Positions 1 through 64,000 of a DNA stretch of 64,000 bases are shown here, piece by piece; within the stretch, counting starts at the first letter, position 1, and each line of letters opens with the position of its first letter. The notes beneath the pieces are model-generated. The model made no database searches, had not been told where the DNA came from, and was given only the letters and a program-made list of their open reading frames with translations. Origin of the DNA: Bacteroidales bacterium (GTDB lineage Bacteria; Bacteroidota; Bacteroidia; Bacteroidales; UBA932); contig JAFRXI010000013.1 of NCBI GenBank assembly GCA_017437755.1, positions 1-64,000 on the forward strand, in the 5' to 3' direction. The translations under genes were made by a program, and so were the position numbers.

Positions 1-1457
1 CCGAACATGCGGTTCACCTGGTTGGCGGCCGAATTGGCGTTGTAGCTCTGGGAAGATATTATCTTGAGAGTCATGAACCCTTCCAGGTAAGACTTGTCGA
101 TGGCGTTGATAAATGCCTTGTTCTCAGGCATTTCCACGTTGCCTTCATACTTTGGCCCAATCTGCTCGGCTTCCTCGATGCGGGCGGCGGGGACGGAGAT
201 TGTGGCCGCTCCGGGTGCCGCCAGTTCCAGGTCCCTGCGGTTTGCGAAGAAGTAGTTGTCGTAGAGGTTGCTGACCTTGAGTTTCTCCATTTCCTTGTTG
301 GACTCGTAGTACACCCTCTCCACGGCGCAGTTGCTGTTGCAGCCGAAGATGTTGTTGTGGACGTCGATGGTGCGGATGCCGTTCATGAAGCGGAAGCCCT
401 GGCCCATGTCCTCGAAGCTCTTGGTGCGGGTCCAGGTGAATAGGACCGTGTTGTGATGGAATTCAAGCGAGACCTTGTCTATGTCGGAGTCCTTCACGTT
501 GCCCCTTACCTGGCAGGCGGAGTAGCGGCAGGAGATGAAGATGTTGTTGCTGATTTCCATGTGGCCCTTGCCCATGAGGGCGGAGATGCCGTAGTCGCGG
601 CAGTTGACGAAAATGCAGTTTGATATGCGCACATTGCCCTCCACGTCCATGTGAAGGCCGTATTCGTCACCGTTCATGTATCCGACGGTGGGGCATGGAG
701 GAAGGGCGTTGGGCTCTACGAAACGGCCTGTGAGCACGCCTTCGTTGGGGGTGCCGGTGGCCTCGTTGCTGACATCCTTAACGCAGTAGATGTTGTTCTC
801 GCCAAGGTCGAATACCAGTCCGTCGATAACGACGCTGCCCACCGGGCCGGAATAACCGTAGGGCCTCCTTGCATTGACATTGAGGAGGGGCGCCACGAAT
901 TTCTGCTCCACGGGCTGCAGCTTGGTAACGTACTTGATAACGTCGCGCTTGCTGAAGTCGGGGGAGTAACCGCCATAGATGCTGATGAACTTTCCGGGGT
1001 CATGGGAGGCGTTCCCGAACTGGCCGATCTGGATGTATCCGCGGTCGAGGTTGCCCAGGTAATTGCCCTCTGCAACGCAGATTATGTCATTCTCCTCGGC
1101 GGCGTCGATGGCCTTCTGGAGGTCCTTCATCGCGGTGGACGGCGAAAGGCCGTCGGCACGGGCGGAACCGGTGGTGGCACTTACGTAGAAGGTCTTTCCC
1201 TTGGCGTTCCTTGAGCCGGGAGCGGGGGCCGTGGTGGTTCTGGAAGAGGACATGCGTGAGTTCTGGACGGCATTCTCGGCGGCGTCCTCGACTTTGTCAA
1301 GCCCCTTCTGGATTGCCCGGTTCGTCCCGGTGGTTATGCGGTTTTCCACCGCGTTCTTTGCCCTGTTTCCCAGACTCTTGAGCAGGTTCTGGGCGGGTGC
1401 GTTCACGCTCACTGCGCAGGCGAGTGCAAGTGAAAGAAGGATTCTTGATACTTTCAT
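1..1457 (-). CDS. Secreted right-handed beta-helix protein (3' end beyond window)
   Basis: I read this frame from an ATG at 1457 through to the window edge without a stop, so the C-terminus is missing (about 485 residues seen). The protein starts with a cleavable signal peptide (MKVSRILLSLALACAVSVNA, then PAQ), followed by a charged, probably coiled stretch at about residues 25-60 and a Thr/Ser/Pro-rich linker. From about residue 85 it has the opening of DUF1565/pectate-lyase-like parallel beta-helix proteins (TFYVSATTGSARADGLSPST) and repeated helix rungs such as 'ISNCIFVNCRDYGISAL', 'ISNNIFISCRYSACQV' and 'IDVHNNIFGCNSNCAV'. Such folds bind or cut polysaccharides; no catalytic residues can be assigned. 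It has its own promoter and lies just after the PUL read in the same direction. Function beyond the fold is unknown. Confidence 0.75.
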   Translation of the reverse strand, partial: MKVSRILLSLALACAVSVNAPAQNLLKSLGNRAKNAVENRITTGTNRAIQKGLDKVEDAAENAVQNSRMSSSRTTTAPAPGSRNAKGKTFYVSATTGSARADGLSPSTAMKDLQKAIDAAEENDIICVAEGNYLGNLDRGYIQIGQFGNASHDPGKFISIYGGYSPDFSKRDVIKYVTKLQPVEQKFVAPLLNVNARRPYGYSGPVGSVVIDGLVFDLGENNIYCVKDVSNEATGTPNEGVLTGRFVEPNALPPCPTVGYMNGDEYGLHMDVEGNVRISNCIFVNCRDYGISALMGKGHMEISNNIFISCRYSACQVRGNVKDSDIDKVSLEFHHNTVLFTWTRTKSFEDMGQGFRFMNGIRTIDVHNNIFGCNSNCAVERVYYESNKEMEKLKVSNLYDNYFFANRRDLELAAPGAATISVPAARIEEAEQIGPKYEGNVEMPENKAFINAIDKSYLEGFMTLKIISSQSYNANSAANQVNRMF

Positions 1458-1493
1458 ATTGCAGGATTTTAAGGTTTTGTTTTTCCAGGTTCA

Positions 1494-1524
1494 CAAAAAT
1501 AACGACTTGGAACCAAGAAAACAA
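1494..1524 (-). promoter_or_regulatory. Bacteroidota-type promoter for the beta-helix gene
   Basis: On the minus strand a -33 TTG (1522-1524) is followed by exactly 20 bases and a -7 box TATTTTTG (1494-1501), matching TTG-N19-21-TAnnTTTG. The leader to the ATG is about 30 nt. A 12-bp palindrome, CTTGGTTCCAAG (1506-1517), lies between the two boxes and could be an operator. Confidence 0.65.
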
Positions 1525-1537
1525 TCATAAAAAATGT

Positions 1538-2911
1538 TTATTTCTTCAGCCGGTTCCAGCCCATGACGGGGAGGATGAAAGAGAGCAGGCAGGCCGCCGT
1601 CCAGAAGACCGCCACGGGGGTGAAGTTGTAGGTGTCGGGGGCACCCAGGGCGTCTGAGGTGGAATTTCCCTGGATCATGAGGCCGCTTACGATATCCTGG
1701 AGTCCGGCAGCGACATAGCTGGAAATACCAACAATCCCAAGTGCGGCTCCGGTGGCTTTCCTCGGGACGAAGTCCAGGGCCATGAGCCCTGCCACCACAC
1801 AGTATACGATTCCGATGAAAAGGCTGAATACTCCAACGTAGACTATGTTGAGGACGTATCCTCCGCCGGTGAACAGGAAGGCAGCCAGGCCGGCAAGGGC
1901 AAGGATTCCGGATATTATCACAGGCTTGACCCGGCTTCCGCGGAATACGGTGTCGGACAGCCAGCCGGCCATCACGGTACCGGCTATTCCGGCAACTTCC
2001 GAAATGCCGATTACCTGGGTGGCCCCTTCCAGCGAGAAGTCCTTCGACTTCTGGAGGAAGAGCACGCCCCAGCCGCTGATTGCATACTGGGTTATGTAGA
2101 TGAAGGCGCTGGAGAGGGCGATAACCCAGATGCCGGGATGCCGGACCACCATTTTCTGGAGTTCCCTGGTGGGTTTGGTATCGGCCTCGCGGATGGGCTC
2201 GCCGGAAATCTGCTGGATTGACGGAAGTCCCTTGCTCTCAGGGGTATCCGATACAAAGACAAGGATAATGACCAGCCCCAGGGCCCCGGCTGCCGATGCT
2301 GCGATGAAGCCCCATTGCCATCCTGCCGCGCCCACTATCAGGCCGGTGGTTATCATGGTTATGGCCTTGCCAAGGTATGGGGTTGAACTGAAGATGCTGT
2401 AGACCGTGCCGCGTCGGGAAAGCGGCCACCATCTGGACAGGCTGATCACCCCGGGCGGGGACCCCATCGACTGGGCCCATCCGTTTATGCCCCATAGTAT
2501 GAAGAACAGGACCATCACGAGCGTGGAGCCCAGTCCCACAATACCGTGAAGGAGCCCGAGCGCGCCCATCAGAAGGTTGACCCCGACCGATACCGCCAGG
2601 CCCACCGCCATGAAGCGGCGGACATTGCAGTAGTCGGCGATGAAACCGTTGAAAAACTTGCCAAAGGCATAAACGAACAGCATGGCGGACCCTATGAGGC
2701 CCAGTGCGCCCGCTCCCAGCACCCCGTCGTCGATGAGGGGCTGCTTCACCACCCCTAGGGTCATGCGGCACACGTAATACAGGCTGTAGGCTATCGTGGC
2801 ACCCCAGAAGGTCCTCTGCCTGAGGCGTTTGTATTCGGCGTTGACCTTCTCCGGCGGAACTTTGTCCGCGGAGGGCTTGCTGATTCTGAAATATGAGTAG
2901 AGCGAAGCCAT
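1538..2911 (-). CDS. MFS transporter of the OPA (GlpT/UhpT) family
   Basis: A 12-TM inner-membrane carrier of 457 residues. The N-terminal half carries the OPA pattern YYVCR..., 'YAFGKFFNGFIADYCNVRR' and 'GSPPGVISLSRWW'; the C-terminal half has 'AGWLSDTVFRGSR', nearly the same as the loop in E. coli GlpT. I start it at the ATG at 2911; a TTG four codons upstream is also open. It is the last gene of the GH144/GH3 PUL, 22 nt after the glucoamylase-family gene, so it probably imports the mono- or disaccharide released in the periplasm. Aligned to GlpT from memory, the first phosphate-binding Arg (R45, in YYVCR) is kept but the second (R269, in VYLLRYG) is Gln (IYITQYA). That argues against an organophosphate substrate. 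The substrate is an inference. Confidence 0.8.
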   Translation of the reverse strand: MASLYSYFRISKPSADKVPPEKVNAEYKRLRQRTFWGATIAYSLYYVCRMTLGVVKQPLIDDGVLGAGALGLIGSAMLFVYAFGKFFNGFIADYCNVRRFMAVGLAVSVGVNLLMGALGLLHGIVGLGSTLVMVLFFILWGINGWAQSMGSPPGVISLSRWWPLSRRGTVYSIFSSTPYLGKAITMITTGLIVGAAGWQWGFIAASAAGALGLVIILVFVSDTPESKGLPSIQQISGEPIREADTKPTRELQKMVVRHPGIWVIALSSAFIYITQYAISGWGVLFLQKSKDFSLEGATQVIGISEVAGIAGTVMAGWLSDTVFRGSRVKPVIISGILALAGLAAFLFTGGGYVLNIVYVGVFSLFIGIVYCVVAGLMALDFVPRKATGAALGIVGISSYVAAGLQDIVSGLMIQGNSTSDALGAPDTYNFTPVAVFWTAACLLSFILPVMGWNRLKK

Positions 2912-2920
2912 ACTGCTTCG

Positions 2921-2928
2921 CAAAGATA
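2921..2928 (-). promoter_or_regulatory. Possible internal -7 box before the OPA transporter
   Basis: TATCTTTG on the minus strand matches TAnnTTTG and ends 9 nt before the ATG at 2911. No good TTG lies 19-21 bp upstream (CTG instead). If used, the transcript would have almost no leader. Confidence 0.35.
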
Positions 2929-2933
2929 GGAAA

Positions 2934-4553
2934 TTATATGGTGAATCCCAGCCTGGCGAGCCCTTCTTTTACATCGGGGTCCTTCATGAAAAGGTTCCAG
3001 AGGAGGCCGGTACGGTAATTCTCTATCATGACCACTATCGGGCCCTGGTCTATGGCTATGTATGAATGGGCGAACCAGACGCTGTCCAGGCAGAAGGCGT
3101 CGTAGAATCCGTAGTCTCCCCACAGCCTGTCTCCAAGGACATAATAGAAATACTCAAGTGCCTTGAGACTCTCATCCGGAGTGTAGGGGAATGAGGCGAG
3201 GGCGGCCGTGGGTGCTATCGTACCCTTGTCGTTGGAAGGTGAACTTGCGGTATAGCCTCCAGGCCAGTCGCTGGCGGTCAGGCCCCAGCAGGCATCTGAG
3301 TATCCTGCATGACGTCCGGGATTCCGCACGCAGTAGTCGTGGTTGTATCTGGCGTGGGATACGTTGTGCGCCCAGTAGTCGGCATAGGTGTCCTTGAGGT
3401 TGCGAGGATCCAGTCCCAGGAAGGAATAGTGGGTGAAGAACAGGGGACCGGAGAGATTGTTCATGTCCATTTTCCCGTTCCGTGCCCAGCCTTTCACGTA
3501 GGCGTCCCTGGAAACCGGATGGGTGGGCGAGGACGCAGCAAGCACGTAGGTCATGAGGCCTTCGTTCCAGCCGGAGACCGTCATGTTCATCGCCCATCCC
3601 TGGTCGGGGGACCAGTGCCAGTAGAGCACGTCTTTCCCGCCGGATGTGTACCAGTCCCATTCCACCGCCCGCCAGAGGCCGTCTATGCCTGATCGGATGT
3701 CCTGTTCCTCCACGGCGTTGAAGTACTGCGAGGCGGTCAGGAGCCCCTGGATCAGGAACGCCGTTTCCACCAGGTCGCCGCCGTTGTCCTTGCTGCTGAA
3801 GGGAATCACCTTTCCCGTCTCACCGTTGAGCCAGTGGGGAAAGGCGCCGTGGAAACGGTCGGCCTTACCGGAAAGGAAGGTGACGATTTTCCGCAGCCGG
3901 GCGGCAGCTTCGGAATGCGTCACGAAGCCCCTCTCCACGGCCACGGGCAGGGTCATTATCCCGAATCCAGAGCCTCCCGTGGTGACGGTGTTGCCGCTAC
4001 CGAGCCTCTCCCTTGCAAGTCCGCTCACAGGGTGGGCATAGTCCCAGAAATACTTGAAAGTCTGCTGCTGAACCTTTGTCAGCAGATTGTCGGTGGAGAT
4101 ACGGGGAAACTTGTCCCCGCCGTCCAAGGCAGTGACAAGGTCTGCGGTATAACTGTCTATGATCTTGATTCCCAGGTTATTCCCAGGGGTGACGGTGATG
4201 ACGTACCTGGTCAGTTCCTGCAGCGGCTCACTTGGTGAAAGGAGGAGGGTTTTTGAGTCCGGTCCCGCCGAGTAATCCATCTCTCCCGAGTAACCGGCAA
4301 GGTAGATCCTGGCTTTTTTGAGCTGCTCCAGGTCTATTGCGGAGGAAAAAGTTAAGGCTATTTCAGGGGAAAGCGGGGAGTCAGTCAACCTGCCGTTTGG
4401 AGATACCTTCTTTTCCGGGGAGGAAGTGAGGTAGAAAGCCGTTACGGCGGCATTCGCCGGTTTGCCGGGACTCGATGATTCTTCGGGCGACCCGCAGGAA
4501 AGTGTCCCGAGGGCCGCCGCGAAGAAAAATGCAATCAGGGATTTAGTCGTCAA
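2934..4553 (-). CDS. GH144-type 'glucoamylase family' lipoprotein with N-terminal Ig-like domain
   Basis: A predicted endo-acting glucanase of about 539 residues. The likely start is TTG at 4553 (MTTKSLIAFFFAAALGTLSC), overlapping the stop of the upstream LamG gene; an upstream start at 4649 would put 32 extra residues before the signal peptide. The lipobox is LGTLSC. Residues about 40-140 resemble a bacterial Ig-like (SbsA/Big) domain, with 'LTFSSAIDLEQLKKARIYLA'. Residues about 150-535 are the PF10091 'glucoamylase' alpha/alpha barrel with 'YFWDYAHPVSGLARER', 'GGDLVETAFLIQGLL' and 'AIDQGPIVVMIENYRTGLLW'. Experimentally studied members of this family include GH144 endo-beta-1,2-glucanases. 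A shorter paralog sits at the other end of the same operon. The lipid anchor places it at the outer membrane or cell surface. Confidence 0.8.
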   Translation of the reverse strand: MTTKSLIAFFFAAALGTLSCGSPEESSSPGKPANAAVTAFYLTSSPEKKVSPNGRLTDSPLSPEIALTFSSAIDLEQLKKARIYLAGYSGEMDYSAGPDSKTLLLSPSEPLQELTRYVITVTPGNNLGIKIIDSYTADLVTALDGGDKFPRISTDNLLTKVQQQTFKYFWDYAHPVSGLARERLGSGNTVTTGGSGFGIMTLPVAVERGFVTHSEAAARLRKIVTFLSGKADRFHGAFPHWLNGETGKVIPFSSKDNGGDLVETAFLIQGLLTASQYFNAVEEQDIRSGIDGLWRAVEWDWYTSGGKDVLYWHWSPDQGWAMNMTVSGWNEGLMTYVLAASSPTHPVSRDAYVKGWARNGKMDMNNLSGPLFFTHYSFLGLDPRNLKDTYADYWAHNVSHARYNHDYCVRNPGRHAGYSDACWGLTASDWPGGYTASSPSNDKGTIAPTAALASFPYTPDESLKALEYFYYVLGDRLWGDYGFYDAFCLDSVWFAHSYIAIDQGPIVVMIENYRTGLLWNLFMKDPDVKEGLARLGFTI

Positions 4554-5406
4554 AGGTTGAAACGGTAAGTTCTGCGGTGTAAAGGGCGCTGACTTCCTCC
4601 TCGGAGAGGGCTTTGTTCCAGATGCGGATTTCATCAACCTTACCTGCAAGGTAGCTCAGCCAGGTCTCATTGGATGCTCCGGTCTCGCGGGAGGCGAAGG
4701 CGCCGATGTACATTACGGTGGATTTGTCGAGGACAAGGTCGCCAATGAGCGGCTGCTCGGCGTTCTCGGGCTTGGAAGCGGCATAGCAGATTCCATCCCA
4801 CCTGATTTCCTTGTTCACATACAGGCGGAGCCTGGACTCAGCCTCGTCATAGGTCATCACGGTGTGGATCCATTTGTTCTTTGCGATTTCAGGGCCCCTG
4901 TAGTCCGGGAAGAATCCGAACCATTCGGAGTCCATGTTGCACATGTAACCCTTGAGAAGGGTGCCATTTTCATCTGCTCCGTCCTGGAAAAGGTCAAAGG
5001 CTCCCCAGTTGGCATCCTTGCCGCCCGCGAAGGAGTAGATCGCGCCCCTTTCAGTGGGCGTGTTATACCATGCGCTGATGGAGTAGCTCTTCAACGAGGG
5101 GAGGAAGGTGTCGGGAATGGTGATCTTGAGACCGGCCTGATCGTCATGGCTGGCAGAAGAGTTGTTGTAGCAGCCGCCCCTGAAGCCATTCTGGTTGAAT
5201 TCGCCCTTTCCGTAAACGCCGTTGCTCTTCATCCCTTTGCCAAGGGTGATGACGTCGGTTGCGGAGTTGAGGGGCAGGTAGGCCACGAGGTTTTCCTTTG
5301 CTACGTCCACGCCGCCGGTGGTGTCTTTCTTCTGGTCTTTGTCACCTTTGCAGGAAACTGCCATCACAGCGGCAGCGAGTGCAAGAACATAAAGTACTTT
5401 TTTCAT
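4543..5406 (-). CDS. LamG-domain lipoprotein, probable surface glycan-binding protein
   Basis: 287 residues. A lipoprotein signal (ALAAAVMAVSC) is followed by KGDKDQKKD, a charged stretch of the sort used in Bacteroidota for export to the cell surface. The rest, about residues 35-285, is one concanavalin A-like/LamG sandwich, with 'SYSISAWYNTPTERGAIYSF', 'KNKWIHTVMTYDEAESRLRL' and a closing 'GKVDEIRIWNKALSEEEV', which is typical of LamG-like beta-strands. It has no catalytic motif. It follows SusD in the operon, the usual place for a third surface glycan-binding protein that helps SusC/SusD capture the polymer. Its stop overlaps the start of the next gene, which suggests coupled translation. 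Confidence 0.78.
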   Translation of the reverse strand: MKKVLYVLALAAAVMAVSCKGDKDQKKDTTGGVDVAKENLVAYLPLNSATDVITLGKGMKSNGVYGKGEFNQNGFRGGCYNNSSASHDDQAGLKITIPDTFLPSLKSYSISAWYNTPTERGAIYSFAGGKDANWGAFDLFQDGADENGTLLKGYMCNMDSEWFGFFPDYRGPEIAKNKWIHTVMTYDEAESRLRLYVNKEIRWDGICYAASKPENAEQPLIGDLVLDKSTVMYIGAFASRETGASNETWLSYLAGKVDEIRIWNKALSEEEVSALYTAELTVSTFDD

Positions 5407-5452
5407 GATGTTTTAAATAATTAATTGGTTAATAAATACTTAAGGTTTATTT

Positions 5453-6928
5453 TTAGTAATTTGGATTCTGCTTGAGATTGGTGTTGAGCTGCAGCTGGGT
5501 CGAGGGGATTGGGAACAGGTTGTGTTTCCCTTCCACATAACCGAGGGGGCCGAGCACATCCTTTGCCTTTCCGGTCCTTACCAGATCCAGGAAGCGGTCT
5601 TCCTCCATGGCGAATTCGGCCCTGCGTTCGTCCAGGATATTGTCGAGGGTAGGTTCCACTGAAGCGAGTCTCGCCCTGGAACGGACTTCGTCCAGGGCCG
5701 TCTGCGCGGTATAACCGGATTTGCTGCCTGGGGCAGCTCCCCTTGCAAGGGCTTCGGCATACATCAGGAGTACGTCGGAATAACGTAGGATGCGGATATT
5801 GTAGTCATATCCGTAACCGTTGTCGGACCAGTCGTTGTATGAGGATGGAGTATATACTTTCCCGTTGTAGACGGGGTTGGGGCAGTTAATGCTGATGGCG
5901 TCACCCTCCGGAGTGGTGGTCCCGCTGTAGAGGAAGGTGGTGCTGGCACGTACGGTCTCGCCCCTGTCGGCAAAGAACTGGATGAGTTTCTCGCTCGGGA
6001 CACAGAACCCCCAGCCCTGCATGTTGGCCGGGGTGTTGTTCCTCGGTCCCTGGACATAGGCATAGGTGTTATAAGCGGCTTGTCCAGAGGACTTTCCGAG
6101 GTCGGAACTCTGTATTTCAAAGAGGGATTCCCTGGAATTCTCCTGGTCGACGGAGAAGACGGAGCGGAAATCGTCCAGCAGGCCGTAGCGCTTGGATGCG
6201 ATGATTTCGTCGCAGAGAGCGGCAACCTGGTCGTATTCTCCCTGATATAGGTGGACCTTGGCCTTCAGGGCCATGGCGGAGTACCTGGTCACCCTGCCAA
6301 GATAGGTCTTTGACCAACTGACAGGCAGCCTCTCGATGGCGTCGGCAAGGTCGTCCTCGATGAATTTCCAGACGGCGGCCGGGGCGGAAGGCTTGACCGA
6401 GGCGAGTTCCTCGGCCGTCATCAGTCGGTCTACCACTGGAATGTTCCCGAACATGGTGACGAGCCTGAAATACGCATATGCACGGATGAACTTGGCGTCC
6501 CCGATACCTTCCTCTGCCAGCGCCTTGTACTCGTCGAGGGAGAGTTCCTTAAGGAACAGATCCATCTGGGAGAGACAGTTGTTGGCTGCGGATGCTATGT
6601 CATAGTATCCTGTCCACTGGGCCTGGATAAGCTCATTGGCCGCGTCGTAGCGGAATTCGTTGAGGGCCTTCATCGAGGCGCCGTCTTCCGCGATGGATCC
6701 CTTGTCGGCATCGTCGGAAGTGACTTCCAGGCAGCCTATATAGGGGAAAGAGGCGCTGTCATAGGAGCGGAGCTGGGCGTATGCAGCGCTTATCGGCTTG
6801 ATGATGTTCTCACTTTTGGAGTGGTCCAGGCTGATGGAAGTGGTGGTACCTTCAGGCCGGATGTCCAGGAAGGATGAGCAGGAAACCGCAAGAGCGGCGC
6901 AAATTAAAATGTATGATGTCTTTTTCAT
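5453..6928 (-). CDS. SusD/RagB family outer-membrane lipoprotein
   Basis: 491 residues, normal for SusD. The lipobox LAVSCSSFLDI is the usual SusD opening. The TPR-like helical core includes 'RAYAYFRLVTMFGNIPVVDR' (about residue 150) and 'MALKAKVHLYQGEYDQVAAL'. The C-terminal RagB region ends with 'LDNILDERRAEFAMEEDRFL' and the hallmark tail LKQNPNY. It forms the lid of the SusC channel and binds the target glycan at the surface. It starts 9 nt after the SusC stop, so the two are co-translated. The substrate is not readable from this protein; the neighbouring GH144-like and GH3 enzymes suggest a beta-1,2-glucan. Confidence 0.92.
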   Translation of the reverse strand: MKKTSYILICAALAVSCSSFLDIRPEGTTTSISLDHSKSENIIKPISAAYAQLRSYDSASFPYIGCLEVTSDDADKGSIAEDGASMKALNEFRYDAANELIQAQWTGYYDIASAANNCLSQMDLFLKELSLDEYKALAEEGIGDAKFIRAYAYFRLVTMFGNIPVVDRLMTAEELASVKPSAPAAVWKFIEDDLADAIERLPVSWSKTYLGRVTRYSAMALKAKVHLYQGEYDQVAALCDEIIASKRYGLLDDFRSVFSVDQENSRESLFEIQSSDLGKSSGQAAYNTYAYVQGPRNNTPANMQGWGFCVPSEKLIQFFADRGETVRASTTFLYSGTTTPEGDAISINCPNPVYNGKVYTPSSYNDWSDNGYGYDYNIRILRYSDVLLMYAEALARGAAPGSKSGYTAQTALDEVRSRARLASVEPTLDNILDERRAEFAMEEDRFLDLVRTGKAKDVLGPLGYVEGKHNLFPIPSTQLQLNTNLKQNPNY

Positions 6929-6937
6929 GGCTGCCCG

Positions 6938-9900
6938 CTATTTGAAGTTGACTTTAAGGCCCACCGTGTAGATGGCCTGCATGGGATGGGTGGCGGTGTC
7001 TATGCCGGAGTCGATGGGGGAGCCCCCGATCTCAGTGGTGAAACCGTTATATGGGAAATAGGTAAAGGGCCTCTGGGCCGATATGTATACCCTCAGGGAA
7101 CGGATGAAGTCCATCTTGCCGAAGTTGGAGAAAGTCCAGCCGGCCTGTACGTTCTGGATCCTCAGGAACCAGCCGGGTTCCACGAAGAAACTGTTGGCCT
7201 GCTGGGTATAGGCTTCGGTATAGGCCTCCGCCGACGGATATTTGTCGCTTTTTGCGTCCTTCCTCCATGCATTCTTGTAGAAGTCGAGGTCATAGTTGCC
7301 GTCGGAGAAGGTTCCGCGGTTCATCCTCTTGGCGTTGAGAATCTTGTTCCCGAACTGTCCGTAGAGGGAGATGCCCACGTCCAGCCCTTTCCAGTTGAGA
7401 CCGAAGTCAAGGCCGGTCATCAGCCAGGGGATGGGGCTCCCGAGGAAGACCTTGTCGGCCTCGTCGATGACCAGGTCGTCGTTCTGGTCCTTGTATTTGA
7501 AGTAGCCGGCGGCCTTGATGGCCTGGGATACGTCGTCCAGCATGGCATCCTTGGTGGAGGAGTACACGCCCTCGATCTCATATCCCCAGAAGGAACCGAT
7601 GGGATAGCCTTTCTGCGTAAGCGTGGTGAAGTTGCCCCTGACCGTTGCGCCCGGGATGTTGTCCCTGCCGTCCAGGCGGATAACCCTGTTCTTGACGGTG
7701 GTGAGGTTCAGGCCCACGTTGTAGGACAGGTCCTCGCTGACCTTGTCCTTCCATGAGATATTGAACTCGAAACCGGAGTTCCTCACCACTCCGTTGTTGG
7801 CCAGGAGGTAGCCGGTGCCGCCTCCTGTCGCGATGGGAACGTTGAACACCACGTTGTGGGTGGTCCTGTTGTAGTAGTCCAGTTCCCCGGTGAGCCTTCC
7901 GGTAAGGAAGGAGAAGTCCGCACCCACGTCGAACTCGTTGACCACCTCCCACTTGAGGTAGTTCTGGAATACGGTCTGGGCTCCGACTCCGTCTACCAGG
8001 ACGTCGTTGAACACCGCGGAACTGCCCACGCCCGAGGCTCCGATGATGGCCGAGGAGTTGGCGGGGATGTTGTCGTTTCCGAGGAGTCCCCAGGAGGCCC
8101 TCAGTTTCAGGTACTCGAATGCGGGGACATTCTTCATGAAAGGTTCTTCGGACAGGACCCATCCTATGCCCACGGAGGGGAAGAATCCCCATTTCTCATT
8201 GTATTTGGAGCTTGCATCGGCCCTCATGGTGACTGTGGCCAGGTAGCGGTCGGCCCAGTTGTAAGTCCCTCTGGTGAAGAAGGAAAGCCCGTTGTAGCGG
8301 TAAGGCCCGGGGTTGAGGTCGGTGACGGTGATGTCCTTGGTGGAGCCGAGCCCGAGGTAACGGGACTGGTCGTCGATGTCCGGTACATCGGTGGCGCTTC
8401 CGGAAAGACCGGTGAGGGTCTCCACCCTGGTGGACTGGCCGGCCATGAGGGACCAGCTGTGGCGGCCTTTCTGGTCCGCCCAGGTCAGGGTGTTGTCGAT
8501 GATGTGCTTGAACCTCTGGCCGAATGTCTTGCCCATCTTGGAAATCTTGGTCCCCTGGGTGCCGTACACCAGGTGCTCGGGATTATATGATGCACTGTGG
8601 TAGCCCTGGTACTCCATGTTGTAGGCGGTACGCAGCCTCAGGTGCCCGGAGAGGAACTTGAGTTCGGCATACGTGGATGAGACCACGTTGAATCCCTTGG
8701 TGCGGTTGTCGTTGTAATAGATTTCGGCATAGGGGTTTCCGTAGGAACCTCCAAAGCCGTAACGCTGCGGGGAATCAAAGTCCACGGGGTATGCTTCCGT
8801 GTTCGCTTCGTTGTAGACGGGATAGACCGGAGGGTTGACAAATGCCTGTGTGAAGGCTCCGGTGGCCGGGTCCTTGCGGTTGTAGTTGGAGAGGATCACG
8901 TTGATCCCCACATCCAGCCAGTCCTTTACCTTCTGGTCCACCCTAGTGCGGAAGTTGAGCCTGCGGTAGAAATTCTCGCTGTCCATGATGCCGTCCTGAT
9001 AGAAGTACCCCAGTCCCAGGGCATAGCTGGTCTTTTCAGATCCGCCGGAGATGTCCAGGGAGTGGTTGTGGGTGAGGGCATACTTCCTGAGCAGCGTACT
9101 GTACCAGTCGGTGCTCACAGGGTAGCTGGAGGCCGATTTGGGAACGTACGAGGGATCCGAGGCGTTGGCTTCGTTCAAAAGTTCCACGTACTGGTCCCTG
9201 GAAGCGAGTTTCATGACATTTACCGGGACCTGGATGCCCAGGTAGCCTCCGTAGCTGATTTCGGTATGGTCCTTTGACCCCTTCTTGGTTGTGATTATGA
9301 TCACGCCGTTTGCGGCCCTGACGCCATAGATCGCGGCTGCGGAGGCGTCCTTGAGGATGGTCATGTCCTGGATGTCGTCAGTGGAAACGAAGCCTATGTC
9401 GTCCACAAAGACTCCGTCAACAACATAGAGGGGAGTCGCATAGCTTCCGAGTGACCCGGTACCGCGGATAGTGATTGACGGTGAAGCGCCCGGGGCGCCG
9501 CTCTGGATGATCCTGACGCCGGATGCCTTGCCCTGGAGGGCTCCTAGGGCGTTTCCGGATATCTGGCGGGAGAGCTCCTCTCCCTTGACGGTGGAAATCG
9601 GAGCCGTGAGGTCCTTGGCCTTCTGGGTGCCGTAACCGACCACCACCACTTCGTCGAGGAAGGTGGTGTCTTCGCTGAGGGAGATGGTTCCGGGAACATC
9701 CGATGCCTTGAAGGTCTGTGCTGCGTATCCAATGCAGCTGACTTCCACCACTGCATCGGGGGATGACACGGTGAGGACGTATTCTCCGTCAAGCCCGGTC
9801 GAGGTGCCGTTGGAGGTGCCTTGTTCCAGTACGGTGGCCCCGATTACCGGCCCTAGGGCGTCCTGGACGGTGCCTTTCACCTGGTATCCCTGTGCAAAGG

Positions 9901-9949
9901 CTGCCAGGGAAGCTGCCATCAGCAGCATGGACAAGAGGGTTTGTTTCAT
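6938..9949 (-). CDS. SusC-like TonB-dependent outer-membrane receptor (PUL 1)
   Basis: 1003 residues: signal peptide to about residue 19 (SLAAFAQ), CarboxypepD_reg-like domain about 22-95 (VKGTVQDALGPVIGATVLEQ), the Ton-box/linker region DEVVVVGYGTQKAKDL, plug domain about 115-225 (ILKDASAAAIYGVRAANGVI) and a 22-strand barrel ending in an aromatic-rich last strand (YTVGLKVNFK). It imports oligosaccharides bound by SusD, using TonB/ExbBD energy. Its start is 3 nt after the stop of the second GH144-like gene. The N-terminal domain is strikingly like that of the SusC at 19694 (both have GTSNGTSTGLDG and EVSCIGYA), so the two receptors may share a TonB or be recent paralogs in that part. Confidence 0.95.
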   Translation of the reverse strand: MKQTLLSMLLMAASLAAFAQGYQVKGTVQDALGPVIGATVLEQGTSNGTSTGLDGEYVLTVSSPDAVVEVSCIGYAAQTFKASDVPGTISLSEDTTFLDEVVVVGYGTQKAKDLTAPISTVKGEELSRQISGNALGALQGKASGVRIIQSGAPGASPSITIRGTGSLGSYATPLYVVDGVFVDDIGFVSTDDIQDMTILKDASAAAIYGVRAANGVIIITTKKGSKDHTEISYGGYLGIQVPVNVMKLASRDQYVELLNEANASDPSYVPKSASSYPVSTDWYSTLLRKYALTHNHSLDISGGSEKTSYALGLGYFYQDGIMDSENFYRRLNFRTRVDQKVKDWLDVGINVILSNYNRKDPATGAFTQAFVNPPVYPVYNEANTEAYPVDFDSPQRYGFGGSYGNPYAEIYYNDNRTKGFNVVSSTYAELKFLSGHLRLRTAYNMEYQGYHSASYNPEHLVYGTQGTKISKMGKTFGQRFKHIIDNTLTWADQKGRHSWSLMAGQSTRVETLTGLSGSATDVPDIDDQSRYLGLGSTKDITVTDLNPGPYRYNGLSFFTRGTYNWADRYLATVTMRADASSKYNEKWGFFPSVGIGWVLSEEPFMKNVPAFEYLKLRASWGLLGNDNIPANSSAIIGASGVGSSAVFNDVLVDGVGAQTVFQNYLKWEVVNEFDVGADFSFLTGRLTGELDYYNRTTHNVVFNVPIATGGGTGYLLANNGVVRNSGFEFNISWKDKVSEDLSYNVGLNLTTVKNRVIRLDGRDNIPGATVRGNFTTLTQKGYPIGSFWGYEIEGVYSSTKDAMLDDVSQAIKAAGYFKYKDQNDDLVIDEADKVFLGSPIPWLMTGLDFGLNWKGLDVGISLYGQFGNKILNAKRMNRGTFSDGNYDLDFYKNAWRKDAKSDKYPSAEAYTEAYTQQANSFFVEPGWFLRIQNVQAGWTFSNFGKMDFIRSLRVYISAQRPFTYFPYNGFTTEIGGSPIDSGIDTATHPMQAIYTVGLKVNFK

Positions 9950-9952
9950 ATA

Positions 9953-11257
9953 TTATTGATTATCAGTTGTTTTATAGTAAAAGCCGAGTTTCTTCAAGCC
10001 GTCTTTTATTTCCTGGCATCCCATGAAAAGGGTCCAGAGAAGGCCGGACCGGTAATTCTCTATCATGACAGCCTCGGGCCCCTGGTCGATGGCAAGGTAG
10101 TGGTCCACCACCGATTTTTCCCTGGATGGATTCACGGCGTCGTAAAAGCCGTAGGGCCCCCACATGCCGGGCATCTCCCACAGTTTCCGTATCACTTCCA
10201 TCGATTCCTCCGGAGTGTAGACTATTGAACTGATGGCTGCCGTGGGAGACACCGTCCCGTTTTCGTCGGGGGTCATGGGATGGTGGGAACTGTAGCCAAC
10301 GTCGGGGTCGTCGGACGATGTGAATCCCCAGAAATCCTTGCCGAAACCCTTGTGCCGTTTTGGATTCTCCATGGCATAGGCCCTGTGGATGAGTGTATGC
10401 GCGCGGTTCCGCTCAAAATAATCGGTGGTGCCGTCGGTAAGTCCACGGGGGTCCAGGCCGAGGAAGGAGTAGTGGCAGAAAAACAGCGGCCCGCCGTATT
10501 CCATACCCAGCGGAAGGGTTATCCCGTAGTACTCCTTGCCGTTATAATAGTAATCCGATGTCTTGTAAGAGGCCTCGTAGCACTCCCTCGTTATGGGATG
10601 GGTGGGGGAGGAAGCCGCCAGGACATAGGTTATCAGCGTTTCGTCGTAACCCTTGATGCGGTGATTCATCTTCCAGCCGTGGTTTTTGGACCAGTGCCAA
10701 TACAGCGAGTCCGTACCCCGGGTGTACCAGTCCCATTCCACCTCGTTCCATAGCCGGTCGCAGCGGGAGGAAAGGGCCGGGTCACGGGGCTTGAGCCACT
10801 CCCTTGCGGTGAGCAGGCCCTGAACCATGAATGCCGTTTCCACAAGGTCGCCGCCGTCATCGAACTGGCTGAAACTGAAGGGCTTCCCGCTGTCGGCATC
10901 GTACCAGTGGGCCCATGCCCCATGGAAGCGTTCCAACTTCTCGAGCGAGGTGACGATGCGGTCCAGGCGGGCTACCCCCTCGGCTTCTGGGTAATAGCCG
11001 CGGGATGCTCCGGCGATTATCGCCATCACCCCGAACCCCGAGCCGCCGATGGTGACTATGTTGCCGTTTCGGTCATTGTCCCTTTCGCGGGCGAGGCCGG
11101 TGGCCGGGTCGGCAAAGTCGGTGAAATAACGGATGGTACTCTTCTCGAGAGTGTCGAGAAGGGCATCGTCGTCAAGACGTCCGATCCTTTGCCCCGAAGA
11201 GCATGATAGAATAAGTGCTCCTCCCGTCAATACCAGGAGGAAGTGCCTGATATCCAT
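9953..11257 (-). CDS. GH144-type 'glucoamylase family' lipoprotein (short form)
   Basis: 434 residues with no Ig-like domain. The signal is MDIRHFLLVLTGGALILSCS with lipobox LILSC. The PF10091 alpha/alpha barrel fills the rest: 'YFTDFADPATGLARERDN', 'GGSGFGVMAIIAGASRGYY', 'GGDLVETAFMVQGLL', 'YWHWSKNHGWKMNHRIKGY' and 'AIDQGPEAVMIENYRSGLLW'. It is a clear paralog of the protein at 2934 and shares its order of conserved blocks. The start ATG shares one base with the stop of the GH3 gene (TAATG), so the two are translationally coupled. Family knowledge points to endo-beta-1,2-glucanase activity; other specificities exist in PF10091, so this is a family call. Two paralogs in one PUL may divide surface and periplasmic cleavage. 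Confidence 0.82.
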   Translation of the reverse strand: MDIRHFLLVLTGGALILSCSSGQRIGRLDDDALLDTLEKSTIRYFTDFADPATGLARERDNDRNGNIVTIGGSGFGVMAIIAGASRGYYPEAEGVARLDRIVTSLEKLERFHGAWAHWYDADSGKPFSFSQFDDGGDLVETAFMVQGLLTAREWLKPRDPALSSRCDRLWNEVEWDWYTRGTDSLYWHWSKNHGWKMNHRIKGYDETLITYVLAASSPTHPITRECYEASYKTSDYYYNGKEYYGITLPLGMEYGGPLFFCHYSFLGLDPRGLTDGTTDYFERNRAHTLIHRAYAMENPKRHKGFGKDFWGFTSSDDPDVGYSSHHPMTPDENGTVSPTAAISSIVYTPEESMEVIRKLWEMPGMWGPYGFYDAVNPSREKSVVDHYLAIDQGPEAVMIENYRSGLLWTLFMGCQEIKDGLKKLGFYYKTTDNQ

Positions 11258-13413
11258 TATATAGTGTAACTGAACGAGGCTTCTTTGACATTGTCGGAAG
11301 CCCCTCCGGTGAAGACCTTGAAATCTCCGCTCTCGGGTCCCCAGGTCATGTCGGCGCGCCAGAAGGAGATGGTCTCACGGTCTATCGTGAACGTTACTTC
11401 GCGGCTTTCCCCGGGGGCCAGGGTGACCCTTTCAAAGCCCTTTAGCTGCTTCACGGGGCGGGTCACGCTTCCAACCAGGTCACGGATGTACATCTGCACG
11501 GTCTCGGTTCCCTCAAGTGAGCCGGTGTTGGTGACTGTTACCTTGACCTGCAGGGAGCCGTCTCCGCTGAAGCCGTCCGCTGAAAGCTGCGGGTCGGAAT
11601 ACCCGAACGTAGTATAGCTCAAGCCGTGCCCGAAGGCATATAGCGGCTCGTTGGGGACATCCAGGTAGCGGGATTCATACTTGGCCTCGGGGTGAACGTA
11701 GGGCCGTCCGGTATTCTTCATATAGTGGTAAACGGGAACCTGGCCCAGGCAGCGGGGGAAGGTGATGCTGAGTTTCCCCGAAGGGTTGTATTCCCCGAAT
11801 AGCACGTCGGAAACCGCATACCCGCCCATCGTGCCGGGATACCAGGCTTCGAGAACGGCGTCGGCAAGTGCGGATTCTTCAGTGATATCCAGCGGACGGC
11901 CGTTCATCAGGACAAGGACCACCTTCTTTCCGGAAGCCTTGAGCTTCTTGAGGAGTTCAGTCTGGTCTTTGGGGAGGCGGATGTCGGAGCGGGAAGCGGC
12001 CTCACCCGTCCAGTGGCAGTTCTCTCCGGCGACCATGACAGCCACGCCTGCCGAGGGACTTACGTTTGCCGCTCCGTTATATTCCTTTATCGCATCTTCG
12101 ACCGAGGCGGGGACCTGGTCTACCTTCCCTGCGCCCCTCCATGAGCCCAGGAGGTCGTCCCTGGAAGCGGCGAGGGGGCCTGTCACGGCTACCCTGGTGC
12201 CCTTTTTGAGCGGGAGAATGCCGTCATTCTTCAGAAGCACCATGCTCCCGGCGGCTATGCGGCGGGCCGCTGCGAGGTTCTCCTCAGTCATGGTCCTTGC
12301 GTCCTGGCGCTCCTCGCTGCAGTAGCGGTAGGGATCGTCAAAGAGGCCCAGTGCAGCCTTGACGTTGAGGACGCGCCGGACGGCCTCGTCCACTGTCTTG
12401 ACACTGACCTTGCCGTCGTTAACGGCCTGGACCAGGTAATTCATGAACGAAGCGCTCTGCATGTCCATGTCGATCCCGGCGTTGGCGGCCAGTACCCCGG
12501 CATCGGCGTTGTCTGTTGCGTAGCCGTGGTTTACCATCTCGTTGATACCGGTGTAGTCCGTCACCACAAAGCCCTGGAAGCCCCATTCACCCTTGAGGAT
12601 TTCCTGCATGAGGTGTTTGTTGGCGGTGGCCGGGATTCCGTCCAGCTCGTTGAAAGAGGCCATTACGCTGAGTGCGCCGGCGTCCACTGCGGCCTTGTAC
12701 GGAGGGAGGTAGAATTCCCTCAGCCAGCGTTCGGACATGTCGACGGTGTTATAGTCCCTTCCGCCCTGCGGGGCCCCGTAGGCGGCGTAATGCTTTATGC
12801 AGGCTAGCAGGGTGCTGTCAGCGGCAAGGTCCTCTCCCTGGTAGCCGCGGGTCAGGGCGGCGGAAACCAGGCTTCCCAGATATGGATCTTCTCCGGCTCC
12901 TTCCGAGACGCGGCCCCAGCGGGGCTCCACGCAGATGTCGCACATTGGCGAGTAAGTCCAGTGGAGACCGGCTGCCGCGGCTTCACTCGCCGCTATCCGG
13001 GCCGACTCCTTTATTGCATCCATGTCCCATGAACACGACATCCCGAGGTTGATTGGGAAGATGGTCCTGAAGCCGTGGATAACGTCGTATCCGAAAAGGA
13101 GGGGGATTCCAAGCCTTGTCTCATTCACCGCCACGTCCTGGAGTTTCCTGGTAAAATCCGCGTCGTAAGCATTGAATATGTTTCCGCACCGTCCGGCCCT
13201 GATATCTTCCAGGTAGCCTTTGCGCAGCGTGGGGCCGGTGACCGCCCTGTCGGCGGTGAACAGCACCATCTGTCCGACTTTCTCCTCAAGGGTCATGACC
13301 TTGAGCAGGGAGTCGACCTTGGGGAAAGACAACTCGTTTGAGGTGGAAGTATATGCCGTTCTTCCACATGCCGCCGCAAGAACTATGGCGAGGGGCAGGA
13401 TTGCTTTATTCAT
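11257..13413 (-). CDS. GH3 beta-glucosidase lipoprotein
   Basis: 718 residues from the ATG at 13413, chosen because it opens a proper lipoprotein signal (NKAILPLAIVLAAACG); the frame stays open further upstream but that part crosses the promoter. The GH3 N-terminal barrel runs to about residue 380, with the nucleophile Asp in FVVTDYTGI. The alpha/beta sandwich follows, with an acid/base candidate Glu in 'GENCHWTGEAASRSDI'. A fibronectin-III-like domain closes the protein (VTNTGSLEGTETVQMYIRDL). The architecture is that of BglX-type enzymes, which release glucose from beta-gluco-oligosaccharides. As the first gene of the PUL, it would finish oligosaccharides produced by the GH144-like enzymes; a Bacteroides GH3 of this type prefers sophorose-type beta-1,2 links. 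The linkage here is an inference. Confidence 0.88.
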   Translation of the reverse strand: MNKAILPLAIVLAAACGRTAYTSTSNELSFPKVDSLLKVMTLEEKVGQMVLFTADRAVTGPTLRKGYLEDIRAGRCGNIFNAYDADFTRKLQDVAVNETRLGIPLLFGYDVIHGFRTIFPINLGMSCSWDMDAIKESARIAASEAAAAGLHWTYSPMCDICVEPRWGRVSEGAGEDPYLGSLVSAALTRGYQGEDLAADSTLLACIKHYAAYGAPQGGRDYNTVDMSERWLREFYLPPYKAAVDAGALSVMASFNELDGIPATANKHLMQEILKGEWGFQGFVVTDYTGINEMVNHGYATDNADAGVLAANAGIDMDMQSASFMNYLVQAVNDGKVSVKTVDEAVRRVLNVKAALGLFDDPYRYCSEERQDARTMTEENLAAARRIAAGSMVLLKNDGILPLKKGTRVAVTGPLAASRDDLLGSWRGAGKVDQVPASVEDAIKEYNGAANVSPSAGVAVMVAGENCHWTGEAASRSDIRLPKDQTELLKKLKASGKKVVLVLMNGRPLDITEESALADAVLEAWYPGTMGGYAVSDVLFGEYNPSGKLSITFPRCLGQVPVYHYMKNTGRPYVHPEAKYESRYLDVPNEPLYAFGHGLSYTTFGYSDPQLSADGFSGDGSLQVKVTVTNTGSLEGTETVQMYIRDLVGSVTRPVKQLKGFERVTLAPGESREVTFTIDRETISFWRADMTWGPESGDFKVFTGGASDNVKEASFSYTI

Positions 13414-13435
13414 GTTGAATTGGTTACAGTTTTGG

Positions 13436-13443
13436 CAAATATA
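13436..13443 (-). promoter_or_regulatory. -7 box of the GH3-GH144-SusCD operon
   Basis: TATATTTG on the minus strand, 22 nt upstream of the GH3 ATG. No clear -33 TTG is visible; the region where it should be (about 13463) is covered by the first of the paired direct repeats, so a regulator bound there could act on this promoter too. Confidence 0.5.
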
Positions 13444-13462
13444 GGAAATATAAATCACTTCC

Positions 13463-13492
13463 CGTCTGTTCATCGCCGTTTTTCCGCCGTCC
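13463..13492 (+). promoter_or_regulatory. Putative LytTR operator A (direct repeats) upstream of malQ
   Basis: Two 9-bp half-sites, CGTCTGTTC (13463-13471) and CCGCCGTCC (13484-13492), start 21 bp apart. The second ends 35 bp before the malQ -7 box, just upstream of its -33. An extra partial copy, TCGCCGTTT, lies between them. A matching pair stands upstream of the transporter at 18329. LytTR regulators such as AgrA bind 9-bp direct repeats spaced by about 12 bp, and a LytTR regulator is encoded next door. Confidence 0.5.
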
Positions 13493-13505
13493 GTCGGAAA
13501 TGCAG

Positions 13506-13535
13506 TTGCCTTTTTTATATTTTGGACTATATTTG
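13506..13535 (+). promoter_or_regulatory. malQ promoter
   Basis: TTG (13506-13508), 19 bp, TATATTTG (13528-13535): a full match to the Bacteroidota sigma-ABfr consensus. The leader is about 17-20 nt. The 11 bases CTATATTTGTCC minus its last base recur at the transporter promoter (18277-18287). Confidence 0.75.
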
Positions 13536-13558
13536 TCCGGACAACTGAACCGATAACC

Positions 13559-15994
13559 ATGATCATGATAAAGATTTCGCTGAAATACGATACCGCATGG
13601 GGCGAGAACCTCGTCCTGTCGTCGGAAGGTCGCCGTATGCCCATGAAATACCGTGCCGGAGGCGTGTGGGACGTGGTTTTTGAAGCGGACGAAGCCGTCC
13701 GGACCCTTGCCTATTCGTTCCTGGTGGAGCGTGACGGAGAGGTGATTCGCAAGGAATGGCGCTCCCATTCGGTAAAACTTGCTGCCGGGTATTCCGACGT
13801 TGAAATCCATGACCGCTGGATTGACCGGCCTCATGGCTCCGCCTTTTTCTCGTCGGCCTTTACCAAAGTGATCTTTGCCCATGCTTCCGGGAAGGAACCG
13901 TCGAGGAGGGGGAACCTTACCTTCCGGGTAACCGTTCCGGAGGTCAGGAGGAACCAGGTGGTGGCCGTCGCGGGAAGCGGCGACAAACTGGGCTGGTGGA
14001 ACAGGTTCCATCCGCTCTTCCCGGCCGGTTTCCCCACGTGGGAACTGACCGTACATGCCAAGGAAGCATTTGAATACAAGTTTGTCATACTGGACGGTGA
14101 AACCATGGAACCGGTCCTTTGGGAGACCGGCCCGGACCATTTCTTCCCCGGAATCCAGGGGGCTGGCAAAAGGGTGGTGGTGGCTGATGCGGCGCCGGTT
14201 TTCCGGACGGTTCCCTGGAGGGGCGCCGGGGTCGCGGTTCCCGTATTCTCGCTCAGGACATCCGACAGTTTCGGTACAGGTGAATTCCATGACCTCAAGA
14301 AACTGGTTGACTGGGCAGTGGCTACCGGACAGAACTTTATCCAGCTGCTCCCGGTAAACGACACCACGATGACCGGGACATGGCAGGACTCCTACCCGTA
14401 CAACGCGGTTTCATCGTTCGCCCTGCATCCGCAGCTTCTGCACCTGCCTTCTGCCGGGGTGCGCCAGGACAAGGCTTACCGAGAGATGAAAGCCTCGCTG
14501 GAGGCTCTTCCTGCGGTGAATTACGAGGCCGTGAACAGCGCCAAGCTCCGGATGATGCGGAAATTGTTCCAGAGCAAAGGGGAGACCACCCTCGCAAGCG
14601 GGGAATTCCGCTCTTTCCTGAAGGATAACGATTCCTGGCTTCTCCCTTACGCCGTATTCTGCGTGCTGCGTGACATAAACGGTACCTGCGACTTCTCCAC
14701 TTGGGGCAAGTATTCCCGCTACAGCCGTGCGATGGCTGAGAAATTCGCGGCGGCACATTCACAGGAGGTGGATTTCTACCGCTTCCTGCAGTTCCATCTG
14801 GATGCCCAGCTGAAGGACGCCGTGGCCTACGCGCACCGCTGCGGGGTGGCCATCAAGGGCGACCTTCCCATCGGAGTGAGCCGTACCAGCGCCGACGCGT
14901 GGGCTTCTCCGGAACTCTTCAACATGGACATGCAGGCCGGAGCCCCGCCGGACGCTTTCTCCGCCGACGGCCAGAACTGGGGTTTCCCCACATATAACTG
15001 GGAGAGGATGGAAGAGGACGGCTTTGCCTGGTGGAAGGCCCGCCTCAGGAAGATGAGCGACTATTTTGATGCCTTCCGGATCGACCATATCCTGGGATTC
15101 TTCCGTATCTGGGAGATACCGGCAAAGTACAGGAGCGGCCTGATGGGACATTTCAATCCGGCCCTGCCTTATTCCGCCGACGAACTCAGGATCAAGGGCT
15201 TCGACCCTTCCGTCCCCGGAATCGCAACACCCGGGGACGGCGGCGAAACCGATGTCCTTTTCGTGGAGGATCCCCGCCGTGGCGGATGGTACCATCCCCG
15301 GATTCTGGGGGCCGATACGGTGGCGTATTCACATCTGGAAGACTGGAGGAAATCAGCTTACGACGCCCTGTACGAGGACTTTTTCTATCACAGGCACAAT
15401 GCTTTCTGGAAGGAGACGGCCATGAGGAAACTTCCGGCGCTGCTGCGTTCCACAGGGATGCTGGCATGCGGCGAGGACCTTGGGATGATCCCTTCGTGCG
15501 TGCCCGAGGTCATGGATGAACTCAATATCCTGAGCCTCGAGATCCAAAGGATGCCCAAGGACCCGAAGGACGATTTCGCCGATCCTTCCCGCTATCCGTA
15601 TTTCTGCGTCTGCGCCACCGGTACCCATGACACCTCACCGCTGCGCGCCTGGTGGGAGGAAGACCGCAGTCTTACCCAGAAGTTCTATTCCAACATGATG
15701 CACCGCGGCGGCGGAGCCCCTTGGTTCTGCGAGCCATGGGTCGCGGAAGATATTGTGGAAGACCATCTTGCATCGCCCGCGATGCTGGTGGTACTGCCCC
15801 TCCAGGACTGGCTTGCAATCGACGGGCGGGTCCGTTATCAGGGAAATCCGGCCGACGAAAGGATAAATATCCCGGCCATCCCGCGCCACTACTGGCGTTA
15901 CCGCATGCACTGCACCCTTGAGAGCCTGATTGCCGACCAGGCGCTTTGCTCCAGGATCAGGAGCATGGTGTATTCGTCGGGAAGGGGAGTCTGA
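13559..15994 (+). CDS. malQ: 4-alpha-glucanotransferase (GH77) with two N-terminal starch-binding domains
   Basis: 811 residues. The cytoplasmic amylomaltase disproportionates maltodextrins and releases glucose. Residues 1-95 and about 115-225 are two CBM20-like domains; the second reads 'VAVAGSGDKLGWWNRFHPLF' then 'YKFVILDG', the usual CBM20 strands. The GH77 barrel follows from about residue 230 (FSLRTSDSFGTGEFHDLKKL). The nucleophile Asp is in AFRIDHILGFFRIWEIP, the acid/base Glu in LACGEDLGMIP and the third Asp in TGTHDTSPLRAWW. This two-CBM20 architecture is common in Bacteroidota. There is no signal peptide. The ATG at 13559 is used; a second in-frame ATG follows two codons later. It converges, with a 1-nt gap, on the LytTR gene, and its promoter carries the putative LytTR operator. 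Confidence 0.93.
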   Translation: MIMIKISLKYDTAWGENLVLSSEGRRMPMKYRAGGVWDVVFEADEAVRTLAYSFLVERDGEVIRKEWRSHSVKLAAGYSDVEIHDRWIDRPHGSAFFSSAFTKVIFAHASGKEPSRRGNLTFRVTVPEVRRNQVVAVAGSGDKLGWWNRFHPLFPAGFPTWELTVHAKEAFEYKFVILDGETMEPVLWETGPDHFFPGIQGAGKRVVVADAAPVFRTVPWRGAGVAVPVFSLRTSDSFGTGEFHDLKKLVDWAVATGQNFIQLLPVNDTTMTGTWQDSYPYNAVSSFALHPQLLHLPSAGVRQDKAYREMKASLEALPAVNYEAVNSAKLRMMRKLFQSKGETTLASGEFRSFLKDNDSWLLPYAVFCVLRDINGTCDFSTWGKYSRYSRAMAEKFAAAHSQEVDFYRFLQFHLDAQLKDAVAYAHRCGVAIKGDLPIGVSRTSADAWASPELFNMDMQAGAPPDAFSADGQNWGFPTYNWERMEEDGFAWWKARLRKMSDYFDAFRIDHILGFFRIWEIPAKYRSGLMGHFNPALPYSADELRIKGFDPSVPGIATPGDGGETDVLFVEDPRRGGWYHPRILGADTVAYSHLEDWRKSAYDALYEDFFYHRHNAFWKETAMRKLPALLRSTGMLACGEDLGMIPSCVPEVMDELNILSLEIQRMPKDPKDDFADPSRYPYFCVCATGTHDTSPLRAWWEEDRSLTQKFYSNMMHRGGGAPWFCEPWVAEDIVEDHLASPAMLVVLPLQDWLAIDGRVRYQGNPADERINIPAIPRHYWRYRMHCTLESLIADQALCSRIRSMVYSSGRGV

Positions 15995-15995
15995 C

Positions 15996-16769
15996 CTACC
16001 TTGACATCCAGGAAAGGAAGGCGTCGGAACGGGCACGGCTGACGGTAAGGTCGGTGCGCTCTTCCACGCCTTTTTTCAGTATTATCTTAAGGCGTCCTCC
16101 CAGCAGTTTGGAGATGCTGTCTATTACGCCTTCCGCAACTATGGCGCTGCGGGAGATACGGAAGAACATGGATGGATCGAGGTTCTTTTCAATGGTGTCC
16201 AGGGACTCGTCCATGACGTAGCTCCGGCCCTGCCTGGTTACGATCCAAGAGTTCTTGGATTCGGAATACAGGTATGCTATGTCCCCGGTGTTCACGGGCA
16301 GGATCCTGTCGCCCAGGCGGATCAGGAAGCGGCTCCGGAATTCCTCGCACGCTTTTCCAAAGTCAGGTGATGCAGGTGATGCGGAGCCTGAACGGAGTCT
16401 CTCCTCCACCCTGGAAACTGCCCTCCGGAGGCTCTCCACGTCAACCGGCTTGAGCAGATAGTCGATTGACCCGGTCTCGAAAGCCTTGACTGCATAGCTG
16501 TCGTAGGCGGTGGTGATAACTACCTGGGAGGTAATAATCGTCTCCCTGAAAATCCCGAAGCAGTCCCCGTCGGACAGCTCCACGTCCATGAAGATAAGGT
16601 CTGGGGCATCCTGGCCGCGATGGGCCCGCAGCCATTCCACGCTTTCCCTCACCGACGAGGCCGTCCCGGTTATATGGATCTGCGGGAAATTGGTGGTAAG
16701 CAGGAAAACCATGTTCCTGAGAGCCATCGGCTCATCCTCTATGACCAGTGTGCTTATGATCCTGTCCAT
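15996..16769 (-). CDS. LytTR-family response regulator
   Basis: 257 residues. The receiver domain occupies about 5-120 with acidic pocket EDE (11-13), phosphoacceptor Asp62 in LIFMDVELSDGD, the Thr in VITTAYDSY and the Lys in DYLLKPVD. A short linker leads to a LytTR DNA-binding domain (about 150-255) with 'DRILPVNTGDIAYLYSESKN' and 'FFRISRSAIVAEGVIDSI'. It is read 8 nt after the histidine kinase gene, so the two form a cognate pair. Both flanking outward genes (malQ and the MFS transporter) have paired direct repeats of LytTR-operator geometry, so I infer it controls alpha-glucan use. No SusR-type or hybrid two-component regulator is present in the window. Confidence 0.9.
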   Translation of the reverse strand: MDRIISTLVIEDEPMALRNMVFLLTTNFPQIHITGTASSVRESVEWLRAHRGQDAPDLIFMDVELSDGDCFGIFRETIITSQVVITTAYDSYAVKAFETGSIDYLLKPVDVESLRRAVSRVEERLRSGSASPASPDFGKACEEFRSRFLIRLGDRILPVNTGDIAYLYSESKNSWIVTRQGRSYVMDESLDTIEKNLDPSMFFRISRSAIVAEGVIDSISKLLGGRLKIILKKGVEERTDLTVSRARSDAFLSWMSR

Positions 16770-16777
16770 GTCTCAGG

Positions 16778-18157
16778 TTATAGCAAAGGCAATGATACTG
16801 AATAGTTTCCGTTTTGAGTCACAATCTCCAGCCCTTCTCCGGAGAGGTCCATGTACTGCCGGCGTATATACTTTTGGCCCAGCCCTGTGGAAGGCCCGTG
16901 GGAGAACTTGGGGATCATCCGGTTCTCCACGGTGAGTTTTTTTCCGTTTGAGTATATCCTTATCGCGAGGGGATCTGCCGGAGAAAGGGTATTGTGCTTG
17001 ATGGCGTTTTCAATAAGCAGCTGGACGGTGCATGGAACTATCCTCCTGGCCTTGTCCTCGGCGGGCACCTCGACCGATATGGTGAACCCTTCCGGGAACC
17101 TCACCTTCATCAGGTCGGCATACATCCCAGCAAAGAGGAGTTCGTCGCCCAGCCGTACCAGGCTCTCTCCCTCGTGCTGTAGCATATACCGGTAGATACC
17201 GGCAAGCTTGTGGATGAATTCTCCGGTCTTTTCCCTGTCGCCTTCCTGGACCAGCGAATCCAGTACGTTGAGGGAATTGAACAGGAAATGAGGGTTGACC
17301 TGGTGCTTGAGGATCATGTACTGGAACTCGGCCTGGTGGGTCTTTTCCCGCTCCTTGAGCACCTCGTTCCGCATCCGGAACAGGTAATTGATCAGGTAGA
17401 GGACGGCGTAGAAGGTTACCTCGGCCAGCAGGGCGAATACCAGCAGCCTCAGGAAGTCCTTGAAAGTGAACCCTGCACGGAAGTGGAGCGGAAGGCCGAA
17501 TCCCTGGATCACCGACGCAACCGTCGAGGTGAGAAGTATGAATCCGGCCACAAGGAAGAAGGCTGCATACCGGTTGCCGGGGAACTTTACCAGCCTGATG
17601 AAAAGCAGGGTGACGGCCACCATGAAGATTATCAGGATGGAGTTCCCCAGGAATTCAGCCAGCAGTGAAGAGATGCTTATCCCGGAATACAGTCCAGTGG
17701 AGAATACTATGTCCACTGCAATCCTGAGCATGAAGATGGAAACGAAGGCAAACAGCAGCCATCCTGCGTTTTGCTTCCAAGATCGCTTTATCTCCGGATC
17801 CCCGGAATCGCCCCCGTGGAGCGCGCGGGCCGCCAGATGCATGGCCCAGCCCAGTATCTCAGTGGTCAGGAAGGTGGCTATCGGCCTGAAAACCAGTTCG
17901 TTCTCTGATATTCTGGAAAACAGCCAGGCACCGTCGGTCCCAAGTATGAATCCGCCTATGTTGACCAGTATGACGCTGATTGCGGTGAATTCCACCGATA
18001 GCCCGTGCATCATGCAGATGATGACCGTCATGGCCATGGTGATCAGGGTGAGGAGCAGCGAGTCCGGGAATCCTCCGGCGATGCAGATGACGGTCACGAG
18101 TGCATGCAGCACCGCGAATCCATGTATTACGTATGGAATCCTGCGTTTCAGTGTCAT
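16778..18157 (-). CDS. LytS-type sensor histidine kinase (His_kinase family PF06580)
   Basis: About 459 residues from the ATG at 18157 (MTLKRRIPYVIHGF); the frame extends 49 codons further but over the promoter region. The N-terminal half has six to eight hydrophobic segments, including 'MTVIICMMHGLSVEFTAISV' and 'ILIIFMVAVTLLFIRLV', with no periplasmic sensor fold that I recognise. The kinase core begins near residue 300 with 'LKHQVNPHFLFNSLNVLDSL', where the His of PHFLFN is the phosphorylated one. The HATPase part shows the N box 'LLIENAIKHNTLSP' and the glycine box 'STGLGQKYIRRQYM'. It sits directly before the LytTR gene. What it senses is unknown; a multi-TM sensor next to a maltodextrin transporter could read the carrier or membrane state (inference). 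Confidence 0.88.
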   Translation of the reverse strand: MTLKRRIPYVIHGFAVLHALVTVICIAGGFPDSLLLTLITMAMTVIICMMHGLSVEFTAISVILVNIGGFILGTDGAWLFSRISENELVFRPIATFLTTEILGWAMHLAARALHGGDSGDPEIKRSWKQNAGWLLFAFVSIFMLRIAVDIVFSTGLYSGISISSLLAEFLGNSILIIFMVAVTLLFIRLVKFPGNRYAAFFLVAGFILLTSTVASVIQGFGLPLHFRAGFTFKDFLRLLVFALLAEVTFYAVLYLINYLFRMRNEVLKEREKTHQAEFQYMILKHQVNPHFLFNSLNVLDSLVQEGDREKTGEFIHKLAGIYRYMLQHEGESLVRLGDELLFAGMYADLMKVRFPEGFTISVEVPAEDKARRIVPCTVQLLIENAIKHNTLSPADPLAIRIYSNGKKLTVENRMIPKFSHGPSTGLGQKYIRRQYMDLSGEGLEIVTQNGNYSVSLPLL

Positions 18158-18182
18158 CGTCTGCAAGATAGGAAAAAATATC

Positions 18183-18199
18183 GAACCGGCCGGCGGTTC
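18183..18199. promoter_or_regulatory. Palindrome upstream of the kinase gene
   Basis: GAACCG-gccgg-CGGTTC: 6-bp perfect arms around 5 bases, 26 bp upstream of the kinase ATG, close to a poor -7 match (TATCTTG) on the minus strand. It may be an operator for the kinase-regulator operon. Confidence 0.3.
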
Positions 18200-18211
18200 G
18201 TCGCAAAAAAA

Positions 18212-18241
18212 TCGCCGTCCGTCACTGAAAGTCCGCCGTTC
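18212..18241 (+). promoter_or_regulatory. Putative LytTR operator B (direct repeats) upstream of the MFS transporter
   Basis: TCGCCGTCC (18212-18220) and CCGCCGTTC (18233-18241) start 21 bp apart and match at seven of nine positions. The second ends 36 bp before the -7 box TATATTTG. Operator A upstream of malQ has the same spacing and nearly the same distance (35 bp) to its -7 box. Confidence 0.55.
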
Positions 18242-18277
18242 ATTCCTGCGCGTATTTATTAAAGGTAAAAGTCGGCC

Positions 18278-18285
18278 TATATTTG
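18278..18285 (+). promoter_or_regulatory. -7 box of the MFS-SusCDE operon
   Basis: TATATTTG with the same flanks as the malQ box (CTATATTTGTCC). No TTG lies 19-21 bp upstream (TTT instead), as expected for an activator-dependent promoter. A GTCGGC...GCCGAC inverted pair (18271-18276 and 18305-18310) brackets the box and start region. Confidence 0.6.
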
Positions 18286-18328
18286 TCCTGAATTTTCGGC
18301 TCATGCCGACCGCAAATTACTGACACTG

Positions 18329-19672
18329 ATGCAAAAGTCAAAACTATCGTTCTGGCAGATGTGGAACCTGAGCTTCGGGTTCTTCGGCGTTCAGATTGCA
18401 TATTCGCTGCAAAGCGCCAACATCTCCCGGATTTTTGCCACGCTGGGCGCTGATCCGCACCAGCTGTCGTTCTTCTGGATTCTTCCGCCGCTGATGGGCA
18501 TGCTGGTGCAGCCGTTCATCGGCAAGTGGTCCGACAGGACGTGGTGCCGCCTGGGACGCCGCAAGCCCTATCTGCTGGCCGGTGCTATTGTGGCCGTGCT
18601 TGTGATGATGCTGCTTCCCAACGCCGGCAGTTTCAACCTTTCCACCGCCTATGTCTTCCTGGGGCTCAACAGCGCCATGTGGTTCGGCCTGTTCTCGCTC
18701 ATTTTCCTGGATACCTCCATCAACGTGGCCATGCAGCCATTCAAGATGATGGTGGGCGACATGGTGGGCGAGGAGCAGAAGACCCGGGCCTATTCCATCC
18801 AGAGTTTCCTGTGCAACGCCGGGAGCCTGGTGGGATATCTGCTTCCCATATTCTTCACATGGATTGGAATAGCCAACGAGGCACCCAAGGGAGTGGTGCC
18901 GGATTCTGTCATCACTTCGTTCTACGTGGGAGCGGCCATACTGATTGCTTGCGTCCTCTATACATTCCTGAAAGTGAGGGAGATGCCTCCGGCAGAATAT
19001 GCCGAGTTCCACGGCATAGACCCAGCTGCGGAATCTTCCGAAAAGGGCGAGGGGCTGCTGAAGCTCCTGGTCAAGGCTCCGTCCACATTCTGGACCGTGG
19101 GTCTGGTCCAGTTCTTCTGCTGGGCCGCCTTCCTGTACATGTGGACCTATTCCAACGGTACCCTGGCCTATAATTGCTGGGGGGGGGTGACAGATACCGC
19201 CTCCAAGGCCTACCAGGACGCCGGTAACTGGGTCGGTGTAGTATTCGCCGTGCAGGCCGTGGGGTCCATTCTCTGGGCCCTGGTCCTGCCGAGGTTCAAA
19301 AACGTGAAAACGGGCTACGTGGTCAGCCTCATCATTGGTGCGGCCGGCTTCGTGAGCCTGTTCTTCGTGCATGACAAGTATCTTGCCTGCGCAAGCTATT
19401 TCCTGGTCGGGGCGGCCTGGGCGGCAATGCTGGCCTTGCCGTTCACCCTCCTGACAAACGCCCTTGAGGGAAGCCCCAGGATGGGTTCATACCTCGGCCT
19501 TTTCAACTGCACCATCTGCCTGCCGCAGATAGTGGCGGCGGCTACAGGCGGCCTTGTGATAAGCCTCGTGGGGGGCAGCCAGGCCGCGATGCTGGTGCTG
19601 GCGGGAATCTTCCTGCTGGCTGGGGCCGCGTGCGTCTCGCTCGTGAAAGTGAAAAAATCCAAAGAGCAATAA
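18329..19672 (+). CDS. MFS maltose/maltodextrin transporter (GPH/SLC45-like)
   Basis: 447 residues, about 12 TM segments. The opening 'LSFWQMWNLSFGFFGVQIAY' followed by 'SANISRIFATLGADPHQL' and 'GMLVQPFIGKWSDRTW' is characteristic of sugar/proton symporters of the SLC45/GPH type found beside sus loci in Bacteroidota. It would move maltose or maltotriose from periplasm to cytoplasm, where MalQ acts. It is the first gene of the operon that continues with SusC 21 nt downstream. A run of nine G (19179-19187) inside the coding sequence (Trp-Gly-Gly-Val) could slip and switch the gene off. Confidence 0.87.
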   Translation: MQKSKLSFWQMWNLSFGFFGVQIAYSLQSANISRIFATLGADPHQLSFFWILPPLMGMLVQPFIGKWSDRTWCRLGRRKPYLLAGAIVAVLVMMLLPNAGSFNLSTAYVFLGLNSAMWFGLFSLIFLDTSINVAMQPFKMMVGDMVGEEQKTRAYSIQSFLCNAGSLVGYLLPIFFTWIGIANEAPKGVVPDSVITSFYVGAAILIACVLYTFLKVREMPPAEYAEFHGIDPAAESSEKGEGLLKLLVKAPSTFWTVGLVQFFCWAAFLYMWTYSNGTLAYNCWGGVTDTASKAYQDAGNWVGVVFAVQAVGSILWALVLPRFKNVKTGYVVSLIIGAAGFVSLFFVHDKYLACASYFLVGAAWAAMLALPFTLLTNALEGSPRMGSYLGLFNCTICLPQIVAAATGGLVISLVGGSQAAMLVLAGIFLLAGAACVSLVKVKKSKEQ

Positions 19673-19693
19673 TGTTTAACTAACTACATTCTG

Positions 19694-22636
19694 ATGAAAA
19701 GAATTTTAACCTTGGCGGCTGTCCTCCTCGCAGGAGTGTTCAGCCCTACTGTATCCGCGCAGAACGGGTATCAGGTTAAAGGCGTCGTAGTCGACGCCCA
19801 GGGACCGGTCATCGGAGCCACCGTTCTCGAGAAGGGAACGTCCAACGGCACCTCGACGGGACTCGACGGCGACTACGTGCTCAACGTATCGGGACCGGAT
19901 GCCATCGTGGAGGTGAGCTGCATCGGCTATGCCACGCAGTCCTTCGCCGCATCGGCCATGCCCGGAACGGTGACTCTCGCTGAGGATACCGAATTCCTCG
20001 ACGACGTGGTCGTCATCGGTTACGGTACCCTTTCCAAGAAGGAACTGTCCTCGTCGATCGTACAGGTTGGCAAGGAAGACTTCCTCCAGGGAAGCGTCAA
20101 CAGCCCTATGGAGATGCTTACCGGTAAGGTGGCAGGTCTCAACGTGAGCACCACCGCCGCCGGAAACCCGAACTCGGGAGCCAGCCTCCAGATCCGTGGT
20201 GCAACCTCCCTCAAGGCCGGAAACGACCCTCTGGTCATCATCGACGGCATCCCCGGCGGCAGCATCCGCAATCTGGCATCCCAGGACATTGAATCCATGA
20301 CCGTCCTCAAGGACGCTGCTTCCGCAGCCATCTACGGAACCCGCGGTGCAAACGGCGTCATCCTCGTAACCACCAAGAAGGGAACCTCCGAGATGGGCCG
20401 CGCGCACGTCACTTACGACTCTTATTTCGGTGTGAACCTGGCAAAGGACATCCCCGAGGTACTCACCCCGGACGAGTTCCGCCGTTCCCTCAGGGGCAAC
20501 GACTACGGTTATTCCACCGACTGGTACAGGATGCTCCTCAGGAAGTTCTCCTATGACCACAACCAGTACATCTCCATCGACGGAGGCACCGAGACCTCTT
20601 CCTACAACGCCTCGGTCAACTACAAGAGCGCTACCGGTCTGGACCTGGTGGATGCCCGCCGCGAATACGGCGCCCGCCTCTCCGTGGAGCAGAAACTCCT
20701 TGGCAACCGCCTGCAGCTCAATGCCGGCGTTAACGTCAGGAGGGTGAACGAGACCTACGGCGACGACGGCATGTTCGACACCGCCCTTTCCATGAACCCC
20801 ACCATGGGCGTTTACAATGAGGACGGCTCCTACTTCCAGCCTACTTCGCCCACCAACGCCAAGAACCCCTACAGGCAGATGCTGGAGAACACCTCCAACG
20901 GTGCAAGGCTCTACCTGCTTGCAACGGCAGCAGCAAAGGTGAACCTCATCCAGAATGACCGTCACCTGCTCTCCACCACCCTTACCTACTCGCTCAACTA
21001 CAACGATTACAAGACCAACTGGTACACTCCCACCGATTCCGGCAATTCCTACTGGGGCGGCTACAAGGGCCAGGCCAGCATCAACTACTACAAGTACGAC
21101 ACCCAGAACCTCGAGTGGCTGTGGAACTACACCCTCTCCTTGCAGGACCATACCGTGCAGGCAGTTGCCGGTTATTCCTGGGAGCAGTACATGAGCGAGA
21201 GCTTCGGCGCAAAGAATCAGGGCTACGTCTTTGACGAACTCCTTTACAACCAGCTCGCAGGCGGTACCGCCCTTGCAAAGGGCGAGGCCGGCATGTGGTC
21301 CGCCAAGGAGTCATACAGGCTCGTTGGCCTCTTCGCCAGGGTCAACTACAACTGGAGGAACCTCATCTTCGCATCGGCTTCGATCCGCCGCGAGGGTTCC
21401 ACCAAGTTCGGCGAGAACAACAAGTGGGGTAACTTCCCGGCCGTTTCGGTGGCATGGGAAATGGCCAACATGGACTTCATGAAGGGAGCTTCCCACATGG
21501 TCCAGAGCCTCAAGCCCAGGATTTCCTACGGTGTCACCGGACGTTCCGGATTCGGCTCCTACCAGTCTATCCAGACCTATTCGTCGCACGGTGCATATCC
21601 TTACAACGGTTCATGGGTTACCGGTTTCTATCCTTCCCTCAATGCCAATCCCAACCTCGAGTGGGAGAAGCTGCAGAGCGTGAACATCGGTGTTGACTTC
21701 GCCCTGTTCGGAAGCAGGCTCCGCGGCAGTATCGACCTGTTCGACCGCCAGTCCAAGAACCTTCTCTACGACTATACCGCTCCCCAGCCTCCGTATGTCC
21801 ACGATTCCATCCTCGTGAACGTGGGAACCACCGACAACAAGGGTGTGGAGATTTCCGTGGACTATGACGTGTTCAACAAGCCCGACGGCTTCCAGTGGAC
21901 CACCGGAGTCAACTTCTCCTATGGCGAGACCGTTCTCAAGAAGCTTTCCAGCGACCTCTACAAGGCCTCCTGGGTAGACCTCTACCAGAAACCGGGCGTG
22001 GGTACCAGCGAGTACCTCTTCCGCACCAAAGAAGGCAGCAAGGTGGGCCAGTTCTACGGCTACAAGTACGGCGGTGTCTCCGAGGCCGGTGAAATCCAGG
22101 TCTACGACAACGACGGCAACCTGGTGGACGCTTCCCATGCCGACGCCTCCTGGAAGAGGTATATCGGCAACGGCGCCCCCAAGGTCTTCCTGAACTGGAA
22201 CAACTCCTTCCGCTGGCGCAACTGGGACCTCAACCTCGCTTTCAACGGCGCATTCGGGTTCAAGGTCTTCAACATGCGTCTCTACGGCATGGGCATCCAG
22301 GGAATGAACGGTGGCGGAAACATCTACCGCACGGCTTACACCAAGTACAGTGACATCGTCACCGCCGGCGGACAGTTCTCCGACTTCTTCCTTTCAAGGG
22401 GCGACTACTTCAAGCTTTCCAACGCCACCCTCGGCTACAACTTCAATACGGAAAACTGGAAGTATGTCAACCGCCTGCGCATATACATGGCAGCGAAGAA
22501 CATCTTCACCCTCACAGCATACGAGGGTACCGATCCTTCGGCCGTCAATTCAGTGGGTCTCACCCCGAGCGTGGACACCAACGGAGCCTATCCCCTGGCG
22601 TTCCAGCTTTCACTCGGTGTAATTGCAACTTTCTAA
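19694..22636 (+). CDS. susC: SusC-like TonB-dependent receptor of the alpha-glucan locus
   Basis: 980 residues: signal peptide to about residue 22 (SPTVSAQ), CarboxypepD_reg-like domain (VKGVVVDAQGPVIGATVLEK), the DDVVVIGYGTLSKKEL linker, plug domain with 'VLKDAASAAIYGTRGANGVI', and a large barrel ending in SLGVIATF. It forms the outer-membrane pore for maltodextrins with the SusD that follows 12 nt downstream. Codons in this and the next two genes end strongly in C (AAC, TAC, ATC, CTC), which suggests very high expression. The assignment to starch comes from the neighbouring GH13 and GH97 enzymes and from the SusE/F-like protein; the receptor itself does not reveal the substrate. Confidence 0.93.
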   Translation: MKRILTLAAVLLAGVFSPTVSAQNGYQVKGVVVDAQGPVIGATVLEKGTSNGTSTGLDGDYVLNVSGPDAIVEVSCIGYATQSFAASAMPGTVTLAEDTEFLDDVVVIGYGTLSKKELSSSIVQVGKEDFLQGSVNSPMEMLTGKVAGLNVSTTAAGNPNSGASLQIRGATSLKAGNDPLVIIDGIPGGSIRNLASQDIESMTVLKDAASAAIYGTRGANGVILVTTKKGTSEMGRAHVTYDSYFGVNLAKDIPEVLTPDEFRRSLRGNDYGYSTDWYRMLLRKFSYDHNQYISIDGGTETSSYNASVNYKSATGLDLVDARREYGARLSVEQKLLGNRLQLNAGVNVRRVNETYGDDGMFDTALSMNPTMGVYNEDGSYFQPTSPTNAKNPYRQMLENTSNGARLYLLATAAAKVNLIQNDRHLLSTTLTYSLNYNDYKTNWYTPTDSGNSYWGGYKGQASINYYKYDTQNLEWLWNYTLSLQDHTVQAVAGYSWEQYMSESFGAKNQGYVFDELLYNQLAGGTALAKGEAGMWSAKESYRLVGLFARVNYNWRNLIFASASIRREGSTKFGENNKWGNFPAVSVAWEMANMDFMKGASHMVQSLKPRISYGVTGRSGFGSYQSIQTYSSHGAYPYNGSWVTGFYPSLNANPNLEWEKLQSVNIGVDFALFGSRLRGSIDLFDRQSKNLLYDYTAPQPPYVHDSILVNVGTTDNKGVEISVDYDVFNKPDGFQWTTGVNFSYGETVLKKLSSDLYKASWVDLYQKPGVGTSEYLFRTKEGSKVGQFYGYKYGGVSEAGEIQVYDNDGNLVDASHADASWKRYIGNGAPKVFLNWNNSFRWRNWDLNLAFNGAFGFKVFNMRLYGMGIQGMNGGGNIYRTAYTKYSDIVTAGGQFSDFFLSRGDYFKLSNATLGYNFNTENWKYVNRLRIYMAAKNIFTLTAYEGTDPSAVNSVGLTPSVDTNGAYPLAFQLSLGVIATF

Positions 22637-22648
22637 AAATTGAAGATC

Positions 22649-24454
22649 ATGAAAAATACGTTCAAAACACTGACTGTACTTGCTGCGGCTTCGCTTGCAG
22701 TGACATCATGCTTCAATCTCGAGGAGAAGGCCTTCGACAGGCTCGACAAGGCTTCCTTCTACAATGGGGAAGTGGGATTCCAGAGCGCTCTCGCTTCCAT
22801 TTACTATGAGGCACAGTGCCCCGTGGAGCACTTCATCTGGCTGAACGAGTGTTCCGGCGACCAGCTTGCATGGCGCATCTGGAACGAAGGCAGCTGGGGT
22901 TATGACGAAGGTGAGAAATTCGTTCTTTCTACACATACTTGGACTCCCGAGTCGGTCATCATCCGCAAGGCATGGACCGGCACCTGGAGCACCATCGGTC
23001 TCTGCAACCAGCTCCTTTACGACGTCCGTGGCAAGAGCAGTGCCGACTTCGGCATCTCCGAAGAGAAACTGGCCGCCTACATAGCCGAGGCCAGGACAAT
23101 CAGGGCATGGTCATACCTGAAGATTTTCGACATCTGGGGCGGGGTCCTTCCCCTGAACACCAAGAGCGCCGAGGAGACCGTGGACCTTCCCGAGTCCGAA
23201 TCCAAGGTCCAGGGATCGTTCGAGGCAGGCTGCAAGAGTATCTACAACTTCATTTCCACCGAACTCGACGAGTCTCTTGAGGCCCTCCCGGTGAATGACG
23301 TCAACCATATGAACCAGGCTGCCAACCGCGTCCTGAAGGCCCGTCTGCTCATAAACGCCAAGGTGTACATCGGAGAAGACCATTACAAGGACTGCGCGGA
23401 TATCTGCGAAGCCATCCTCCGCGGAGACTACGGCAAGTACAGCCTGGCCGAGGACTTCCGCGAGATATACAGCGAAGGCAACGAGAAGTGCAAGGAAATA
23501 ATATTCGCATATGCATGGGACCTTGCCAACAGCCCTGCGTTGGCATACAACATGAGGAATTTCCCTTCGATAGCCTACAACACGTTTGATATCCTGGGAT
23601 TCTCCGGCAGCCATCCCGATGCCGGCCCCTGGAACTGCGTGATCCTGGCCCCTTCGTTTGACAATTCCGGAAAGGTCCTCAAGACCGGCGGCACCGACGG
23701 CGGAAAGAGCTTCGTTACCGACTATGGCGACAAGCTGGGCGCCGTCTATGAAAGGATGAACCGCAAGGATATCCGCCGCGGACCGTTCGTCTGCAAGGAG
23801 GACAAGAGCTGGTCAGGTCTGTTCCTCATGGGCCCGCAGTACCTTTACGGCACCAACAAGCCCGCCGTGGCCGATGCCGACCGTCCCGGAGAGGACCTCG
23901 TGTACGTTGACCAGGTGGGTTCCTTCCTCGGAAAAGGTCATGACCTTGAGGTCGTGATGTCACCCCGCTGGGGCGAGACCAACTCCGGTTACAGGCTCAT
24001 CCGCTATCCCATCTACCCCGATGCCTGCGGCGTGCATTTCATAGACATCGACGATGTCCAGATGAGGCTTGCCGAGGTCGTCTACATGCTGGCCGAGTGC
24101 AACCTCAACGGTATTGCCACTTCCCAGGATGCCAAGACCCTCGTGAACAGCGTCAGGAAGCGTTACTACAACGCCGCCGACTGGGCCGAGGTCAAGGATA
24201 CCCCCGGTCCCGGCTTCACCGCCTTCGACAAGGACTGGATGCTCAGCGAGTGGGGTCTCGAGTTCCTCGGCGAGGGCGAAAGGCGCCGCACCGACCTCCG
24301 CAGGTTCGACAAGTTCACCCAGGGCCAGTGGTGGTTCTTCGGCCGCTGCTACGAGGGTTACCCCGCGAAGCGCGACCGCAAGTACGAGTGGTATCCGCTT
24401 CCTACAACGGCCCTTACCGTAAATCCCGGTCTGGAGCAGAACCCCAACTATTAA
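22649..24454 (+). CDS. susD: SusD-like starch-binding outer-membrane lipoprotein
   Basis: 601 residues from the ATG at 22649 (a TTG three codons earlier is in frame). The lipobox is LAVTSCFNLEEK. The SusD helical core includes 'YIAEARTIRAWSYLKIFDIW' (about residue 145) and 'MNQAANRVLKARLLINAKVY'. The C-terminal RagB part has 'LSEWGLEFLGEGERRRTDLR' and ends GLEQNPNY. At about 600 residues it is somewhat longer than B. thetaiotaomicron SusD (551). Gene order SusC-SusD-SusE/F is that of the sus system. It should bind the helical alpha-glucan at the surface. Confidence 0.92.
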   Translation: MKNTFKTLTVLAAASLAVTSCFNLEEKAFDRLDKASFYNGEVGFQSALASIYYEAQCPVEHFIWLNECSGDQLAWRIWNEGSWGYDEGEKFVLSTHTWTPESVIIRKAWTGTWSTIGLCNQLLYDVRGKSSADFGISEEKLAAYIAEARTIRAWSYLKIFDIWGGVLPLNTKSAEETVDLPESESKVQGSFEAGCKSIYNFISTELDESLEALPVNDVNHMNQAANRVLKARLLINAKVYIGEDHYKDCADICEAILRGDYGKYSLAEDFREIYSEGNEKCKEIIFAYAWDLANSPALAYNMRNFPSIAYNTFDILGFSGSHPDAGPWNCVILAPSFDNSGKVLKTGGTDGGKSFVTDYGDKLGAVYERMNRKDIRRGPFVCKEDKSWSGLFLMGPQYLYGTNKPAVADADRPGEDLVYVDQVGSFLGKGHDLEVVMSPRWGETNSGYRLIRYPIYPDACGVHFIDIDDVQMRLAEVVYMLAECNLNGIATSQDAKTLVNSVRKRYYNAADWAEVKDTPGPGFTAFDKDWMLSEWGLEFLGEGERRRTDLRRFDKFTQGQWWFFGRCYEGYPAKRDRKYEWYPLPTTALTVNPGLEQNPNY

Positions 24455-24467
24455 AAGATATCGAGTC

Positions 24468-26537
24468 ATGAAAAAGATATTCAGATCATTGGCAATCCTC
24501 TCAGTGTTCGGTGCCGCCCTTGCAGGCTGCGCCCCCGAGGAGATTACTTTCAGCCATGAGAATCCCGCTTTCGAGGCCAAGGAGGGAATGATCCTCATCG
24601 AGGCCATCGCTCCCACCGGAATCGTGGCCGGGGACGAGATCTACATCATCGGTCCCGCCATCGGCGACTCCGCTTCGGTGGTTGGTGTAAAGCCCGAGTA
24701 CCAGCTTGAGCAGAGCACCGAGATCTCACGCAAGTGGGGTGTATACCTCGACCCGACCAGGTTCCTGGACGGCAAGACCCTTGCCGACGGCTTCCGCTTC
24801 GTGGCGGTGGACAAGGGACATGAGGTCACTCCTCTCAACAAGGAGCCCGAGCACACCCTGAACGCCCAGACCGGAAAGAGCTACAACGTGTACATGGCCG
24901 GCGCATGGTCCAACGACTTCATCGTCCAGCCTCTCGTCGACCTTCCCGAACATCTCAATTTCCGTGTCTACATACTGGACAACAGCGGTTGGGATGATGT
25001 CTGCCTGTACATTTACGGCGACAAGAACGACCTCGGCGGCGCATGGCCCGGAATTCCCGTGACCGGCACCGAGGAGATCGGCGGCAAGGAGTACAAGTAC
25101 TTCGAGGTCGGCCCCGAGGCCAACCAGCTTGCGGAGCACCTGATCTTCAACAACGCCGGTAACGGAGCCCAGACTCCCGGTGACCAGGAACCCGTGATCA
25201 CCTTCGAGAATGCAGACTATTTCTTCAGCATCACTGCCGACGGATGCACCGCGCTGAAGAATCCCGGCATGGACAGGAAGGCTGAACTCGGCGAGATCCC
25301 CGAACCGGAACCGGTCTATCCCACTCCCGGCTACAAGATGTATGTCCAGGACGAGACTTCCTGGCCCGGCAACCTCTTCGTCCATCTCTGGACCGACGGT
25401 TACAGCACTGAATGGCCCGGCCTCGCGGTGTCTTCCACCGAAGAGATCGACGGCGTCACCTACAAGGTGTTCGACCTCCCCGGTGAAGTCAACGGCAAGT
25501 CCATCAGCTTCATCGCACATTCAGACCAGAATGACGGCGAGAACCGCCAGCAGGTTGATAACGTGAGCATCGACGGCAGCGTGGCCTACAAGATCACCGC
25601 ATCTTCGGCAGAAGCCGTCACGGCTCCCGCCGATCCCGTGAGGATCTTCCTCACCGACGAGCGCCACTGGCCCGGAAACCTCTACATCCACATGTGGAAC
25701 GACGGCGGTGTCTCCACCGAATGGCCGGGAATCTCCGGCGAGATGGTGAACTTCAACGGCACCAACTACCTGATGTTCACCGCTCCCCGCAACCTCAGCG
25801 GACAGACGGTGAGTGCAATAATCCATTCCGACGAGAACGATGGGGAGAACCGCATCGAGACCACCATGAAACTTGACAAGGACCGCTTCTACCTCCTTGG
25901 CACCCAGACTATCTTTGACGAGGCACTGGAATACAATCCTTCCAGCATCTACGTTAGGGACGAAATGGGTTGGGGCGAGAACCTGCACCTGTATGCATGG
26001 GGAACCTCCGAGATATTCGGCGGATGGGCCGGCGCATCTCCCAATGCAACCGTAAGGATGGGCGGCTACAAGTGGTACCGCTTTGACATAGCTGCGGCCG
26101 ATGCCCACAAGGAGGCCCACCTGATCTTCAACAACGGAAACGGCGGTGACGGCAACCAGTTTGATTCGGATGTCATCGAGACCGGCGAGGACCATTGGTA
26201 CAGGATAGCCGATTTCAAGTCTGAAGCCCTGCCCGCGCCCAAGGCCAGGATATTCGTGGTCAACAACACCGGTTGGGCTGATGCCGACCTTCACCTCTAT
26301 TCATGGGGTACGTACGAGGCCTTCGGCGGCTGGCCCGGCTCGGTGAGCGGCGGCAAGCAGACCGTGGACGGCAAGGAGTACCTGTACTTCGAAATTCCGG
26401 AATCCGGCATAGAGATGAACCTGATCTTCAACAACGGCAACGGAGGTGACGGCAACCAGTTTGACGCCGCCAAGGTAATCGCCGGCGAGGACGTGTTCTA
26501 CACCCTTACGCCCGGTACGGCAACGCCGATCGAGTAA
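24468..26537 (+). CDS. SusE/SusF-like outer-membrane lipoprotein with five starch-binding modules
   Basis: 689 residues. Lipobox AALAGCAPEE, then an Ig-like SusE N-domain to about residue 140 (IEAIAPTGIVAGDEIYIIGP). Five tandem modules follow, at about 165-265, 285-385, 388-480, 485-580 and 590-685. Each begins with an 'xVxDxxGW' strand and carries a Trp-Pro-Gly turn: GGAWPG, STEWPG, STEWPG, GGWAGA and GGWPGS; each later has an 'LIFNN' or 'FIAHSD' strand. The aromatic pairs in these positions bind alpha-glucan in SusE and SusF. SusE has two such modules and SusF three, so a five-module protein may replace both. No separate SusF gene follows. A strong terminator ends the operon. Confidence 0.88.
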   Translation: MKKIFRSLAILSVFGAALAGCAPEEITFSHENPAFEAKEGMILIEAIAPTGIVAGDEIYIIGPAIGDSASVVGVKPEYQLEQSTEISRKWGVYLDPTRFLDGKTLADGFRFVAVDKGHEVTPLNKEPEHTLNAQTGKSYNVYMAGAWSNDFIVQPLVDLPEHLNFRVYILDNSGWDDVCLYIYGDKNDLGGAWPGIPVTGTEEIGGKEYKYFEVGPEANQLAEHLIFNNAGNGAQTPGDQEPVITFENADYFFSITADGCTALKNPGMDRKAELGEIPEPEPVYPTPGYKMYVQDETSWPGNLFVHLWTDGYSTEWPGLAVSSTEEIDGVTYKVFDLPGEVNGKSISFIAHSDQNDGENRQQVDNVSIDGSVAYKITASSAEAVTAPADPVRIFLTDERHWPGNLYIHMWNDGGVSTEWPGISGEMVNFNGTNYLMFTAPRNLSGQTVSAIIHSDENDGENRIETTMKLDKDRFYLLGTQTIFDEALEYNPSSIYVRDEMGWGENLHLYAWGTSEIFGGWAGASPNATVRMGGYKWYRFDIAAADAHKEAHLIFNNGNGGDGNQFDSDVIETGEDHWYRIADFKSEALPAPKARIFVVNNTGWADADLHLYSWGTYEAFGGWPGSVSGGKQTVDGKEYLYFEIPESGIEMNLIFNNGNGGDGNQFDAAKVIAGEDVFYTLTPGTATPIE

Positions 26538-26546
26538 TTTCTTACG

Positions 26547-26596
26547 AAACGGGAGGGCTGGATGCCGGTCCTCCCGTTTTTATTTTTATTTTTGTT
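26547..26596 (+). terminator. Intrinsic terminator of the SusCDE operon
   Basis: A 10-bp perfect stem, AAACGGGAGG (26547-26556) with CCTCCCGTTT (26570-26579), a 13-nt loop and a T-rich tail (26577-26593). The tail contains the -7 box of the next gene. Confidence 0.85.
26587..26594 (+). promoter_or_regulatory. -7 box within the terminator tail, upstream of the first GH13 gene
   Basis: TATTTTTG matches TAnnTTTG and ends only 5 nt before the ATG at 26600, so initiation would fall at or near the start codon. T-rich tails produce such matches easily, so this is tentative. Confidence 0.35.
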
Positions 26597-26599
26597 CCC

Positions 26600-27922
26600 A
26601 TGAGAGCCCGTCATCTGTTTTTAGCCATTTCCCTCCTGCTGTCCCTTTCATGCGAGAGGGATCCGCTGCCTTCTTTTCCGGACCCCGGAACCCAGGATTC
26701 CGCATCCGCCCTTCCGGTATTCTACGAGGCCAATCCCAAACTCTTCGCTTCTACCGGGAGCCTGGGGGCCATAGAAGGACAGCTGGACCGGATCGATGCG
26801 ATGGGCTGCGACATCCTCTGGCTGATGCCCATCCACGAATTCGGTCAGAAGAATGCCGTAGGGTCGCCCTACTGCATCCGCGACTATAAAAGCGTGAACA
26901 GTTCCTATGGGAGCCTGAACGATCTTAAATCGCTGGTCCGCAAGGCCCACGCCAAGGATATGAAAGTGGTCCTTGACTGGGTCGCGAACCATACATCCTG
27001 GGACAATCCGTGGATTACGGAGCATCCCGACTGGTATACCCGGGAAGGAGGAGCCATTATTTCCCCCAAGGGAATGGGATGGAACGACGTGGCCGACCTG
27101 GATTACTCCTCGCAGGCCATGCGTTCCGCCATGAAGGATGCCATGCTTTACTGGGTGACCGAGGCGGACGTGGACGGTTACCGCTGCGACTATGCCGACG
27201 GCGTTCCGCACGATTTCTGGAAAGATGCCATTTCCACCGTACGCGGTAAGAAGAAGGATGCCATCTTCCTTGCCGAGAGCAGCAACCGCTCCTACCTGGA
27301 CGACGGCTTTGACTATATCTACGGATGGCCGTTCAAATCAGCGCTGAAAGCCCTGTTTGACGGCGGTTCGGCTACGGATTTCGTGGCGGCTGTCAATGCC
27401 GAGTCGGCGCCTCTTCCAAAAGGGAAGCACGTCATGCGCTTTGTGACCAACCATGACCAGGCCTCCGAGCAGTCGCCGGTTACGGAATACAGGAATGCTT
27501 CGGGCCTTCTTGCCGCCACAGCCATAATGGCTTTCTGCGGGGAGGCCTGCCTTGTGTACAGTTCACAGGAGCTGGCCTATAACAAGGCTTTGTCCTTCTT
27601 CAATGTCAATGTGTTGAATTGGAATTCCAATCCGACGTTTACCGCCTCCTTTGAGAAAATCCTTTCCCTGCGCAGGTCTGCGGCCTCCATCTGCACGTCT
27701 GCACCTAAGTTCTATGCGGTGGGGGATTTGCTCGCCATCTATTATGCTTCCGGTTCCAAAGGCCTGTTCGTGGTGGTTAATCCCACGGGGAAGGCCGTAT
27801 CGGCCAAGGCACCCATGGAAAGGATAGGAGACAGGGTGACGAATATGGTAACGGGAGAGAAAACCTCGGTTCCCACCATGCTGGAGATGGGAGCCTATGA
27901 ATATCGGATATATGAAAAATAG
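26600..27922 (+). CDS. GH13 alpha-amylase family lipoprotein (first of four)
   Basis: 440 residues. Signal and lipobox 'FLAISLLLSLSCERD'. The barrel starts near residue 35 (LPVFYEANPKLFASTGSLGA). Catalytic sites are all present: nucleophile Asp in VDGYRCDYADGVP, acid/base Glu in IFLAESSNRS and stabilising Asp in FVTNHDQA. The compact size, with only a short C-terminal beta domain after residue 370, resembles maltogenic or oligosaccharide-acting GH13 enzymes. It is a paralog of the gene at 29514. It follows the terminator of the SusCDE operon and overlaps the next GH13 by 11 nt. Confidence 0.87.
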   Translation: MRARHLFLAISLLLSLSCERDPLPSFPDPGTQDSASALPVFYEANPKLFASTGSLGAIEGQLDRIDAMGCDILWLMPIHEFGQKNAVGSPYCIRDYKSVNSSYGSLNDLKSLVRKAHAKDMKVVLDWVANHTSWDNPWITEHPDWYTREGGAIISPKGMGWNDVADLDYSSQAMRSAMKDAMLYWVTEADVDGYRCDYADGVPHDFWKDAISTVRGKKKDAIFLAESSNRSYLDDGFDYIYGWPFKSALKALFDGGSATDFVAAVNAESAPLPKGKHVMRFVTNHDQASEQSPVTEYRNASGLLAATAIMAFCGEACLVYSSQELAYNKALSFFNVNVLNWNSNPTFTASFEKILSLRRSAASICTSAPKFYAVGDLLAIYYASGSKGLFVVVNPTGKAVSAKAPMERIGDRVTNMVTGEKTSVPTMLEMGAYEYRIYEK

Positions 27923-29510
27923 ACTGTTTATCCTGGCGGTCGTATGCCTTGCTGCCTTCTCATGCAAGGATGACAGGCCGCTCCATCCTACCCCGTCCAA
28001 AACCGACAGGGCGGAATCTTCCATGAACGGAATCACCTATCAGATAAACGTTTACAGCTTTGCCGACAGTGACAACGACGGCTGGGGAGATTTCAAGGGA
28101 ATAATCTCGCATCTGGATTATCTGGAGTCGCTGGGGGTTGAGGCGGTATGGCTCTCGCCAATCCAGAAGGCAATGTCCTACCACGGCTACAACATCACCG
28201 ACTATTCGGCTCTGAATCCCAAGTTCGGATCGGAGGCCGACTTCAAGGAGCTGCTTTCCAAGGCGGCCGCAAAAGGGATATCCGTCTATATGGATTACGT
28301 CCTCAACCACTCCGGCAGCGGCAATTCCTGGTTCCAGAAGGCAAATTCTTCGGCATCAAGTCCTTACAGGAACTATTACGTTTTTTCCAACGATCACGCT
28401 TCCGATGAGGCGGCGGGCCGGATTGACAATTATGCCGGGGCTACTTCCCCTGGGATGGGCGATTGGCACACTTCTCCCGGAGGCGGCAGCTATTTCGCCA
28501 GCTTCGGCGGTGACATGCCCGACATCAACTACGGCCCTTACGGCCAGGCCTCATCATCGGAGACGTTCAAGGCCCTTGCCGCATCGGCCGACAAATGGAT
28601 CAAGATGGGGGTGGGCGGCCTCAGGCTCGACGCGGTCCAGTGGATATACCAGGACCAGACCGACGCCAACGTATCGTTCCTGACCCAGTGGTACGACCAC
28701 TGCAACGCCACATGGAAGTCTTCCGGCGGCAAGGGTAACATCTATATGGTGGGGGAATGCCTCTCGGATGTCAATAAGGTCACCCCGTATTTCAAGGGCC
28801 TTCCCTCCATGTTCGACTTCAGCTACTGGTGGACCCTCAAGGACCGTATAAACAGGGGCAAGGGCGACGACTTTGCATCCGTCATCGCCGGATTCAGGAA
28901 AGGTTACAAGGCCCGCCGTACAGGTTATATCGACGCTATCAAGCTTTCCAACCACGACGAGGACAGGGCTGGGGAAGACCTCGGCAAAAGCCTTGAAAAA
29001 GAGAAACTTGCAGCTGCCGTACTGCTGACATCTCCGGGTAAGCCCTACATCTACCAAGGTGAGGAACTGGGCTATTACGGCAATAAAGGCGGCGGTGACG
29101 AATATGTCCGCTCTCCCATAAAGTGGACCAAGACCGGCTCTGTCCCTTCAGCGGCACTGAGCGGCAAGGTGGACAACAACATGCTTTCGGCCTCGATTTC
29201 CGTAGAGGCCCAGTCGGCCGATGCCTCTTCGCTCCTGAGCCATTACAGGGCATTCGCCCAGCTCAGGAAGGGGACCCCGGCCCTCCTGAACGGAGAGATG
29301 ACCCCGCTCGAGAGCGCTTCGCAGGGCATCGCCGCATGGACTATGCTCTACCAGGGCGAGAAGGTCCTGGTCCTTCACAATTTCTCGTCTTCCTCGGCGC
29401 CGGCCGGCTCGTTCTCCACTGTGAAGGAGCTCATCCGCAACGGGGAAGTTACCGTGTCGGGGAAGAACATAACCCTCGGCGCATATTCTTCGGTAGTATA
29501 TAAGTTATAG
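27912..29510 (+). CDS. GH13 alpha-amylase lipoprotein, likely surface SusG-type
   Basis: About 532 residues from the ATG at 27912, which opens the signal KNRLFILAVVCLAAFSC. Cys+1 onward reads KDDRPLH: a Lys-Asp-Asp motif after the lipidated Cys is the type known in Bacteroidota to direct surface exposure. The barrel starts 'YQINVYSFADSDNDGWGDF'. Catalytic residues: Asp in GGLRLDAVQW, Glu in YMVGECLSD, Asp in LSNHDEDRAG. It has the domain-B insertion and a C-terminal beta domain. I see no CBM58-like insertion of the kind in SusG. It would cut surface-bound starch for SusC/SusD. Its start overlaps the previous stop and its stop is 3 nt before the next gene. Confidence 0.88.
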   Translation: MKNRLFILAVVCLAAFSCKDDRPLHPTPSKTDRAESSMNGITYQINVYSFADSDNDGWGDFKGIISHLDYLESLGVEAVWLSPIQKAMSYHGYNITDYSALNPKFGSEADFKELLSKAAAKGISVYMDYVLNHSGSGNSWFQKANSSASSPYRNYYVFSNDHASDEAAGRIDNYAGATSPGMGDWHTSPGGGSYFASFGGDMPDINYGPYGQASSSETFKALAASADKWIKMGVGGLRLDAVQWIYQDQTDANVSFLTQWYDHCNATWKSSGGKGNIYMVGECLSDVNKVTPYFKGLPSMFDFSYWWTLKDRINRGKGDDFASVIAGFRKGYKARRTGYIDAIKLSNHDEDRAGEDLGKSLEKEKLAAAVLLTSPGKPYIYQGEELGYYGNKGGGDEYVRSPIKWTKTGSVPSAALSGKVDNNMLSASISVEAQSADASSLLSHYRAFAQLRKGTPALLNGEMTPLESASQGIAAWTMLYQGEKVLVLHNFSSSSAPAGSFSTVKELIRNGEVTVSGKNITLGAYSSVVYKL

Positions 29511-29513
29511 ATT

Positions 29514-30860
29514 ATGAAAAAGATACTTATTGTTGCGGCCGTGGCCGCGATGGCGGCTGCCTGCTGCCACAAGGCCGTAAGGCATCATCCCGAATGGACC
29601 TATGATTCGGTGATGTATGAAGTTAACGTACGCCAGTTCTCACCTGAAGGAACTTTCAAGGGAGTGGAGGCTCAGCTTCCCCGGCTCAAGGAACTGGGTG
29701 TGGACATACTCTGGCTGATGCCCATGTATGAGATCGGCACGGTTGAGCGCAAGGGCTCCCTGGGCTCGTATTATGCCATTTCCGATTACCTTAAGGTGAA
29801 TCCGGAGTTCGGTACGATGCAGGACTTTGACGAGCTGCTCGCCGCCGCTCACGCCCAGGGATTCAAGGTCATACTGGACTGGGTGGCCAACCAGACCGCT
29901 CCGGACCACATCTGGATGGAGGGGCGTCCCGCCGAGTTTTACGAGAGGGATTCCCTTGGAAATGCAATCTGGGAGTACGACTGGACCGACACCCGCAGCC
30001 TGAATTACGACAACGAGGCCGTATGGGCCGCGCAGGACAGCTGCATGCGGTTCTGGCTTGACAAGGGAGTCGACGGATTCCGCTGCGACGCCGCCGGTGA
30101 GATGCCCGCCGCCTTCTGGCAGAGCGTGATGCCCGGTCTCAAGGCCGACTATCCCGAAGCCTATTTCCTGGCCGAGGCTGAAAAGCCCGAGCTGAGCGAC
30201 CCTGACAGCACTTTCGACGCTACCTATGCCTGGGAACTCCACCATATCATGAACGGTGTCGCCCAGGGAAAGAAGACCGTTGCCGACATAAAGGACTATC
30301 TGGTAAGGGACGAGACCGAGAAGACGCCTCCCACGGCTTTCCGACTTTCGTTCACCTCCAACCACGATGAGAATTCATGGGCGGGGACCGAGTTCGAGCG
30401 CATGGGCCCGGCTGCAAATGCCATGGCGGTGCTCTGCTTCACCCTTCCCAAGACCCAGCCGCTTATCTATACGGGACAGGAAATAGGCCTGGACCGCAGG
30501 CTCGCCTTCTTCGAGAAGGATCCCATAACTTCCTGGGAGGCAAATTCTTACACTGAGTTCTTCAAGAAGCTCGTGGACCTTAAGCACAATCATCCGGCCC
30601 TTGACGCGGGCGAGCGTGGAGGAAAGATCGAGTACCTGGACCCTCAGGAGTTTGATATTCCGGCTCCGGAGAGCGTCCTGGCCTTCACCCGTTCAGCAGG
30701 GAAAGACAAGGTTTATGTCATAGTGAATCTCTCCGGAGAGGAGGCTTCGGTGCCCGTGGAACTCGGCGAAGAGTATCATGACATTTTCACCGGCACCCCT
30801 GTCGTTGGAAGCAATTACCTTCCCGTCGGTCCCTGGGGCTACATGGTGCTTGCAAAGTAG
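29514..30860 (+). CDS. GH13 alpha-amylase family lipoprotein
   Basis: 448 residues. The signal KKILIVAAVAAMAAACCHK has a lipobox ending in Cys followed by Cys-His-Lys, without an acidic export motif, so a periplasm-facing position is more likely. The catalytic Asp is in VDGFRCDAAGEMP, Glu in YFLAEAEKPE and Asp in FTSNHDEN. The opening 'VMYEVNVRQFSPEGTFKGVE' and the short C-terminal domain (VYVIVNLSGEEASVPV) match the first GH13 protein of the row, so they probably arose by duplication. It likely acts on maltodextrins imported by SusC. The exact product specificity cannot be read from the sequence. Confidence 0.87.
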   Translation: MKKILIVAAVAAMAAACCHKAVRHHPEWTYDSVMYEVNVRQFSPEGTFKGVEAQLPRLKELGVDILWLMPMYEIGTVERKGSLGSYYAISDYLKVNPEFGTMQDFDELLAAAHAQGFKVILDWVANQTAPDHIWMEGRPAEFYERDSLGNAIWEYDWTDTRSLNYDNEAVWAAQDSCMRFWLDKGVDGFRCDAAGEMPAAFWQSVMPGLKADYPEAYFLAEAEKPELSDPDSTFDATYAWELHHIMNGVAQGKKTVADIKDYLVRDETEKTPPTAFRLSFTSNHDENSWAGTEFERMGPAANAMAVLCFTLPKTQPLIYTGQEIGLDRRLAFFEKDPITSWEANSYTEFFKKLVDLKHNHPALDAGERGGKIEYLDPQEFDIPAPESVLAFTRSAGKDKVYVIVNLSGEEASVPVELGEEYHDIFTGTPVVGSNYLPVGPWGYMVLAK

Positions 30861-30866
30861 TAGAAT

Positions 30867-32912
30867 ATGGAGTTGAAAAATAAACTGCCTCGTTTTTCCA
30901 CCCTCGGCCTCCGGCCTCGTCCTTCCCAGCCTTTGGCTGGGCCCCTCCCTCTACATGCGAGGGTGCATACGGTATCAAAACGAGGCAGTTTATTTTTGGT
31001 GGCCCTGGCTCTTATTGCCGGTTGCACGGAGGTAAAAGACCTGCCTGACGCAGATGTTTCGCAGGTGACCAGGATTGAGCCTCCCTGCTGGTGGACCGGC
31101 ATGGAAACACCGCTTCAGCTGATGGTTCAGGGAAGCGGGATAGCTGCATTTGACGTGGACTTCCAGGGAGGCGGCCTGAAGGTGGAGGCCGTTCACAAGG
31201 CAGACAGTGAGGATTACCTGTTTGTGGATGTGAAGGTATCGCCGAGGACGGAAGAAGGTATTCATTATCTGGTGTTTACACCATCTGACGGCAGTGAGGG
31301 CGGTTTCCGGTATCCGTATCTTGTCCGTCGTCGGGAGAGTCGGACTCGGGAGAGTTTTTCCACCGCTGACCTCGTGTACCTTATAATGCCGGACCGGTTT
31401 GCCAACGGGGACCCTTCCAACGACGACGGTTTCTCCGGCAGTTCCTATGACGACGGTTCCGCCCTGCCGTGGGCCGTTCCCGTTATTGCCGAGAAGAGTG
31501 ACCGCAGTGCCGATTTCGGCCGGCACGGGGGAGACCTTCGCGGCCAGATGGACCATCTTGACTATATCGCCGGCCTCGGGGCCACGGCCGTTTGGAACAC
31601 CCCTCTGCTTCTGGACAACCAGCGCAGGGCTTCGTATCACGGTTACGCCTGCGGGGACTATTATCACATCGACCCGCGTTTCGGGGACAACGCCCTTTTC
31701 CGGGAGTTCGTGGACTCCTGCCACGCCAGGGGACTTAAGGTGATAATGGACGTTGTCACAAACCATTGCGGAACAGCTCACTGGTGGATGGAGAATCCTC
31801 CTTTCAGGGACTGGTATCATGTCTTCCCCGAATACACGGGGACTAACGTACTGTTCTCGGCCTATATGGATCCGCACGCGTCTCAGTACGACAGGAACCT
31901 TCAGGAAAGCGGTTGGTTTGTGCCGAGCATGCCCGACATGAACCTCGACAATCCGTTTGTACTCAAATACTTCCAGCAATGGGCCGTATGGTGGGCCGAA
32001 TATTCCGGCCTGGACGGATTCAGGGTGGATACCTATCCTTACAACGAGCCCGGACCCATGTCGGAGTGGTGCGCTGCGGTGAGGAGGGAGTATCCGTGGA
32101 TGAACATCGTCGGGGAATGCTGGGACCCGGAGGTATGCCAGCTTGCCTACTGGCAGGCCGGTGCCAATAATCCCGACGGATTTAACAGCAACCTTCCCTG
32201 CATAATGGATTTTCCGCTCCGTGACGCCATGGTATCGGCTCTCTCCGAGGACACTCCCGGATGGGGGGAGGGGATGACCAGGGTATACAGCGCCATCTCC
32301 CACGATTTCGCCTATGCCGATCCCATGAACATGATGGTGTTCATGGCCAATCACGACCATTCCCGAATGGGCGACGTCCTTGGCGGGGATGTATCCAGGA
32401 TGAAGCTGGGCATTGCGATGCTTGCCACCCTCAGGGGCATACCACAGCTCTTTTCCGGTGACGAGATGATGTTCAGGGCCTCCGGAGGCCGGAACAACGA
32501 CGGCGCCAAGCGGATTGATTTCCCCGGGGGATGGGACGGCGACGCGTTTGACCTTTTCACCCCTGAAGGCCGCTCCGAGGCCGGGGTGGACGGGCTATAC
32601 GAATATTCCCGCGCACTTTTCAACTGGCGCAGGGACTGTCCTGTGCTGCATCAGGGTAAGACAATCCATTTCATGACCCGCGACAACACCTACGCCTATT
32701 TCCGGTACGACGACTCCTCAAAGGTCTTTGTGTACATCAATAATTCCACTTTGGAACATAAGGTTCCCTGGAGCCGTTATTCCGAGGTTGTATCCGGCCC
32801 GGCAGAGGGTGTGGATCCGGTTACGGGCGTGTCCGTAACCCTCTCCGACTCCACTCTGGTCCCCGCCAAGACCGCCCTTATAGTCGAACTGCTTCCAACG
32901 TCCCCAAAATAG
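30867..32912 (+). CDS. SusA-like neopullulanase/cyclomaltodextrinase (GH13) with rearranged N-terminus
   Basis: Up to 681 residues. A cyclomaltodextrinase-type N-domain (about 60-150, 'RIEPPCWWTGMETPLQLMV') precedes the GH13 barrel (VYLIMPDRFANGDPSNDD). Catalytic Asp in LDGFRVDTYPYNEPG, Glu in NIVGECWDPE, Asp in FMANHDHSRMGD. The first 43 codons lie in a 122-bp palindromic element whose right arm encodes KRGSLFL, which merges with the native hydrophobic stretch to give 'VALALIAGC', a lipobox. The start is either the ATG at 30867, 6 nt after the previous gene, or an in-frame GTG at 30963 that gives a normal-length signal. The C-terminus (LLPTSPK and stop) is encoded by a REP repeat. The core enzyme seems intact; both ends are remodelled by repeats. 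Confidence 0.83.
   Translation: MELKNKLPRFSTLGLRPRPSQPLAGPLPLHARVHTVSKRGSLFLVALALIAGCTEVKDLPDADVSQVTRIEPPCWWTGMETPLQLMVQGSGIAAFDVDFQGGGLKVEAVHKADSEDYLFVDVKVSPRTEEGIHYLVFTPSDGSEGGFRYPYLVRRRESRTRESFSTADLVYLIMPDRFANGDPSNDDGFSGSSYDDGSALPWAVPVIAEKSDRSADFGRHGGDLRGQMDHLDYIAGLGATAVWNTPLLLDNQRRASYHGYACGDYYHIDPRFGDNALFREFVDSCHARGLKVIMDVVTNHCGTAHWWMENPPFRDWYHVFPEYTGTNVLFSAYMDPHASQYDRNLQESGWFVPSMPDMNLDNPFVLKYFQQWAVWWAEYSGLDGFRVDTYPYNEPGPMSEWCAAVRREYPWMNIVGECWDPEVCQLAYWQAGANNPDGFNSNLPCIMDFPLRDAMVSALSEDTPGWGEGMTRVYSAISHDFAYADPMNMMVFMANHDHSRMGDVLGGDVSRMKLGIAMLATLRGIPQLFSGDEMMFRASGGRNNDGAKRIDFPGGWDGDAFDLFTPEGRSEAGVDGLYEYSRALFNWRRDCPVLHQGKTIHFMTRDNTYAYFRYDDSSKVFVYINNSTLEHKVPWSRYSEVVSGPAEGVDPVTGVSVTLSDSTLVPAKTALIVELLPTSPK
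30876..30997. repeat. Palindromic element with 21-bp terminal inverted repeats
   Basis: A perfect 21-bp inverted pair (30876-30896 and 30977-30997; core AAACTGCCTCGTTTT) encloses 80 bases holding nested hairpins: CCCTCG...CGAGGG, GGCC-tcc-GGCC and CCCAGCC-ttt-GGCTGGG. It has no stop in the reading frame of the host gene, nor would it if inverted between the arms. It resembles a MITE or REP-like element and forms the N-terminal codons of the SusA-like gene. Confidence 0.75.
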
Positions 32913-32918
32913 GGACGT
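32891..32918. repeat. REP repeat a (end of the SusA-like gene)
   Basis: GCTTCCA followed by ACGTCCC-caaaata-GGGACGT. It shares 19 identical bases with repeat d (34343-34361) on the far side of the RAYT genes. The stop codon of the SusA-like gene (TAG at 32910) lies inside it. Confidence 0.7.
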
Positions 32919-32940
32919 AAGACTCAATATTGTGTCCCAA

Positions 32941-32979
32941 ATGCTTCCAACGTCCCTGTTTTGGGGACGTTGGAAGCAT
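32941..32979. repeat. REP repeat b, 16-bp hairpin
   Basis: ATGCTTCCAACGTCCC (32941-32956), loop of 7, GGGACGTTGGAAGCAT (32964-32979): a perfect 16-bp stem, 3 nt beyond the RAYT stop. The sequence family is the same as repeats a, c and d. It could also act as a bidirectional transcription end, although it has no T tail. Confidence 0.8.
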
Positions 32980-32982
32980 GGA

Positions 32983-33840
32983 TTATATGGAATCGAGCAT
33001 ATTGACTGTTTCGCTGTAAGTAAGCCCCGTGACCCTTGCAAGTTGTGCTGCATCAGCGCTGAAACGCCTTCGGAGTTCTTTTATCAACTGCTTTGTCTGC
33101 TCCCCATCAAGTTCTTGCAGACCATTGCATCTGAAAAGCGATTGGCAAAGGTCCTGCGAGGCTGCCAGAATACTCTGGTCGCGGAAACTTGGCATTGCCT
33201 CTTCGGCCAAACGCATCCTGGCTTTGGATGAGTTTGCCAGGAAGTAGTTGAACCTTTTAGGGGTTTTGAAAAGGGCCTCCACGAATCCTGTCGGGATATA
33301 TGAACATGGAAGGATATATCCATCTTCACCTACTATGAAGTCACAGGGCAGTGAGTGCTTGGAGTGGATGAGTCTTTGCCGGGCCCGTCGGGAGAGAAGA
33401 CCCATAGGTGTGCCCTTGACGGCCATTGCGTTGAAATACCAGGCTCCTGAACCCCAAGGGTATACTGCAGGATGATAGCAGATGTTTGCGGCAACGCAGT
33501 TCATTATTACATATGCAATTGCCCGTTCAAGTGATTCGTCTTCTTCCGGAAGGATCCTTATATCTACATTATTCCTTCGGAGTGTCTCCTTGAGACCGTA
33601 CCGATATGAAAGGTATCTGCTGAATTGTCTTTTCAGCTGGTTGATCAGATGCCGGACCTGCTCTGGTGATCCCTCGACTACCAGGTGGATGTGATTGGAC
33701 ATGAGGATGAATGCCAGGATGCGCACTCCGGTCATTGTGGAACACAATGCAACGAAATTCATCCCGGCTTTGAAATCCTCATTATCCCTGAACCAGAGTT
33801 TGTCCTGCAGATGTTCAGTGGAAACAAGGAAGTACGCCAT
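32983..33840 (-). CDS. REP-associated tyrosine transposase (RAYT, Y1/HUH family)
   Basis: 285 residues. The Y1-transposase domain (about 1-130) has the HUH motif SNHIHLVVEG and a candidate catalytic Tyr in 'QLKRQFSRYLSYRYG'. The C-terminal third is helical with a helix-turn-helix-like end ('DAAQLARVTGLTYSETVNML'), a layout common in Bacteroidota RAYTs. RAYTs cut single-stranded REP hairpins; the gene lies between REP-type repeats of one family, two on each side, making a self-contained REP/RAYT unit. It is read 1 nt after the small upstream gene. It is inserted inside the alpha-glucan locus, on the opposite strand. It appears intact. Confidence 0.88.
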   Translation of the reverse strand: MAYFLVSTEHLQDKLWFRDNEDFKAGMNFVALCSTMTGVRILAFILMSNHIHLVVEGSPEQVRHLINQLKRQFSRYLSYRYGLKETLRRNNVDIRILPEEDESLERAIAYVIMNCVAANICYHPAVYPWGSGAWYFNAMAVKGTPMGLLSRRARQRLIHSKHSLPCDFIVGEDGYILPCSYIPTGFVEALFKTPKRFNYFLANSSKARMRLAEEAMPSFRDQSILAASQDLCQSLFRCNGLQELDGEQTKQLIKELRRRFSADAAQLARVTGLTYSETVNMLDSI

Positions 33841-33841
33841 C

Positions 33842-34195
33842 TCAATTGAATTTTTTAGGTGGCTTCATGGAAGGCATGAAAGTGTGGACCTTGCCTCCCT
33901 GGCGCTCAAACTCTTTCTTTGCCATCAGCAAAACCTTAGCAAGTGATTTGGAATCATGGTCAAGTATCCGGACCATTTCTTCTCTGTTTACAGACAGGGC
34001 AAGGTCGGCGATAGTCACGGATCTGAGCATGGCGAGCACGGAGTCTTCATTTCCACCCCAAAGACGAGTGGCCATGGATATGGCACAGTCGAACGCTATC
34101 TGCATTGCGGCTTCAGGGTCTTTGTGGACGTCAAAATCAGTGTTAAAGCGGATGTCGTGTTCTCCGTAGCGGAGGACTTCAAGAATCTTTTTCAT
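33842..34195 (-). CDS. Small unknown protein, first gene of the RAYT operon
   Basis: 117 residues from the ATG at 34195, placed downstream of a well-formed promoter. I do not recognise a family. The protein is helical and soluble: 'FDVHKDPEAAMQIAFDCAI', 'NEDSVLAMLRSVTIADLALS', 'REEMVRILDHDSKSLAKVLL' and a basic C-terminal tail (MPSMKPPKKFN). It has no membrane segment or Cys motif. Its stop is 1 nt before the RAYT start, so the pair must be co-translated, which suggests a role with the transposase such as binding it, DNA or a host factor. The function is unknown. Confidence 0.75.
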   Translation of the reverse strand: MKKILEVLRYGEHDIRFNTDFDVHKDPEAAMQIAFDCAISMATRLWGGNEDSVLAMLRSVTIADLALSVNREEMVRILDHDSKSLAKVLLMAKKEFERQGGKVHTFMPSMKPPKKFN

Positions 34196-34202
34196 ATCTC
34201 TC

Positions 34203-34221
34203 GCACAAATCGTTCTTGTGC
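34203..34221. promoter_or_regulatory. Palindrome in the leader of the RAYT operon
   Basis: GCACAA (34203-34208) and TTGTGC (34216-34221) with a 7-nt loop. It spans the expected transcription start, between the -7 box and the ATG, so it could be an autoregulatory operator or a leader hairpin. Confidence 0.45.
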
Positions 34222-34251
34222 AAAGATATGTTATTTGTAAGATGTTTGCAA
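34221..34251 (-). promoter_or_regulatory. Promoter of the RAYT operon
   Basis: On the minus strand TTG (34249-34251), 20 bp, TATCTTTG (34221-34228): full consensus. The leader is about 20 nt. Confidence 0.7.
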
Positions 34252-34285
34252 GCCCTTTTTTCGGCCTCCAAACAGCCTTAGCGCT

Positions 34286-34314
34286 CCTATCGTCCCATAA
34301 CTGGGGACGATGGA
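34286..34314. repeat. REP repeat c
   Basis: CCTATCGTCCC-ataactg-GGGACGATGG. The stem ATCGTCCC/GGGACGAT belongs to the same family as repeats a, b and d. It lies upstream of the RAYT operon promoter. Confidence 0.65.
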
Positions 34315-34337
34315 AACAAATAATGGGTAAAACTGTC

Positions 34338-34370
34338 GCTATCGTCCCCAAAATAGGGACGTTGGAAGCA
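34338..34370. repeat. REP repeat d
   Basis: CGTCCCCAAAATAGGGACG (34343-34361) is identical to 19 bases of repeat a and is followed by TTGGAAGC, the same foot sequence as in repeat b. It ends 10 nt before the -7 box of the GH97 gene. Confidence 0.7.
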
Positions 34371-34379
34371 GATTTTTTT

Positions 34380-34387
34380 TATTTTTG
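34380..34387 (+). promoter_or_regulatory. -7 box for the GH97 gene
   Basis: TATTTTTG, 19 nt upstream of the ATG at 34407. The closest TTG (34362-34364, inside REP d) is only 15 bp away, so the -33 element is poor. Confidence 0.45.
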
Positions 34388-34406
34388 TTTCAAAGGAGAA
34401 ATGAAA

Positions 34407-36677
34407 ATGAAAAGAACAGGTATTTGCAAATCCATTATGGTTGCGGCGGCGGTGCTGCTGGTGTCCTGTGAGGGTAAGCCCGGACAGTACCGGGAGGTCA
34501 GTGGACTCAAGAGTCCGGACGGAAGCCTTGCCATGTCTTTTGCGCTGGATTCCAAGGGGGCGCCCTGTTACAGGCTTGACAGGCTGGGCGAGGCCGTGAT
34601 CCTTCCGTCCCGCCTGGGCTTCGACCTTATGGACGGATCGTCTTTAAGGGAGGGCTTCTCCGTGGTGAAAGTGGAAACGGACAGCCTCGACGAGGTATGG
34701 AATCCCGTCTGGGGCGAGGAGGAGAGCATACGCAACCATTACAACGAGGCCCTCGTGACTCTCAGGGACAGCCTGGGAAGGGTGATGAAGGTACGCTTCC
34801 GCCTGTTCGACGAAGGCCTTGGGTTCCGCTATGAATTCCCCATGGAGAATGCCCTTTCGTATTTTGACATCAAGGAGGAAATCACCCAATTCGCCCTTAC
34901 CGGGGACCATACGGCATGGTGGATTAGCGGCGACTACGATACCCAGGAGTACAATTACACCCGCAGCCGCCTTTCCGGGATTGCCGGCTGCTATGACAGC
35001 GTCAGGCCTTATAACGCCTCGCAGACGGGCTTCTCTCCCTGGGGAGTGCAGACCGCCCTCCAGATGAAGACCGACGACGGCCTTTACATAAATATCCATG
35101 AGGCCGCCCTGCTGGATTATCCTGCCGCCAACCTTATCTATGACCTGCCAAGGAAGACCTTCTCAATCCACCTCACCCCCGACGCCCAGGGCGTGAAGGG
35201 CCGGATGCAGGCTCCCTGCGTTACCCCGTGGAGGACTGTCATGGCGGTTGACGACGCCCGTAAAGTGCTTGCTTCCAGGCTGATACTCAACCTGAACGAG
35301 CCCTGTGCACTGGACGATGTGTCATGGATCCATCCCGTCAAGTACATGGGCGTCTGGTGGGAGATGATTACCGGCAAGACCCATTGGTCCTATACTTCCG
35401 ACTATCCTTCGGTACAGCTCGGCGTCACGGATTATGCGGCCTCCACCCCGCACGGGAAACATGGGGCCAATAATGAAAACGTCCGCCGATACATAGACTT
35501 TGCCGCGGAAAACGGATTCGATGCCATCCTGGTGGAAGGCTGGAACGAGGGCTGGGAGGACTGGTTCGGACACCGGAAGGATTTTGTGTTCGACTTCATC
35601 ACGCCGTATCCGGATTTTGACCTTCCGGCTCTCAACGCCTACGCGCATTCAAAGGGCCTGAGGATAGTGATGCATCATGAAAGCTCCTCGTCCACAATTA
35701 ATTACGAACATTGGATGGAGAAGGCCTACTCCTTAATGAACGAGTATGGTTACGATGCCGTGAAGAGCGGCTACGTGGGTGACATCATCCCTTACGGGGA
35801 ATACCATTACAGCCAGCCCCTTATCCGCCATTACCACTATGCCGTGGAGGAGGCCGCCAGGCACCATATCATGGTTAACGCGCATGAGGCTGTGAGGCCA
35901 ACCGGACTCTGCCGCACATGGCCGAATATGATTGGTAACGAGAGCGCCATGGGCAATGAGTTCCGTTCGGACATCAATCCGGGGCATACCGCGATCCTGC
36001 CGTTCACCCGCCTCCAGGGAGGCCCCATGGACTTCACGCCCGGAATCTTCGAGCAGGACATGTCCATAACCGCGCCCGGGCAGACCGGAAAGATGCGTCA
36101 CACCATCGCCAACCAGCTGGGACTTTACGTGACCTTCTATTCGCCGCTTCAGATGGCCGCCGACCTGCCGGAGAATTACGCCCGGTTCATGGATGCCTTC
36201 CAGTTCATCAAGGACGTGGCGGTGGACTGGGACAGGAGCGAATACCTGCTTGCGGAACCCGGCAGTTACATTGTCACCGCACGTCATCCCAAGCTCTCCA
36301 CCATCAATGCGTCGGCCGAGAGCCTGAAGCAGCTTGCCGACGGGAAGAAGGATGTGCTTTCAGGAGCGGCGAGGTTCGTCTATGACCTCCCCGAAGGCGC
36401 AACGGCATCGGCACTCAAGGGTGCAAAGGCGCATGACGTCTGGTACGTGGGCGGCGTCGGAGGTCCGGAAGAATACGTTGCGGAGTTCTCCCTGAGTTTC
36501 CTTCCTGAAGGAAAGACTTATGAGGCAACGGTTTACGCCGATGCCCCCGAGGCTGATTACGAAACTGCCCCGCAGGCATACACCATCACCCGCGAAACCG
36601 TTGACCGTACACGGTCCTATTCCATACGGATGGCCCGGGGCGGAGGGTTTGCCATTTCGCTGAGGGAAGTTTTATAG
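34407..36677 (+). CDS. GH97 alpha-glucosidase, SusB-type, lipoprotein
   Basis: 756 residues. I start at the second ATG (34407) because AAAGGAG at 34392-34398 then has an 8-nt spacing; the ATG at 34401 would leave only 2. The signal is KRTGICKSIMVAAAVLLVSC. The N-terminal beta-super-sandwich runs to about residue 280 and contains 'RFRLFDEGLGFRYEF'. The TIM barrel has 'ILVEGWNEGWEDWF', 'IVMHHESSSSTINYE', 'YDAVKSGYVGD' and 'MVNAHEAVRPTGLCRTWPN'. The Glu residues in MHHES and NAHEA and one in SAMGNEF match the catalytic Glu set of inverting SusB, not the Asp nucleophile of the retaining GH97 alpha-galactosidases. It releases glucose from maltodextrins. The REP/RAYT island separates it from the GH13 row. 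Confidence 0.9.
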   Translation: MKRTGICKSIMVAAAVLLVSCEGKPGQYREVSGLKSPDGSLAMSFALDSKGAPCYRLDRLGEAVILPSRLGFDLMDGSSLREGFSVVKVETDSLDEVWNPVWGEEESIRNHYNEALVTLRDSLGRVMKVRFRLFDEGLGFRYEFPMENALSYFDIKEEITQFALTGDHTAWWISGDYDTQEYNYTRSRLSGIAGCYDSVRPYNASQTGFSPWGVQTALQMKTDDGLYINIHEAALLDYPAANLIYDLPRKTFSIHLTPDAQGVKGRMQAPCVTPWRTVMAVDDARKVLASRLILNLNEPCALDDVSWIHPVKYMGVWWEMITGKTHWSYTSDYPSVQLGVTDYAASTPHGKHGANNENVRRYIDFAAENGFDAILVEGWNEGWEDWFGHRKDFVFDFITPYPDFDLPALNAYAHSKGLRIVMHHESSSSTINYEHWMEKAYSLMNEYGYDAVKSGYVGDIIPYGEYHYSQPLIRHYHYAVEEAARHHIMVNAHEAVRPTGLCRTWPNMIGNESAMGNEFRSDINPGHTAILPFTRLQGGPMDFTPGIFEQDMSITAPGQTGKMRHTIANQLGLYVTFYSPLQMAADLPENYARFMDAFQFIKDVAVDWDRSEYLLAEPGSYIVTARHPKLSTINASAESLKQLADGKKDVLSGAARFVYDLPEGATASALKGAKAHDVWYVGGVGGPEEYVAEFSLSFLPEGKTYEATVYADAPEADYETAPQAYTITRETVDRTRSYSIRMARGGGFAISLREVL

Positions 36678-36710
36678 GGCCGGGGGACTTTATTATGCAG
36701 GAAAATGGTT

Positions 36711-36718
36711 ATATTTGC
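36711..36718 (+). promoter_or_regulatory. -7 box upstream of the thiamine pyrophosphokinase gene
   Basis: TATATTTG, 26 nt upstream of the ATG at 36745. No TTG is seen 19-21 bp before it. It may start the transcript that runs on to the redox genes. Confidence 0.45.
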
Positions 36719-36744
36719 CATGATTGGCCATTTCCTGCATCCGG

Positions 36745-37419
36745 ATGAAAACCGCTGTGATACTTGGTGCCGGGGATTTTCCCCGGAAGGCGTTTCCGAG
36801 GTATCTTCTCGGAAGCGCTTCCCATATAGTATGCTGTGACGGGGCGTTCGCCCGGTACCTCAGCAATATGCAATCGGTTTTTGGGGGTGAGAGGCTTCCC
36901 GATGCCGTAGTGGGCGACATGGATTCGATTCCGCCACGGCTCTTCAACGGCTACAGGGGCCTGATGCACAAGGTCGACGAGCAGGAAGAGAACGACCAGA
37001 CCAAGGCCCTGCGCTATGTGATAGGGCATTTCCCGGACGTGGACGCCATCCATATCCTGGGTGCGACGGGAAAGAGGGAGGACCATACGATAGGCAACCT
37101 GTCGCTCCTTATGGAATATGCAAGGTCGATGGGCCTTGACGGCCTGGGTGCTCCGGGAAGGCCGTCGGTAGACGTGGTGTCCGACACCTGCACCGCGTTT
37201 GCCGTCACCGATACGGTTACCCTTGAGGTGGGCGAAGGCCGGAAAGTATCCCTTTTCTCGCCGGACAATTCGTTGAAAATCACATCAAAAGGCCTTCATT
37301 GGAAGACGGACGACGTGGTCTTTGACAACTGGTGGAAAGCCACCCTCAACCGTGCCGACGAAGATACGGTCACCCTGGAGTTCTCCCATCCCTCAGTCGC
37401 ACTGATAATATTGGATTGA
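36745..37419 (+). CDS. thiN: Thiamine pyrophosphokinase
   Basis: 224 residues from the ATG at 36745 (KTAVILGAGDFP). The cytoplasmic enzyme makes thiamine diphosphate from thiamine and ATP. Conserved sites are present: 'CCDGAF', VVGDMDSIP (metal/ATP-binding Asp pair), ENDQTKAL and GATGKREDHTIGN. The C-terminal thiamine-binding beta sandwich follows from about residue 145, with 'GEGRKVSLFSPDNSLKITSK' and 'GLHWKTDD'. Length and domain order fit the family. It is separated from GH97 by 67 nt and is followed 8 nt later by a lipoprotein gene. Confidence 0.9.
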   Translation: MKTAVILGAGDFPRKAFPRYLLGSASHIVCCDGAFARYLSNMQSVFGGERLPDAVVGDMDSIPPRLFNGYRGLMHKVDEQEENDQTKALRYVIGHFPDVDAIHILGATGKREDHTIGNLSLLMEYARSMGLDGLGAPGRPSVDVVSDTCTAFAVTDTVTLEVGEGRKVSLFSPDNSLKITSKGLHWKTDDVVFDNWWKATLNRADEDTVTLEFSHPSVALIILD

Positions 37420-37427
37420 CACATATC

Positions 37428-38840
37428 ATGAAACGGACCTTAACCCTGGTATTGATAGCCGCGTCGCTGCTATGTGCCTGTTCCCGGCAGGCCGGACCTC
37501 CCATGTTCTGGACCTGGCTGGAAGACCTTCCCCAGATTGACATGGAAGCTGCCTTCTCCCATATGGAGGAGGCGGGTATTGATGCGGTGATGCTGCATGC
37601 CGCCTCAGAGGAAGACTATGTCAAGGACATCGAGATTGCCCGGAGGCACGGAGTGGCTGTCTATGCCTGGGTATGGACCCTGAATCCGCCCCGGCAGGAG
37701 AGGGCCGGGATGTTGGAAGCGCATCCGGACTGGTTCAGCGTCAACCGCGAAGGCCGCAGCCTTTCGGAATTCAAGGCCTATGTGAATTCCTACAAGTTCC
37801 TCTGCCCGGCCCTTCCCGAAGTCAGGGAATATCTCCGGGAAAAAGTGGAAGGGATTTGTTCCATCGACGGGATAGAAGGCATCTGCCTGGACTACTGCCG
37901 CCTGGTGGACTGCGTACTGCCAATCTCGCTGTCCTACAATTACAACCTTCGGCAGGATACCGAGGTTTTTCCGGAATATGACTTCGGTTATCATCCGGCG
38001 ATGATTGAAAAGTTCAAGGCGGCGAACGGTTATGACCCCAGGGATGGCGAAGACCCTTCCAGGGATTCCCTTTGGTGCGCATTCCGCTGCAACGAGGTCA
38101 CCGAAGTGGCCAACATGATGGCCGAGGTGGCCCATTCCCACGGGAAGACGGTCTCCGCCTCGCCATTCGCGGCGGCCGGTCTTGCCAGGTTCATGGTTTT
38201 CCAGGACTGGGGCAAGTGGGACCTGGATTATGTATTTCCCATGGCCTATACCGATTTCTATACCATGGACCCCTCTTTCGCCTATGACGCCACGGTGGAC
38301 AACAACCGCTCCAGGGGCAAGGGTACCGTTCTTGGCGCAGGGCTCGACACTGAACTCGGCGGGGATCCTGCCAATATCTTCGGGAAGATGGACGAAGCGT
38401 TCCGCGCAGGTGCTCAGATGATTTCGCTCTATACTATAGAAGGTCTTGATTCAGAGGAACTTCGGTGTAAGTTCAAGGTCTATTCCGACAGTCTCCGTGC
38501 CGTTCGTGACAGCAATGGAGGAGTGGTCCCTTTCACCCCGTCAGAGGCCCCTTGCATGGACCCCTTGAAGAACGGAGGGCTTATGGCGGTGGTCCGTAAC
38601 AACCTCAGGAGGTTGGCTGCGGGGGAGCCGATACACATCAAGAGCGTGAACGGGATGGTGCCGTGGGATCAGGAAAAGGAATATCCCGAACTGTCTCTCG
38701 GGGAGATGACCCTTAAGAAGCAGACCGACAGGCTGATGATATACTCGGTAGGGGATCTCTCCTCCGGAAAGGAATACGACATTTATTTCATAACCTATGG
38801 GAATGTTATCTCCGGTTGGGATATCCGTCCTGAAGAATAG
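37428..38840 (+). CDS. GHL10-like (DUF187-type) putative glycoside hydrolase lipoprotein
   Basis: 470 residues from the ATG at 37428. The signal 'LVLIAASLLCACSRQ' has lipobox LLCAC. A TIM-barrel follows, with features of 'family 10 glycosylhydrolase-like' proteins: 'VAVYAWVWTLNPP', 'EAHPDWFSVNREGRS', 'CPALPEVREYLREKVEGI', and 'IEGICLDYCRLVD' as the probable active-site strand, then 'LDYVFPMAYTDFY'. About 110 residues at the C-terminus look like a small beta domain. The substrate is unknown. It could be a peptidoglycan- or glycan-acting enzyme; the M23 peptidases a few genes on are a weak hint. I do not assign a CAZy number. Confidence 0.65.
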   Translation: MKRTLTLVLIAASLLCACSRQAGPPMFWTWLEDLPQIDMEAAFSHMEEAGIDAVMLHAASEEDYVKDIEIARRHGVAVYAWVWTLNPPRQERAGMLEAHPDWFSVNREGRSLSEFKAYVNSYKFLCPALPEVREYLREKVEGICSIDGIEGICLDYCRLVDCVLPISLSYNYNLRQDTEVFPEYDFGYHPAMIEKFKAANGYDPRDGEDPSRDSLWCAFRCNEVTEVANMMAEVAHSHGKTVSASPFAAAGLARFMVFQDWGKWDLDYVFPMAYTDFYTMDPSFAYDATVDNNRSRGKGTVLGAGLDTELGGDPANIFGKMDEAFRAGAQMISLYTIEGLDSEELRCKFKVYSDSLRAVRDSNGGVVPFTPSEAPCMDPLKNGGLMAVVRNNLRRLAAGEPIHIKSVNGMVPWDQEKEYPELSLGEMTLKKQTDRLMIYSVGDLSSGKEYDIYFITYGNVISGWDIRPEE

Positions 38841-38849
38841 AAACTGCTT

Positions 38850-40349
38850 ATGTTTAGGAAAATACGCATTATCCTGGCTGTTCTTTTCTTCGCCGGTGTG
38901 ACTTCTCTCCTGTTGGATTTCACGGGGGCGCTGCACGGATGGCTGGGATGGATGGCCAAGATCCAGTTCCTGCCCGCGGTGATGGCGGCAAACTTTGTGA
39001 CAATTGCCGCGCTGTGTCTGTTGACCATTCTTTTCGGGAGGGTGTACTGCTCGGTGATCTGCCCTCTGGGGGTGTACCAGGACGCGGTGTCCTGGTTGAG
39101 TTCCCGCCGTAAGGGCAAGAGGGCCCGTTTCCGTCCGAAGAAAGAGTTGAAATGGCTCCGTTACGGGGTTTGGGTGCTGTTTGTGGCGGCCCTGGTGGCC
39201 GGGGTCCAGGTCTTTGTGGCTCTGCTGGCTCCGTACAGTGCCTGGGGAAGGATAGTGGACAGCATATTCGCCCCGGCGGTCAAGGGGTTCAACAATCTTC
39301 TGGCCCTTCTTGACCAAAGGATCGGTACCTACAATGTGTATCCGCGTGAGGTGTGGCTGAAGAGCCTGCCTGCACTGCTGGTGGCGGTGGTTACCCTGAT
39401 CCTTGTGACGGTCCTGGCATGGAGGGGCGGCAGGACTTGGTGCAACGACGTCTGCCCGGTTGGAACCACCCTGGGATTCCTTTCCAGGTTCTCCATGTTC
39501 CGTCCGTCAGTCGATTATTCAAAGTGCCGGGAATGCCTCGCATGCGAGAGGAAGTGCAAGGCTTCGTGCATAGACATAAAGGCGGCCAGGATAGACTACA
39601 GCCGCTGTGTGGACTGTTTCGACTGCCTGGACAGCTGCAAGGCAGGCGCCCTGAAATACCGGTTTGCGTGGAAAAAGGCCGTCACGGCCGGAGGCGAGGA
39701 ACCGTCCGGAACAGGTGACGGAGGCCGCAGGGCGTTCCTGATAGGATCGGCGATCCTTGCAGGAGAAACCGTGGTAAGGTCGCAGGAGAAGAAGGTTGAC
39801 GGCGGGTTTGCCGCCATCGCCGCAAAGAAGGCCCCCAAAAGGGATGTTCCCGTCACGCCTTTCGGATCTTCCGGAGTCAGGGATTTCTACCGCAGGTGCA
39901 CCGCGTGCCAGCTTTGCGTGGCCGCCTGCCCCAACAATGTGCTTCGCCCTTCTTCCGACCTTTCCCGGCTGATGCAGCCGGAAATGTCGTACGAGAAAGG
40001 CTGGTGCCGTCCGGAGTGTACCCGTTGCAGCCAGGTCTGTCCCAGCGGGGCCATAAAGCCTGTTTCCGTTGAGGAAAAAACTGATTATCACGTTGGTACG
40101 GCCAGGGTGAACCGGGAACTCTGCATAGTGGAAACAGATGGCGTAAGCTGCGGCAACTGTGCCCGCAAGTGCCCCAGGGGTGCCATCAGGATGGTCCCCG
40201 TCAATCCCGACGATCCTGAATCCCTCCGCCGTCCTGCGGTTGTGGAGGAACGTTGTATTGGCTGCGGGGCCTGCGAGAACCTCTGTCCGGCAAGGCCGTT
40301 CAGCGCAATAACCGTCAATGGAAGGGAAGAACATATAATCAAGGACTGA
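38850..40349 (+). CDS. Membrane polyferredoxin (NapH/CcoG-like 4Fe-4S protein)
   Basis: 499 residues. Five to six TM helices in the first 210 residues carry two membrane-edge CxxxCP motifs (YCSVICPLG and WCNDVCPVG), as in NapH, NosR and CcoG. Then come six ferredoxin-type Cys clusters: CRECLACERKC, CVDCFDCLDSC, CTACQLCVAACP, CTRCSQVCP, CGNCARKCP and CIGCGACENLCP. A linker at about 280-335 holds a short hydrophobic segment after an Arg-Arg (GGRRAFLIGSAILAG). Such proteins pass electrons between the quinone pool or a cytoplasmic donor and an exported reductase. The next gene, 3 nt downstream, is an exported Fe-S aldo/keto reductase, the likely partner. Confidence 0.85.
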   Translation: MFRKIRIILAVLFFAGVTSLLLDFTGALHGWLGWMAKIQFLPAVMAANFVTIAALCLLTILFGRVYCSVICPLGVYQDAVSWLSSRRKGKRARFRPKKELKWLRYGVWVLFVAALVAGVQVFVALLAPYSAWGRIVDSIFAPAVKGFNNLLALLDQRIGTYNVYPREVWLKSLPALLVAVVTLILVTVLAWRGGRTWCNDVCPVGTTLGFLSRFSMFRPSVDYSKCRECLACERKCKASCIDIKAARIDYSRCVDCFDCLDSCKAGALKYRFAWKKAVTAGGEEPSGTGDGGRRAFLIGSAILAGETVVRSQEKKVDGGFAAIAAKKAPKRDVPVTPFGSSGVRDFYRRCTACQLCVAACPNNVLRPSSDLSRLMQPEMSYEKGWCRPECTRCSQVCPSGAIKPVSVEEKTDYHVGTARVNRELCIVETDGVSCGNCARKCPRGAIRMVPVNPDDPESLRRPAVVEERCIGCGACENLCPARPFSAITVNGREEHIIKD

Positions 40350-40352
40350 GCC

Positions 40353-41708
40353 ATGGAAGACAAGATAACAAGAAGGGCATTCCTGAAGTCCGCCGCAGCC
40401 GGTGCCGTTGCAGCCGGTGCACTTTCTTGCGGCCGCGCCGCCGCCGGCAGTTCCGGCGAGGGCCCCGGCGAAATGGAGACGAGGGTCAATCACGTCTCCG
40501 GCGACAAGGTCTCCCTGCTGGGTTACGGCTGCATGAGGTGGCCCATGATAAAGGACGCTTCCGGCAAGGATGTTATTGACCAGGAGAAGGTCAACGGGAT
40601 GGTGGACTATGCCATGGCCCATGGCATAAACTACTACGATACGTCTCCGGCATATCTCCAGGGCCAGTCGGAGAGGGCTGCCGGCATAGCTCTTTCCAGG
40701 TATCCCAGGGAGTCGTACTATATTGCCACAAAACTTTCCAACTTCGGGAATCCGTCACCGGAGGCATCCATCAAAATGTACCGGGACTCCTTTGGCGAGC
40801 TCAGGACGGAATATTTCGACTACTACCTCCTCCACGCCATCGGCGGAGGAGGCAGGGAGGCATTTGAGCGCCGGTATGTGAACAACGGGATCATGGAGTT
40901 CCTGTATGCCGAGAAGGCCGCCGGAAGGATCCGCAACCTGGGTTTTTCGTTCCACGGGAACAAGGATTCCTTCGACTATTTCATGTCGCTTCACGACAAC
41001 GGGACATACCACTGGGATTTCTGCCAGATAGAGATGAATTATGTGGACTGGACCCATGCCGACGGCAAGCGCAACGTCAACGCCGACTACCTGTATGCCG
41101 AACTTGTCAAAAGGAATATCCCCATCGTGGTGATGGAGCCGCTTCTCGGCGGACGTCTGGCAAATGTTCCCGCCAACATCGCCACCAGGCTGAAGACGCT
41201 TGAGCCCGACAGGTCGGCCGCATGGTGGGCCTTCCGGTTCGTGGGTTCCTGGCCCGGAGTCCTGTGTATCCTGAGCGGGATGACATCGATGGATCCCCTG
41301 AAGGAGAACGTGGAGACATTCGGCCACTTCAAGCCCATGGACGACAAGGAATTGGCCCTGATGGAGGAAATGGCCGTCCTGATGAAGGAATATCCCATGG
41401 TGAACTGCACTTCCTGCAAATACTGCATGCCTTGTCCCTATGGGATAGACATTCCCGGAATCTTCCATCACTATAACCGTTCGGTTACCGACGGGACTTT
41501 CGTAACCGACAGCAGCACGGAAAATTACCGTAAGCTACGCAGGGCTTTCCTGCTGGGATACGACAGGGCTGTTCCCCCGGAAAGGCAGGCCGACCACTGC
41601 ATCAGCTGCGGCACCTGCCTCAGCCATTGTCCCCAGAGTATCCCCATCCCCGGAGAACTCGCGCGTATCAACCGTTATGTGGAAAAACTGAAACAGGGTA
41701 AGATTTGA
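40353..41708 (+). CDS. Tat-exported aldo/keto reductase with C-terminal 4Fe-4S domain
   Basis: 451 residues. The N-terminus TRRAFLKSAAAGAVAAGA is a twin-arginine signal and is followed by LSCGR, a possible lipobox. The AKR barrel (about 50-330) has the full catalytic tetrad: Asp in NYYDTSPAY, Tyr in the same motif, Lys in YYIATKLS and His in YYLLHAIG. The C-terminal domain binds two 4Fe-4S clusters (CTSCKYCMPCPYGIDIP and CISCGTCLSHCPQSIPIP). Cytosolic 'Fe-S AKRs' are common in anaerobes; export by Tat and pairing with a membrane polyferredoxin suggest a periplasmic reductase fed from the membrane. Its substrate is unknown. Its stop overlaps the TTG start of the next gene. Confidence 0.85.
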   Translation: MEDKITRRAFLKSAAAGAVAAGALSCGRAAAGSSGEGPGEMETRVNHVSGDKVSLLGYGCMRWPMIKDASGKDVIDQEKVNGMVDYAMAHGINYYDTSPAYLQGQSERAAGIALSRYPRESYYIATKLSNFGNPSPEASIKMYRDSFGELRTEYFDYYLLHAIGGGGREAFERRYVNNGIMEFLYAEKAAGRIRNLGFSFHGNKDSFDYFMSLHDNGTYHWDFCQIEMNYVDWTHADGKRNVNADYLYAELVKRNIPIVVMEPLLGGRLANVPANIATRLKTLEPDRSAAWWAFRFVGSWPGVLCILSGMTSMDPLKENVETFGHFKPMDDKELALMEEMAVLMKEYPMVNCTSCKYCMPCPYGIDIPGIFHHYNRSVTDGTFVTDSSTENYRKLRRAFLLGYDRAVPPERQADHCISCGTCLSHCPQSIPIPGELARINRYVEKLKQGKI

Positions 41709-42661
41709 GCCGCCAGGGTAAATACATACTGAACAAGGAGACGCTCCGTTACGAGTTCCGCGAGGTGTCCAGGCACCGTTTTGCGGTAACCTTCGCCGTA
41801 ATCATGTCCGGCTTTGCCCTCTTTGTCCTGTATCTATGGCTTTTTACCCATGTCGACGGGCTGGAACTGCCCAAAACGACCATCCTGAAGCGCCGGAATG
41901 CGGTATGGGCGTCGAGGATGGAGGTGATGAACACCCGCCTGGACAGTTACGAGGCCATTCTGGACGGCCTCGAGGACAGGGACGACAACATCTACAGGCC
42001 CATCTTCGGAATGTCGGCCATCCCTGAGGATTACCGCAAGTCCGGCTTCGGCGGATTCAACCGGTATGCATGGATGGAAAGGCTGGACAGGGGAAGCGTG
42101 CTCAGGAGGACCACCCTCAGGCTGGATACCCTTGTCAAGCGGGCCTATGTCCAGAGCCATTCCTATGACGACGTGGAGGGAATGGCCAGGCAGGCCGGCG
42201 AGATGGCTTTGTGCATCCCGGCTATCCCGCCCCTCAATACCGATCCTTCCACCTACCGCCTCTCCAGCCCGTTCGGATACCGCAGCGACCCCATAAACGG
42301 AAGCGGCAAGCAGCATACCGGGATGGACTTTGCCTGTCCTCCGGGGAATCCCATACATGTGAGCGGCGACGGCGTGGTGGAGACGGTGGAGCACAAGGGC
42401 GACGGCTACGGCAATTCCGTGATGGTGAACCACGGGTTCGGATACAGGACCAGGTATGCCCACATGAGCACGATCGAGGTGGAGGAGGGGCAGAAACTCC
42501 GCAGGGGCGATTTCATCGGCACCACCGGCAGGTCAGGCAGGGTTACGGGACCGCATCTCCATTACGAGGTGCTCTTTGGGCAGGACTTTGTGGACCCTGC
42601 CCTGTACATGGACCTCTCGCTTTCTCCCAAGGATTATTCAACCCTTGTAAAAGACCGTTGA
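41705..42661 (+). CDS. M23 peptidase, catalytically complete
   Basis: 318 residues with a TTG start overlapping the AKR stop by 4 nt (TTGA). The N-terminus SRQGKYILNKETLRYEF followed by one TM helix (FAVIMSGFALFVLYLWLF) is typical of Bacteroidota membrane-anchored M23 proteins. A helical periplasmic stretch leads to the LytM domain from about residue 190: HTGMDFACPPG (Zn ligands His and Asp), YAHMS (catalytic His) and GPHLHYEV (His-x-His). All needed residues are present. It should cut peptidoglycan cross-bridges. The following gene is a paralog that lacks one of these residues. Confidence 0.88.
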   Translation: MSRQGKYILNKETLRYEFREVSRHRFAVTFAVIMSGFALFVLYLWLFTHVDGLELPKTTILKRRNAVWASRMEVMNTRLDSYEAILDGLEDRDDNIYRPIFGMSAIPEDYRKSGFGGFNRYAWMERLDRGSVLRRTTLRLDTLVKRAYVQSHSYDDVEGMARQAGEMALCIPAIPPLNTDPSTYRLSSPFGYRSDPINGSGKQHTGMDFACPPGNPIHVSGDGVVETVEHKGDGYGNSVMVNHGFGYRTRYAHMSTIEVEEGQKLRRGDFIGTTGRSGRVTGPHLHYEVLFGQDFVDPALYMDLSLSPKDYSTLVKDR

Positions 42662-42663
42662 CC

Positions 42664-43572
42664 ATGGCAGTGGAGCGAAATAGGAAACGATTGAGGTTCA
42701 AGGGAATACGCAGGGTATTCTCGGCTTTCCTGGTGTCGGTGCTGTTCTATGTGGCCTTCTCGCTGCTGATAAGTACGCGTGAGGAACGGCTGCTCCTGGA
42801 AGAGAACAGGGTATATGCCCGGAGATATTCCGGGATGGCATCCAAGGCAAGGATGCTGGGATCGGCCCTCAAGGACCTGCAGGCCCGTGACGACGGTATC
42901 CACCGCTCTCTTTTCCATGCCGCGGCCCCATCCCTGGACCCTGTTACGGCCGTGGACATTATCGCTGCGGACGATTCCCTTTCCGACAGTTTTTTCCTGT
43001 CCTACTCGGCGTCAAAGGCTGAGAGCCTCCGGAAGATGGCGGACAACGTCGAGGATAACTTCAGGGCGGTGTTCGACGCCCTGGCCTCCAGGAAAGCCTC
43101 CCTTCCTCCGCTTTCCCTGCCCCTCAAGGACATGTCCTATACCAGGACCGGTGCCTCGGTGGGGGAAAAGCTCAATCCGTTCTACAAGAAGGAGGTCCAT
43201 CATAGCGGAATCGATTTCGTGGCGCGCAGCGGCGAGCCGGTTTTCGCCTCGGCCGACGGGGTGGTGACCGATGTGGACAGGGGTACCAGGGGGATGGGCT
43301 ACATGGTTGAAATCAACCATGGAAACGGTTTCGTGACCAGGTACGGTTTCCTGGACGACATGACCGTATCAAAGGGACAGTCTGTCAGGAGGGGCTCCAG
43401 GATAGGGAACGTGGGGGTGGCAGGAAGTTCGTACGGTCCTCATCTCCACTATGAGGTGCTGCGCGGCGGGGAGGTCCAGGATCCCGTGAACTACCTCTTC
43501 GCCTCGGTAAGCCCCGAGGAATACGCCAATATGCTATATATGTCGGCAAATACCGGACAATCAATGGATTAA
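42664..43572 (+). CDS. M23-like protein with degenerate active site
   Basis: 302 residues from the ATG at 42664. One TM helix at about 18-37 (AFLVSVLFYVAFSLLIS), then a helical region with 'RKMADNVEDNFRAVFDALAS', then a LytM domain. Zn ligands are kept (HHSGIDFVARSG and GPHLHYEV) but the middle motif is TRYGFLDDM where the neighbour has TRYAHMSTI, so the catalytic His of YxH is Phe-Leu. In LytM-fold proteins, loss of this site goes with a shift from hydrolase to activator or scaffold (EnvC and NlpD lack catalytic residues). It could regulate or partner the active M23 enzyme just upstream. Confidence 0.82.
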   Translation: MAVERNRKRLRFKGIRRVFSAFLVSVLFYVAFSLLISTREERLLLEENRVYARRYSGMASKARMLGSALKDLQARDDGIHRSLFHAAAPSLDPVTAVDIIAADDSLSDSFFLSYSASKAESLRKMADNVEDNFRAVFDALASRKASLPPLSLPLKDMSYTRTGASVGEKLNPFYKKEVHHSGIDFVARSGEPVFASADGVVTDVDRGTRGMGYMVEINHGNGFVTRYGFLDDMTVSKGQSVRRGSRIGNVGVAGSSYGPHLHYEVLRGGEVQDPVNYLFASVSPEEYANMLYMSANTGQSMD

Positions 43573-43588
43573 CAACAATTGCTCGTAT

Positions 43589-43906
43589 ATGGAAAAGCTT
43601 TTCTACTCTATCGGCGAGGTGGCCGCCATGCTAGGCGAGAATACCTCCGCTGTCCGTTTCTGGGCCAACAGTTTCCCCCGGGAGATCAAGCCTCGCCGCA
43701 ACGCTAAGGGCGACAGGATGTTTTCCGCCGATGATATCGAGGCGTTCCGCCAGATAAAGTTCCTGGTAAAGGACAGCGGTATGACGCTGGAAGGAGCGGC
43801 CCGCAAGATGGCTGCCGACCGGAATGCCGTGGCCAAGAAGGTCAAGACCCTGGAAAGCCTTAAGAAGATCCGCAGGGAACTTGACGAAGTAAGGAAAAGC
43901 CTATGA
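43589..43906 (+). CDS. Short MerR-type DNA-binding protein
   Basis: 105 residues. An N-terminal MerR winged helix-turn-helix (KLFYSIGEVAAMLGENTSAV, then RFWANSF) is followed by a helical coiled region (about 75-105) and no effector-binding domain. It lies between the M23 pair and nif3; the next gene starts inside its stop (ATGA). It would be a small dimeric repressor or nucleoid-type regulator; targets are not apparent. Confidence 0.82.
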   Translation: MEKLFYSIGEVAAMLGENTSAVRFWANSFPREIKPRRNAKGDRMFSADDIEAFRQIKFLVKDSGMTLEGAARKMAADRNAVAKKVKTLESLKKIRRELDEVRKSL

Positions 43907-44682
43907 AAGTCAGGGATATAACCTCTGTCATAGAGGAGTTCGCCCCGCTTGGCATCCAGGAATCGTGGGATAACGGAGGACTCTGCATAGGGTCGCCCGA
44001 CGACGAGGTCCATGGGGTCCTGGTGGGCTTTGATTGCACCCCGGAGCTGATCGCCGAGGCCGTAAGGCGCGGCCTTGACATGGTGGTTACCCATCATCCG
44101 CTCATTTTCGGGGGACTGAAGAGGATTGTTCCGGGAGATCCTGTCTCCGACGCCGTCTCGGCGGCCATAAGGGGCCATGTGGCGGTCTATGCCTCCCATA
44201 CTTCCGCCGACAAGGTCATTGGCGGGGTGAGCGGGGCCATGGCCAGGCGGCTCGGACTTGAGGATATCCGTATCCTGGACGAGGAGGAAGGCGGAGTGGG
44301 GCTGGGCGCCGTTGGCGAACTGCCCCGTCCGATGGAAGCAGAGGAGGCCCTGGAGTATGTAAAGAAGTGCTTCTCGCTCAAGGTTATACGTTCTTCCAGA
44401 CCGGTTTCAGGGCTGATTACGAGGGTGGCCATGTGCGGGGGATCGGGCGGGTCGCTCATCGGAAAGGCCAGGGCTTCTGGAGCCAAGCTTTACATCTCCG
44501 GCGACATATCATATCACAATTTTTTCACTCCTGAAGGGTTCATGGTGGCGGATATCGGACATTTTGAGGGAGAAGTGGAGATTGTGGACATATTATTTTC
44601 GCTGTTGACGAAAAAATTTCCTAACTTTGCCACTTGCATCAGTGAAGATGTAAGAAACAGTAATCCGATACATTATTTTTAA
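43903..44682 (+). CDS. Nif3-like dinuclear metal-centre protein (short form)
   Basis: 259 residues. The Nif3/YbgI/DUF34 family forms toroidal hexamers with two metal ions per subunit; the biological role is unsettled. Metal ligands are in THHPLIF (about residues 64-70), near YASHTSAD (about residue 92) and in the C-terminal ADIGHFEGEVE. Many Bacteroidota homologs are about 365 residues with an inserted PII-like domain; this one lacks the insertion and is like E. coli YbgI. Start overlaps the MerR stop by 4 nt. Confidence 0.88.
   Translation: MKVRDITSVIEEFAPLGIQESWDNGGLCIGSPDDEVHGVLVGFDCTPELIAEAVRRGLDMVVTHHPLIFGGLKRIVPGDPVSDAVSAAIRGHVAVYASHTSADKVIGGVSGAMARRLGLEDIRILDEEEGGVGLGAVGELPRPMEAEEALEYVKKCFSLKVIRSSRPVSGLITRVAMCGGSGGSLIGKARASGAKLYISGDISYHNFFTPEGFMVADIGHFEGEVEIVDILFSLLTKKFPNFATCISEDVRNSNPIHYF
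44622..44629 (+). promoter_or_regulatory. Possible -7 box inside the nif3 3' end
   Basis: TAACTTTG, followed by C, is a good -7 match and gives a leader of about 55 nt to the next ATG. The only TTG upstream is at 14 bp, which is too close. It may drive the zinc-ribbon, dnaB and rnf genes. Confidence 0.35.
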
Positions 44683-44690
44683 AACAGGAT

Positions 44691-45500
44691 ATGGCCAAGA
44701 AAATCAAGAAAGTTGAGACTCCCATTGACCAGAGGGAAACGTTTGTCTCGCTCCAGAAGAATTTTGCCGACTCGGAAATCAGCGTCGAGGAGAAGCTCAA
44801 GACCCTTTATGCCCTGCAGGAGGCCGACTCCGCCATCGACAGGATTGTGCAGCTGCGTGGCGAACTCCCCTCCGAGGTGGAAGCCCTTGAGGATGAGATA
44901 TCCGACCTCAAGGCCCGCAGCGCCGAGCTCGTGGCCGTGATCGACGAATTCAACAGGGCCATCGTAGAGAAGAAGCAGAACATCGTCGAGTGCGAGAACG
45001 CCATCGCAAAGTACCAGAAGCAGCTGGAGAGCATCTCCAACAGCCGTGAGTACGACTCCATCAACAAGGAAATCGAGAACCAGGAGCTCCTTCGCCAGAT
45101 AGCGGAGAAGAACATCGGCGAGATCCGTTACGAGATTGCCGACCGCAAGGACGAACTGGATGACCTCAAGGACAGGATTTCCATCCGCGGGGAGGACCTC
45201 TCGGCAAAGAAGGACGAACTTGCTTCCATAGTGGAATCCACCGCCAGGGAAGAGGAGGAACTCCGTGCCAGGAGGGAAGACTGCGCCCTCAGGATCGATG
45301 CCCGTACGATGAGCGCCTATGAGCGCATCCGCTCCAGCGTGCACAACCACCTTGCCGTGGTCTCCGTATTCAACGGGGATTCCTGCGGGGGATGCTTCAA
45401 CACCATAACTCCCCAGAGGCTCATAGACATAGCTTCCAACAAGAAGCTCATAATCTGCGAGCACTGCGGACGAATCATCATTAATCCGGATTTCGAATAG
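44691..45500 (+). CDS. Coiled-coil protein with C4 zinc ribbon (CT398/HP0958 family)
   Basis: 269 residues. Residues about 35-200 form a long, charged antiparallel coiled coil. The C-terminal zinc ribbon has two Cys pairs, CGGCFNTIT and CEHCGRIII. Homologs HP0958 (Helicobacter) and CT398 (Chlamydia) bind sigma-54 or flagellar mRNA; in Bacteroidota the role is not known, though many encode RpoN. It lies 8 nt after nif3 and 12 nt before dnaB, an arrangement I believe recurs in Bacteroidota. Confidence 0.8.
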   Translation: MAKKIKKVETPIDQRETFVSLQKNFADSEISVEEKLKTLYALQEADSAIDRIVQLRGELPSEVEALEDEISDLKARSAELVAVIDEFNRAIVEKKQNIVECENAIAKYQKQLESISNSREYDSINKEIENQELLRQIAEKNIGEIRYEIADRKDELDDLKDRISIRGEDLSAKKDELASIVESTAREEEELRARREDCALRIDARTMSAYERIRSSVHNHLAVVSVFNGDSCGGCFNTITPQRLIDIASNKKLIICEHCGRIIINPDFE

Positions 45501-45512
45501 AAACCTTTGTTT

Positions 45513-46991
45513 ATGCCTGAAACACCTCGGAGAACATCCCGGAAGAGAGATCAGGCGGTCAATCTGGATACATTAGGGCTTGAGATGGGAAACAGACCGC
45601 CTCAGGCTCTTGATGTTGAAGAGGCCGTCCTGGGAGCCATGCTCGTGGAGCCCTCCACCATCGACGAATCCATGGAGGAACTCTCCCCGTCGTGCTTCTA
45701 TGACCCCAAGCACCGTATGGTCTTCGAGGCCATGATGGAGCTTGTGAACGAGCATGTGTCGATTGACATGATCACTGTCAGCAACAAGCTCCGTTCAAAG
45801 GGCGAGCTGGAAACCGTGGGCGGTCCCGTCGCCCTGGCCGGCCTCACCCAGAAAATAGGTGCGGCGGCCCATATCGAGTATTATATCAAGATACTCAAGC
45901 AGAAGACCATACAGCGCGACCTTATCACCGCCTCGTATGATATCCTCAAGCAGTCGTACGATGATTCCATAAATGTGGACGACCTTATCGACGTGGCCCA
46001 GACAAAGGTCTTTGCGGCCATCCAGAACAACGTCAAGAAGGATGTCCAGGACATAGGGTCCATCATCAACACCGCAATGGCCGACATCCAGGAGATGCAG
46101 GGCCATACGGGTCTCAGCGGCGTTCCTTCCGGTTTCCCTTCCATCGACAGGGTTACCCAGGGATGGCAGAAGTCCGACCTTATCATCCTCGCGGCCAGGC
46201 CCTCCGTGGGTAAGACCGCATTCAGCCTCAACCTGGCCAGGAATGCCGCCGTGGAGCACAACATGCCGGTGGCCTTCTTCTCTCTGGAAATGTCGGCGAT
46301 CCAGCTTGCCAAGAGGCTTATGACAAGCGAGACCGGCCTCCCCGCCGACAAGATAAAGGGCGGCTCCAAGCTGGAGAGCTATGAGTGGGAACAACTGGAA
46401 ATCAGGCTCAAGGACCTTGCAAAGGCCCCCCTCTACATCGATGATACCCCGGGTATCCCCCTCATGGAATTCCGCACCAAGGCCAAGCGTCTGGTCAAGC
46501 AGAAAGGGGTGAGGCTCATAATAGTCGACTACCTCCAGCTCATCCAGGGCCCTACCGAGCTCCGCGGGATGAGGGAGCAGGAGGTGGCGGCCATTTCCAG
46601 GACGCTCAAGGCCACGGCCAAGGAGCTCAACGTCCCCATAATCGCCCTTTCCCAGCTTTCCCGCCAGGCCGTGCAGCGTACCGGCGGGGCAGGGAAGCCC
46701 CAGCTCAGCGACCTTCGCGAGTCCGGTTCCATCGAACAGGACGCCGATATGGTCATCTTCATCCACCGTCCTGACTACATGGGACTTACGGAGGATCCGG
46801 CAGAGAGGGGAAAGACCTATATCTGCATTGCCAAGCACCGTAACGGCGAGGTTGGCGAGTATCCTCTGATGTTCAAGAGCGAGCAGGTCCGCTTTGTGGA
46901 AGTGGACCAGACGCTTGACATGCAGGCTGCTGCCATGGGAATTGAAAGCAGCATGAATTCCGATGACGAATTCTCAAACAGCGGTTTCTGA
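45513..46991 (+). CDS. dnaB: Replicative DNA helicase DnaB
   Basis: 492 residues from the ATG at 45513. The N-terminal helical domain (about 20-120, 'PPQALDVEEAVLGAMLVEPS') is followed by a linker and the RecA-like motor. Walker A is AARPSVGKTAF (about residue 228), Walker B is RLIIVDYLQLIQG, and the DnaB motif 'PIIALSQLSRQAVQR' with 'DLRESGSIEQDADMVIFIHR' follows. No intein is present. The hexameric helicase unwinds DNA at replication forks. It is of normal length. Confidence 0.95.
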   Translation: MPETPRRTSRKRDQAVNLDTLGLEMGNRPPQALDVEEAVLGAMLVEPSTIDESMEELSPSCFYDPKHRMVFEAMMELVNEHVSIDMITVSNKLRSKGELETVGGPVALAGLTQKIGAAAHIEYYIKILKQKTIQRDLITASYDILKQSYDDSINVDDLIDVAQTKVFAAIQNNVKKDVQDIGSIINTAMADIQEMQGHTGLSGVPSGFPSIDRVTQGWQKSDLIILAARPSVGKTAFSLNLARNAAVEHNMPVAFFSLEMSAIQLAKRLMTSETGLPADKIKGGSKLESYEWEQLEIRLKDLAKAPLYIDDTPGIPLMEFRTKAKRLVKQKGVRLIIVDYLQLIQGPTELRGMREQEVAAISRTLKATAKELNVPIIALSQLSRQAVQRTGGAGKPQLSDLRESGSIEQDADMVIFIHRPDYMGLTEDPAERGKTYICIAKHRNGEVGEYPLMFKSEQVRFVEVDQTLDMQAAAMGIESSMNSDDEFSNSGF

Positions 46992-46992
46992 T

Positions 46993-47406
46993 ATGGCTAT
47001 GGAAGAGGTTTCGCACAGGGGCAGGATAATCGAAATCACCCCGCAGATAACATCGGTGAGCATAATCTCGGCATCGGCCTGTTCGTCGTGCCATGCCGCC
47101 GGGCTCTGCGGGATGGGGGAGCAGACGGAGAAGATAATCCAGGTTCCCACCGACCCCTGGGCGATGCGCAATGTGGGAGACGAGGTGGATGTGGTACTCA
47201 AGGCGTCCATGGGGCTCAAGGCCGTATGGCTCTCGTACGTGGTGCCCCTGGTGCTGCTGCTGGCTGTAATCCTGACCCTCCTTCCGCTCGGGGTCCCGGA
47301 AGTCGCCGCCGGCCTCTCGGGGATTGGCGCCGTTGCTCTCTGGTATTTTGTCCTGTGGCTTTTCCGGGGGAAGCTGAGAAACGAATATATCTTCGTAATT
47401 AAATAA
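46993..47406 (+). CDS. rseC: SoxR-reducing system protein RseC family
   Basis: 137 residues from the ATG 1 nt after the dnaB stop. The N-terminal cytosolic domain has a Cys cluster (CSSCHAAGLC) and is followed by two TM helices (VVPLVLLLAVILTLLPLGV and IGAVALWYFVLWLF). RseC is a usual accessory of Rnf operons and stands directly before rnfB here. It probably helps assemble or couple the Fe-S centres of Rnf. Confidence 0.87.
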   Translation: MAMEEVSHRGRIIEITPQITSVSIISASACSSCHAAGLCGMGEQTEKIIQVPTDPWAMRNVGDEVDVVLKASMGLKAVWLSYVVPLVLLLAVILTLLPLGVPEVAAGLSGIGAVALWYFVLWLFRGKLRNEYIFVIK

Positions 47407-47425
47407 TAACCAATAAATTACATCA

Positions 47426-48376
47426 ATGACTCAGACTATTATCTGGACTATTGCGATTGTCACCGCACTCGGCCTCGTGCTGGCCTTGGTCCTTTACCTT
47501 GTGGCTGAAAAGTTCAAGGTGGAGGAGGACCCGAGGATAGACGAGGTGGAGAAGACGATGCCGGGTGCCAATTGCGGAGGATGCGGCTTTGCCGGCTGCC
47601 GGGCCTTCGCCGAGGCTGCCGTGTCGTCCGAAACCCTCGATGGGATTTTCTGTCCCGTCGGAGGGAACGACACCATGGCCAAGGTGGCCGGGATTCTCGG
47701 GATCGAGGCAGTGGCCAAGGCTCCGATGGTGGCCGTGGTCCGTTGCAACGGAACCTGCCAGAACCGTCCCAAAGTGAACGATTATGACGGCTATCCTTCC
47801 TGCCGTGTCAAGGCCTCCTTGTACAGCGGCGATACCGCATGCGCCTGGGGATGCCTCGGTTGCGGCGACTGCGTGGCGGCCTGTACCTTCGGCGCCCTTT
47901 CCATGGATCCCGAGACGGGACTTCCAGTGGTGGACGAGGCCAAGTGCACGGCTTGCGGCGCTTGCGTCAAGGCCTGTCCCAAGAGCGTCATGGAACTCAG
48001 GGCCAAGGGCCCCCGCGGGATGAGGGAATACGTCTCCTGCCTTAACCGAGACAAGGGCCCCTCTGCAAAGAAAGCCTGTGCGGCAGCCTGCATCGGTTGC
48101 GGGATATGCGTGAAGACCTGCACCCACGGTGCCATTGTCCTGGAGAACAACGTGGCCTACATCGACAGTTCCAAGTGCAAGCTCTGCCGCGAATGTGAGG
48201 CGCTGTGCCCCACCGGAGCCATCCACGGGGTCAACTTCCCCAAGCCTTTGGACAAGGATGCCGTAAAGGCCAGGGTCCAGGAGCGTCAGAGGAAGGCCCG
48301 CGAGGCCGCTGCCGCTGCGGCAAAGGCTGCAGCTGAGGCCGCGGCTCAGGAACCACAGAAGAAAGAGGAGGAATAG
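47426..48376 (+). CDS. rnfB: Rnf complex subunit RnfB (ferredoxin-docking Fe-S protein)
   Basis: 316 residues. One N-terminal TM helix anchors the protein, then an NQR/Fer4-like cluster (PGANCGGCGFAGC with a later FCPVGG). Several 4Fe-4S motifs follow: CLGCGDCVAAC, CTACGACVKACP, CIGCGICVKTC and CKLCRECEALCP. The C-terminus is an Ala/Lys/Glu-rich tail. RnfB takes electrons from ferredoxin for the ion-pumping ferredoxin:NAD+ oxidoreductase. It is the first rnf gene, in the order B-C-D-G-E-A. Confidence 0.95.
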   Translation: MTQTIIWTIAIVTALGLVLALVLYLVAEKFKVEEDPRIDEVEKTMPGANCGGCGFAGCRAFAEAAVSSETLDGIFCPVGGNDTMAKVAGILGIEAVAKAPMVAVVRCNGTCQNRPKVNDYDGYPSCRVKASLYSGDTACAWGCLGCGDCVAACTFGALSMDPETGLPVVDEAKCTACGACVKACPKSVMELRAKGPRGMREYVSCLNRDKGPSAKKACAAACIGCGICVKTCTHGAIVLENNVAYIDSSKCKLCRECEALCPTGAIHGVNFPKPLDKDAVKARVQERQRKAREAAAAAAKAAAEAAAQEPQKKEEE

Positions 48377-48379
48377 AGC

Positions 48380-49738
48380 ATGAAAAGAACATTCTCGATA
48401 GGCGGAGTCCATCCGCATGACAGCAAGATTTCACGCGGCTGCGCCATAGAACCGCTGCCGCTTCCCCCTACGGTTTATCTGTCTGTGGCACAGCATATCG
48501 GCGCTCCGGCAAAGCCTGTGGTAGCCCCCGGCGACAAGGTCAAGGTGGGCCAGGTGGTAGCCGAACCGGGCGGTTTCGTATCGGCCTTCATCCATTCTTC
48601 CGTATCCGGGACCGTCAAGTCCGTGGCCCCCAGGAAGGACCTTGCCGGAAACGAGGTGATGACCATCGAGATTGCCGTGGAGGGCGATGAATGGATGGAA
48701 GGGATCGACACGTCCGACACCATCCTGACCGAAATTCCCGACGACAACAAGGCAATAATTGAGAAAATCCGTCTCGGCGGAGTAGTCGGCCTGGGCGGAG
48801 CGACGTTCCCCACCCATGTCAAACTCTCGCCGCCTCCCGGTTCAAAGTGCGGGATGGTGATCATAAACGCCTGTGAGTGCGAGCCTTATCTTACATCCGA
48901 TTTCCGTACCCTTCTGGAGAAAGGGGAGCAGGTCGTGATAGGAGCCGCCATCCTCAGGCAGGTGATGGGCAACGTCCCCTGCACCATCGGTATCGAGGAG
49001 AACAAGCCCGAGGCCATTGAGCATATCAAAGCGGTTATTGAAAAACTGTCCAAGATTTCACCCAAGTATCAGGGAATCAGCGTCTTGAGCCTTAAGAAGA
49101 GATATCCTCAAGGAGGTGAGAAGCAGCTGATCGACGCCGTGATGCACCGCCAGGTGGGCTCTGGGGCCCTTCCCATCAGCGTGGGTGCGGTGGTCCAGAA
49201 CGTGGCAACCGCCCTTGCCGTGTATGACGCTGTACTGAAAAACAAGCCCATCGTGGACAATTCGGTCACCGTGACGGGTGAGTGCTTCCCCCGTCAGGCC
49301 AACCTGCTGGTGAGGGTGGGAACACCCCTGAGGTTCATCCTGGATTATCTGGGAGGCCTTCCCGAAAATGCGGTGAAGGTGATAAGCGGCGGTCCCATGA
49401 TGGGACGTGCCGTTTCCAACCTCGATGCCGCCACCCTCAAGGGAACCGGCGCCCTGCTGATGCTTACCGAGGCGCAGACCCGTCGTAAACCGGCTTCCAA
49501 CTGCATCCGGTGCGGCAAATGCGCCGATGCATGCCCTATGGGCCTGGAACCGTTCCTGCTGAACCGCCTCGCCAAGGTCGACGACCTTGAGGCCCTTGAG
49601 GCGAATGCCGTCCAGGACTGCATAGAGTGCGGCTGCTGCCTTTACAGCTGCCCGGCAAACATCCCTCTCCTTGACAATATCCGTCTGGCCAAAGGTGCCG
49701 TCCTGAGGGCCATTCGTGCACGTGCAACAAAAAAATAA
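48380..49738 (+). CDS. rnfC: Rnf complex subunit RnfC (NADH/FMN site)
   Basis: 452 residues. Peripheral subunit with the NuoF-like Rossmann/FMN region ('GVVGLGGATFPTHVKLSPP', 'IINACECEPYLTSD') from about residue 130, a SLBB domain (about 290-345) and two C-terminal 4Fe-4S motifs (CIRCGKCADACPMGL and CIECGCCLYSCPANI). It exchanges electrons with NAD+. There is 3 nt between rnfB and this gene. Confidence 0.95.
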   Translation: MKRTFSIGGVHPHDSKISRGCAIEPLPLPPTVYLSVAQHIGAPAKPVVAPGDKVKVGQVVAEPGGFVSAFIHSSVSGTVKSVAPRKDLAGNEVMTIEIAVEGDEWMEGIDTSDTILTEIPDDNKAIIEKIRLGGVVGLGGATFPTHVKLSPPPGSKCGMVIINACECEPYLTSDFRTLLEKGEQVVIGAAILRQVMGNVPCTIGIEENKPEAIEHIKAVIEKLSKISPKYQGISVLSLKKRYPQGGEKQLIDAVMHRQVGSGALPISVGAVVQNVATALAVYDAVLKNKPIVDNSVTVTGECFPRQANLLVRVGTPLRFILDYLGGLPENAVKVISGGPMMGRAVSNLDAATLKGTGALLMLTEAQTRRKPASNCIRCGKCADACPMGLEPFLLNRLAKVDDLEALEANAVQDCIECGCCLYSCPANIPLLDNIRLAKGAVLRAIRARATKK

Positions 49739-49747
49739 CAACAGATA

Positions 49748-50731
49748 ATGAGCAAACTCTTAGTTTCACCGTCGCCCCACATCCATTCCAAGGACTCCAC
49801 CAGGTCCCTGATGGCGGATGTGCTCATAGCCCTTGCCCCGGCTGTCGTGGCGTCGGTCGTGTTCTACGGATGGAGGGAATTGCTGCTGATGGGTGTCAGC
49901 GTGGCAACTTGCGTGCTGCTGGAATACCTCATTACCAGGTTCCTGATGAAGAAGCCGTCCACCGTGGGCGACCTCTCGGCCGTCATTACCGGCGTCCTCC
50001 TTGCCCTCAACGTGCCCTATACGCTTCCCTGGTGGATCATGGTGATAGGTGCCGTGGTGGCAATCGGCGTAGCCAAGATGACCTTCGGCGGAATCGGCCA
50101 GAACGTGTTCAATCCGGCTATAGTGGGCCGTGTCTTCCTGCTGGTTTCCTATCCTTCGCAAATGACGACCTGGAGCGCTCCCCAGGGACTTTTCGGTGCC
50201 GATGCGATTACCGGCGCCACCCCCCTCGGCGCAATAAAGGAAGGACTTCTGAAGGGTTCCAGCGTGCAGGACATCATGGCCGCCGGAGGATATGACTATT
50301 CCAGCATGCTGTTCGCAAACCTCGGCGGTTCCGCCGGCGAAGTCTGTGCGCTTGCCCTGCTGGCCGGTTTCGTGTACCTGCTCTGCCGCAGGGTGGTGAA
50401 GCCTTGGATTACCCTTTCCATCTTTGCCACGGTGGCCCTTACATCCCTCATTTTCTGGGGAATTAATCCTGCAAGGTTTACCGATCCACTATTCAACCTC
50501 CTCACCGGCGGTCTTATCCTGGGTGCCTGCTTCATGGCGACCGACTACGTTACTTCCCCTATGAGCAACTGGGGAGGAGTGGTCTTTGGCGTTGGGATAG
50601 GATTCCTTACGGTGATGATCCGTTACTTCGGGTCGTATCCCGAAGGCGTTTCCTTTGCAATCCTTATCATGAACTCGGTTGTTCCGCTTCTCAACAGGTG
50701 GTTCAAGCAGAAAAAATTCGGGAGGGCCTGA
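49748..50731 (+). CDS. rnfD: Rnf complex subunit RnfD (membrane flavoprotein)
   Basis: 327 residues, about eight to nine TM helices. The covalent FMN site is the Thr in DAITGATPLG (about residue 158). 'GGIGQNVFNPAIVGRVFLL' is typical of RnfD/NqrB. It is part of the ion-translocating path. Confidence 0.94.
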   Translation: MSKLLVSPSPHIHSKDSTRSLMADVLIALAPAVVASVVFYGWRELLLMGVSVATCVLLEYLITRFLMKKPSTVGDLSAVITGVLLALNVPYTLPWWIMVIGAVVAIGVAKMTFGGIGQNVFNPAIVGRVFLLVSYPSQMTTWSAPQGLFGADAITGATPLGAIKEGLLKGSSVQDIMAAGGYDYSSMLFANLGGSAGEVCALALLAGFVYLLCRRVVKPWITLSIFATVALTSLIFWGINPARFTDPLFNLLTGGLILGACFMATDYVTSPMSNWGGVVFGVGIGFLTVMIRYFGSYPEGVSFAILIMNSVVPLLNRWFKQKKFGRA

Positions 50732-50734
50732 TCC

Positions 50735-51343
50735 ATGGCGGCAAAATCCAATCTTTTGAACATGACTCTGGTCCTCACGCTGACCTGTCTGGTTTGTTCA
50801 GCCCTGCTGGCATTCGCCCATGCCCTCACCGAGGAGCCCATCCGCAAGGCCGCGGCCGACAAGCTTGACCGGGCCATCGCCGTGGTGGTCCCCGCATTTG
50901 ATTCGACTGAGGCCATGAAAGTGGAATGCGGCGGCACTGAGTCCAACTGCTACAAGGCCGTAAAGGACGGAGAAACAGTTGGTTACGCATTTGAGAGCAC
51001 CACTTCCGGATTTGGCGGAATGCTTACCGTCCTGGTTGGCATCACCCCCGACGGAAAGGTATACAACACCGATGTACTGGTGAACAACGAGACCCCAGGC
51101 CTCGGTGCGAAATGCACCGAGAAGAATTCCCTTTTCCGCACACAGTGGGAAGGGCTTGACCCGGCCGTGAAGATTCTCGCTGTCAAGCAGGACAACGGCG
51201 ACATCGACGCAATCACCGCGTCCACGATCACTTCCAGGGCCTATACCCTTGCGGTTTCAAATGCCCTTTCGGCCTTTGCCGCAATGGCCCCCGAGACTGG
51301 GGAACAGGCTCAAAACAATGAGGAGGGAATTGAAAATGAATAA
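50735..51343 (+). CDS. rnfG: Rnf complex subunit RnfG (FMN-binding)
   Basis: 202 residues. One N-terminal TM helix (LVLTLTCLVCSALLAFAHAL) and a periplasmic FMN_bind domain. The flavinylation motif is DAITASTITS near residue 160, which varies from the common SGAT by having AST but keeps the acceptor Thr. The C-terminal tail after residue 185 is acidic and Gln/Asn-rich. Confidence 0.93.
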   Translation: MAAKSNLLNMTLVLTLTCLVCSALLAFAHALTEEPIRKAAADKLDRAIAVVVPAFDSTEAMKVECGGTESNCYKAVKDGETVGYAFESTTSGFGGMLTVLVGITPDGKVYNTDVLVNNETPGLGAKCTEKNSLFRTQWEGLDPAVKILAVKQDNGDIDAITASTITSRAYTLAVSNALSAFAAMAPETGEQAQNNEEGIENE

Positions 51344-51923
51344 GTTGAAACTCATTACCAAGGGTTTTGTCAAGGACAATCCCACCTTTGTGCTGCTGCT
51401 TGGTATGTGCCCCACGCTGGCAACCACCACTTCGGCCGTCAACGGCCTGGGCATGGGACTTGCCACCCTTTTCGTGCTGGTGCTTTCCAACATGGCGATA
51501 TCGGCGGTTGCCAGGATAACCCCCGATAAGGTCCATATCCCCGTTTATATCGTCATAATCGCTTCGTTCGTTACGCTGTTGCAGTTCATGATGCAGGCCT
51601 ATACCCCGGCCATGTACGAGACCCTGGGGCTTTTCATCCCGCTCATCGTGGTGAACTGCATCGTGCTTGGTCGTGCCGAGGCCTTTGCCAGCCGCAACGG
51701 CGTGCTGGATTCGGCACTTGACGGCCTTGGCGTCGGACTCGGCTTCACCCTCAGCCTCACGGTGCTGGGTGCAGTCCGTGAAATCCTCGGCAGCGGCTCG
51801 GTTTTCGGGTGGAAGTTCATAACCGGTGATGCCATGCTTGCCTTTGTGATGGCCCCCGGAGCATTCCTCTGCCTGGGTTATCTGATGGTTCTGTTCAACA
51901 AGTTGACCAAGAAGGAGAAATAG
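51336..51923 (+). CDS. rnfE: Rnf complex subunit RnfE
   Basis: 195 residues from the ATG at 51336, which overlaps the rnfG stop by 8 nt and has a perfect AGGAGG 9 nt upstream (51321-51326), rare in this window. Six TM helices; '[20 protein letters not shown]' with its Cys is the conserved start of RnfE/NqrD. Confidence 0.94.
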
Positions 51924-51925
51924 CC

Positions 51926-52528
51926 ATGGAGTATTTCCTCATTATAATTTCCGCGATATTCGTCAATAATATCGTCCTGGCGCAGTTCCTCGGGATCTGC
52001 CCCTACCTGGGAGTTTCCAACAAGCTCTCCACGGCAACCGGAATGTCGGGGGCGGTGTGCTTTGTCATCACCCTTGCCACCCTGGTAACCTTCCTCATCA
52101 ACAAATACCTGCTGATACCCTTCAACCTGGAGTTCCTCCAGACCATTGCCTTCATCCTGGTGATTGCGGCCCTGGTCCAGATGGTGGAGATCGTGCTGAA
52201 GAAGATAAGCCCTTCGCTGTATTCCGCGCTCGGTATCTTCCTTCCCCTGATTACCACCAACTGCGCTGTCCTGGGCGTGGCCATCAATGTGGTCACCAAG
52301 CAGTTCACCTTCGGGCAGGAGGCTCATTGGCTGAACCTGGGAGAGGCGCTGGTGTACGCTTTTGCCACCTCGCTCGGTTACGGACTTGCAATGGTGATCT
52401 TTGCCGGACTGCGTGAGCATCTTTCGCTGAACGACGTTCCCAAGGCGTTCAAGGGGGTTCCCATCGCACTCGTTACCGTCGGGATCCTCGCCCTTGCATT
52501 CATGGGCTTCAGCGGCATGGTCAAATAG
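51926..52528 (+). CDS. rnfA: Rnf complex subunit RnfA
   Basis: 200 residues, six TM helices. '[20 protein letters not shown]' and '[16 protein letters not shown]' are the paired half-motifs that RnfA shares with RnfE in inverted topology. It closes the rnf operon; its last 8 nt overlap the convergent acyltransferase gene. Confidence 0.95.
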
Positions 52529-53663
52529 TGGAAGGAGCGTTGTCCACTGGTGTGGCGTAGATTGAGAGCAGGATGTCCCTGAGCTGCTCCACATCGTAGG
52601 AATCGTATTTTGAAAGCTCGGAAAGGTGGTCCTCAAAGGCCGCCTTTTCCTCTTTTGTATAGAGGTGGGCATAACTGTGCCGGCCGAAGCGTATGTCGTG
52701 GGCAATGTAGTTGTTGGGCCACATCCGGTAGGCCCCCCTTATCCTGTGGTCGATGAGCGAAGCGACCTCTCGGTTGTACCGGCTGTTGACAAGGTGGTCC
52801 AGCGATAGAAGTTCGTCCCTGCCGATGGGATTGCAAAGACTGATGTGGATACGTCCCTTGGGCTGGATAATGCCCTGGATTATGCTGGCCAGGTCCTCTC
52901 CTGGCTTCTTGATATAGGCCCTCCTCGAGGTCTCGTACAGTTCCAGCACCTTCAGTATGTCGCACGGCTCCCACTCATAGGATATGGACATCGGAACGAT
53001 GTTGAGTGACGCCAGCGCCTCCACCTTGTCGTCGGGCAGGCTCATCCCCAGCATCTTCACAAGGCCCTGGTCGGTGGTGTCGTTCCCGTCCTTGGTCCTG
53101 CCGTTCCGCTGGGCGATCCAGACGCTCTGGCGCCTTACGGTGATCGTTTCCCTGATATATTCCGACAGTCTCCTTGATCCGAGCAGGAATTCCTTCACCG
53201 AGGAGGCCGTAGACGGTCTTTCCACCCGGAACATCTTATTGGATTTTCCAAAGTCGATCACGAATTGGCCCTGCATCAGGTTGGCCCCGAAGGTTATTTC
53301 CGGTGTTTCTATGTCCCTGCAGGCCATCGCCCAGGTGAGGATGGCGGCGTCCAGGGCTATGTCCCTGTGGTTGGAGATGAAAAGGTACCGCCCGTCAGCG
53401 GGAAGGGTGTCCAGCCCGTCGAAGGTTACCCCTCCGGTGGTCTTTTCCACGATGGAGCCTATTGCCGGCTTCATGAAGATATGCTGGAAATCATGGGTGG
53501 TCCTGACTCCGGCAAGGTCTTTCCTGACATCTTCCACCCTCCTCTCAGGGAAGAGGAAGTCGGATATGAGCCTGAAGGTGGGATTTGACGCAATCCTCTC
53601 CATCGCGGCGGGGATTTCCGGGTCGCGGTAAGGCCTTATGTCGTCAAAGGAGTCGGGGATCAT
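52521..53663 (-). CDS. Glycerophospholipid acyltransferase-like protein
   Basis: 380 residues, no signal peptide. It has a PlsC/PlsB-type core: '[16 protein letters not shown]' as block I, '[11 protein letters not shown]', and '[15 protein letters not shown]' as the block-III counterpart. The His and Asp in block I are separated by five residues, not the usual four (HX4D); I believe this form is typical of the Bacteroidota subfamily. It likely transfers an acyl group to a glycerolipid or to a product of the aryl-polyene-like cluster. Its start overlaps the stop of the ligase gene by 4 nt. It converges with rnfA with an 8-nt overlap and no terminator between. Confidence 0.78.
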
Positions 53664-54958
53664 TGCTTTTTCCGGTTGTCGATGAACTTGACCGGCTTGC
53701 GGGATGTGGCCGGGTAGTTTATGGCGGCGATTTCGGGGACGGGGCAGACCTCGATCCTGGGCGCCACGCGGATCCTTGAGCGGAAGCGGTCCTTGAGATC
53801 CTTGACCGGGTCGAAAGGCGGGGTGTACTTGAGTCCCAGACGGACCACCACGTCGTCGGTCCCTGCCTCGCTGTCCTGGACGATAACCACGTAATTCTCA
53901 ACATATTCCGTATTGTCCAGCACGTCGTTCACGGCAGGCGGGTAAAGGGTGGTTCCCTTTAGCTTTATCATATTGTTCTTGCGGCCCACAAGGGGAGTGA
54001 GGCGGTACGACCAGCGGCCGCACCTGCAATGCCCGGTCCTCTTTGCAGCCATGTCGCCGGTTCGGAATCTCAACAGAGGCATTCCTTCCACTCCAAGGGT
54101 GGTGACCACTATCTCGCCGGTCTCGCCGTCTGGAACAGGCATGTCGTCCTCGCCGATGATTTCCACGATGATCAGTTCCGGATGGACGTGTCCGCCCTGG
54201 CCGTATGGGCATTCTGAGAACGTGGCGCCCATCTCGGTGGACGAGTAGGTGGCAAAGAGGTCCACATCCCATTTCTCCTTGATCTTGCGTCCAAGGAGGT
54301 TGAGGTTGAAGTCCTGGTCGCGAAGGCCCTCGCCGATGCCTATTATCCTGCGGATGCTGCTGGACCTGTAATCTATCCCATGCTCCTCGGCATACTGTAT
54401 CAGCCTGAGAATGAACGAGGGAACACACATTATGGTATCGGGCTCGAGCCTCCGGATGGTGTCCCACTGCAGCTCGGGGATTCCGTTCCCAACCCTGATG
54501 ACACCTGCTCCCAGTTCCCTCAGGCCAAGGAAATATGCCATCCCGGCCATGAAGCGTTTGTCGAGGGTGGTCATCAGCTGGACCCTGTCTCCAGGGCGGA
54601 CGCCGGCGCATTCAAACGATTTCTTCTCGTTGAGGGCAAGCCTTTGGAGGTCTTTCTCGGTGCATCCGAAGGTCACAGGCTCGCCGAGGGTGCCGGAGGT
54701 CGTGACAAAGTCGATTATCCTGGACTTGGGGCAGCACAGGAACTCGTCGCCGAACAGCTGGAGGTCCTTTTTCTCGGTAAAGGGGATCTTCACCAGGTCC
54801 TCGATGTGGCGTATCCTCCCGATGTCGATTCCGTAGGAGGAAAACATCCTCTGATAGTACTTGGAGTTATCCTTCAGGTATGCAAGTGCCTGATGGAGAA
54901 GACCTTCCTGAAATGCCTTGATTTCGTCCGGGGGCCTGAATTCTATATCCGTTGCCAT
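53660..54958 (-). CDS. PaaK-type AMP-forming ligase
   Basis: 432 residues. A phenylacetate-CoA-ligase-like adenylating enzyme with the ATP loop FVTTSGTLGEPVTFG (about residue 90), the middle motif YSSTEMGATFSE (about residue 240) and RFRTGDMAAK. The C-terminal subdomain begins at about 325 with VGRKNNMIKLKG. It activates an (aryl) carboxylic acid as acyl-AMP for loading onto CoA or ACP. Aryl polyene clusters carry such an AMP ligase (ApeH role). It has its own -7 box and is followed by the acyltransferase with a 4-nt overlap. Substrate is inferred from context only. Confidence 0.82.
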   Translation of the reverse strand: MATDIEFRPPDEIKAFQEGLLHQALAYLKDNSKYYQRMFSSYGIDIGRIRHIEDLVKIPFTEKKDLQLFGDEFLCCPKSRIIDFVTTSGTLGEPVTFGCTEKDLQRLALNEKKSFECAGVRPGDRVQLMTTLDKRFMAGMAYFLGLRELGAGVIRVGNGIPELQWDTIRRLEPDTIMCVPSFILRLIQYAEEHGIDYRSSSIRRIIGIGEGLRDQDFNLNLLGRKIKEKWDVDLFATYSSTEMGATFSECPYGQGGHVHPELIIVEIIGEDDMPVPDGETGEIVVTTLGVEGMPLLRFRTGDMAAKRTGHCRCGRWSYRLTPLVGRKNNMIKLKGTTLYPPAVNDVLDNTEYVENYVVIVQDSEAGTDDVVVRLGLKYTPPFDPVKDLKDRFRSRIRVAPRIEVCPVPEIAAINYPATSRKPVKFIDNRKKQ

Positions 54959-54965
54959 AATGAGA

Positions 54966-54973
54966 CAAATATA
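54966..54973 (-). promoter_or_regulatory. -7 box of the ligase-acyltransferase pair
   Basis: TATATTTG on the minus strand, 7 nt before the ATG at 54958. The -33 position has CTG instead of TTG. It would give a very short leader and allows expression apart from the upstream cluster. Confidence 0.45.
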
Positions 54974-54984
54974 ACAACTTCAAA

Positions 54985-55902
54985 TCATCTTTCCAGCACC
55001 GATCCCAGCCAATCGAGGAAAAGGTCCTGCCAGCCAGATGTGTTGGAATCCTGCTTTGTGATATCGGCTCCGAAGCCGTGTCCGCCGGTTTCATACAGGG
55101 TCCAGAGGTGCGGGACTCCTTTTTCAGTGAGGGCTGAGTCCAGCAGGGCGGAGTTCTCCCACCGGACCACAGGGTCATCCTTGCAGTTGAGGAGGAACAC
55201 CGGAGGGCAGCCGGCCGGAATATGCTTTTCCAGCGACATGGAATCCCTCAGGGCCCGGTTCCGGGTGCGGCCTTCACCGAGAAGGCCCCTTCTGGAGCGC
55301 CTGTGGGCGTATCTTTCGTCGGAAAAGGTCACCACCGGGTATACCGGAGCCACAAAGTCCGGGGCGGGACTGGCGGTGATGTCCACCCCCTTGGCCCTCA
55401 GGAAACCCTCGTGGGGGAAGACGGCGGAACTCATTGCCAGGTGGCCTCCGGCCGAAAAGCCCATGACCCCTATCCTGGACGGGTCGATACCGAATTCTCC
55501 GGCCCTGGTCCTGACGGTCATGATAGCCATCTGCAGGTCGGCTATCATGTCGGGGTGGCGCCGCCGACGGGATATGGCCCTGGAGCCCGTAATGAAATCA
55601 CCCGCGCCGCCTACCCTGTATTTCAGGACAAAGGCGGTGATGCCTTTTGAGGAGAGCCAGCGCGCAACGCTCTCGCCTTCGGCCTCCATGTCGTGCCAGA
55701 AGTAACTTCCTCCGGGGCAGACGATTATGCATGTCCCTGAGCCTTGAACCTCAGCCGGAAAGGGATACAGCAGCACTCCGGCGGCCCGTTCGAGGGTCCC
55801 TTCCCATATCCTTACCGGAGCAATGGGAGAGTGGACCTTGCCGCGGGCCGAGGCCACAATGGCGCCCAGCAGGACAAGCAGTATGGCGGCAATCCTTTTC
55901 AT
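54985..55902 (-). CDS. Secreted alpha/beta-hydrolase (acetylesterase/lipase-like)
   Basis: 305 residues with a signal peptide (RIAAILLVLLGAIVASARG). The fold is shown by the oxyanion 'IVCPGGSYFWHDMEAEG', nucleophile elbow GVMGFSAGGHLAMSS (Ser about 156), an Asp in NCKDDPVV and the His in ETGGHGFG. It is of the BD-FAE/esterase-like group that removes acyl groups from glycans or lipids. It starts within the stop of the exporter gene (ATGA), so it belongs to the cluster operon and might trim an acyl or ester group from the exported product. Confidence 0.82.
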   Translation of the reverse strand: MKRIAAILLVLLGAIVASARGKVHSPIAPVRIWEGTLERAAGVLLYPFPAEVQGSGTCIIVCPGGSYFWHDMEAEGESVARWLSSKGITAFVLKYRVGGAGDFITGSRAISRRRRHPDMIADLQMAIMTVRTRAGEFGIDPSRIGVMGFSAGGHLAMSSAVFPHEGFLRAKGVDITASPAPDFVAPVYPVVTFSDERYAHRRSRRGLLGEGRTRNRALRDSMSLEKHIPAGCPPVFLLNCKDDPVVRWENSALLDSALTEKGVPHLWTLYETGGHGFGADITKQDSNTSGWQDLFLDWLGSVLER

Positions 55903-58900
55903 AGTGCTATGGTAAGGTCGGCTTGAGGCGCGGCGGCACCTTCTTCAAGCAGGATGTGATGCAGGTTCCCGGGTACCAGGGAGCACCGGAGGGCCGTAAG
56001 GTGCTTCTCCTCGTCCATCTCGCAGGCAAATACCCCGATATCTTTCCTGGAAAGGGCAAGGAGCAGGGCGAATACCCCGCATCCGCTGCCCGTTACGGTA
56101 ATGGTAGCAGTGCCTGAGGGGATTTCTTCGATTTGTTGGAAGACCTTCTTTTTCAGGTATTTCCTGACCTCCGCCGCACTGTCGGAACCTTTGTATAGAT
56201 ACTGTGACCTGACGATGGGGGCATTGTATGACGGCGTCTCCCTCTGCACCCTGATTCCTTCATACCACCGGATGTAGTGCTGCCTGAAAGAGCGGGCTTC
56301 GGCCTTTAGGTCGTCCGAAACTGTGTTGAAGGGCCGTCTTTGCCCTATTTCCAGTGATATGCAGGCCTTCTGGAACGATAGTTCCCGCTTTGGAAGCATG
56401 TAACCGAATCCGTGGATGCATAGCGGAAGGATGTCCAGTCCAAGGTCCCTTGCCATGAGGAAGACGCCCCTGTGGAAACGCTGGATGCTGCAGTCGGGGC
56501 TTCTGGTCCCCTCGGGGAATACCGCTATCGAGTAGCCCCTTGCCACCAGGTCCCTGAGCTTGTCAAGGTTCTCAGAATACCCCTTTGAGATGGGGTAGAA
56601 TTCGGCCTTGTGGATGAGATAGCCGTAAAAAGGATTGTTCCACACCCAGTCGTTGGTCAGGAGTATGACCTTTGGCGTAAGCGCCAGTATGGAAAGAACG
56701 TCAAGATGTGACTGATGGTTGCAGGTTATGACGGCGGGCTTTGTAAAGTCCTCCCCATAAGGGTTGTATACCTTGTATTTTCCACCGGGAAGGCACCGGA
56801 GGGCGAACCTGGAAACGTTTTGTATTGCCTTGTGGTAGAAGAGGTTCCGTTTTTCGGAGCGAGGAACCAGCAGGAACAGCAGGGCCGCTGCCGGTGTCAG
56901 GACGAGCATCGCCAGCAGGAACAGCAGCAGTTCTCCTCCGGTGGTGACCAGGCTGCCGGCAGTCAGCGGATGGACCCTTTCCTCTCCGTTTTTCCTGGTC
57001 AGGAACCGGAACACCACCGGAGGAAGGTAGCAGGCCATGACCACCACCGCAAACATGCCTATGACGGTGACCTGACCCAGGGAGCGCATGGCCGGATGCC
57101 TCGACACTATCAGGGAACCAATACCGATGAACATGATAAGGGCCGAGAGCACCACGGTGTTCCTCCATGAATGGAGTATCTTCTTACCCGTGGCCCTTTC
57201 GTATATCAGCCCTTCCGTGATGAAGATTGTATAGTCGTCGCCCTGTCCGAAGATGAAAGTAGCCAGGATTATGTTGACTATGTTGAAGGAGATGCCTCCC
57301 AGGTGCATCATCCCCAGTATCCATACCCAGGCGGCGGCAAGCGGAAGGAATGCCATTATGGCAAGTTCCAGGGAGCCCAGCGACAGTACCAGGAAGATGA
57401 ATACGATGGCGCTGCAAAGGGTTCCCACGGTGTTGAAATCATCTCCCAGCAGCGATACTATTCCGGATCCGGCATCGCTTGCGGAAAAGACGAAGCAGCC
57501 CTCCGGGACGCTTGCCGCCTTTACCGTTCCGACTGACGACGGGTTTACAAGGAGTCGGTTTACTATCCTTGTCCGGCCTTCGCCGGGGAAGAACATGGAG
57601 GCTCCTACGGTTGATGTAACAGGCTCGAAATAAGATACTTCCTGAACCTTCCAATTCTTTTCCAGAATATTGAGGAAGGGCCCGAAGGCATCCTCGGCAA
57701 AGCCGAGCGAGGCGGCTTCCCTGCGGAAAACGGAAAAGTCATCCTGGTGGCCTTTCCTGAATGAATCCCAGAGAGTCAGCCTTTCTTCCTGTTCCTTCCT
57801 TGAAGGAAGCAGCGGGGCGATGCTGACGGCGTCCCCTGGAAGCGACTGGAGCAGCATGCGGTTCGCCTCCAGCGCATGGTCAGGGGTGTCGCCCTCGGCA
57901 ACGGCATATACGGTTACTGTGCCGTCGGGGTTTTCCCCCAGCGTGGACAGGACTTCGAATCCTTTCTCCTGTGAAGGAGTCATGTAGTTGATATTGTGAA
58001 GGTCCGCGTCGAACGAGGTCTTGCGGCTCTCCCAGGCCAGGAAGGCGGTCAGCAGCAGGAAACCGGTGAGTATCAGCCCCCTGGTTCTCTTTCCGGGATT
58101 GAAGAACCGTCCCAGATCGAGTTTGAGGGTTTGCCTTGGCGAGGTCTCGCCGGGGATGAAAACCGGCAGGAAGACCAGCACGAACACGATGGTTCCCACA
58201 AGGGTCATGGCACCGATGAAACCAAACTCGTGCATGGCATCGGCCTTCAGGAGCATCAGCGACAGGAATGCGCCCACCGTTGTGACATTGCCCACCAGCA
58301 GAGGCATTATCTGGTCCTTGAGGGCCTTCCTGCGGTCTTTCTGGAACTTCAGGTGGTCCACATAATGCAACGGATAGTTGGCTGCGATACCTATTATCAT
58401 GGAACCTATTCCAAGGACTATAACCGATACAGTCCGCTTGAATAGGGCGATAAGGCCAAGCGCGAAAAGGGCTCCGCAGAGTATGGAGACCATTATCCAC
58501 ACCACGTCCGACACCCTTTTGAACGAAAGGTGGAGTACGATCAGTATAAGTACCAGGGCCAGCGATATGGCAAGGATGCTGTCTTTCTTGATCCTGGAGG
58601 CGTTCTCAACTGCCACCAGGGGGCCTCCGGTTGCAGATACCGATACTTCCGGGTTCTCTTCCATGGCAGCCTCCGAGACCTGCCTGACAAGGCTTGCGAG
58701 AAGGGCGTTGTTGCCGGATTCACCTCCTCCGAAAGGGGAGTTGAAGAATATGATTCCCGTGCTTCCGTCAGGTGTGAAGAGGTAGCCATCCTCTATCCTG
58801 GCTCCGCTTTGGGGGATTGCCGAGGAGAGTTTCCGGAGTACGGGCGAGAACAGACCCAGCGGATCCGCCCTCATAACCTGGGTTGCGGGTCCGGAGACGG

Positions 58901-59399
58901 GGGAGAACAGTGCCTGACGGTCCTGCTGCAGCATTTCCGTTATGAATCCGGGCTCCGACATCAGGGAATCAATCCTTTCAAAGTCCTGTCTCTCAAGGAA
59001 ATATGGCCATTTTGAGGTGATGAACCCAAGGACTTCGCCGCCCTGTGGGCCGGTTGATGCCCCAATTCCCGATGAAATGATCCGGGCGGTATCAGCTTCC
59101 TCCCATAAAGAGGCGAAGGAGTCCATGGCGTTCATCAGGGTGTAGGCGGTATCGGCCGGCTCCTCGCCTTCCCTGATGGAGAAAAGCACTGCAATCCTGT
59201 TCTCTGAGCCGAGCATGGAATACACCTCCCTGATCCTGGCGGTCTCCTCGCTTTGCGGCAGGAAAGCCGAGATATCCTCGTTGTAATGCATCCTGAGCGC
59301 CGGTATGACGGACAGTATGGTCAGTACGGCCAGTATCAGGGCCGCAAGACCCTTGCGTCCGGACAGGAAATCATATATTGCCAGGATTGCTTTCTTCAC
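55899..59399 (-). CDS. MMPL-family exporter fused to a PlsC acyltransferase and a short Rossmann-like tail
   Basis: 1166 residues with a GTG start 1 nt after the GT2 stop. Residues 1 to about 790 form an RND/MMPL transporter: a first helix, a periplasmic loop, TM bundle (ILAISLALVLILIVLHLSF, 'GIAANYPLHYVDHLKF'), a second loop, and a second bundle ('FGQGDDYTIFITEGLIYERA'). From about 880 comes a lysophospholipid acyltransferase: CNHQSHLDVLS (HX4D), VFPEGTRSPD. The last 70 residues contain TITVTGSGCGVFALLLAL and 'VFACEMDEEKHL', like the first two motifs of a SAM methyltransferase but too short for one. In aryl polyene and flexirubin clusters the exporter and acyltransferase are usual components; here they are one protein, suggesting that acylation and export are coupled. 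Confidence 0.87.
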   Translation of the reverse strand: MKKAILAIYDFLSGRKGLAALILAVLTILSVIPALRMHYNEDISAFLPQSEETARIREVYSMLGSENRIAVLFSIREGEEPADTAYTLMNAMDSFASLWEEADTARIISSGIGASTGPQGGEVLGFITSKWPYFLERQDFERIDSLMSEPGFITEMLQQDRQALFSPVSGPATQVMRADPLGLFSPVLRKLSSAIPQSGARIEDGYLFTPDGSTGIIFFNSPFGGGESGNNALLASLVRQVSEAAMEENPEVSVSATGGPLVAVENASRIKKDSILAISLALVLILIVLHLSFKRVSDVVWIMVSILCGALFALGLIALFKRTVSVIVLGIGSMIIGIAANYPLHYVDHLKFQKDRRKALKDQIMPLLVGNVTTVGAFLSLMLLKADAMHEFGFIGAMTLVGTIVFVLVFLPVFIPGETSPRQTLKLDLGRFFNPGKRTRGLILTGFLLLTAFLAWESRKTSFDADLHNINYMTPSQEKGFEVLSTLGENPDGTVTVYAVAEGDTPDHALEANRMLLQSLPGDAVSIAPLLPSRKEQEERLTLWDSFRKGHQDDFSVFRREAASLGFAEDAFGPFLNILEKNWKVQEVSYFEPVTSTVGASMFFPGEGRTRIVNRLLVNPSSVGTVKAASVPEGCFVFSASDAGSGIVSLLGDDFNTVGTLCSAIVFIFLVLSLGSLELAIMAFLPLAAAWVWILGMMHLGGISFNIVNIILATFIFGQGDDYTIFITEGLIYERATGKKILHSWRNTVVLSALIMFIGIGSLIVSRHPAMRSLGQVTVIGMFAVVVMACYLPPVVFRFLTRKNGEERVHPLTAGSLVTTGGELLLFLLAMLVLTPAAALLFLLVPRSEKRNLFYHKAIQNVSRFALRCLPGGKYKVYNPYGEDFTKPAVITCNHQSHLDVLSILALTPKVILLTNDWVWNNPFYGYLIHKAEFYPISKGYSENLDKLRDLVARGYSIAVFPEGTRSPDCSIQRFHRGVFLMARDLGLDILPLCIHGFGYMLPKRELSFQKACISLEIGQRRPFNTVSDDLKAEARSFRQHYIRWYEGIRVQRETPSYNAPIVRSQYLYKGSDSAAEVRKYLKKKVFQQIEEIPSGTATITVTGSGCGVFALLLALSRKDIGVFACEMDEEKHLTALRCSLVPGNLHHILLEEGAAAPQADLTIAL

Positions 59400-59400
59400 G

Positions 59401-60129
59401 TCAGACCAGTTTTCTCAAAGCCATCCTGGGCCAGCCATAGACAATGGCAAGGATGCATAGTACAGTATTGAGCAGGCTTATGCGGAGGAAATCCCTGACG
59501 GGACGGAACGATGAAACCCTCTCTCCTTCAGGCGGATAGTAAACCCTTACAGGAACAGGCACTATCCTGACGCCTTTCCAGGCCGAGAATACCAGCAGTG
59601 ACAGTTCGGCCTCGTAGCGGGATGTCATCACGGCCGGAGATGGAAGCCTGTCAAGGGGGTAGGCCCTGAACCCGGTCTGGGTGTCGGGTATCCTCTGCCA
59701 TGTTTCCAGGGTGAACCAGAAATTGGAGAACCTGTTTGCAAAGGTGTTCCCACCCGGCATACCCTCGCTCCGGAGGTTCCGGCTGCCGGTTATCAAGGCG
59801 TCGGGATTAAGTAGTAACTTATTGATTATAAGCGGAATATCTTCAGGGTAATGCTGAGCGTCGCCGTCGAGGGTGATGGCGTGTGTGAATCCATCTTCCC
59901 TTGCGGCGCGGAATCCTTCCTTCAGCGCGGCCCCCTTCCCGCGGTTGGTTCCCAGGTCCACTATCCTTGCGCCCAGCCCCTTTACCGCTTCCATGGTAAG
60001 GTCGGTGCTGCCGTCATTCACAACTATCACGTCCGGGACCTGCTCCATGGAGCGGCGTACCACGTCGGCGATAGTCCCGGCGTTGTTGTACACCGGTATT
60101 ACGACGCATATCCTTGGTACCGTACTCAT
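59401..60129 (-). CDS. Glycosyltransferase family 2 (dolichol-phosphate mannosyltransferase-like)
   Basis: 242 residues from the ATG at 60129, which overlaps the stop of the hot-dog gene (ATGA). GT-A fold: 'RICVVIPVYNNAGTIADVV', DVIVVNDGSTD (nucleotide-binding), 'NRGKGAALKEGF', ITLDGDAQHYPED (DxD-type metal site). The C-terminus has a hydrophobic helix (ISLLNTVLCILAIVYGW) that may tether it to the membrane. In aryl polyene clusters a GT2 of this type (ApeJ role) is thought to glycosylate the lipid carrier or product. Confidence 0.85.
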   Translation of the reverse strand: MSTVPRICVVIPVYNNAGTIADVVRRSMEQVPDVIVVNDGSTDLTMEAVKGLGARIVDLGTNRGKGAALKEGFRAAREDGFTHAITLDGDAQHYPEDIPLIINKLLLNPDALITGSRNLRSEGMPGGNTFANRFSNFWFTLETWQRIPDTQTGFRAYPLDRLPSPAVMTSRYEAELSLLVFSAWKGVRIVPVPVRVYYPPEGERVSSFRPVRDFLRISLLNTVLCILAIVYGWPRMALRKLV

Positions 60130-60479
60130 TTGAACGACAGTTTCATGCGGGCATGGGCCCTGCCGTCGCAGGATATCATTGCCCGGTAATCGCCCGGCTC
60201 CCTTAAAAGGGTGACGGAGAACTCTACCGGTGTCCCTCCGCCGGGTCTCAGCGGGGAAAGGAATTTCACTTCGGAAGCCCCGTACAGCGACAGATTCCTT
60301 CCGGCCACCCTCGAGCACAGTATGGTCGCTATCTTAATGAGGCATACGCCGGGAGTGATGGGGTTGCCCGGGAAGTGTGCCTTGTACAGACTGTGGCCGG
60401 GGTTCAGCCTTATTGAAAATTCCCCGGATCCGCAGGAAACCGATTCCGACAATATTTCAAACAGGTCTTCCATGGTCAT
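60126..60479 (-). CDS. Hot-dog fold dehydratase/thioesterase (FabZ/ApeI-like)
   Basis: 117 residues. The central motif AHFPGNPITPGVCLIKIATI matches the FabZ signature HFPGxPxxPGV with the catalytic His; the helix position that is Glu in FabZ (EaxAQ) is Ile-Lys here, so it may be a thioesterase or an atypical dehydratase. Its ATG overlaps the stop of the LolA-like gene (ATGA). It would act on ACP-bound polyene intermediates. Confidence 0.8.
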   Translation of the reverse strand: MTMEDLFEILSESVSCGSGEFSIRLNPGHSLYKAHFPGNPITPGVCLIKIATILCSRVAGRNLSLYGASEVKFLSPLRPGGGTPVEFSVTLLREPGDYRAMISCDGRAHARMKLSFK

Positions 60480-61090
60480 TGGATGGCAAAGAGATTGTCG
60501 TCAAGTTCGCTCCCGAATTGCAGATTGCTGAACTCCAGGGTGGTGGAACCGCCCTCGCCGTCAAGCAGGACCGCTTTTCCCACAAGGTGCGAACCCTTGT
60601 CGGCGGTCAGGACTATCTCCTTGAACAGGGAGGAGAGGTCGCGTCTGTGCGGTATCATCCTGATGGTCCATTCCATGTCGCCTTCCAGTACGGTCACATC
60701 GAATGACCGGGTATCCACGAGCGGCCCGGATGAAATCCTGGAAATGTTCCTGGCTATTCCCTGGAAGCGCCTGTCGGTGGATATGTCCTTGATGGAAACG
60801 CCTCTGGACGAGGAAGTCATGACCTTGCTTCCGTTAAGTATGAAAACCGACGGGGAAGGGGACTTTACCTCCCAGCGGAGCTTTTGCGGGGCCGCGAAGC
60901 AGATGCTGCCGTTGCTCCTGAGGTTCTCCTTCAGGAGGGGGGTATGCCTGGTCTGGATGAAATCCAGTCTCACGGAGCTCCGTTCCTGCATCGCTGCGTT
61001 GACCTTGGAAATCACTTCGTCCGGGGTCGCCCCCATGGCGCTGAAGCACCATAGGACCGTGGAAATGAATATGGTTATGGCCTTTCTCAT
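60476..61090 (-). CDS. LolA-like outer-membrane lipoprotein carrier
   Basis: 204 residues from the ATG at 61090, with a signal peptide (KAITIFISTVLWCFSAMGA). The half-barrel LolA fold is suggested by 'VRLDFIQTRHTPLLKENLRS', 'APQKLRWEVKSPSPSVFIL', 'DVTVLEGDMEWTIRMIP' and the ending 'STTLEFSNLQFGSELDDNLF'. LolA-like proteins in aryl polyene clusters are thought to ferry the hydrophobic product across the periplasm. It is 5 nt after the small transporter gene. Confidence 0.82.
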   Translation of the reverse strand: MRKAITIFISTVLWCFSAMGATPDEVISKVNAAMQERSSVRLDFIQTRHTPLLKENLRSNGSICFAAPQKLRWEVKSPSPSVFILNGSKVMTSSSRGVSIKDISTDRRFQGIARNISRISSGPLVDTRSFDVTVLEGDMEWTIRMIPHRRDLSSLFKEIVLTADKGSHLVGKAVLLDGEGGSTTLEFSNLQFGSELDDNLFAIQ

Positions 61091-61095
61091 GTGGG

Positions 61096-61449
61096 TTACT
61101 TTGCTATGAGGATGCAGCCGCTCATCACCAGGAACACTCCCAGCCACTGGGTCCATACCACCTGTTCCTTGAATATCAGGATCGCAGCTATCATCCCGAA
61201 GGCGTAACTCATGCACGAAAGCGGATAGGCTATTCCAAAGGGATAGTGCTTGAGGATGTACATCCACAGTACGGTGGCTACGCCGAAGGATACCCCGCAT
61301 CCCAGGAACCACCAGTTGGTAAGCTGGCGCCCGAAGAATTTCCATGTCCATGAAAAGGGACCGGAGGCGAGCATTGCCAGTTTCAGGAAAACCTGTCCGC
61401 CGCAGAGGAACAGGCTTTGGATTATGGCGAGGGGTACTAGTTTCCACAT
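61096..61449 (-). CDS. Small DMT/EamA-type membrane protein (4 TM)
   Basis: 117 residues with four TM helices; one EamA half ('MSYAFGMIAAILIFKEQVVW' then QWLGVFLVMSGCILIAK). It resembles ArnE/ArnF and other SMR-like proteins that flip polyprenyl-linked sugars. A role in moving a lipid-linked intermediate of the cluster is plausible with the GT2 nearby. It overlaps the end of the chain-length-factor-like gene by 13 nt. Confidence 0.78.
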   Translation of the reverse strand: MWKLVPLAIIQSLFLCGGQVFLKLAMLASGPFSWTWKFFGRQLTNWWFLGCGVSFGVATVLWMYILKHYPFGIAYPLSCMSYAFGMIAAILIFKEQVVWTQWLGVFLVMSGCILIAK

Positions 61450-62243
61450 GGTGGCAAAAGTATTGTCAGGGCTTGGTCGTACCCTGAGAAGTTATTGTAT
61501 ATCAGTGACTTTTCTCCTTCTGCAGCAGCCAGGGCCCCGTCGCAGACGGCGAGGGCTGAAACGCTGAAATTGTTTCCGTAGGAGGAGATTGCGTCGTCCC
61601 TGGTGATTATCCTGAATCCTTCCGGCATGGGAATCCCGCTTCTTCCCAGCTTTACCGACGACAGTTCGCAGATGGCGTTTTGGGGATCGGACGACAGGAC
61701 CATTGCAACGGCGGTCTCACTGAGCCGCCCGTCCTTGACGGTCGGGCCGAATCCGGTCTTTTCCAGCATCCTGGAGAAATCCGGAGTCAGTTCCTCAAAT
61801 GCGCAGGCCAGCACGTTTGCTGCCGATCCCGACCGGATTTGCAGCAACCCGTCGAGCATGGCGCTCTCGAAGGATGTCCCAAGGTGGGAATAGGTGGCGT
61901 TATACCCGTGACAGCCGGTCCTGATGGCTATCATGGAACTTATCGTGTTGTGGGTGGACTGCATGAAAGACGTGGGTCTCAGCGGCAGGTCGTTCACCCC
62001 GGTAAGGCTCTTGAGGAAGGCTTCCGTATTCTCCAGGCACCCGAGTCCGGTCCCTGTCACGATTGCGTCAGGACTCCCGATGCCCGCCTTCTGCAGGGCG
62101 GTCATGGAAACGAAAACAGCCCTTTTCATCATCCGGCTCATCCTCCTGGCCTCCATAGGCGTAAGGAAGGCCCTGCAGTCGGGCTCTCCGTCAAGGACAG
62201 AGATCCTGGAGAATGACTTTATGTACACCTTCTTTTCCATCAT
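61437..62243 (-). CDS. Ketosynthase-like chain-length factor (Ketoacyl-synt_2 type)
   Basis: 268 residues from ATGATG at 62243, overlapping the ketosynthase stop. It has a truncated thiolase-like half fold: 'AIVTGTGLGCLENTEAFLKS', 'PTSFMQSTHNTISSMIAIRT' and 'ATYSHLGTSFESAMLDGLLQ'. The active-site Cys context of true ketosynthases (TACSSA) is replaced by TYSHLG, so it should be non-condensing. Proteins of this type ('beta-ketoacyl synthase chain length factor') pair with a ketosynthase in aryl polyene clusters to set chain length. Confidence 0.8.
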   Translation of the reverse strand: MMEKKVYIKSFSRISVLDGEPDCRAFLTPMEARRMSRMMKRAVFVSMTALQKAGIGSPDAIVTGTGLGCLENTEAFLKSLTGVNDLPLRPTSFMQSTHNTISSMIAIRTGCHGYNATYSHLGTSFESAMLDGLLQIRSGSAANVLACAFEELTPDFSRMLEKTGFGPTVKDGRLSETAVAMVLSSDPQNAICELSSVKLGRSGIPMPEGFRIITRDDAISSYGNNFSVSALAVCDGALAAAEGEKSLIYNNFSGYDQALTILLPPCGN

Positions 62244-63436
62244 ATCCTTGAGAGCAGGAGGGCGGAGTCGTTGCCTCCGAACCCGAATGAGTTGCACAGT
62301 ACGTGGCGGAGATCGGCCTTCAGGCCGGAAGGCGGCACCGGAGTCAGGCAATCCGGGTCGGAAGCGGTCCATCCGAGGTTTCCTGGGATGAATCCGTGCT
62401 CCATGGCCAGCAGGCAGAAAACGGTTTCGATTGAACCTGAGGCGCTTGTGGTGTGGCCGGTGAAACCCTTTGTGGACGACACAGGGGGCATTTTCCGGGT
62501 GAAGACCCTTTTGAGGGCGCGGCTTTCGGTGAGGTCGTTGTTAGGGGTCCCGGTTCCGTGGGCATTCACGTAATCTATTTCCCGGGGGCTGATCCCGGCC
62601 ATTTCTATGGCGCCCTTCATCGCAAGGTAAGGTCCGTCGCCGTTTTCCGACGTTGCGGTCTGGTGGAAGGCATCGCAGGCATTATGCCAGCCCGAAAGCC
62701 TTGCCAGCGCTTTTGCACCCCTCCTTTTGGCGGAGGAACCGCTCTCCAGTATGACAAAGGCCGCGCCTTCACCCAGGTTGAGGCCGTTCCTGCCGTGGTC
62801 GAAAGGGCGGCATGGGGCAGTGTCCAGGATCATTAGGCTTGCAAAGCCGTTCAGGTGGAAGTTCGAGAGGCATTCCGTCCCGCCTGCGGCTACGATGTCG
62901 GCCAGGCCGGCATTAATCAGCGAGGCCCCGAAGATAATGGCGTTGGCCGCCGAGGAACAGGCCGTGGAGAGGGTTGTGGCCATGGAAAAGCCTCCTACGG
63001 CCCCGGCGATGAGTTCCGTGGTGGATCCGCAGTCGTGGACCTTGATATACCCTGTATTGCGGTCCCGGGGCGACAGGAAATCCAGATAGTGCCGCTCGCT
63101 CTTGTCCATCCCTCCCACCGTGCTTCCGGATATCAGGGCGGCCCGGCCGATGTCTTCAGCGGACAGTCCGGCCTGGAGGACGGCTTCCTTCAGGGCGATG
63201 GTCCCGAGCAGGGCCGACCTGGTGGTTATCCCGTCGTCCGGGATCCCGGCCATTTTCCGGAGTTCTCCTTCCGTAAAGGGTACCTCTCCGCAGGGATAAT
63301 CCTTCAGGGAGGCGTCCAGGATGTGCAGGGGGCCTGTTCCGCCCCTTCCTTCCATGAGGGAGCGGAGCGACTGGTCCTTGTCGCGGCCGATGGCCGAAAT
63401 GACTCCGGCCCCTGTTATGTATATCCTGTCCGGCAT
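62240..63436 (-). CDS. Beta-ketoacyl-ACP synthase, FabF type
   Basis: 398 residues. Complete Cys-His-His triad: Cys in STACSSAANAI (about residue 168), His in NAHGTGTPNND and His in GFTGHTTSASGSIE. 'NSFGFGGNDSALLL' closes the family signature. The start follows the ACP stop directly. It condenses malonyl units on ACP for the polyene chain, with the chain-length-factor-like partner encoded next. It is a dedicated secondary-metabolism copy, given its neighbours. Confidence 0.92.
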   Translation of the reverse strand: MPDRIYITGAGVISAIGRDKDQSLRSLMEGRGGTGPLHILDASLKDYPCGEVPFTEGELRKMAGIPDDGITTRSALLGTIALKEAVLQAGLSAEDIGRAALISGSTVGGMDKSERHYLDFLSPRDRNTGYIKVHDCGSTTELIAGAVGGFSMATTLSTACSSAANAIIFGASLINAGLADIVAAGGTECLSNFHLNGFASLMILDTAPCRPFDHGRNGLNLGEGAAFVILESGSSAKRRGAKALARLSGWHNACDAFHQTATSENGDGPYLAMKGAIEMAGISPREIDYVNAHGTGTPNNDLTESRALKRVFTRKMPPVSSTKGFTGHTTSASGSIETVFCLLAMEHGFIPGNLGWTASDPDCLTPVPPSGLKADLRHVLCNSFGFGGNDSALLLSRI

Positions 63437-63697
63437 CTACTTTTTCCGGTTTTCAGCGATATAGGCTGCCATTGTGGCGATGGATGCGAACACCGCCTTC
63501 CCCTGGGCGGGGTTGGACAGTTTTATCCCGTAGTTCCGTTCCAGCAGTACTATGAGTTCAAGCACGTCGATTGAATCCAGGCCCAGACCGCCGTCTCCGA
63601 AAAGGGGAGCGTCGTTGTCGATGTCGTCGGGGGTCATGCCTTCCAGGTTGAGTGCATCGATGACCTGGAGCTTAAGGTTCTTGATAAGTTCTTCCAT
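63437..63697 (-). CDS. Acyl carrier protein
   Basis: 86 residues from the ATG at 63697 (EELIKNLKLQVIDALNLEG). The phosphopantetheine Ser lies in GLGLDSIDVLELIVLLE. The length and acidic helical character fit ACPs. It starts 26 nt inside the end of the upstream ketosynthase-like gene and is the cluster's dedicated carrier. Confidence 0.9.
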   Translation of the reverse strand: MEELIKNLKLQVIDALNLEGMTPDDIDNDAPLFGDGGLGLDSIDVLELIVLLERNYGIKLSNPAQGKAVFASIATMAAYIAENRKK

Positions 63698-64000
63698 ATA
63701 GATAATCCAAAGTTTCTGCATCAAAGGGGAGACCGCCTTCATCCCTTGCGGCAAGGACCATCAGAAGGTCGAAGGAATCGTCTCCGCTGCATTCGGCCCA
63801 TCCGCAAATTGCGGACCGGGTTACGGGGTCGGCAAGGCAGGACAGGGTGGAAGCGACGATTTCCCCTGCGTCGAAGCCGGGAATCACGAATGCGGAAGTG
63901 TCTCCTTTCCAATGGTTTCTGATGGAAATCTCACCTGTTACGATGTTGGCGAGGGTATATACGAACAGGGAAGGACTGGGAAAGTAGTCCTCCTCCGAAA
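63672..64000 (-). CDS. Ketosynthase-like protein, 5' part beyond window
   Basis: I read the frame from the right edge (64000) to the stop at 63672, 109 residues, open at the N-terminus. 'PSLFVYTLANIVTGEISIRN' resembles the ketosynthase motif around the dimer interface (SPxxFxxTLPNxxxGxxAIR). The C-terminal part ('GDDSFDLLMVLAARDEGGLP') resembles the end of the chain-length-factor-like proteins. It is most likely another non-condensing or condensing ketosynthase of the same cluster. It overlaps the ACP start by 26 nt. Confidence 0.55.
   Translation of the reverse strand, partial: SEEDYFPSPSLFVYTLANIVTGEISIRNHWKGDTSAFVIPGFDAGEIVASTLSCLADPVTRSAICGWAECSGDDSFDLLMVLAARDEGGLPFDAETLDYLYGRTYQEP

Follow-up and report, generated by a model that had tools for sequence, protein, structure and literature searches.

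The window we analysed, 64,000 nucleotides of a gut Bacteroidales contig, encodes a histidine kinase and a LytTR regulator that very probably form a two-component switch for malQ and for an MFS-susCD-CBM26-GH13 operon, acting through direct repeats spaced 21 bp apart. Comparative genomics supported this predicted LytTR circuit. In the proposed mechanism, the kinase would use its multi-pass membrane portion to sense a signal, presumably of the maltodextrin type, in response to which the regulator would be phosphorylated at Asp62. Regulator subunits would bind two or three direct CCGTYCRTC repeats, spaced by 21 bp, or two turns of DNA, immediately before a Bacteroidota-type promoter with a -7 box TANNTTTG, and would help RNA polymerase to start transcription of malQ and of the operon. 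A sequence-only reading of the window had proposed that the LytTR protein encoded between the two promoters activates both. The comparisons agree with control of both, the repeats being conserved and linked to LytTR genes, and activation is what their position upstream of the promoter would suggest.

The locus opens with malQ (13559..15994, + strand), a 4-alpha-glucanotransferase with GH77 and CBM20 domains by Pfam that also exceeds the NCBIfam malQ cut-off. On the opposite strand follow the response regulator (15996..16769) and the adjoining sensor histidine kinase (16778..18157). The receiver (PF00072) and LytTR (PF04397) domains of the regulator were both over the Pfam cut-off, and its Asp62 was invariant across 20 aligned orthologs. 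The kinase, assigned by Pfam, alignment and hydropathy, joins a multi-pass membrane sensor with several hydrophobic segments to a His_kinase domain (PF06580), its sole Pfam match at an E value of 0.001. It had no NCBIfam match, and its sensor had no match to 5TMR_LYT (PF07694); we therefore name it LytS-like and not a 5TMR_LYT member. Back on the + strand are an MFS sugar transporter (18329..19672; MFS_1/MFS_2 by Pfam, with a distant GPH-type NCBIfam match below the cut-off), a SusC/RagA outer-membrane transporter (19694..22636; Pfam and NCBIfam), a SusD-like binding lipoprotein (22640..24454; Pfam), a SusE/F-like protein with CBM26 starch-binding modules (24468..26537; Pfam) and four GH13 alpha-glucan enzymes (26600..32912, with gene bounds 26600-27922, 27897-29510, 29514-30860 and 30867-32912). 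We presume that these genes form one operon with the MFS gene first, its extent being judged solely by gene spacing. At an E value of 1e-40 the regulator had matches in 85 of 151 genus genomes, its own included, with 34-62% identity in relatives; the MFS transporter had matches in 97 of the 151, mostly at 69-85% identity, with six at 43-46%.

The repeat core is best read as CCGTYCRTC, with copies 21 bp apart on the + strand before both malQ and the transporter gene. The malQ operator consists of CTGTTCATC (13466..13474) and, 21 bp on, CCGTCCGTC (13487..13495), and a -7 box, TATATTTG (13528..13535, + strand), lies 32 bp past the second repeat. Before the transporter gene we found three tandem cores, CGGTTCGTC (18194..18202), CCGTCCGTC (18215..18223) and CCGTTCATT (18236..18244), with the same -7 box, TATATTTG (18278..18285, + strand), 33 bp past the third. 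The letters, coordinates and 21-bp steps given in the sequence-only reading were all present in the window, and a recount placed the ends of its second half-sites 35 and 36 bp before TATATTTG, as it had said. Its repeats were thus real, with two amendments: the conserved core is shifted by 3 bp from its half-sites, and the two half-sites it saw before the transporter gene are joined by a third core at 18194, which it had overlooked. The common flanks that it noted at the -7 boxes correspond to a 12-mer, CTATATTTGTCC, with exactly two copies in the window, at 13527 and 18277, against 0.02 expected. Both sites have the arrangement of LytTR operators, namely 9-bp direct repeats with a 12-bp spacer close upstream of a promoter.

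Scanning the window for CCGTYCRTC-N12-CCGTYCRTC with at most one mismatch returned three matches, all at the two operators, against 0.00 in 100 shuffles. The same scan of the 2.88-Mb host draft genome (completeness about 85%) returned only these three matches at the malQ and transporter promoters. Lone cores were not rare, with 81 matches at up to one mismatch against 70.6 expected, and hence specificity resides in the spaced pair rather than in the single core.

Among genus relatives with regulator, kinase and transporter in one stretch, the pair was found before the transporter gene in 18 of 18. With a broad motif, none of 200 shuffles reached any of these loci, the motif having been derived from the very same loci; the window's own motif was matched by 0-1 of 200 shuffles in 17 loci and by 13 of 200 in the remaining one (L050). 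A matrix trained on the 18 relatives, with a cut-off of 12 for transporter operators, was applied to 50 held-out transporter loci adjoining a regulator. The best spacing, out of 12-32 bp, was exactly 21 bp in 49 of the 50; 49 scored at least 12 and one scored 11.8, and 49 were unreached by 100 shuffles. In a spacing control on 23 loci, 25 pairs occurred at 21 bp, whereas the other spacings between 17 and 25 bp gave 0-2 pairs each. A loose -7-like box lay 31-33 bp past the last repeat in 12 of 18, 29 of 50 and 6 of 8 transporter loci. The paired motif, which the earlier reading had suggested seeking near LytTR genes of related genomes, is thus conserved before the transporter gene.

Where the stretch read contained no LytTR gene, the transporter gene had the operator in 0 of 17 cases. 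The exception to this association was G159, where the transporter gene has an operator but the 5 kb before it (L291) contain no regulator; regulator homologs lie about 22-25 kb off on the same contig and also on another contig. G159 is one of three loci classed as having a regulator that is not adjacent. Of the other two, G072 turned out to be an additional transporter copy that lacks the operator, pair and operator both being present at the real locus (L292), and G080 has the operator and stops at a contig edge. The few independent contrasts for regulator loss agreed, three of three (sign test p 0.25). The truncated transporter genes of G015 and G066, and L052, a contig without a transporter, were left out. 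We conclude that operator occurrence tracks the LytTR DNA-binding domain beside the transporter gene.

It is possible, though unlikely, that the LytTR regulator binds the repeats and represses, or that it mainly autoregulates the divergent kinase-regulator operon. The transporter operator does sit between two divergent promoters, in 12 of 62 loci a -7-like box was found on the kinase side at 33 bp from the first repeat, and a repressor could occupy the same position. However, 26 of the 62 loci had no box on the kinase side, and the geometry is similar at malQ, which has no divergent regulator gene beside it in the window. Moreover, the repeats lie just upstream of the expected -33 element, described for LytTR systems as the activating position (PMC6193735).

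Of 28 relatives scored at malQ with the trained matrix, 16 had the 21-bp pair upstream of the gene (12 strong and 4 weak), and in 11 of these malQ and the regulator are on different contigs. Four of the 16 pairs scored below 12, the transporter cut-off, and for four of the 16 there were matches in 1-5 of 200 shuffles. For one malQ set, loci of 13 of 29 relatives were matrix-scored and the remainder were covered by the strict scan only; a partial malQ match in G116 was left unscored. We had entertained a malQ operator private to the host species, as a strict-consensus scan gave no pair in relatives, and dropped the idea once the matrix and nearer relatives gave 16 of 28. Loss of the repeats from syntenic loci had been named at the outset as a result that would speak against the circuit; instead, they were kept before the transporter and, in nearer relatives, before malQ. 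That the malQ repeats are a chance or decayed site, and the transporter operon alone is regulated, seems improbable. The matrix found no pair in 10 of the 28 relatives, none was present in three further genomes with condensed regulators (see below), and the initial strict scan was empty. Against this, the best spacing of the pairs in the 16 relatives is exactly 21 bp, a -7-like box follows 31-33 or 42-44 bp on in 14 of 17 near-clade malQ loci, and the host malQ pair is one of just three matches in its genome.

Seventeen held-out loci had been classed as lacking a regulator. Eight of them had the operator, and LytTR genes were then found in exactly those eight. In seven species one gene encodes a membrane sensor joined to LytTR, with no kinase and no receiver, and in one species a lone LytTR domain is present; the operator was kept in all eight. 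These loci, at first apparent exceptions, give the strongest evidence for the circuit. All seven fused proteins have a sensor portion that aligns to the kinase sensors and a LytTR domain over the cut-off. Membrane segments and a DNA-binding domain are thus combined in one protein, as in transmembrane transcription regulators, with hydropathy computed for L286 only. We consider it probable that, at one syntenic starch-use locus, a LytS-like/LytTR two-component system was condensed in place, about three times into a sensor-LytTR protein and on one occasion into a lone LytTR domain, and that the operator with its 21-bp repeats survived. If true, the series would show in nature how a two-component system gives way to a one-component regulator while the DNA target stays the same, and would imply that control of a LytTR domain by a membrane sensor does not require phosphotransfer. 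The condensed forms are relevant to the question whether two-component systems give rise to membrane-bound one-component regulators, an origin given as a possibility in a survey of 9,673 genomes (PMC10269533). They resemble Rsp of Neisseria gonorrhoeae, a PilS sensor joined to a PilR DNA-binding domain (PMC10269533), and differ from it in that several condensations map to a single syntenic position that has retained its operator.

We regard it as very improbable that another factor, an AraC-type hybrid two-component regulator (HTCS) or a SusR-like protein, binds the repeats with the LytTR gene as a bystander: predicted Bacteroides HTCS sites are also direct repeats with a mean spacing of 21 bp (PMC3878776), but the operator is absent without a nearby LytTR gene and kept with a LytTR domain alone or joined to a sensor, its core equals the AlgR site CCGTTCGTC (PMC4064291), and predicted SusR sites have centre-to-centre distances of 67 or 77 bp (PMC3878776).

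On its predicted architecture, the LytTR circuit would be a new form of LytS/LytTR control over a transporter, with an AlgR-type half-site. Another LytS/LytTR transporter switch is YpdA/YpdB-yhjX of E. coli. In the BtsS/BtsR-btsT system of the same species, a multi-pass LytS-type kinase and a receiver-LytTR regulator switch on a transporter gene (PMC10653868), as is predicted here, and BtsR was the second-best NCBIfam match of the window regulator, far below the cut-off. The window system belongs to another phylum, its sensor has no Pfam 5TMR_LYT match, and its predicted targets are an alpha-glucan operon and malQ instead of a pyruvate transporter. The 9-bp half-site of AlgR in Pseudomonas aeruginosa, CCGTTCGTC, is identical to a common form here; AlgR sites are given singly, from -702 to +391 (PMC4064291), whereas ours are tandem, 21 bp apart and beside the promoter. 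The LytTR Regulatory Systems (LRS) HdrRM and BrsRM, and LRS-like Bacteroides operons, also use 9-bp direct repeats mostly 12 bp apart and shortly upstream of the promoter, and a B. thetaiotaomicron LRS-like example has 11-bp repeats before a TATCTTTG box (PMC6193735). In an LRS the partner of the LytTR protein is an inhibitory membrane protein and there is no kinase, whereas the window encodes a PF06580 kinase with its regulator, and the condensed relatives have single fused genes or a lone LytTR.

Most of what is known of starch-use regulation in Bacteroidota concerns SusR and hybrid systems. Both likewise control starch or polysaccharide loci in Bacteroides (PMC3878776), a source whose main text contains neither 'LytTR' nor 'LytR'. 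HTCS proteins carry an AraC domain fused to a kinase, whereas the window has separate PF06580 and LytTR genes. The earlier suggestion of a control unlike that of SusR held for site spacing, where the putative operators step by 21 bp and predicted SusR sites by 67 or 77 bp.

Beyond the genus, the pair was present in two Alistipes-labelled MAGs and in two genomes of one genus from another family, where it precedes MFS-GH65 or pullulanase-MFS gene runs. Many species of a single genus, together with examples from other families, appear to use a LytTR switch whose operator can be defined, and such an operator would allow regulons to be read from the sequences of uncultured gut and rumen species. 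At 74 loci of wider LytTR relatives (1.23 Mb) the pair was at background; the operator therefore does not accompany LytTR genes in general. We scored 12 further loci outside the genus, and seven had no pair at 12 or above. L326 and L331 had pairs far from the regulator (14.2, and 20.2 at 22 bp). L323, which had no transporter match, had a weak pair, scoring 13.7, that lay 1.1 kb past the regulator and was accompanied by a -7-like box at 32 bp; at L327 a weak pair (10.8) lay beside a transporter, and at L321 a clear pair preceded a GH13-MFS run.

All the letters reported by the sequence-only reading were found in the window, and the conserved core of the repeats was CCGTYCRTC, with copies before malQ at 13466 and 13487 (a 21-bp step) and before the MFS transporter gene at 18194, 18215 and 18236 (21 bp at every step). 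Gene and domain searches placed malQ at 13559-15994 (plus), and domain searches identified the LytTR response regulator at 15996-16769 and the PF06580 histidine kinase at 16778-18157 (both minus). Divergent from the latter two are the genes for the MFS sugar transporter, SusC, SusD, a CBM26 protein and four GH13 enzymes. The draft genome holding the window is 2.88 Mb, with a completeness of about 85%. A separate glycan locus at 2934-13413 (minus; GH3, two PF10091 proteins and a second SusC/SusD pair) is divergent from malQ, and its upstream stretch also contains the malQ operator. A GH97 gene is separated from the GH13 cluster by an IS200-like transposase match (PF01797; 32983-33840, minus).

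A search for CCGTYCRTC-N12-CCGTYCRTC that allowed one mismatch gave three matches in the window and none in 100 shuffles; the whole genome yielded only three, all at the promoters of malQ and the transporter. Allowing up to three mismatches gave 78 genomic matches, compared with 54 for a backward control. The 12-mer CTATATTTGTCC is common to the -7 boxes of malQ and the transporter and occurs just twice in the window. Among the 30 of the 78 matches that were listed, the pair was not followed by a -7-like box within 60 bp at any of the 27 other genomic sites. We conclude that the spaced repeat pair is not a product of chance.

Conservation near LytTR genes in related genomes, which the sequence-only reading had proposed as a check, was found before the transporter. 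In a search of 61 genomes, the regulator had a strong ortholog (best E no higher than about 1e-60) in 19 genus relatives; in 18 of them the transporter was on the fetched stretch, near the kinase and regulator. The pair preceded the transporter in all 18, scoring at least 16 of 18 on a broad motif derived from these same loci, and 0 of 200 shuffles reached these scores. With a narrower motif taken from the window only, zero or one of 200 shuffles reached the score in 17 loci and 13 did in L050. Across 151 genomes of the genus, including the window's own, the regulator was detected in 85 (E 1e-40) and the transporter in 97 (E 1e-100). We then trained a matrix on the initial 18 loci and used it to score 70 further transporter promoters, leaving out the truncated G066. 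In 49 of the 50 regulator-adjacent held-out loci, a spacing of exactly 21 bp was preferred among spacings of 12-32; 49 of 50 also scored at least 12 (the remaining one 11.8), and in 49 of 50 the score was not reached by 100 shuffles.

A -7-like box, defined by a loose pattern, lay 31-33 bp from the last repeat in 12/18 first, 29/50 held-out and 6/8 condensed transporter loci, the last having a LytTR domain fused to a sensor or standing alone. Other loci had it at 42-44 bp (3/18, 8/50 and 0/8, respectively) or 52-55 bp (1/18, 7/50 and 1/8), distances longer by roughly one or two turns of the DNA, or at none of these places (2/18, 6/50 and 1/8). At least three repeats were called in 7/18, 22/50 and 7/8. 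The position of the repeats is close to that described for LytTR activators in the consulted part of PMC6193735. On the kinase side (window 18157-18203), 12 of 62 related loci had a -7-like box at a distance of 33 bp from the first repeat, a hint that the kinase and regulator genes could be autoregulated, but 26 of the 62 had no kinase-facing box.

The operator upstream of malQ was conserved in part. A first strict scan had returned no malQ operator in relatives, a result overturned by the trained matrix, which found a pair with a best spacing of exactly 21 bp in 16 of 28 relatives; the sequences are related and therefore do not count as independent events, and 15 of the 28 had been selected for being near relatives. 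Twelve of the 16 scored at least 12 and G019, G171, G150 and G146 scored 6.8-11.8; one to five of 200 shuffles reached the score in G171, G150, G061 and G062, and none did in the other 12. In 11 of the 16, malQ and the regulator were on different contigs of draft assemblies, a split that gives no true distance. The pair was absent in 10 of 28 relatives, several with coding sequence immediately upstream of malQ, and also in three condensed-regulator genomes. G005 (partial gene start) and G110 (22-bp spacing) were ambiguous. Among 17 near-clade malQ promoters, the -7-like box was at 31-33 bp in five, at 42-44 bp in nine and at neither in two, with one under the score cut.

The operator was nonetheless present in 8 of 17 transporter loci classed as lacking the regulator, and a direct search found LytTR matches in exactly those eight. 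Seven also matched the kinase's membrane sensor, each through one continuous gene in which the sensor is joined to the LytTR domain and both kinase and receiver are absent; these genes lie next to the same transporter and operator (L283:250-1146, L284:3269-4207, L285:3029-4153, L286:2953-3897, L287:3438-4139, L288:3166-4110 and L290:3138-4079). The eighth encodes a lone LytTR-domain protein of 116 aa (L289:320-670) between the transporter and malQ, with the operator retained. In the condensed proteins, LytTR alone exceeded the Pfam cut-off; the sensor parts of the fusions align with kinase sensors and have invariant residues in common with them. On a tree of 84 sensor domains, where the L287 branch is very long, the seven fusions require three changes, forced by well-supported branches. 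Three separate fusions would be the simplest reading of this tree; one gain and two reversals are formally possible. In a tree of 61 LytTR domains, all eight condensed forms fell within the clade of cognate regulators; the best tree has them at four positions, and well-supported branches force two changes. A two-component origin of transmembrane regulators has been suggested before, Rsp being one chimera (PMC10269533, consulted in part).

Seventeen transporter genes (the other nine of those 17 loci, seven earlier loci and the second copy of the gene in G072) had no LytTR, kinase-sensor or fused match within about 1-1.5 kb upstream, and all of them lacked the operator: none scored 12 or more (maximum 8.0). 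G159 (L291) is an exception, with three repeats before the transporter and no regulator in 5 kb upstream; homologs lie about 22-25 kb off on the same contig. The transporter tree has three independent positions without the regulator, and all three also lack the operator (p 0.25), a contrast short of significance because there are just three such positions. In two species without the regulator (L125 and L295), malQ is directly upstream of the transporter gene, and the two may be co-transcribed instead.

Based on these sequence comparisons, we conclude that the LytTR domain is predicted to bind the repeats and that the system would control, most likely by activation, how alpha-glucans are taken up and processed. 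Phosphorylation, binding of the repeats, direction of control and signal are steps that we infer, and maltodextrin or a related sugar is the proposed signal, judging from the target genes alone. In the excerpts consulted, the AlgR core CCGTTCGTC (PMC4064291) is identical to the half-site here, E. coli BtsS/BtsR is a LytS/LytTR pair that switches on a transporter (PMC10653868), and the average distance is 21 bp in HTCS sites and the centre-to-centre distance 67 or 77 bp in predicted SusR sites (PMC3878776). Among the open-access papers listed, no title or abstract opening described a LytTR protein controlling the use of starch or maltodextrin in Bacteroidota.

Beyond the genus, most of 12 loci lacked both a transporter match and a good pair close to the regulator, and more distant LytTR loci, 74 in all, showed the pair at background level (4 in 1.23 Mb). 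G276, from another genus of the same family, had a weaker 21-bp pair before the transporter (score 10.8). In G038 and G369, from one genus of another family, genes for a pullulanase-type GH13 enzyme and an MFS protein were preceded by a 21-bp pair, with no recognised -7 box. In two Alistipes-labelled MAGs, which differ in regulator placement, perfect CCGTTCGTC pairs with the 21-bp spacing preceded an MFS gene that has a GH65 gene after it.
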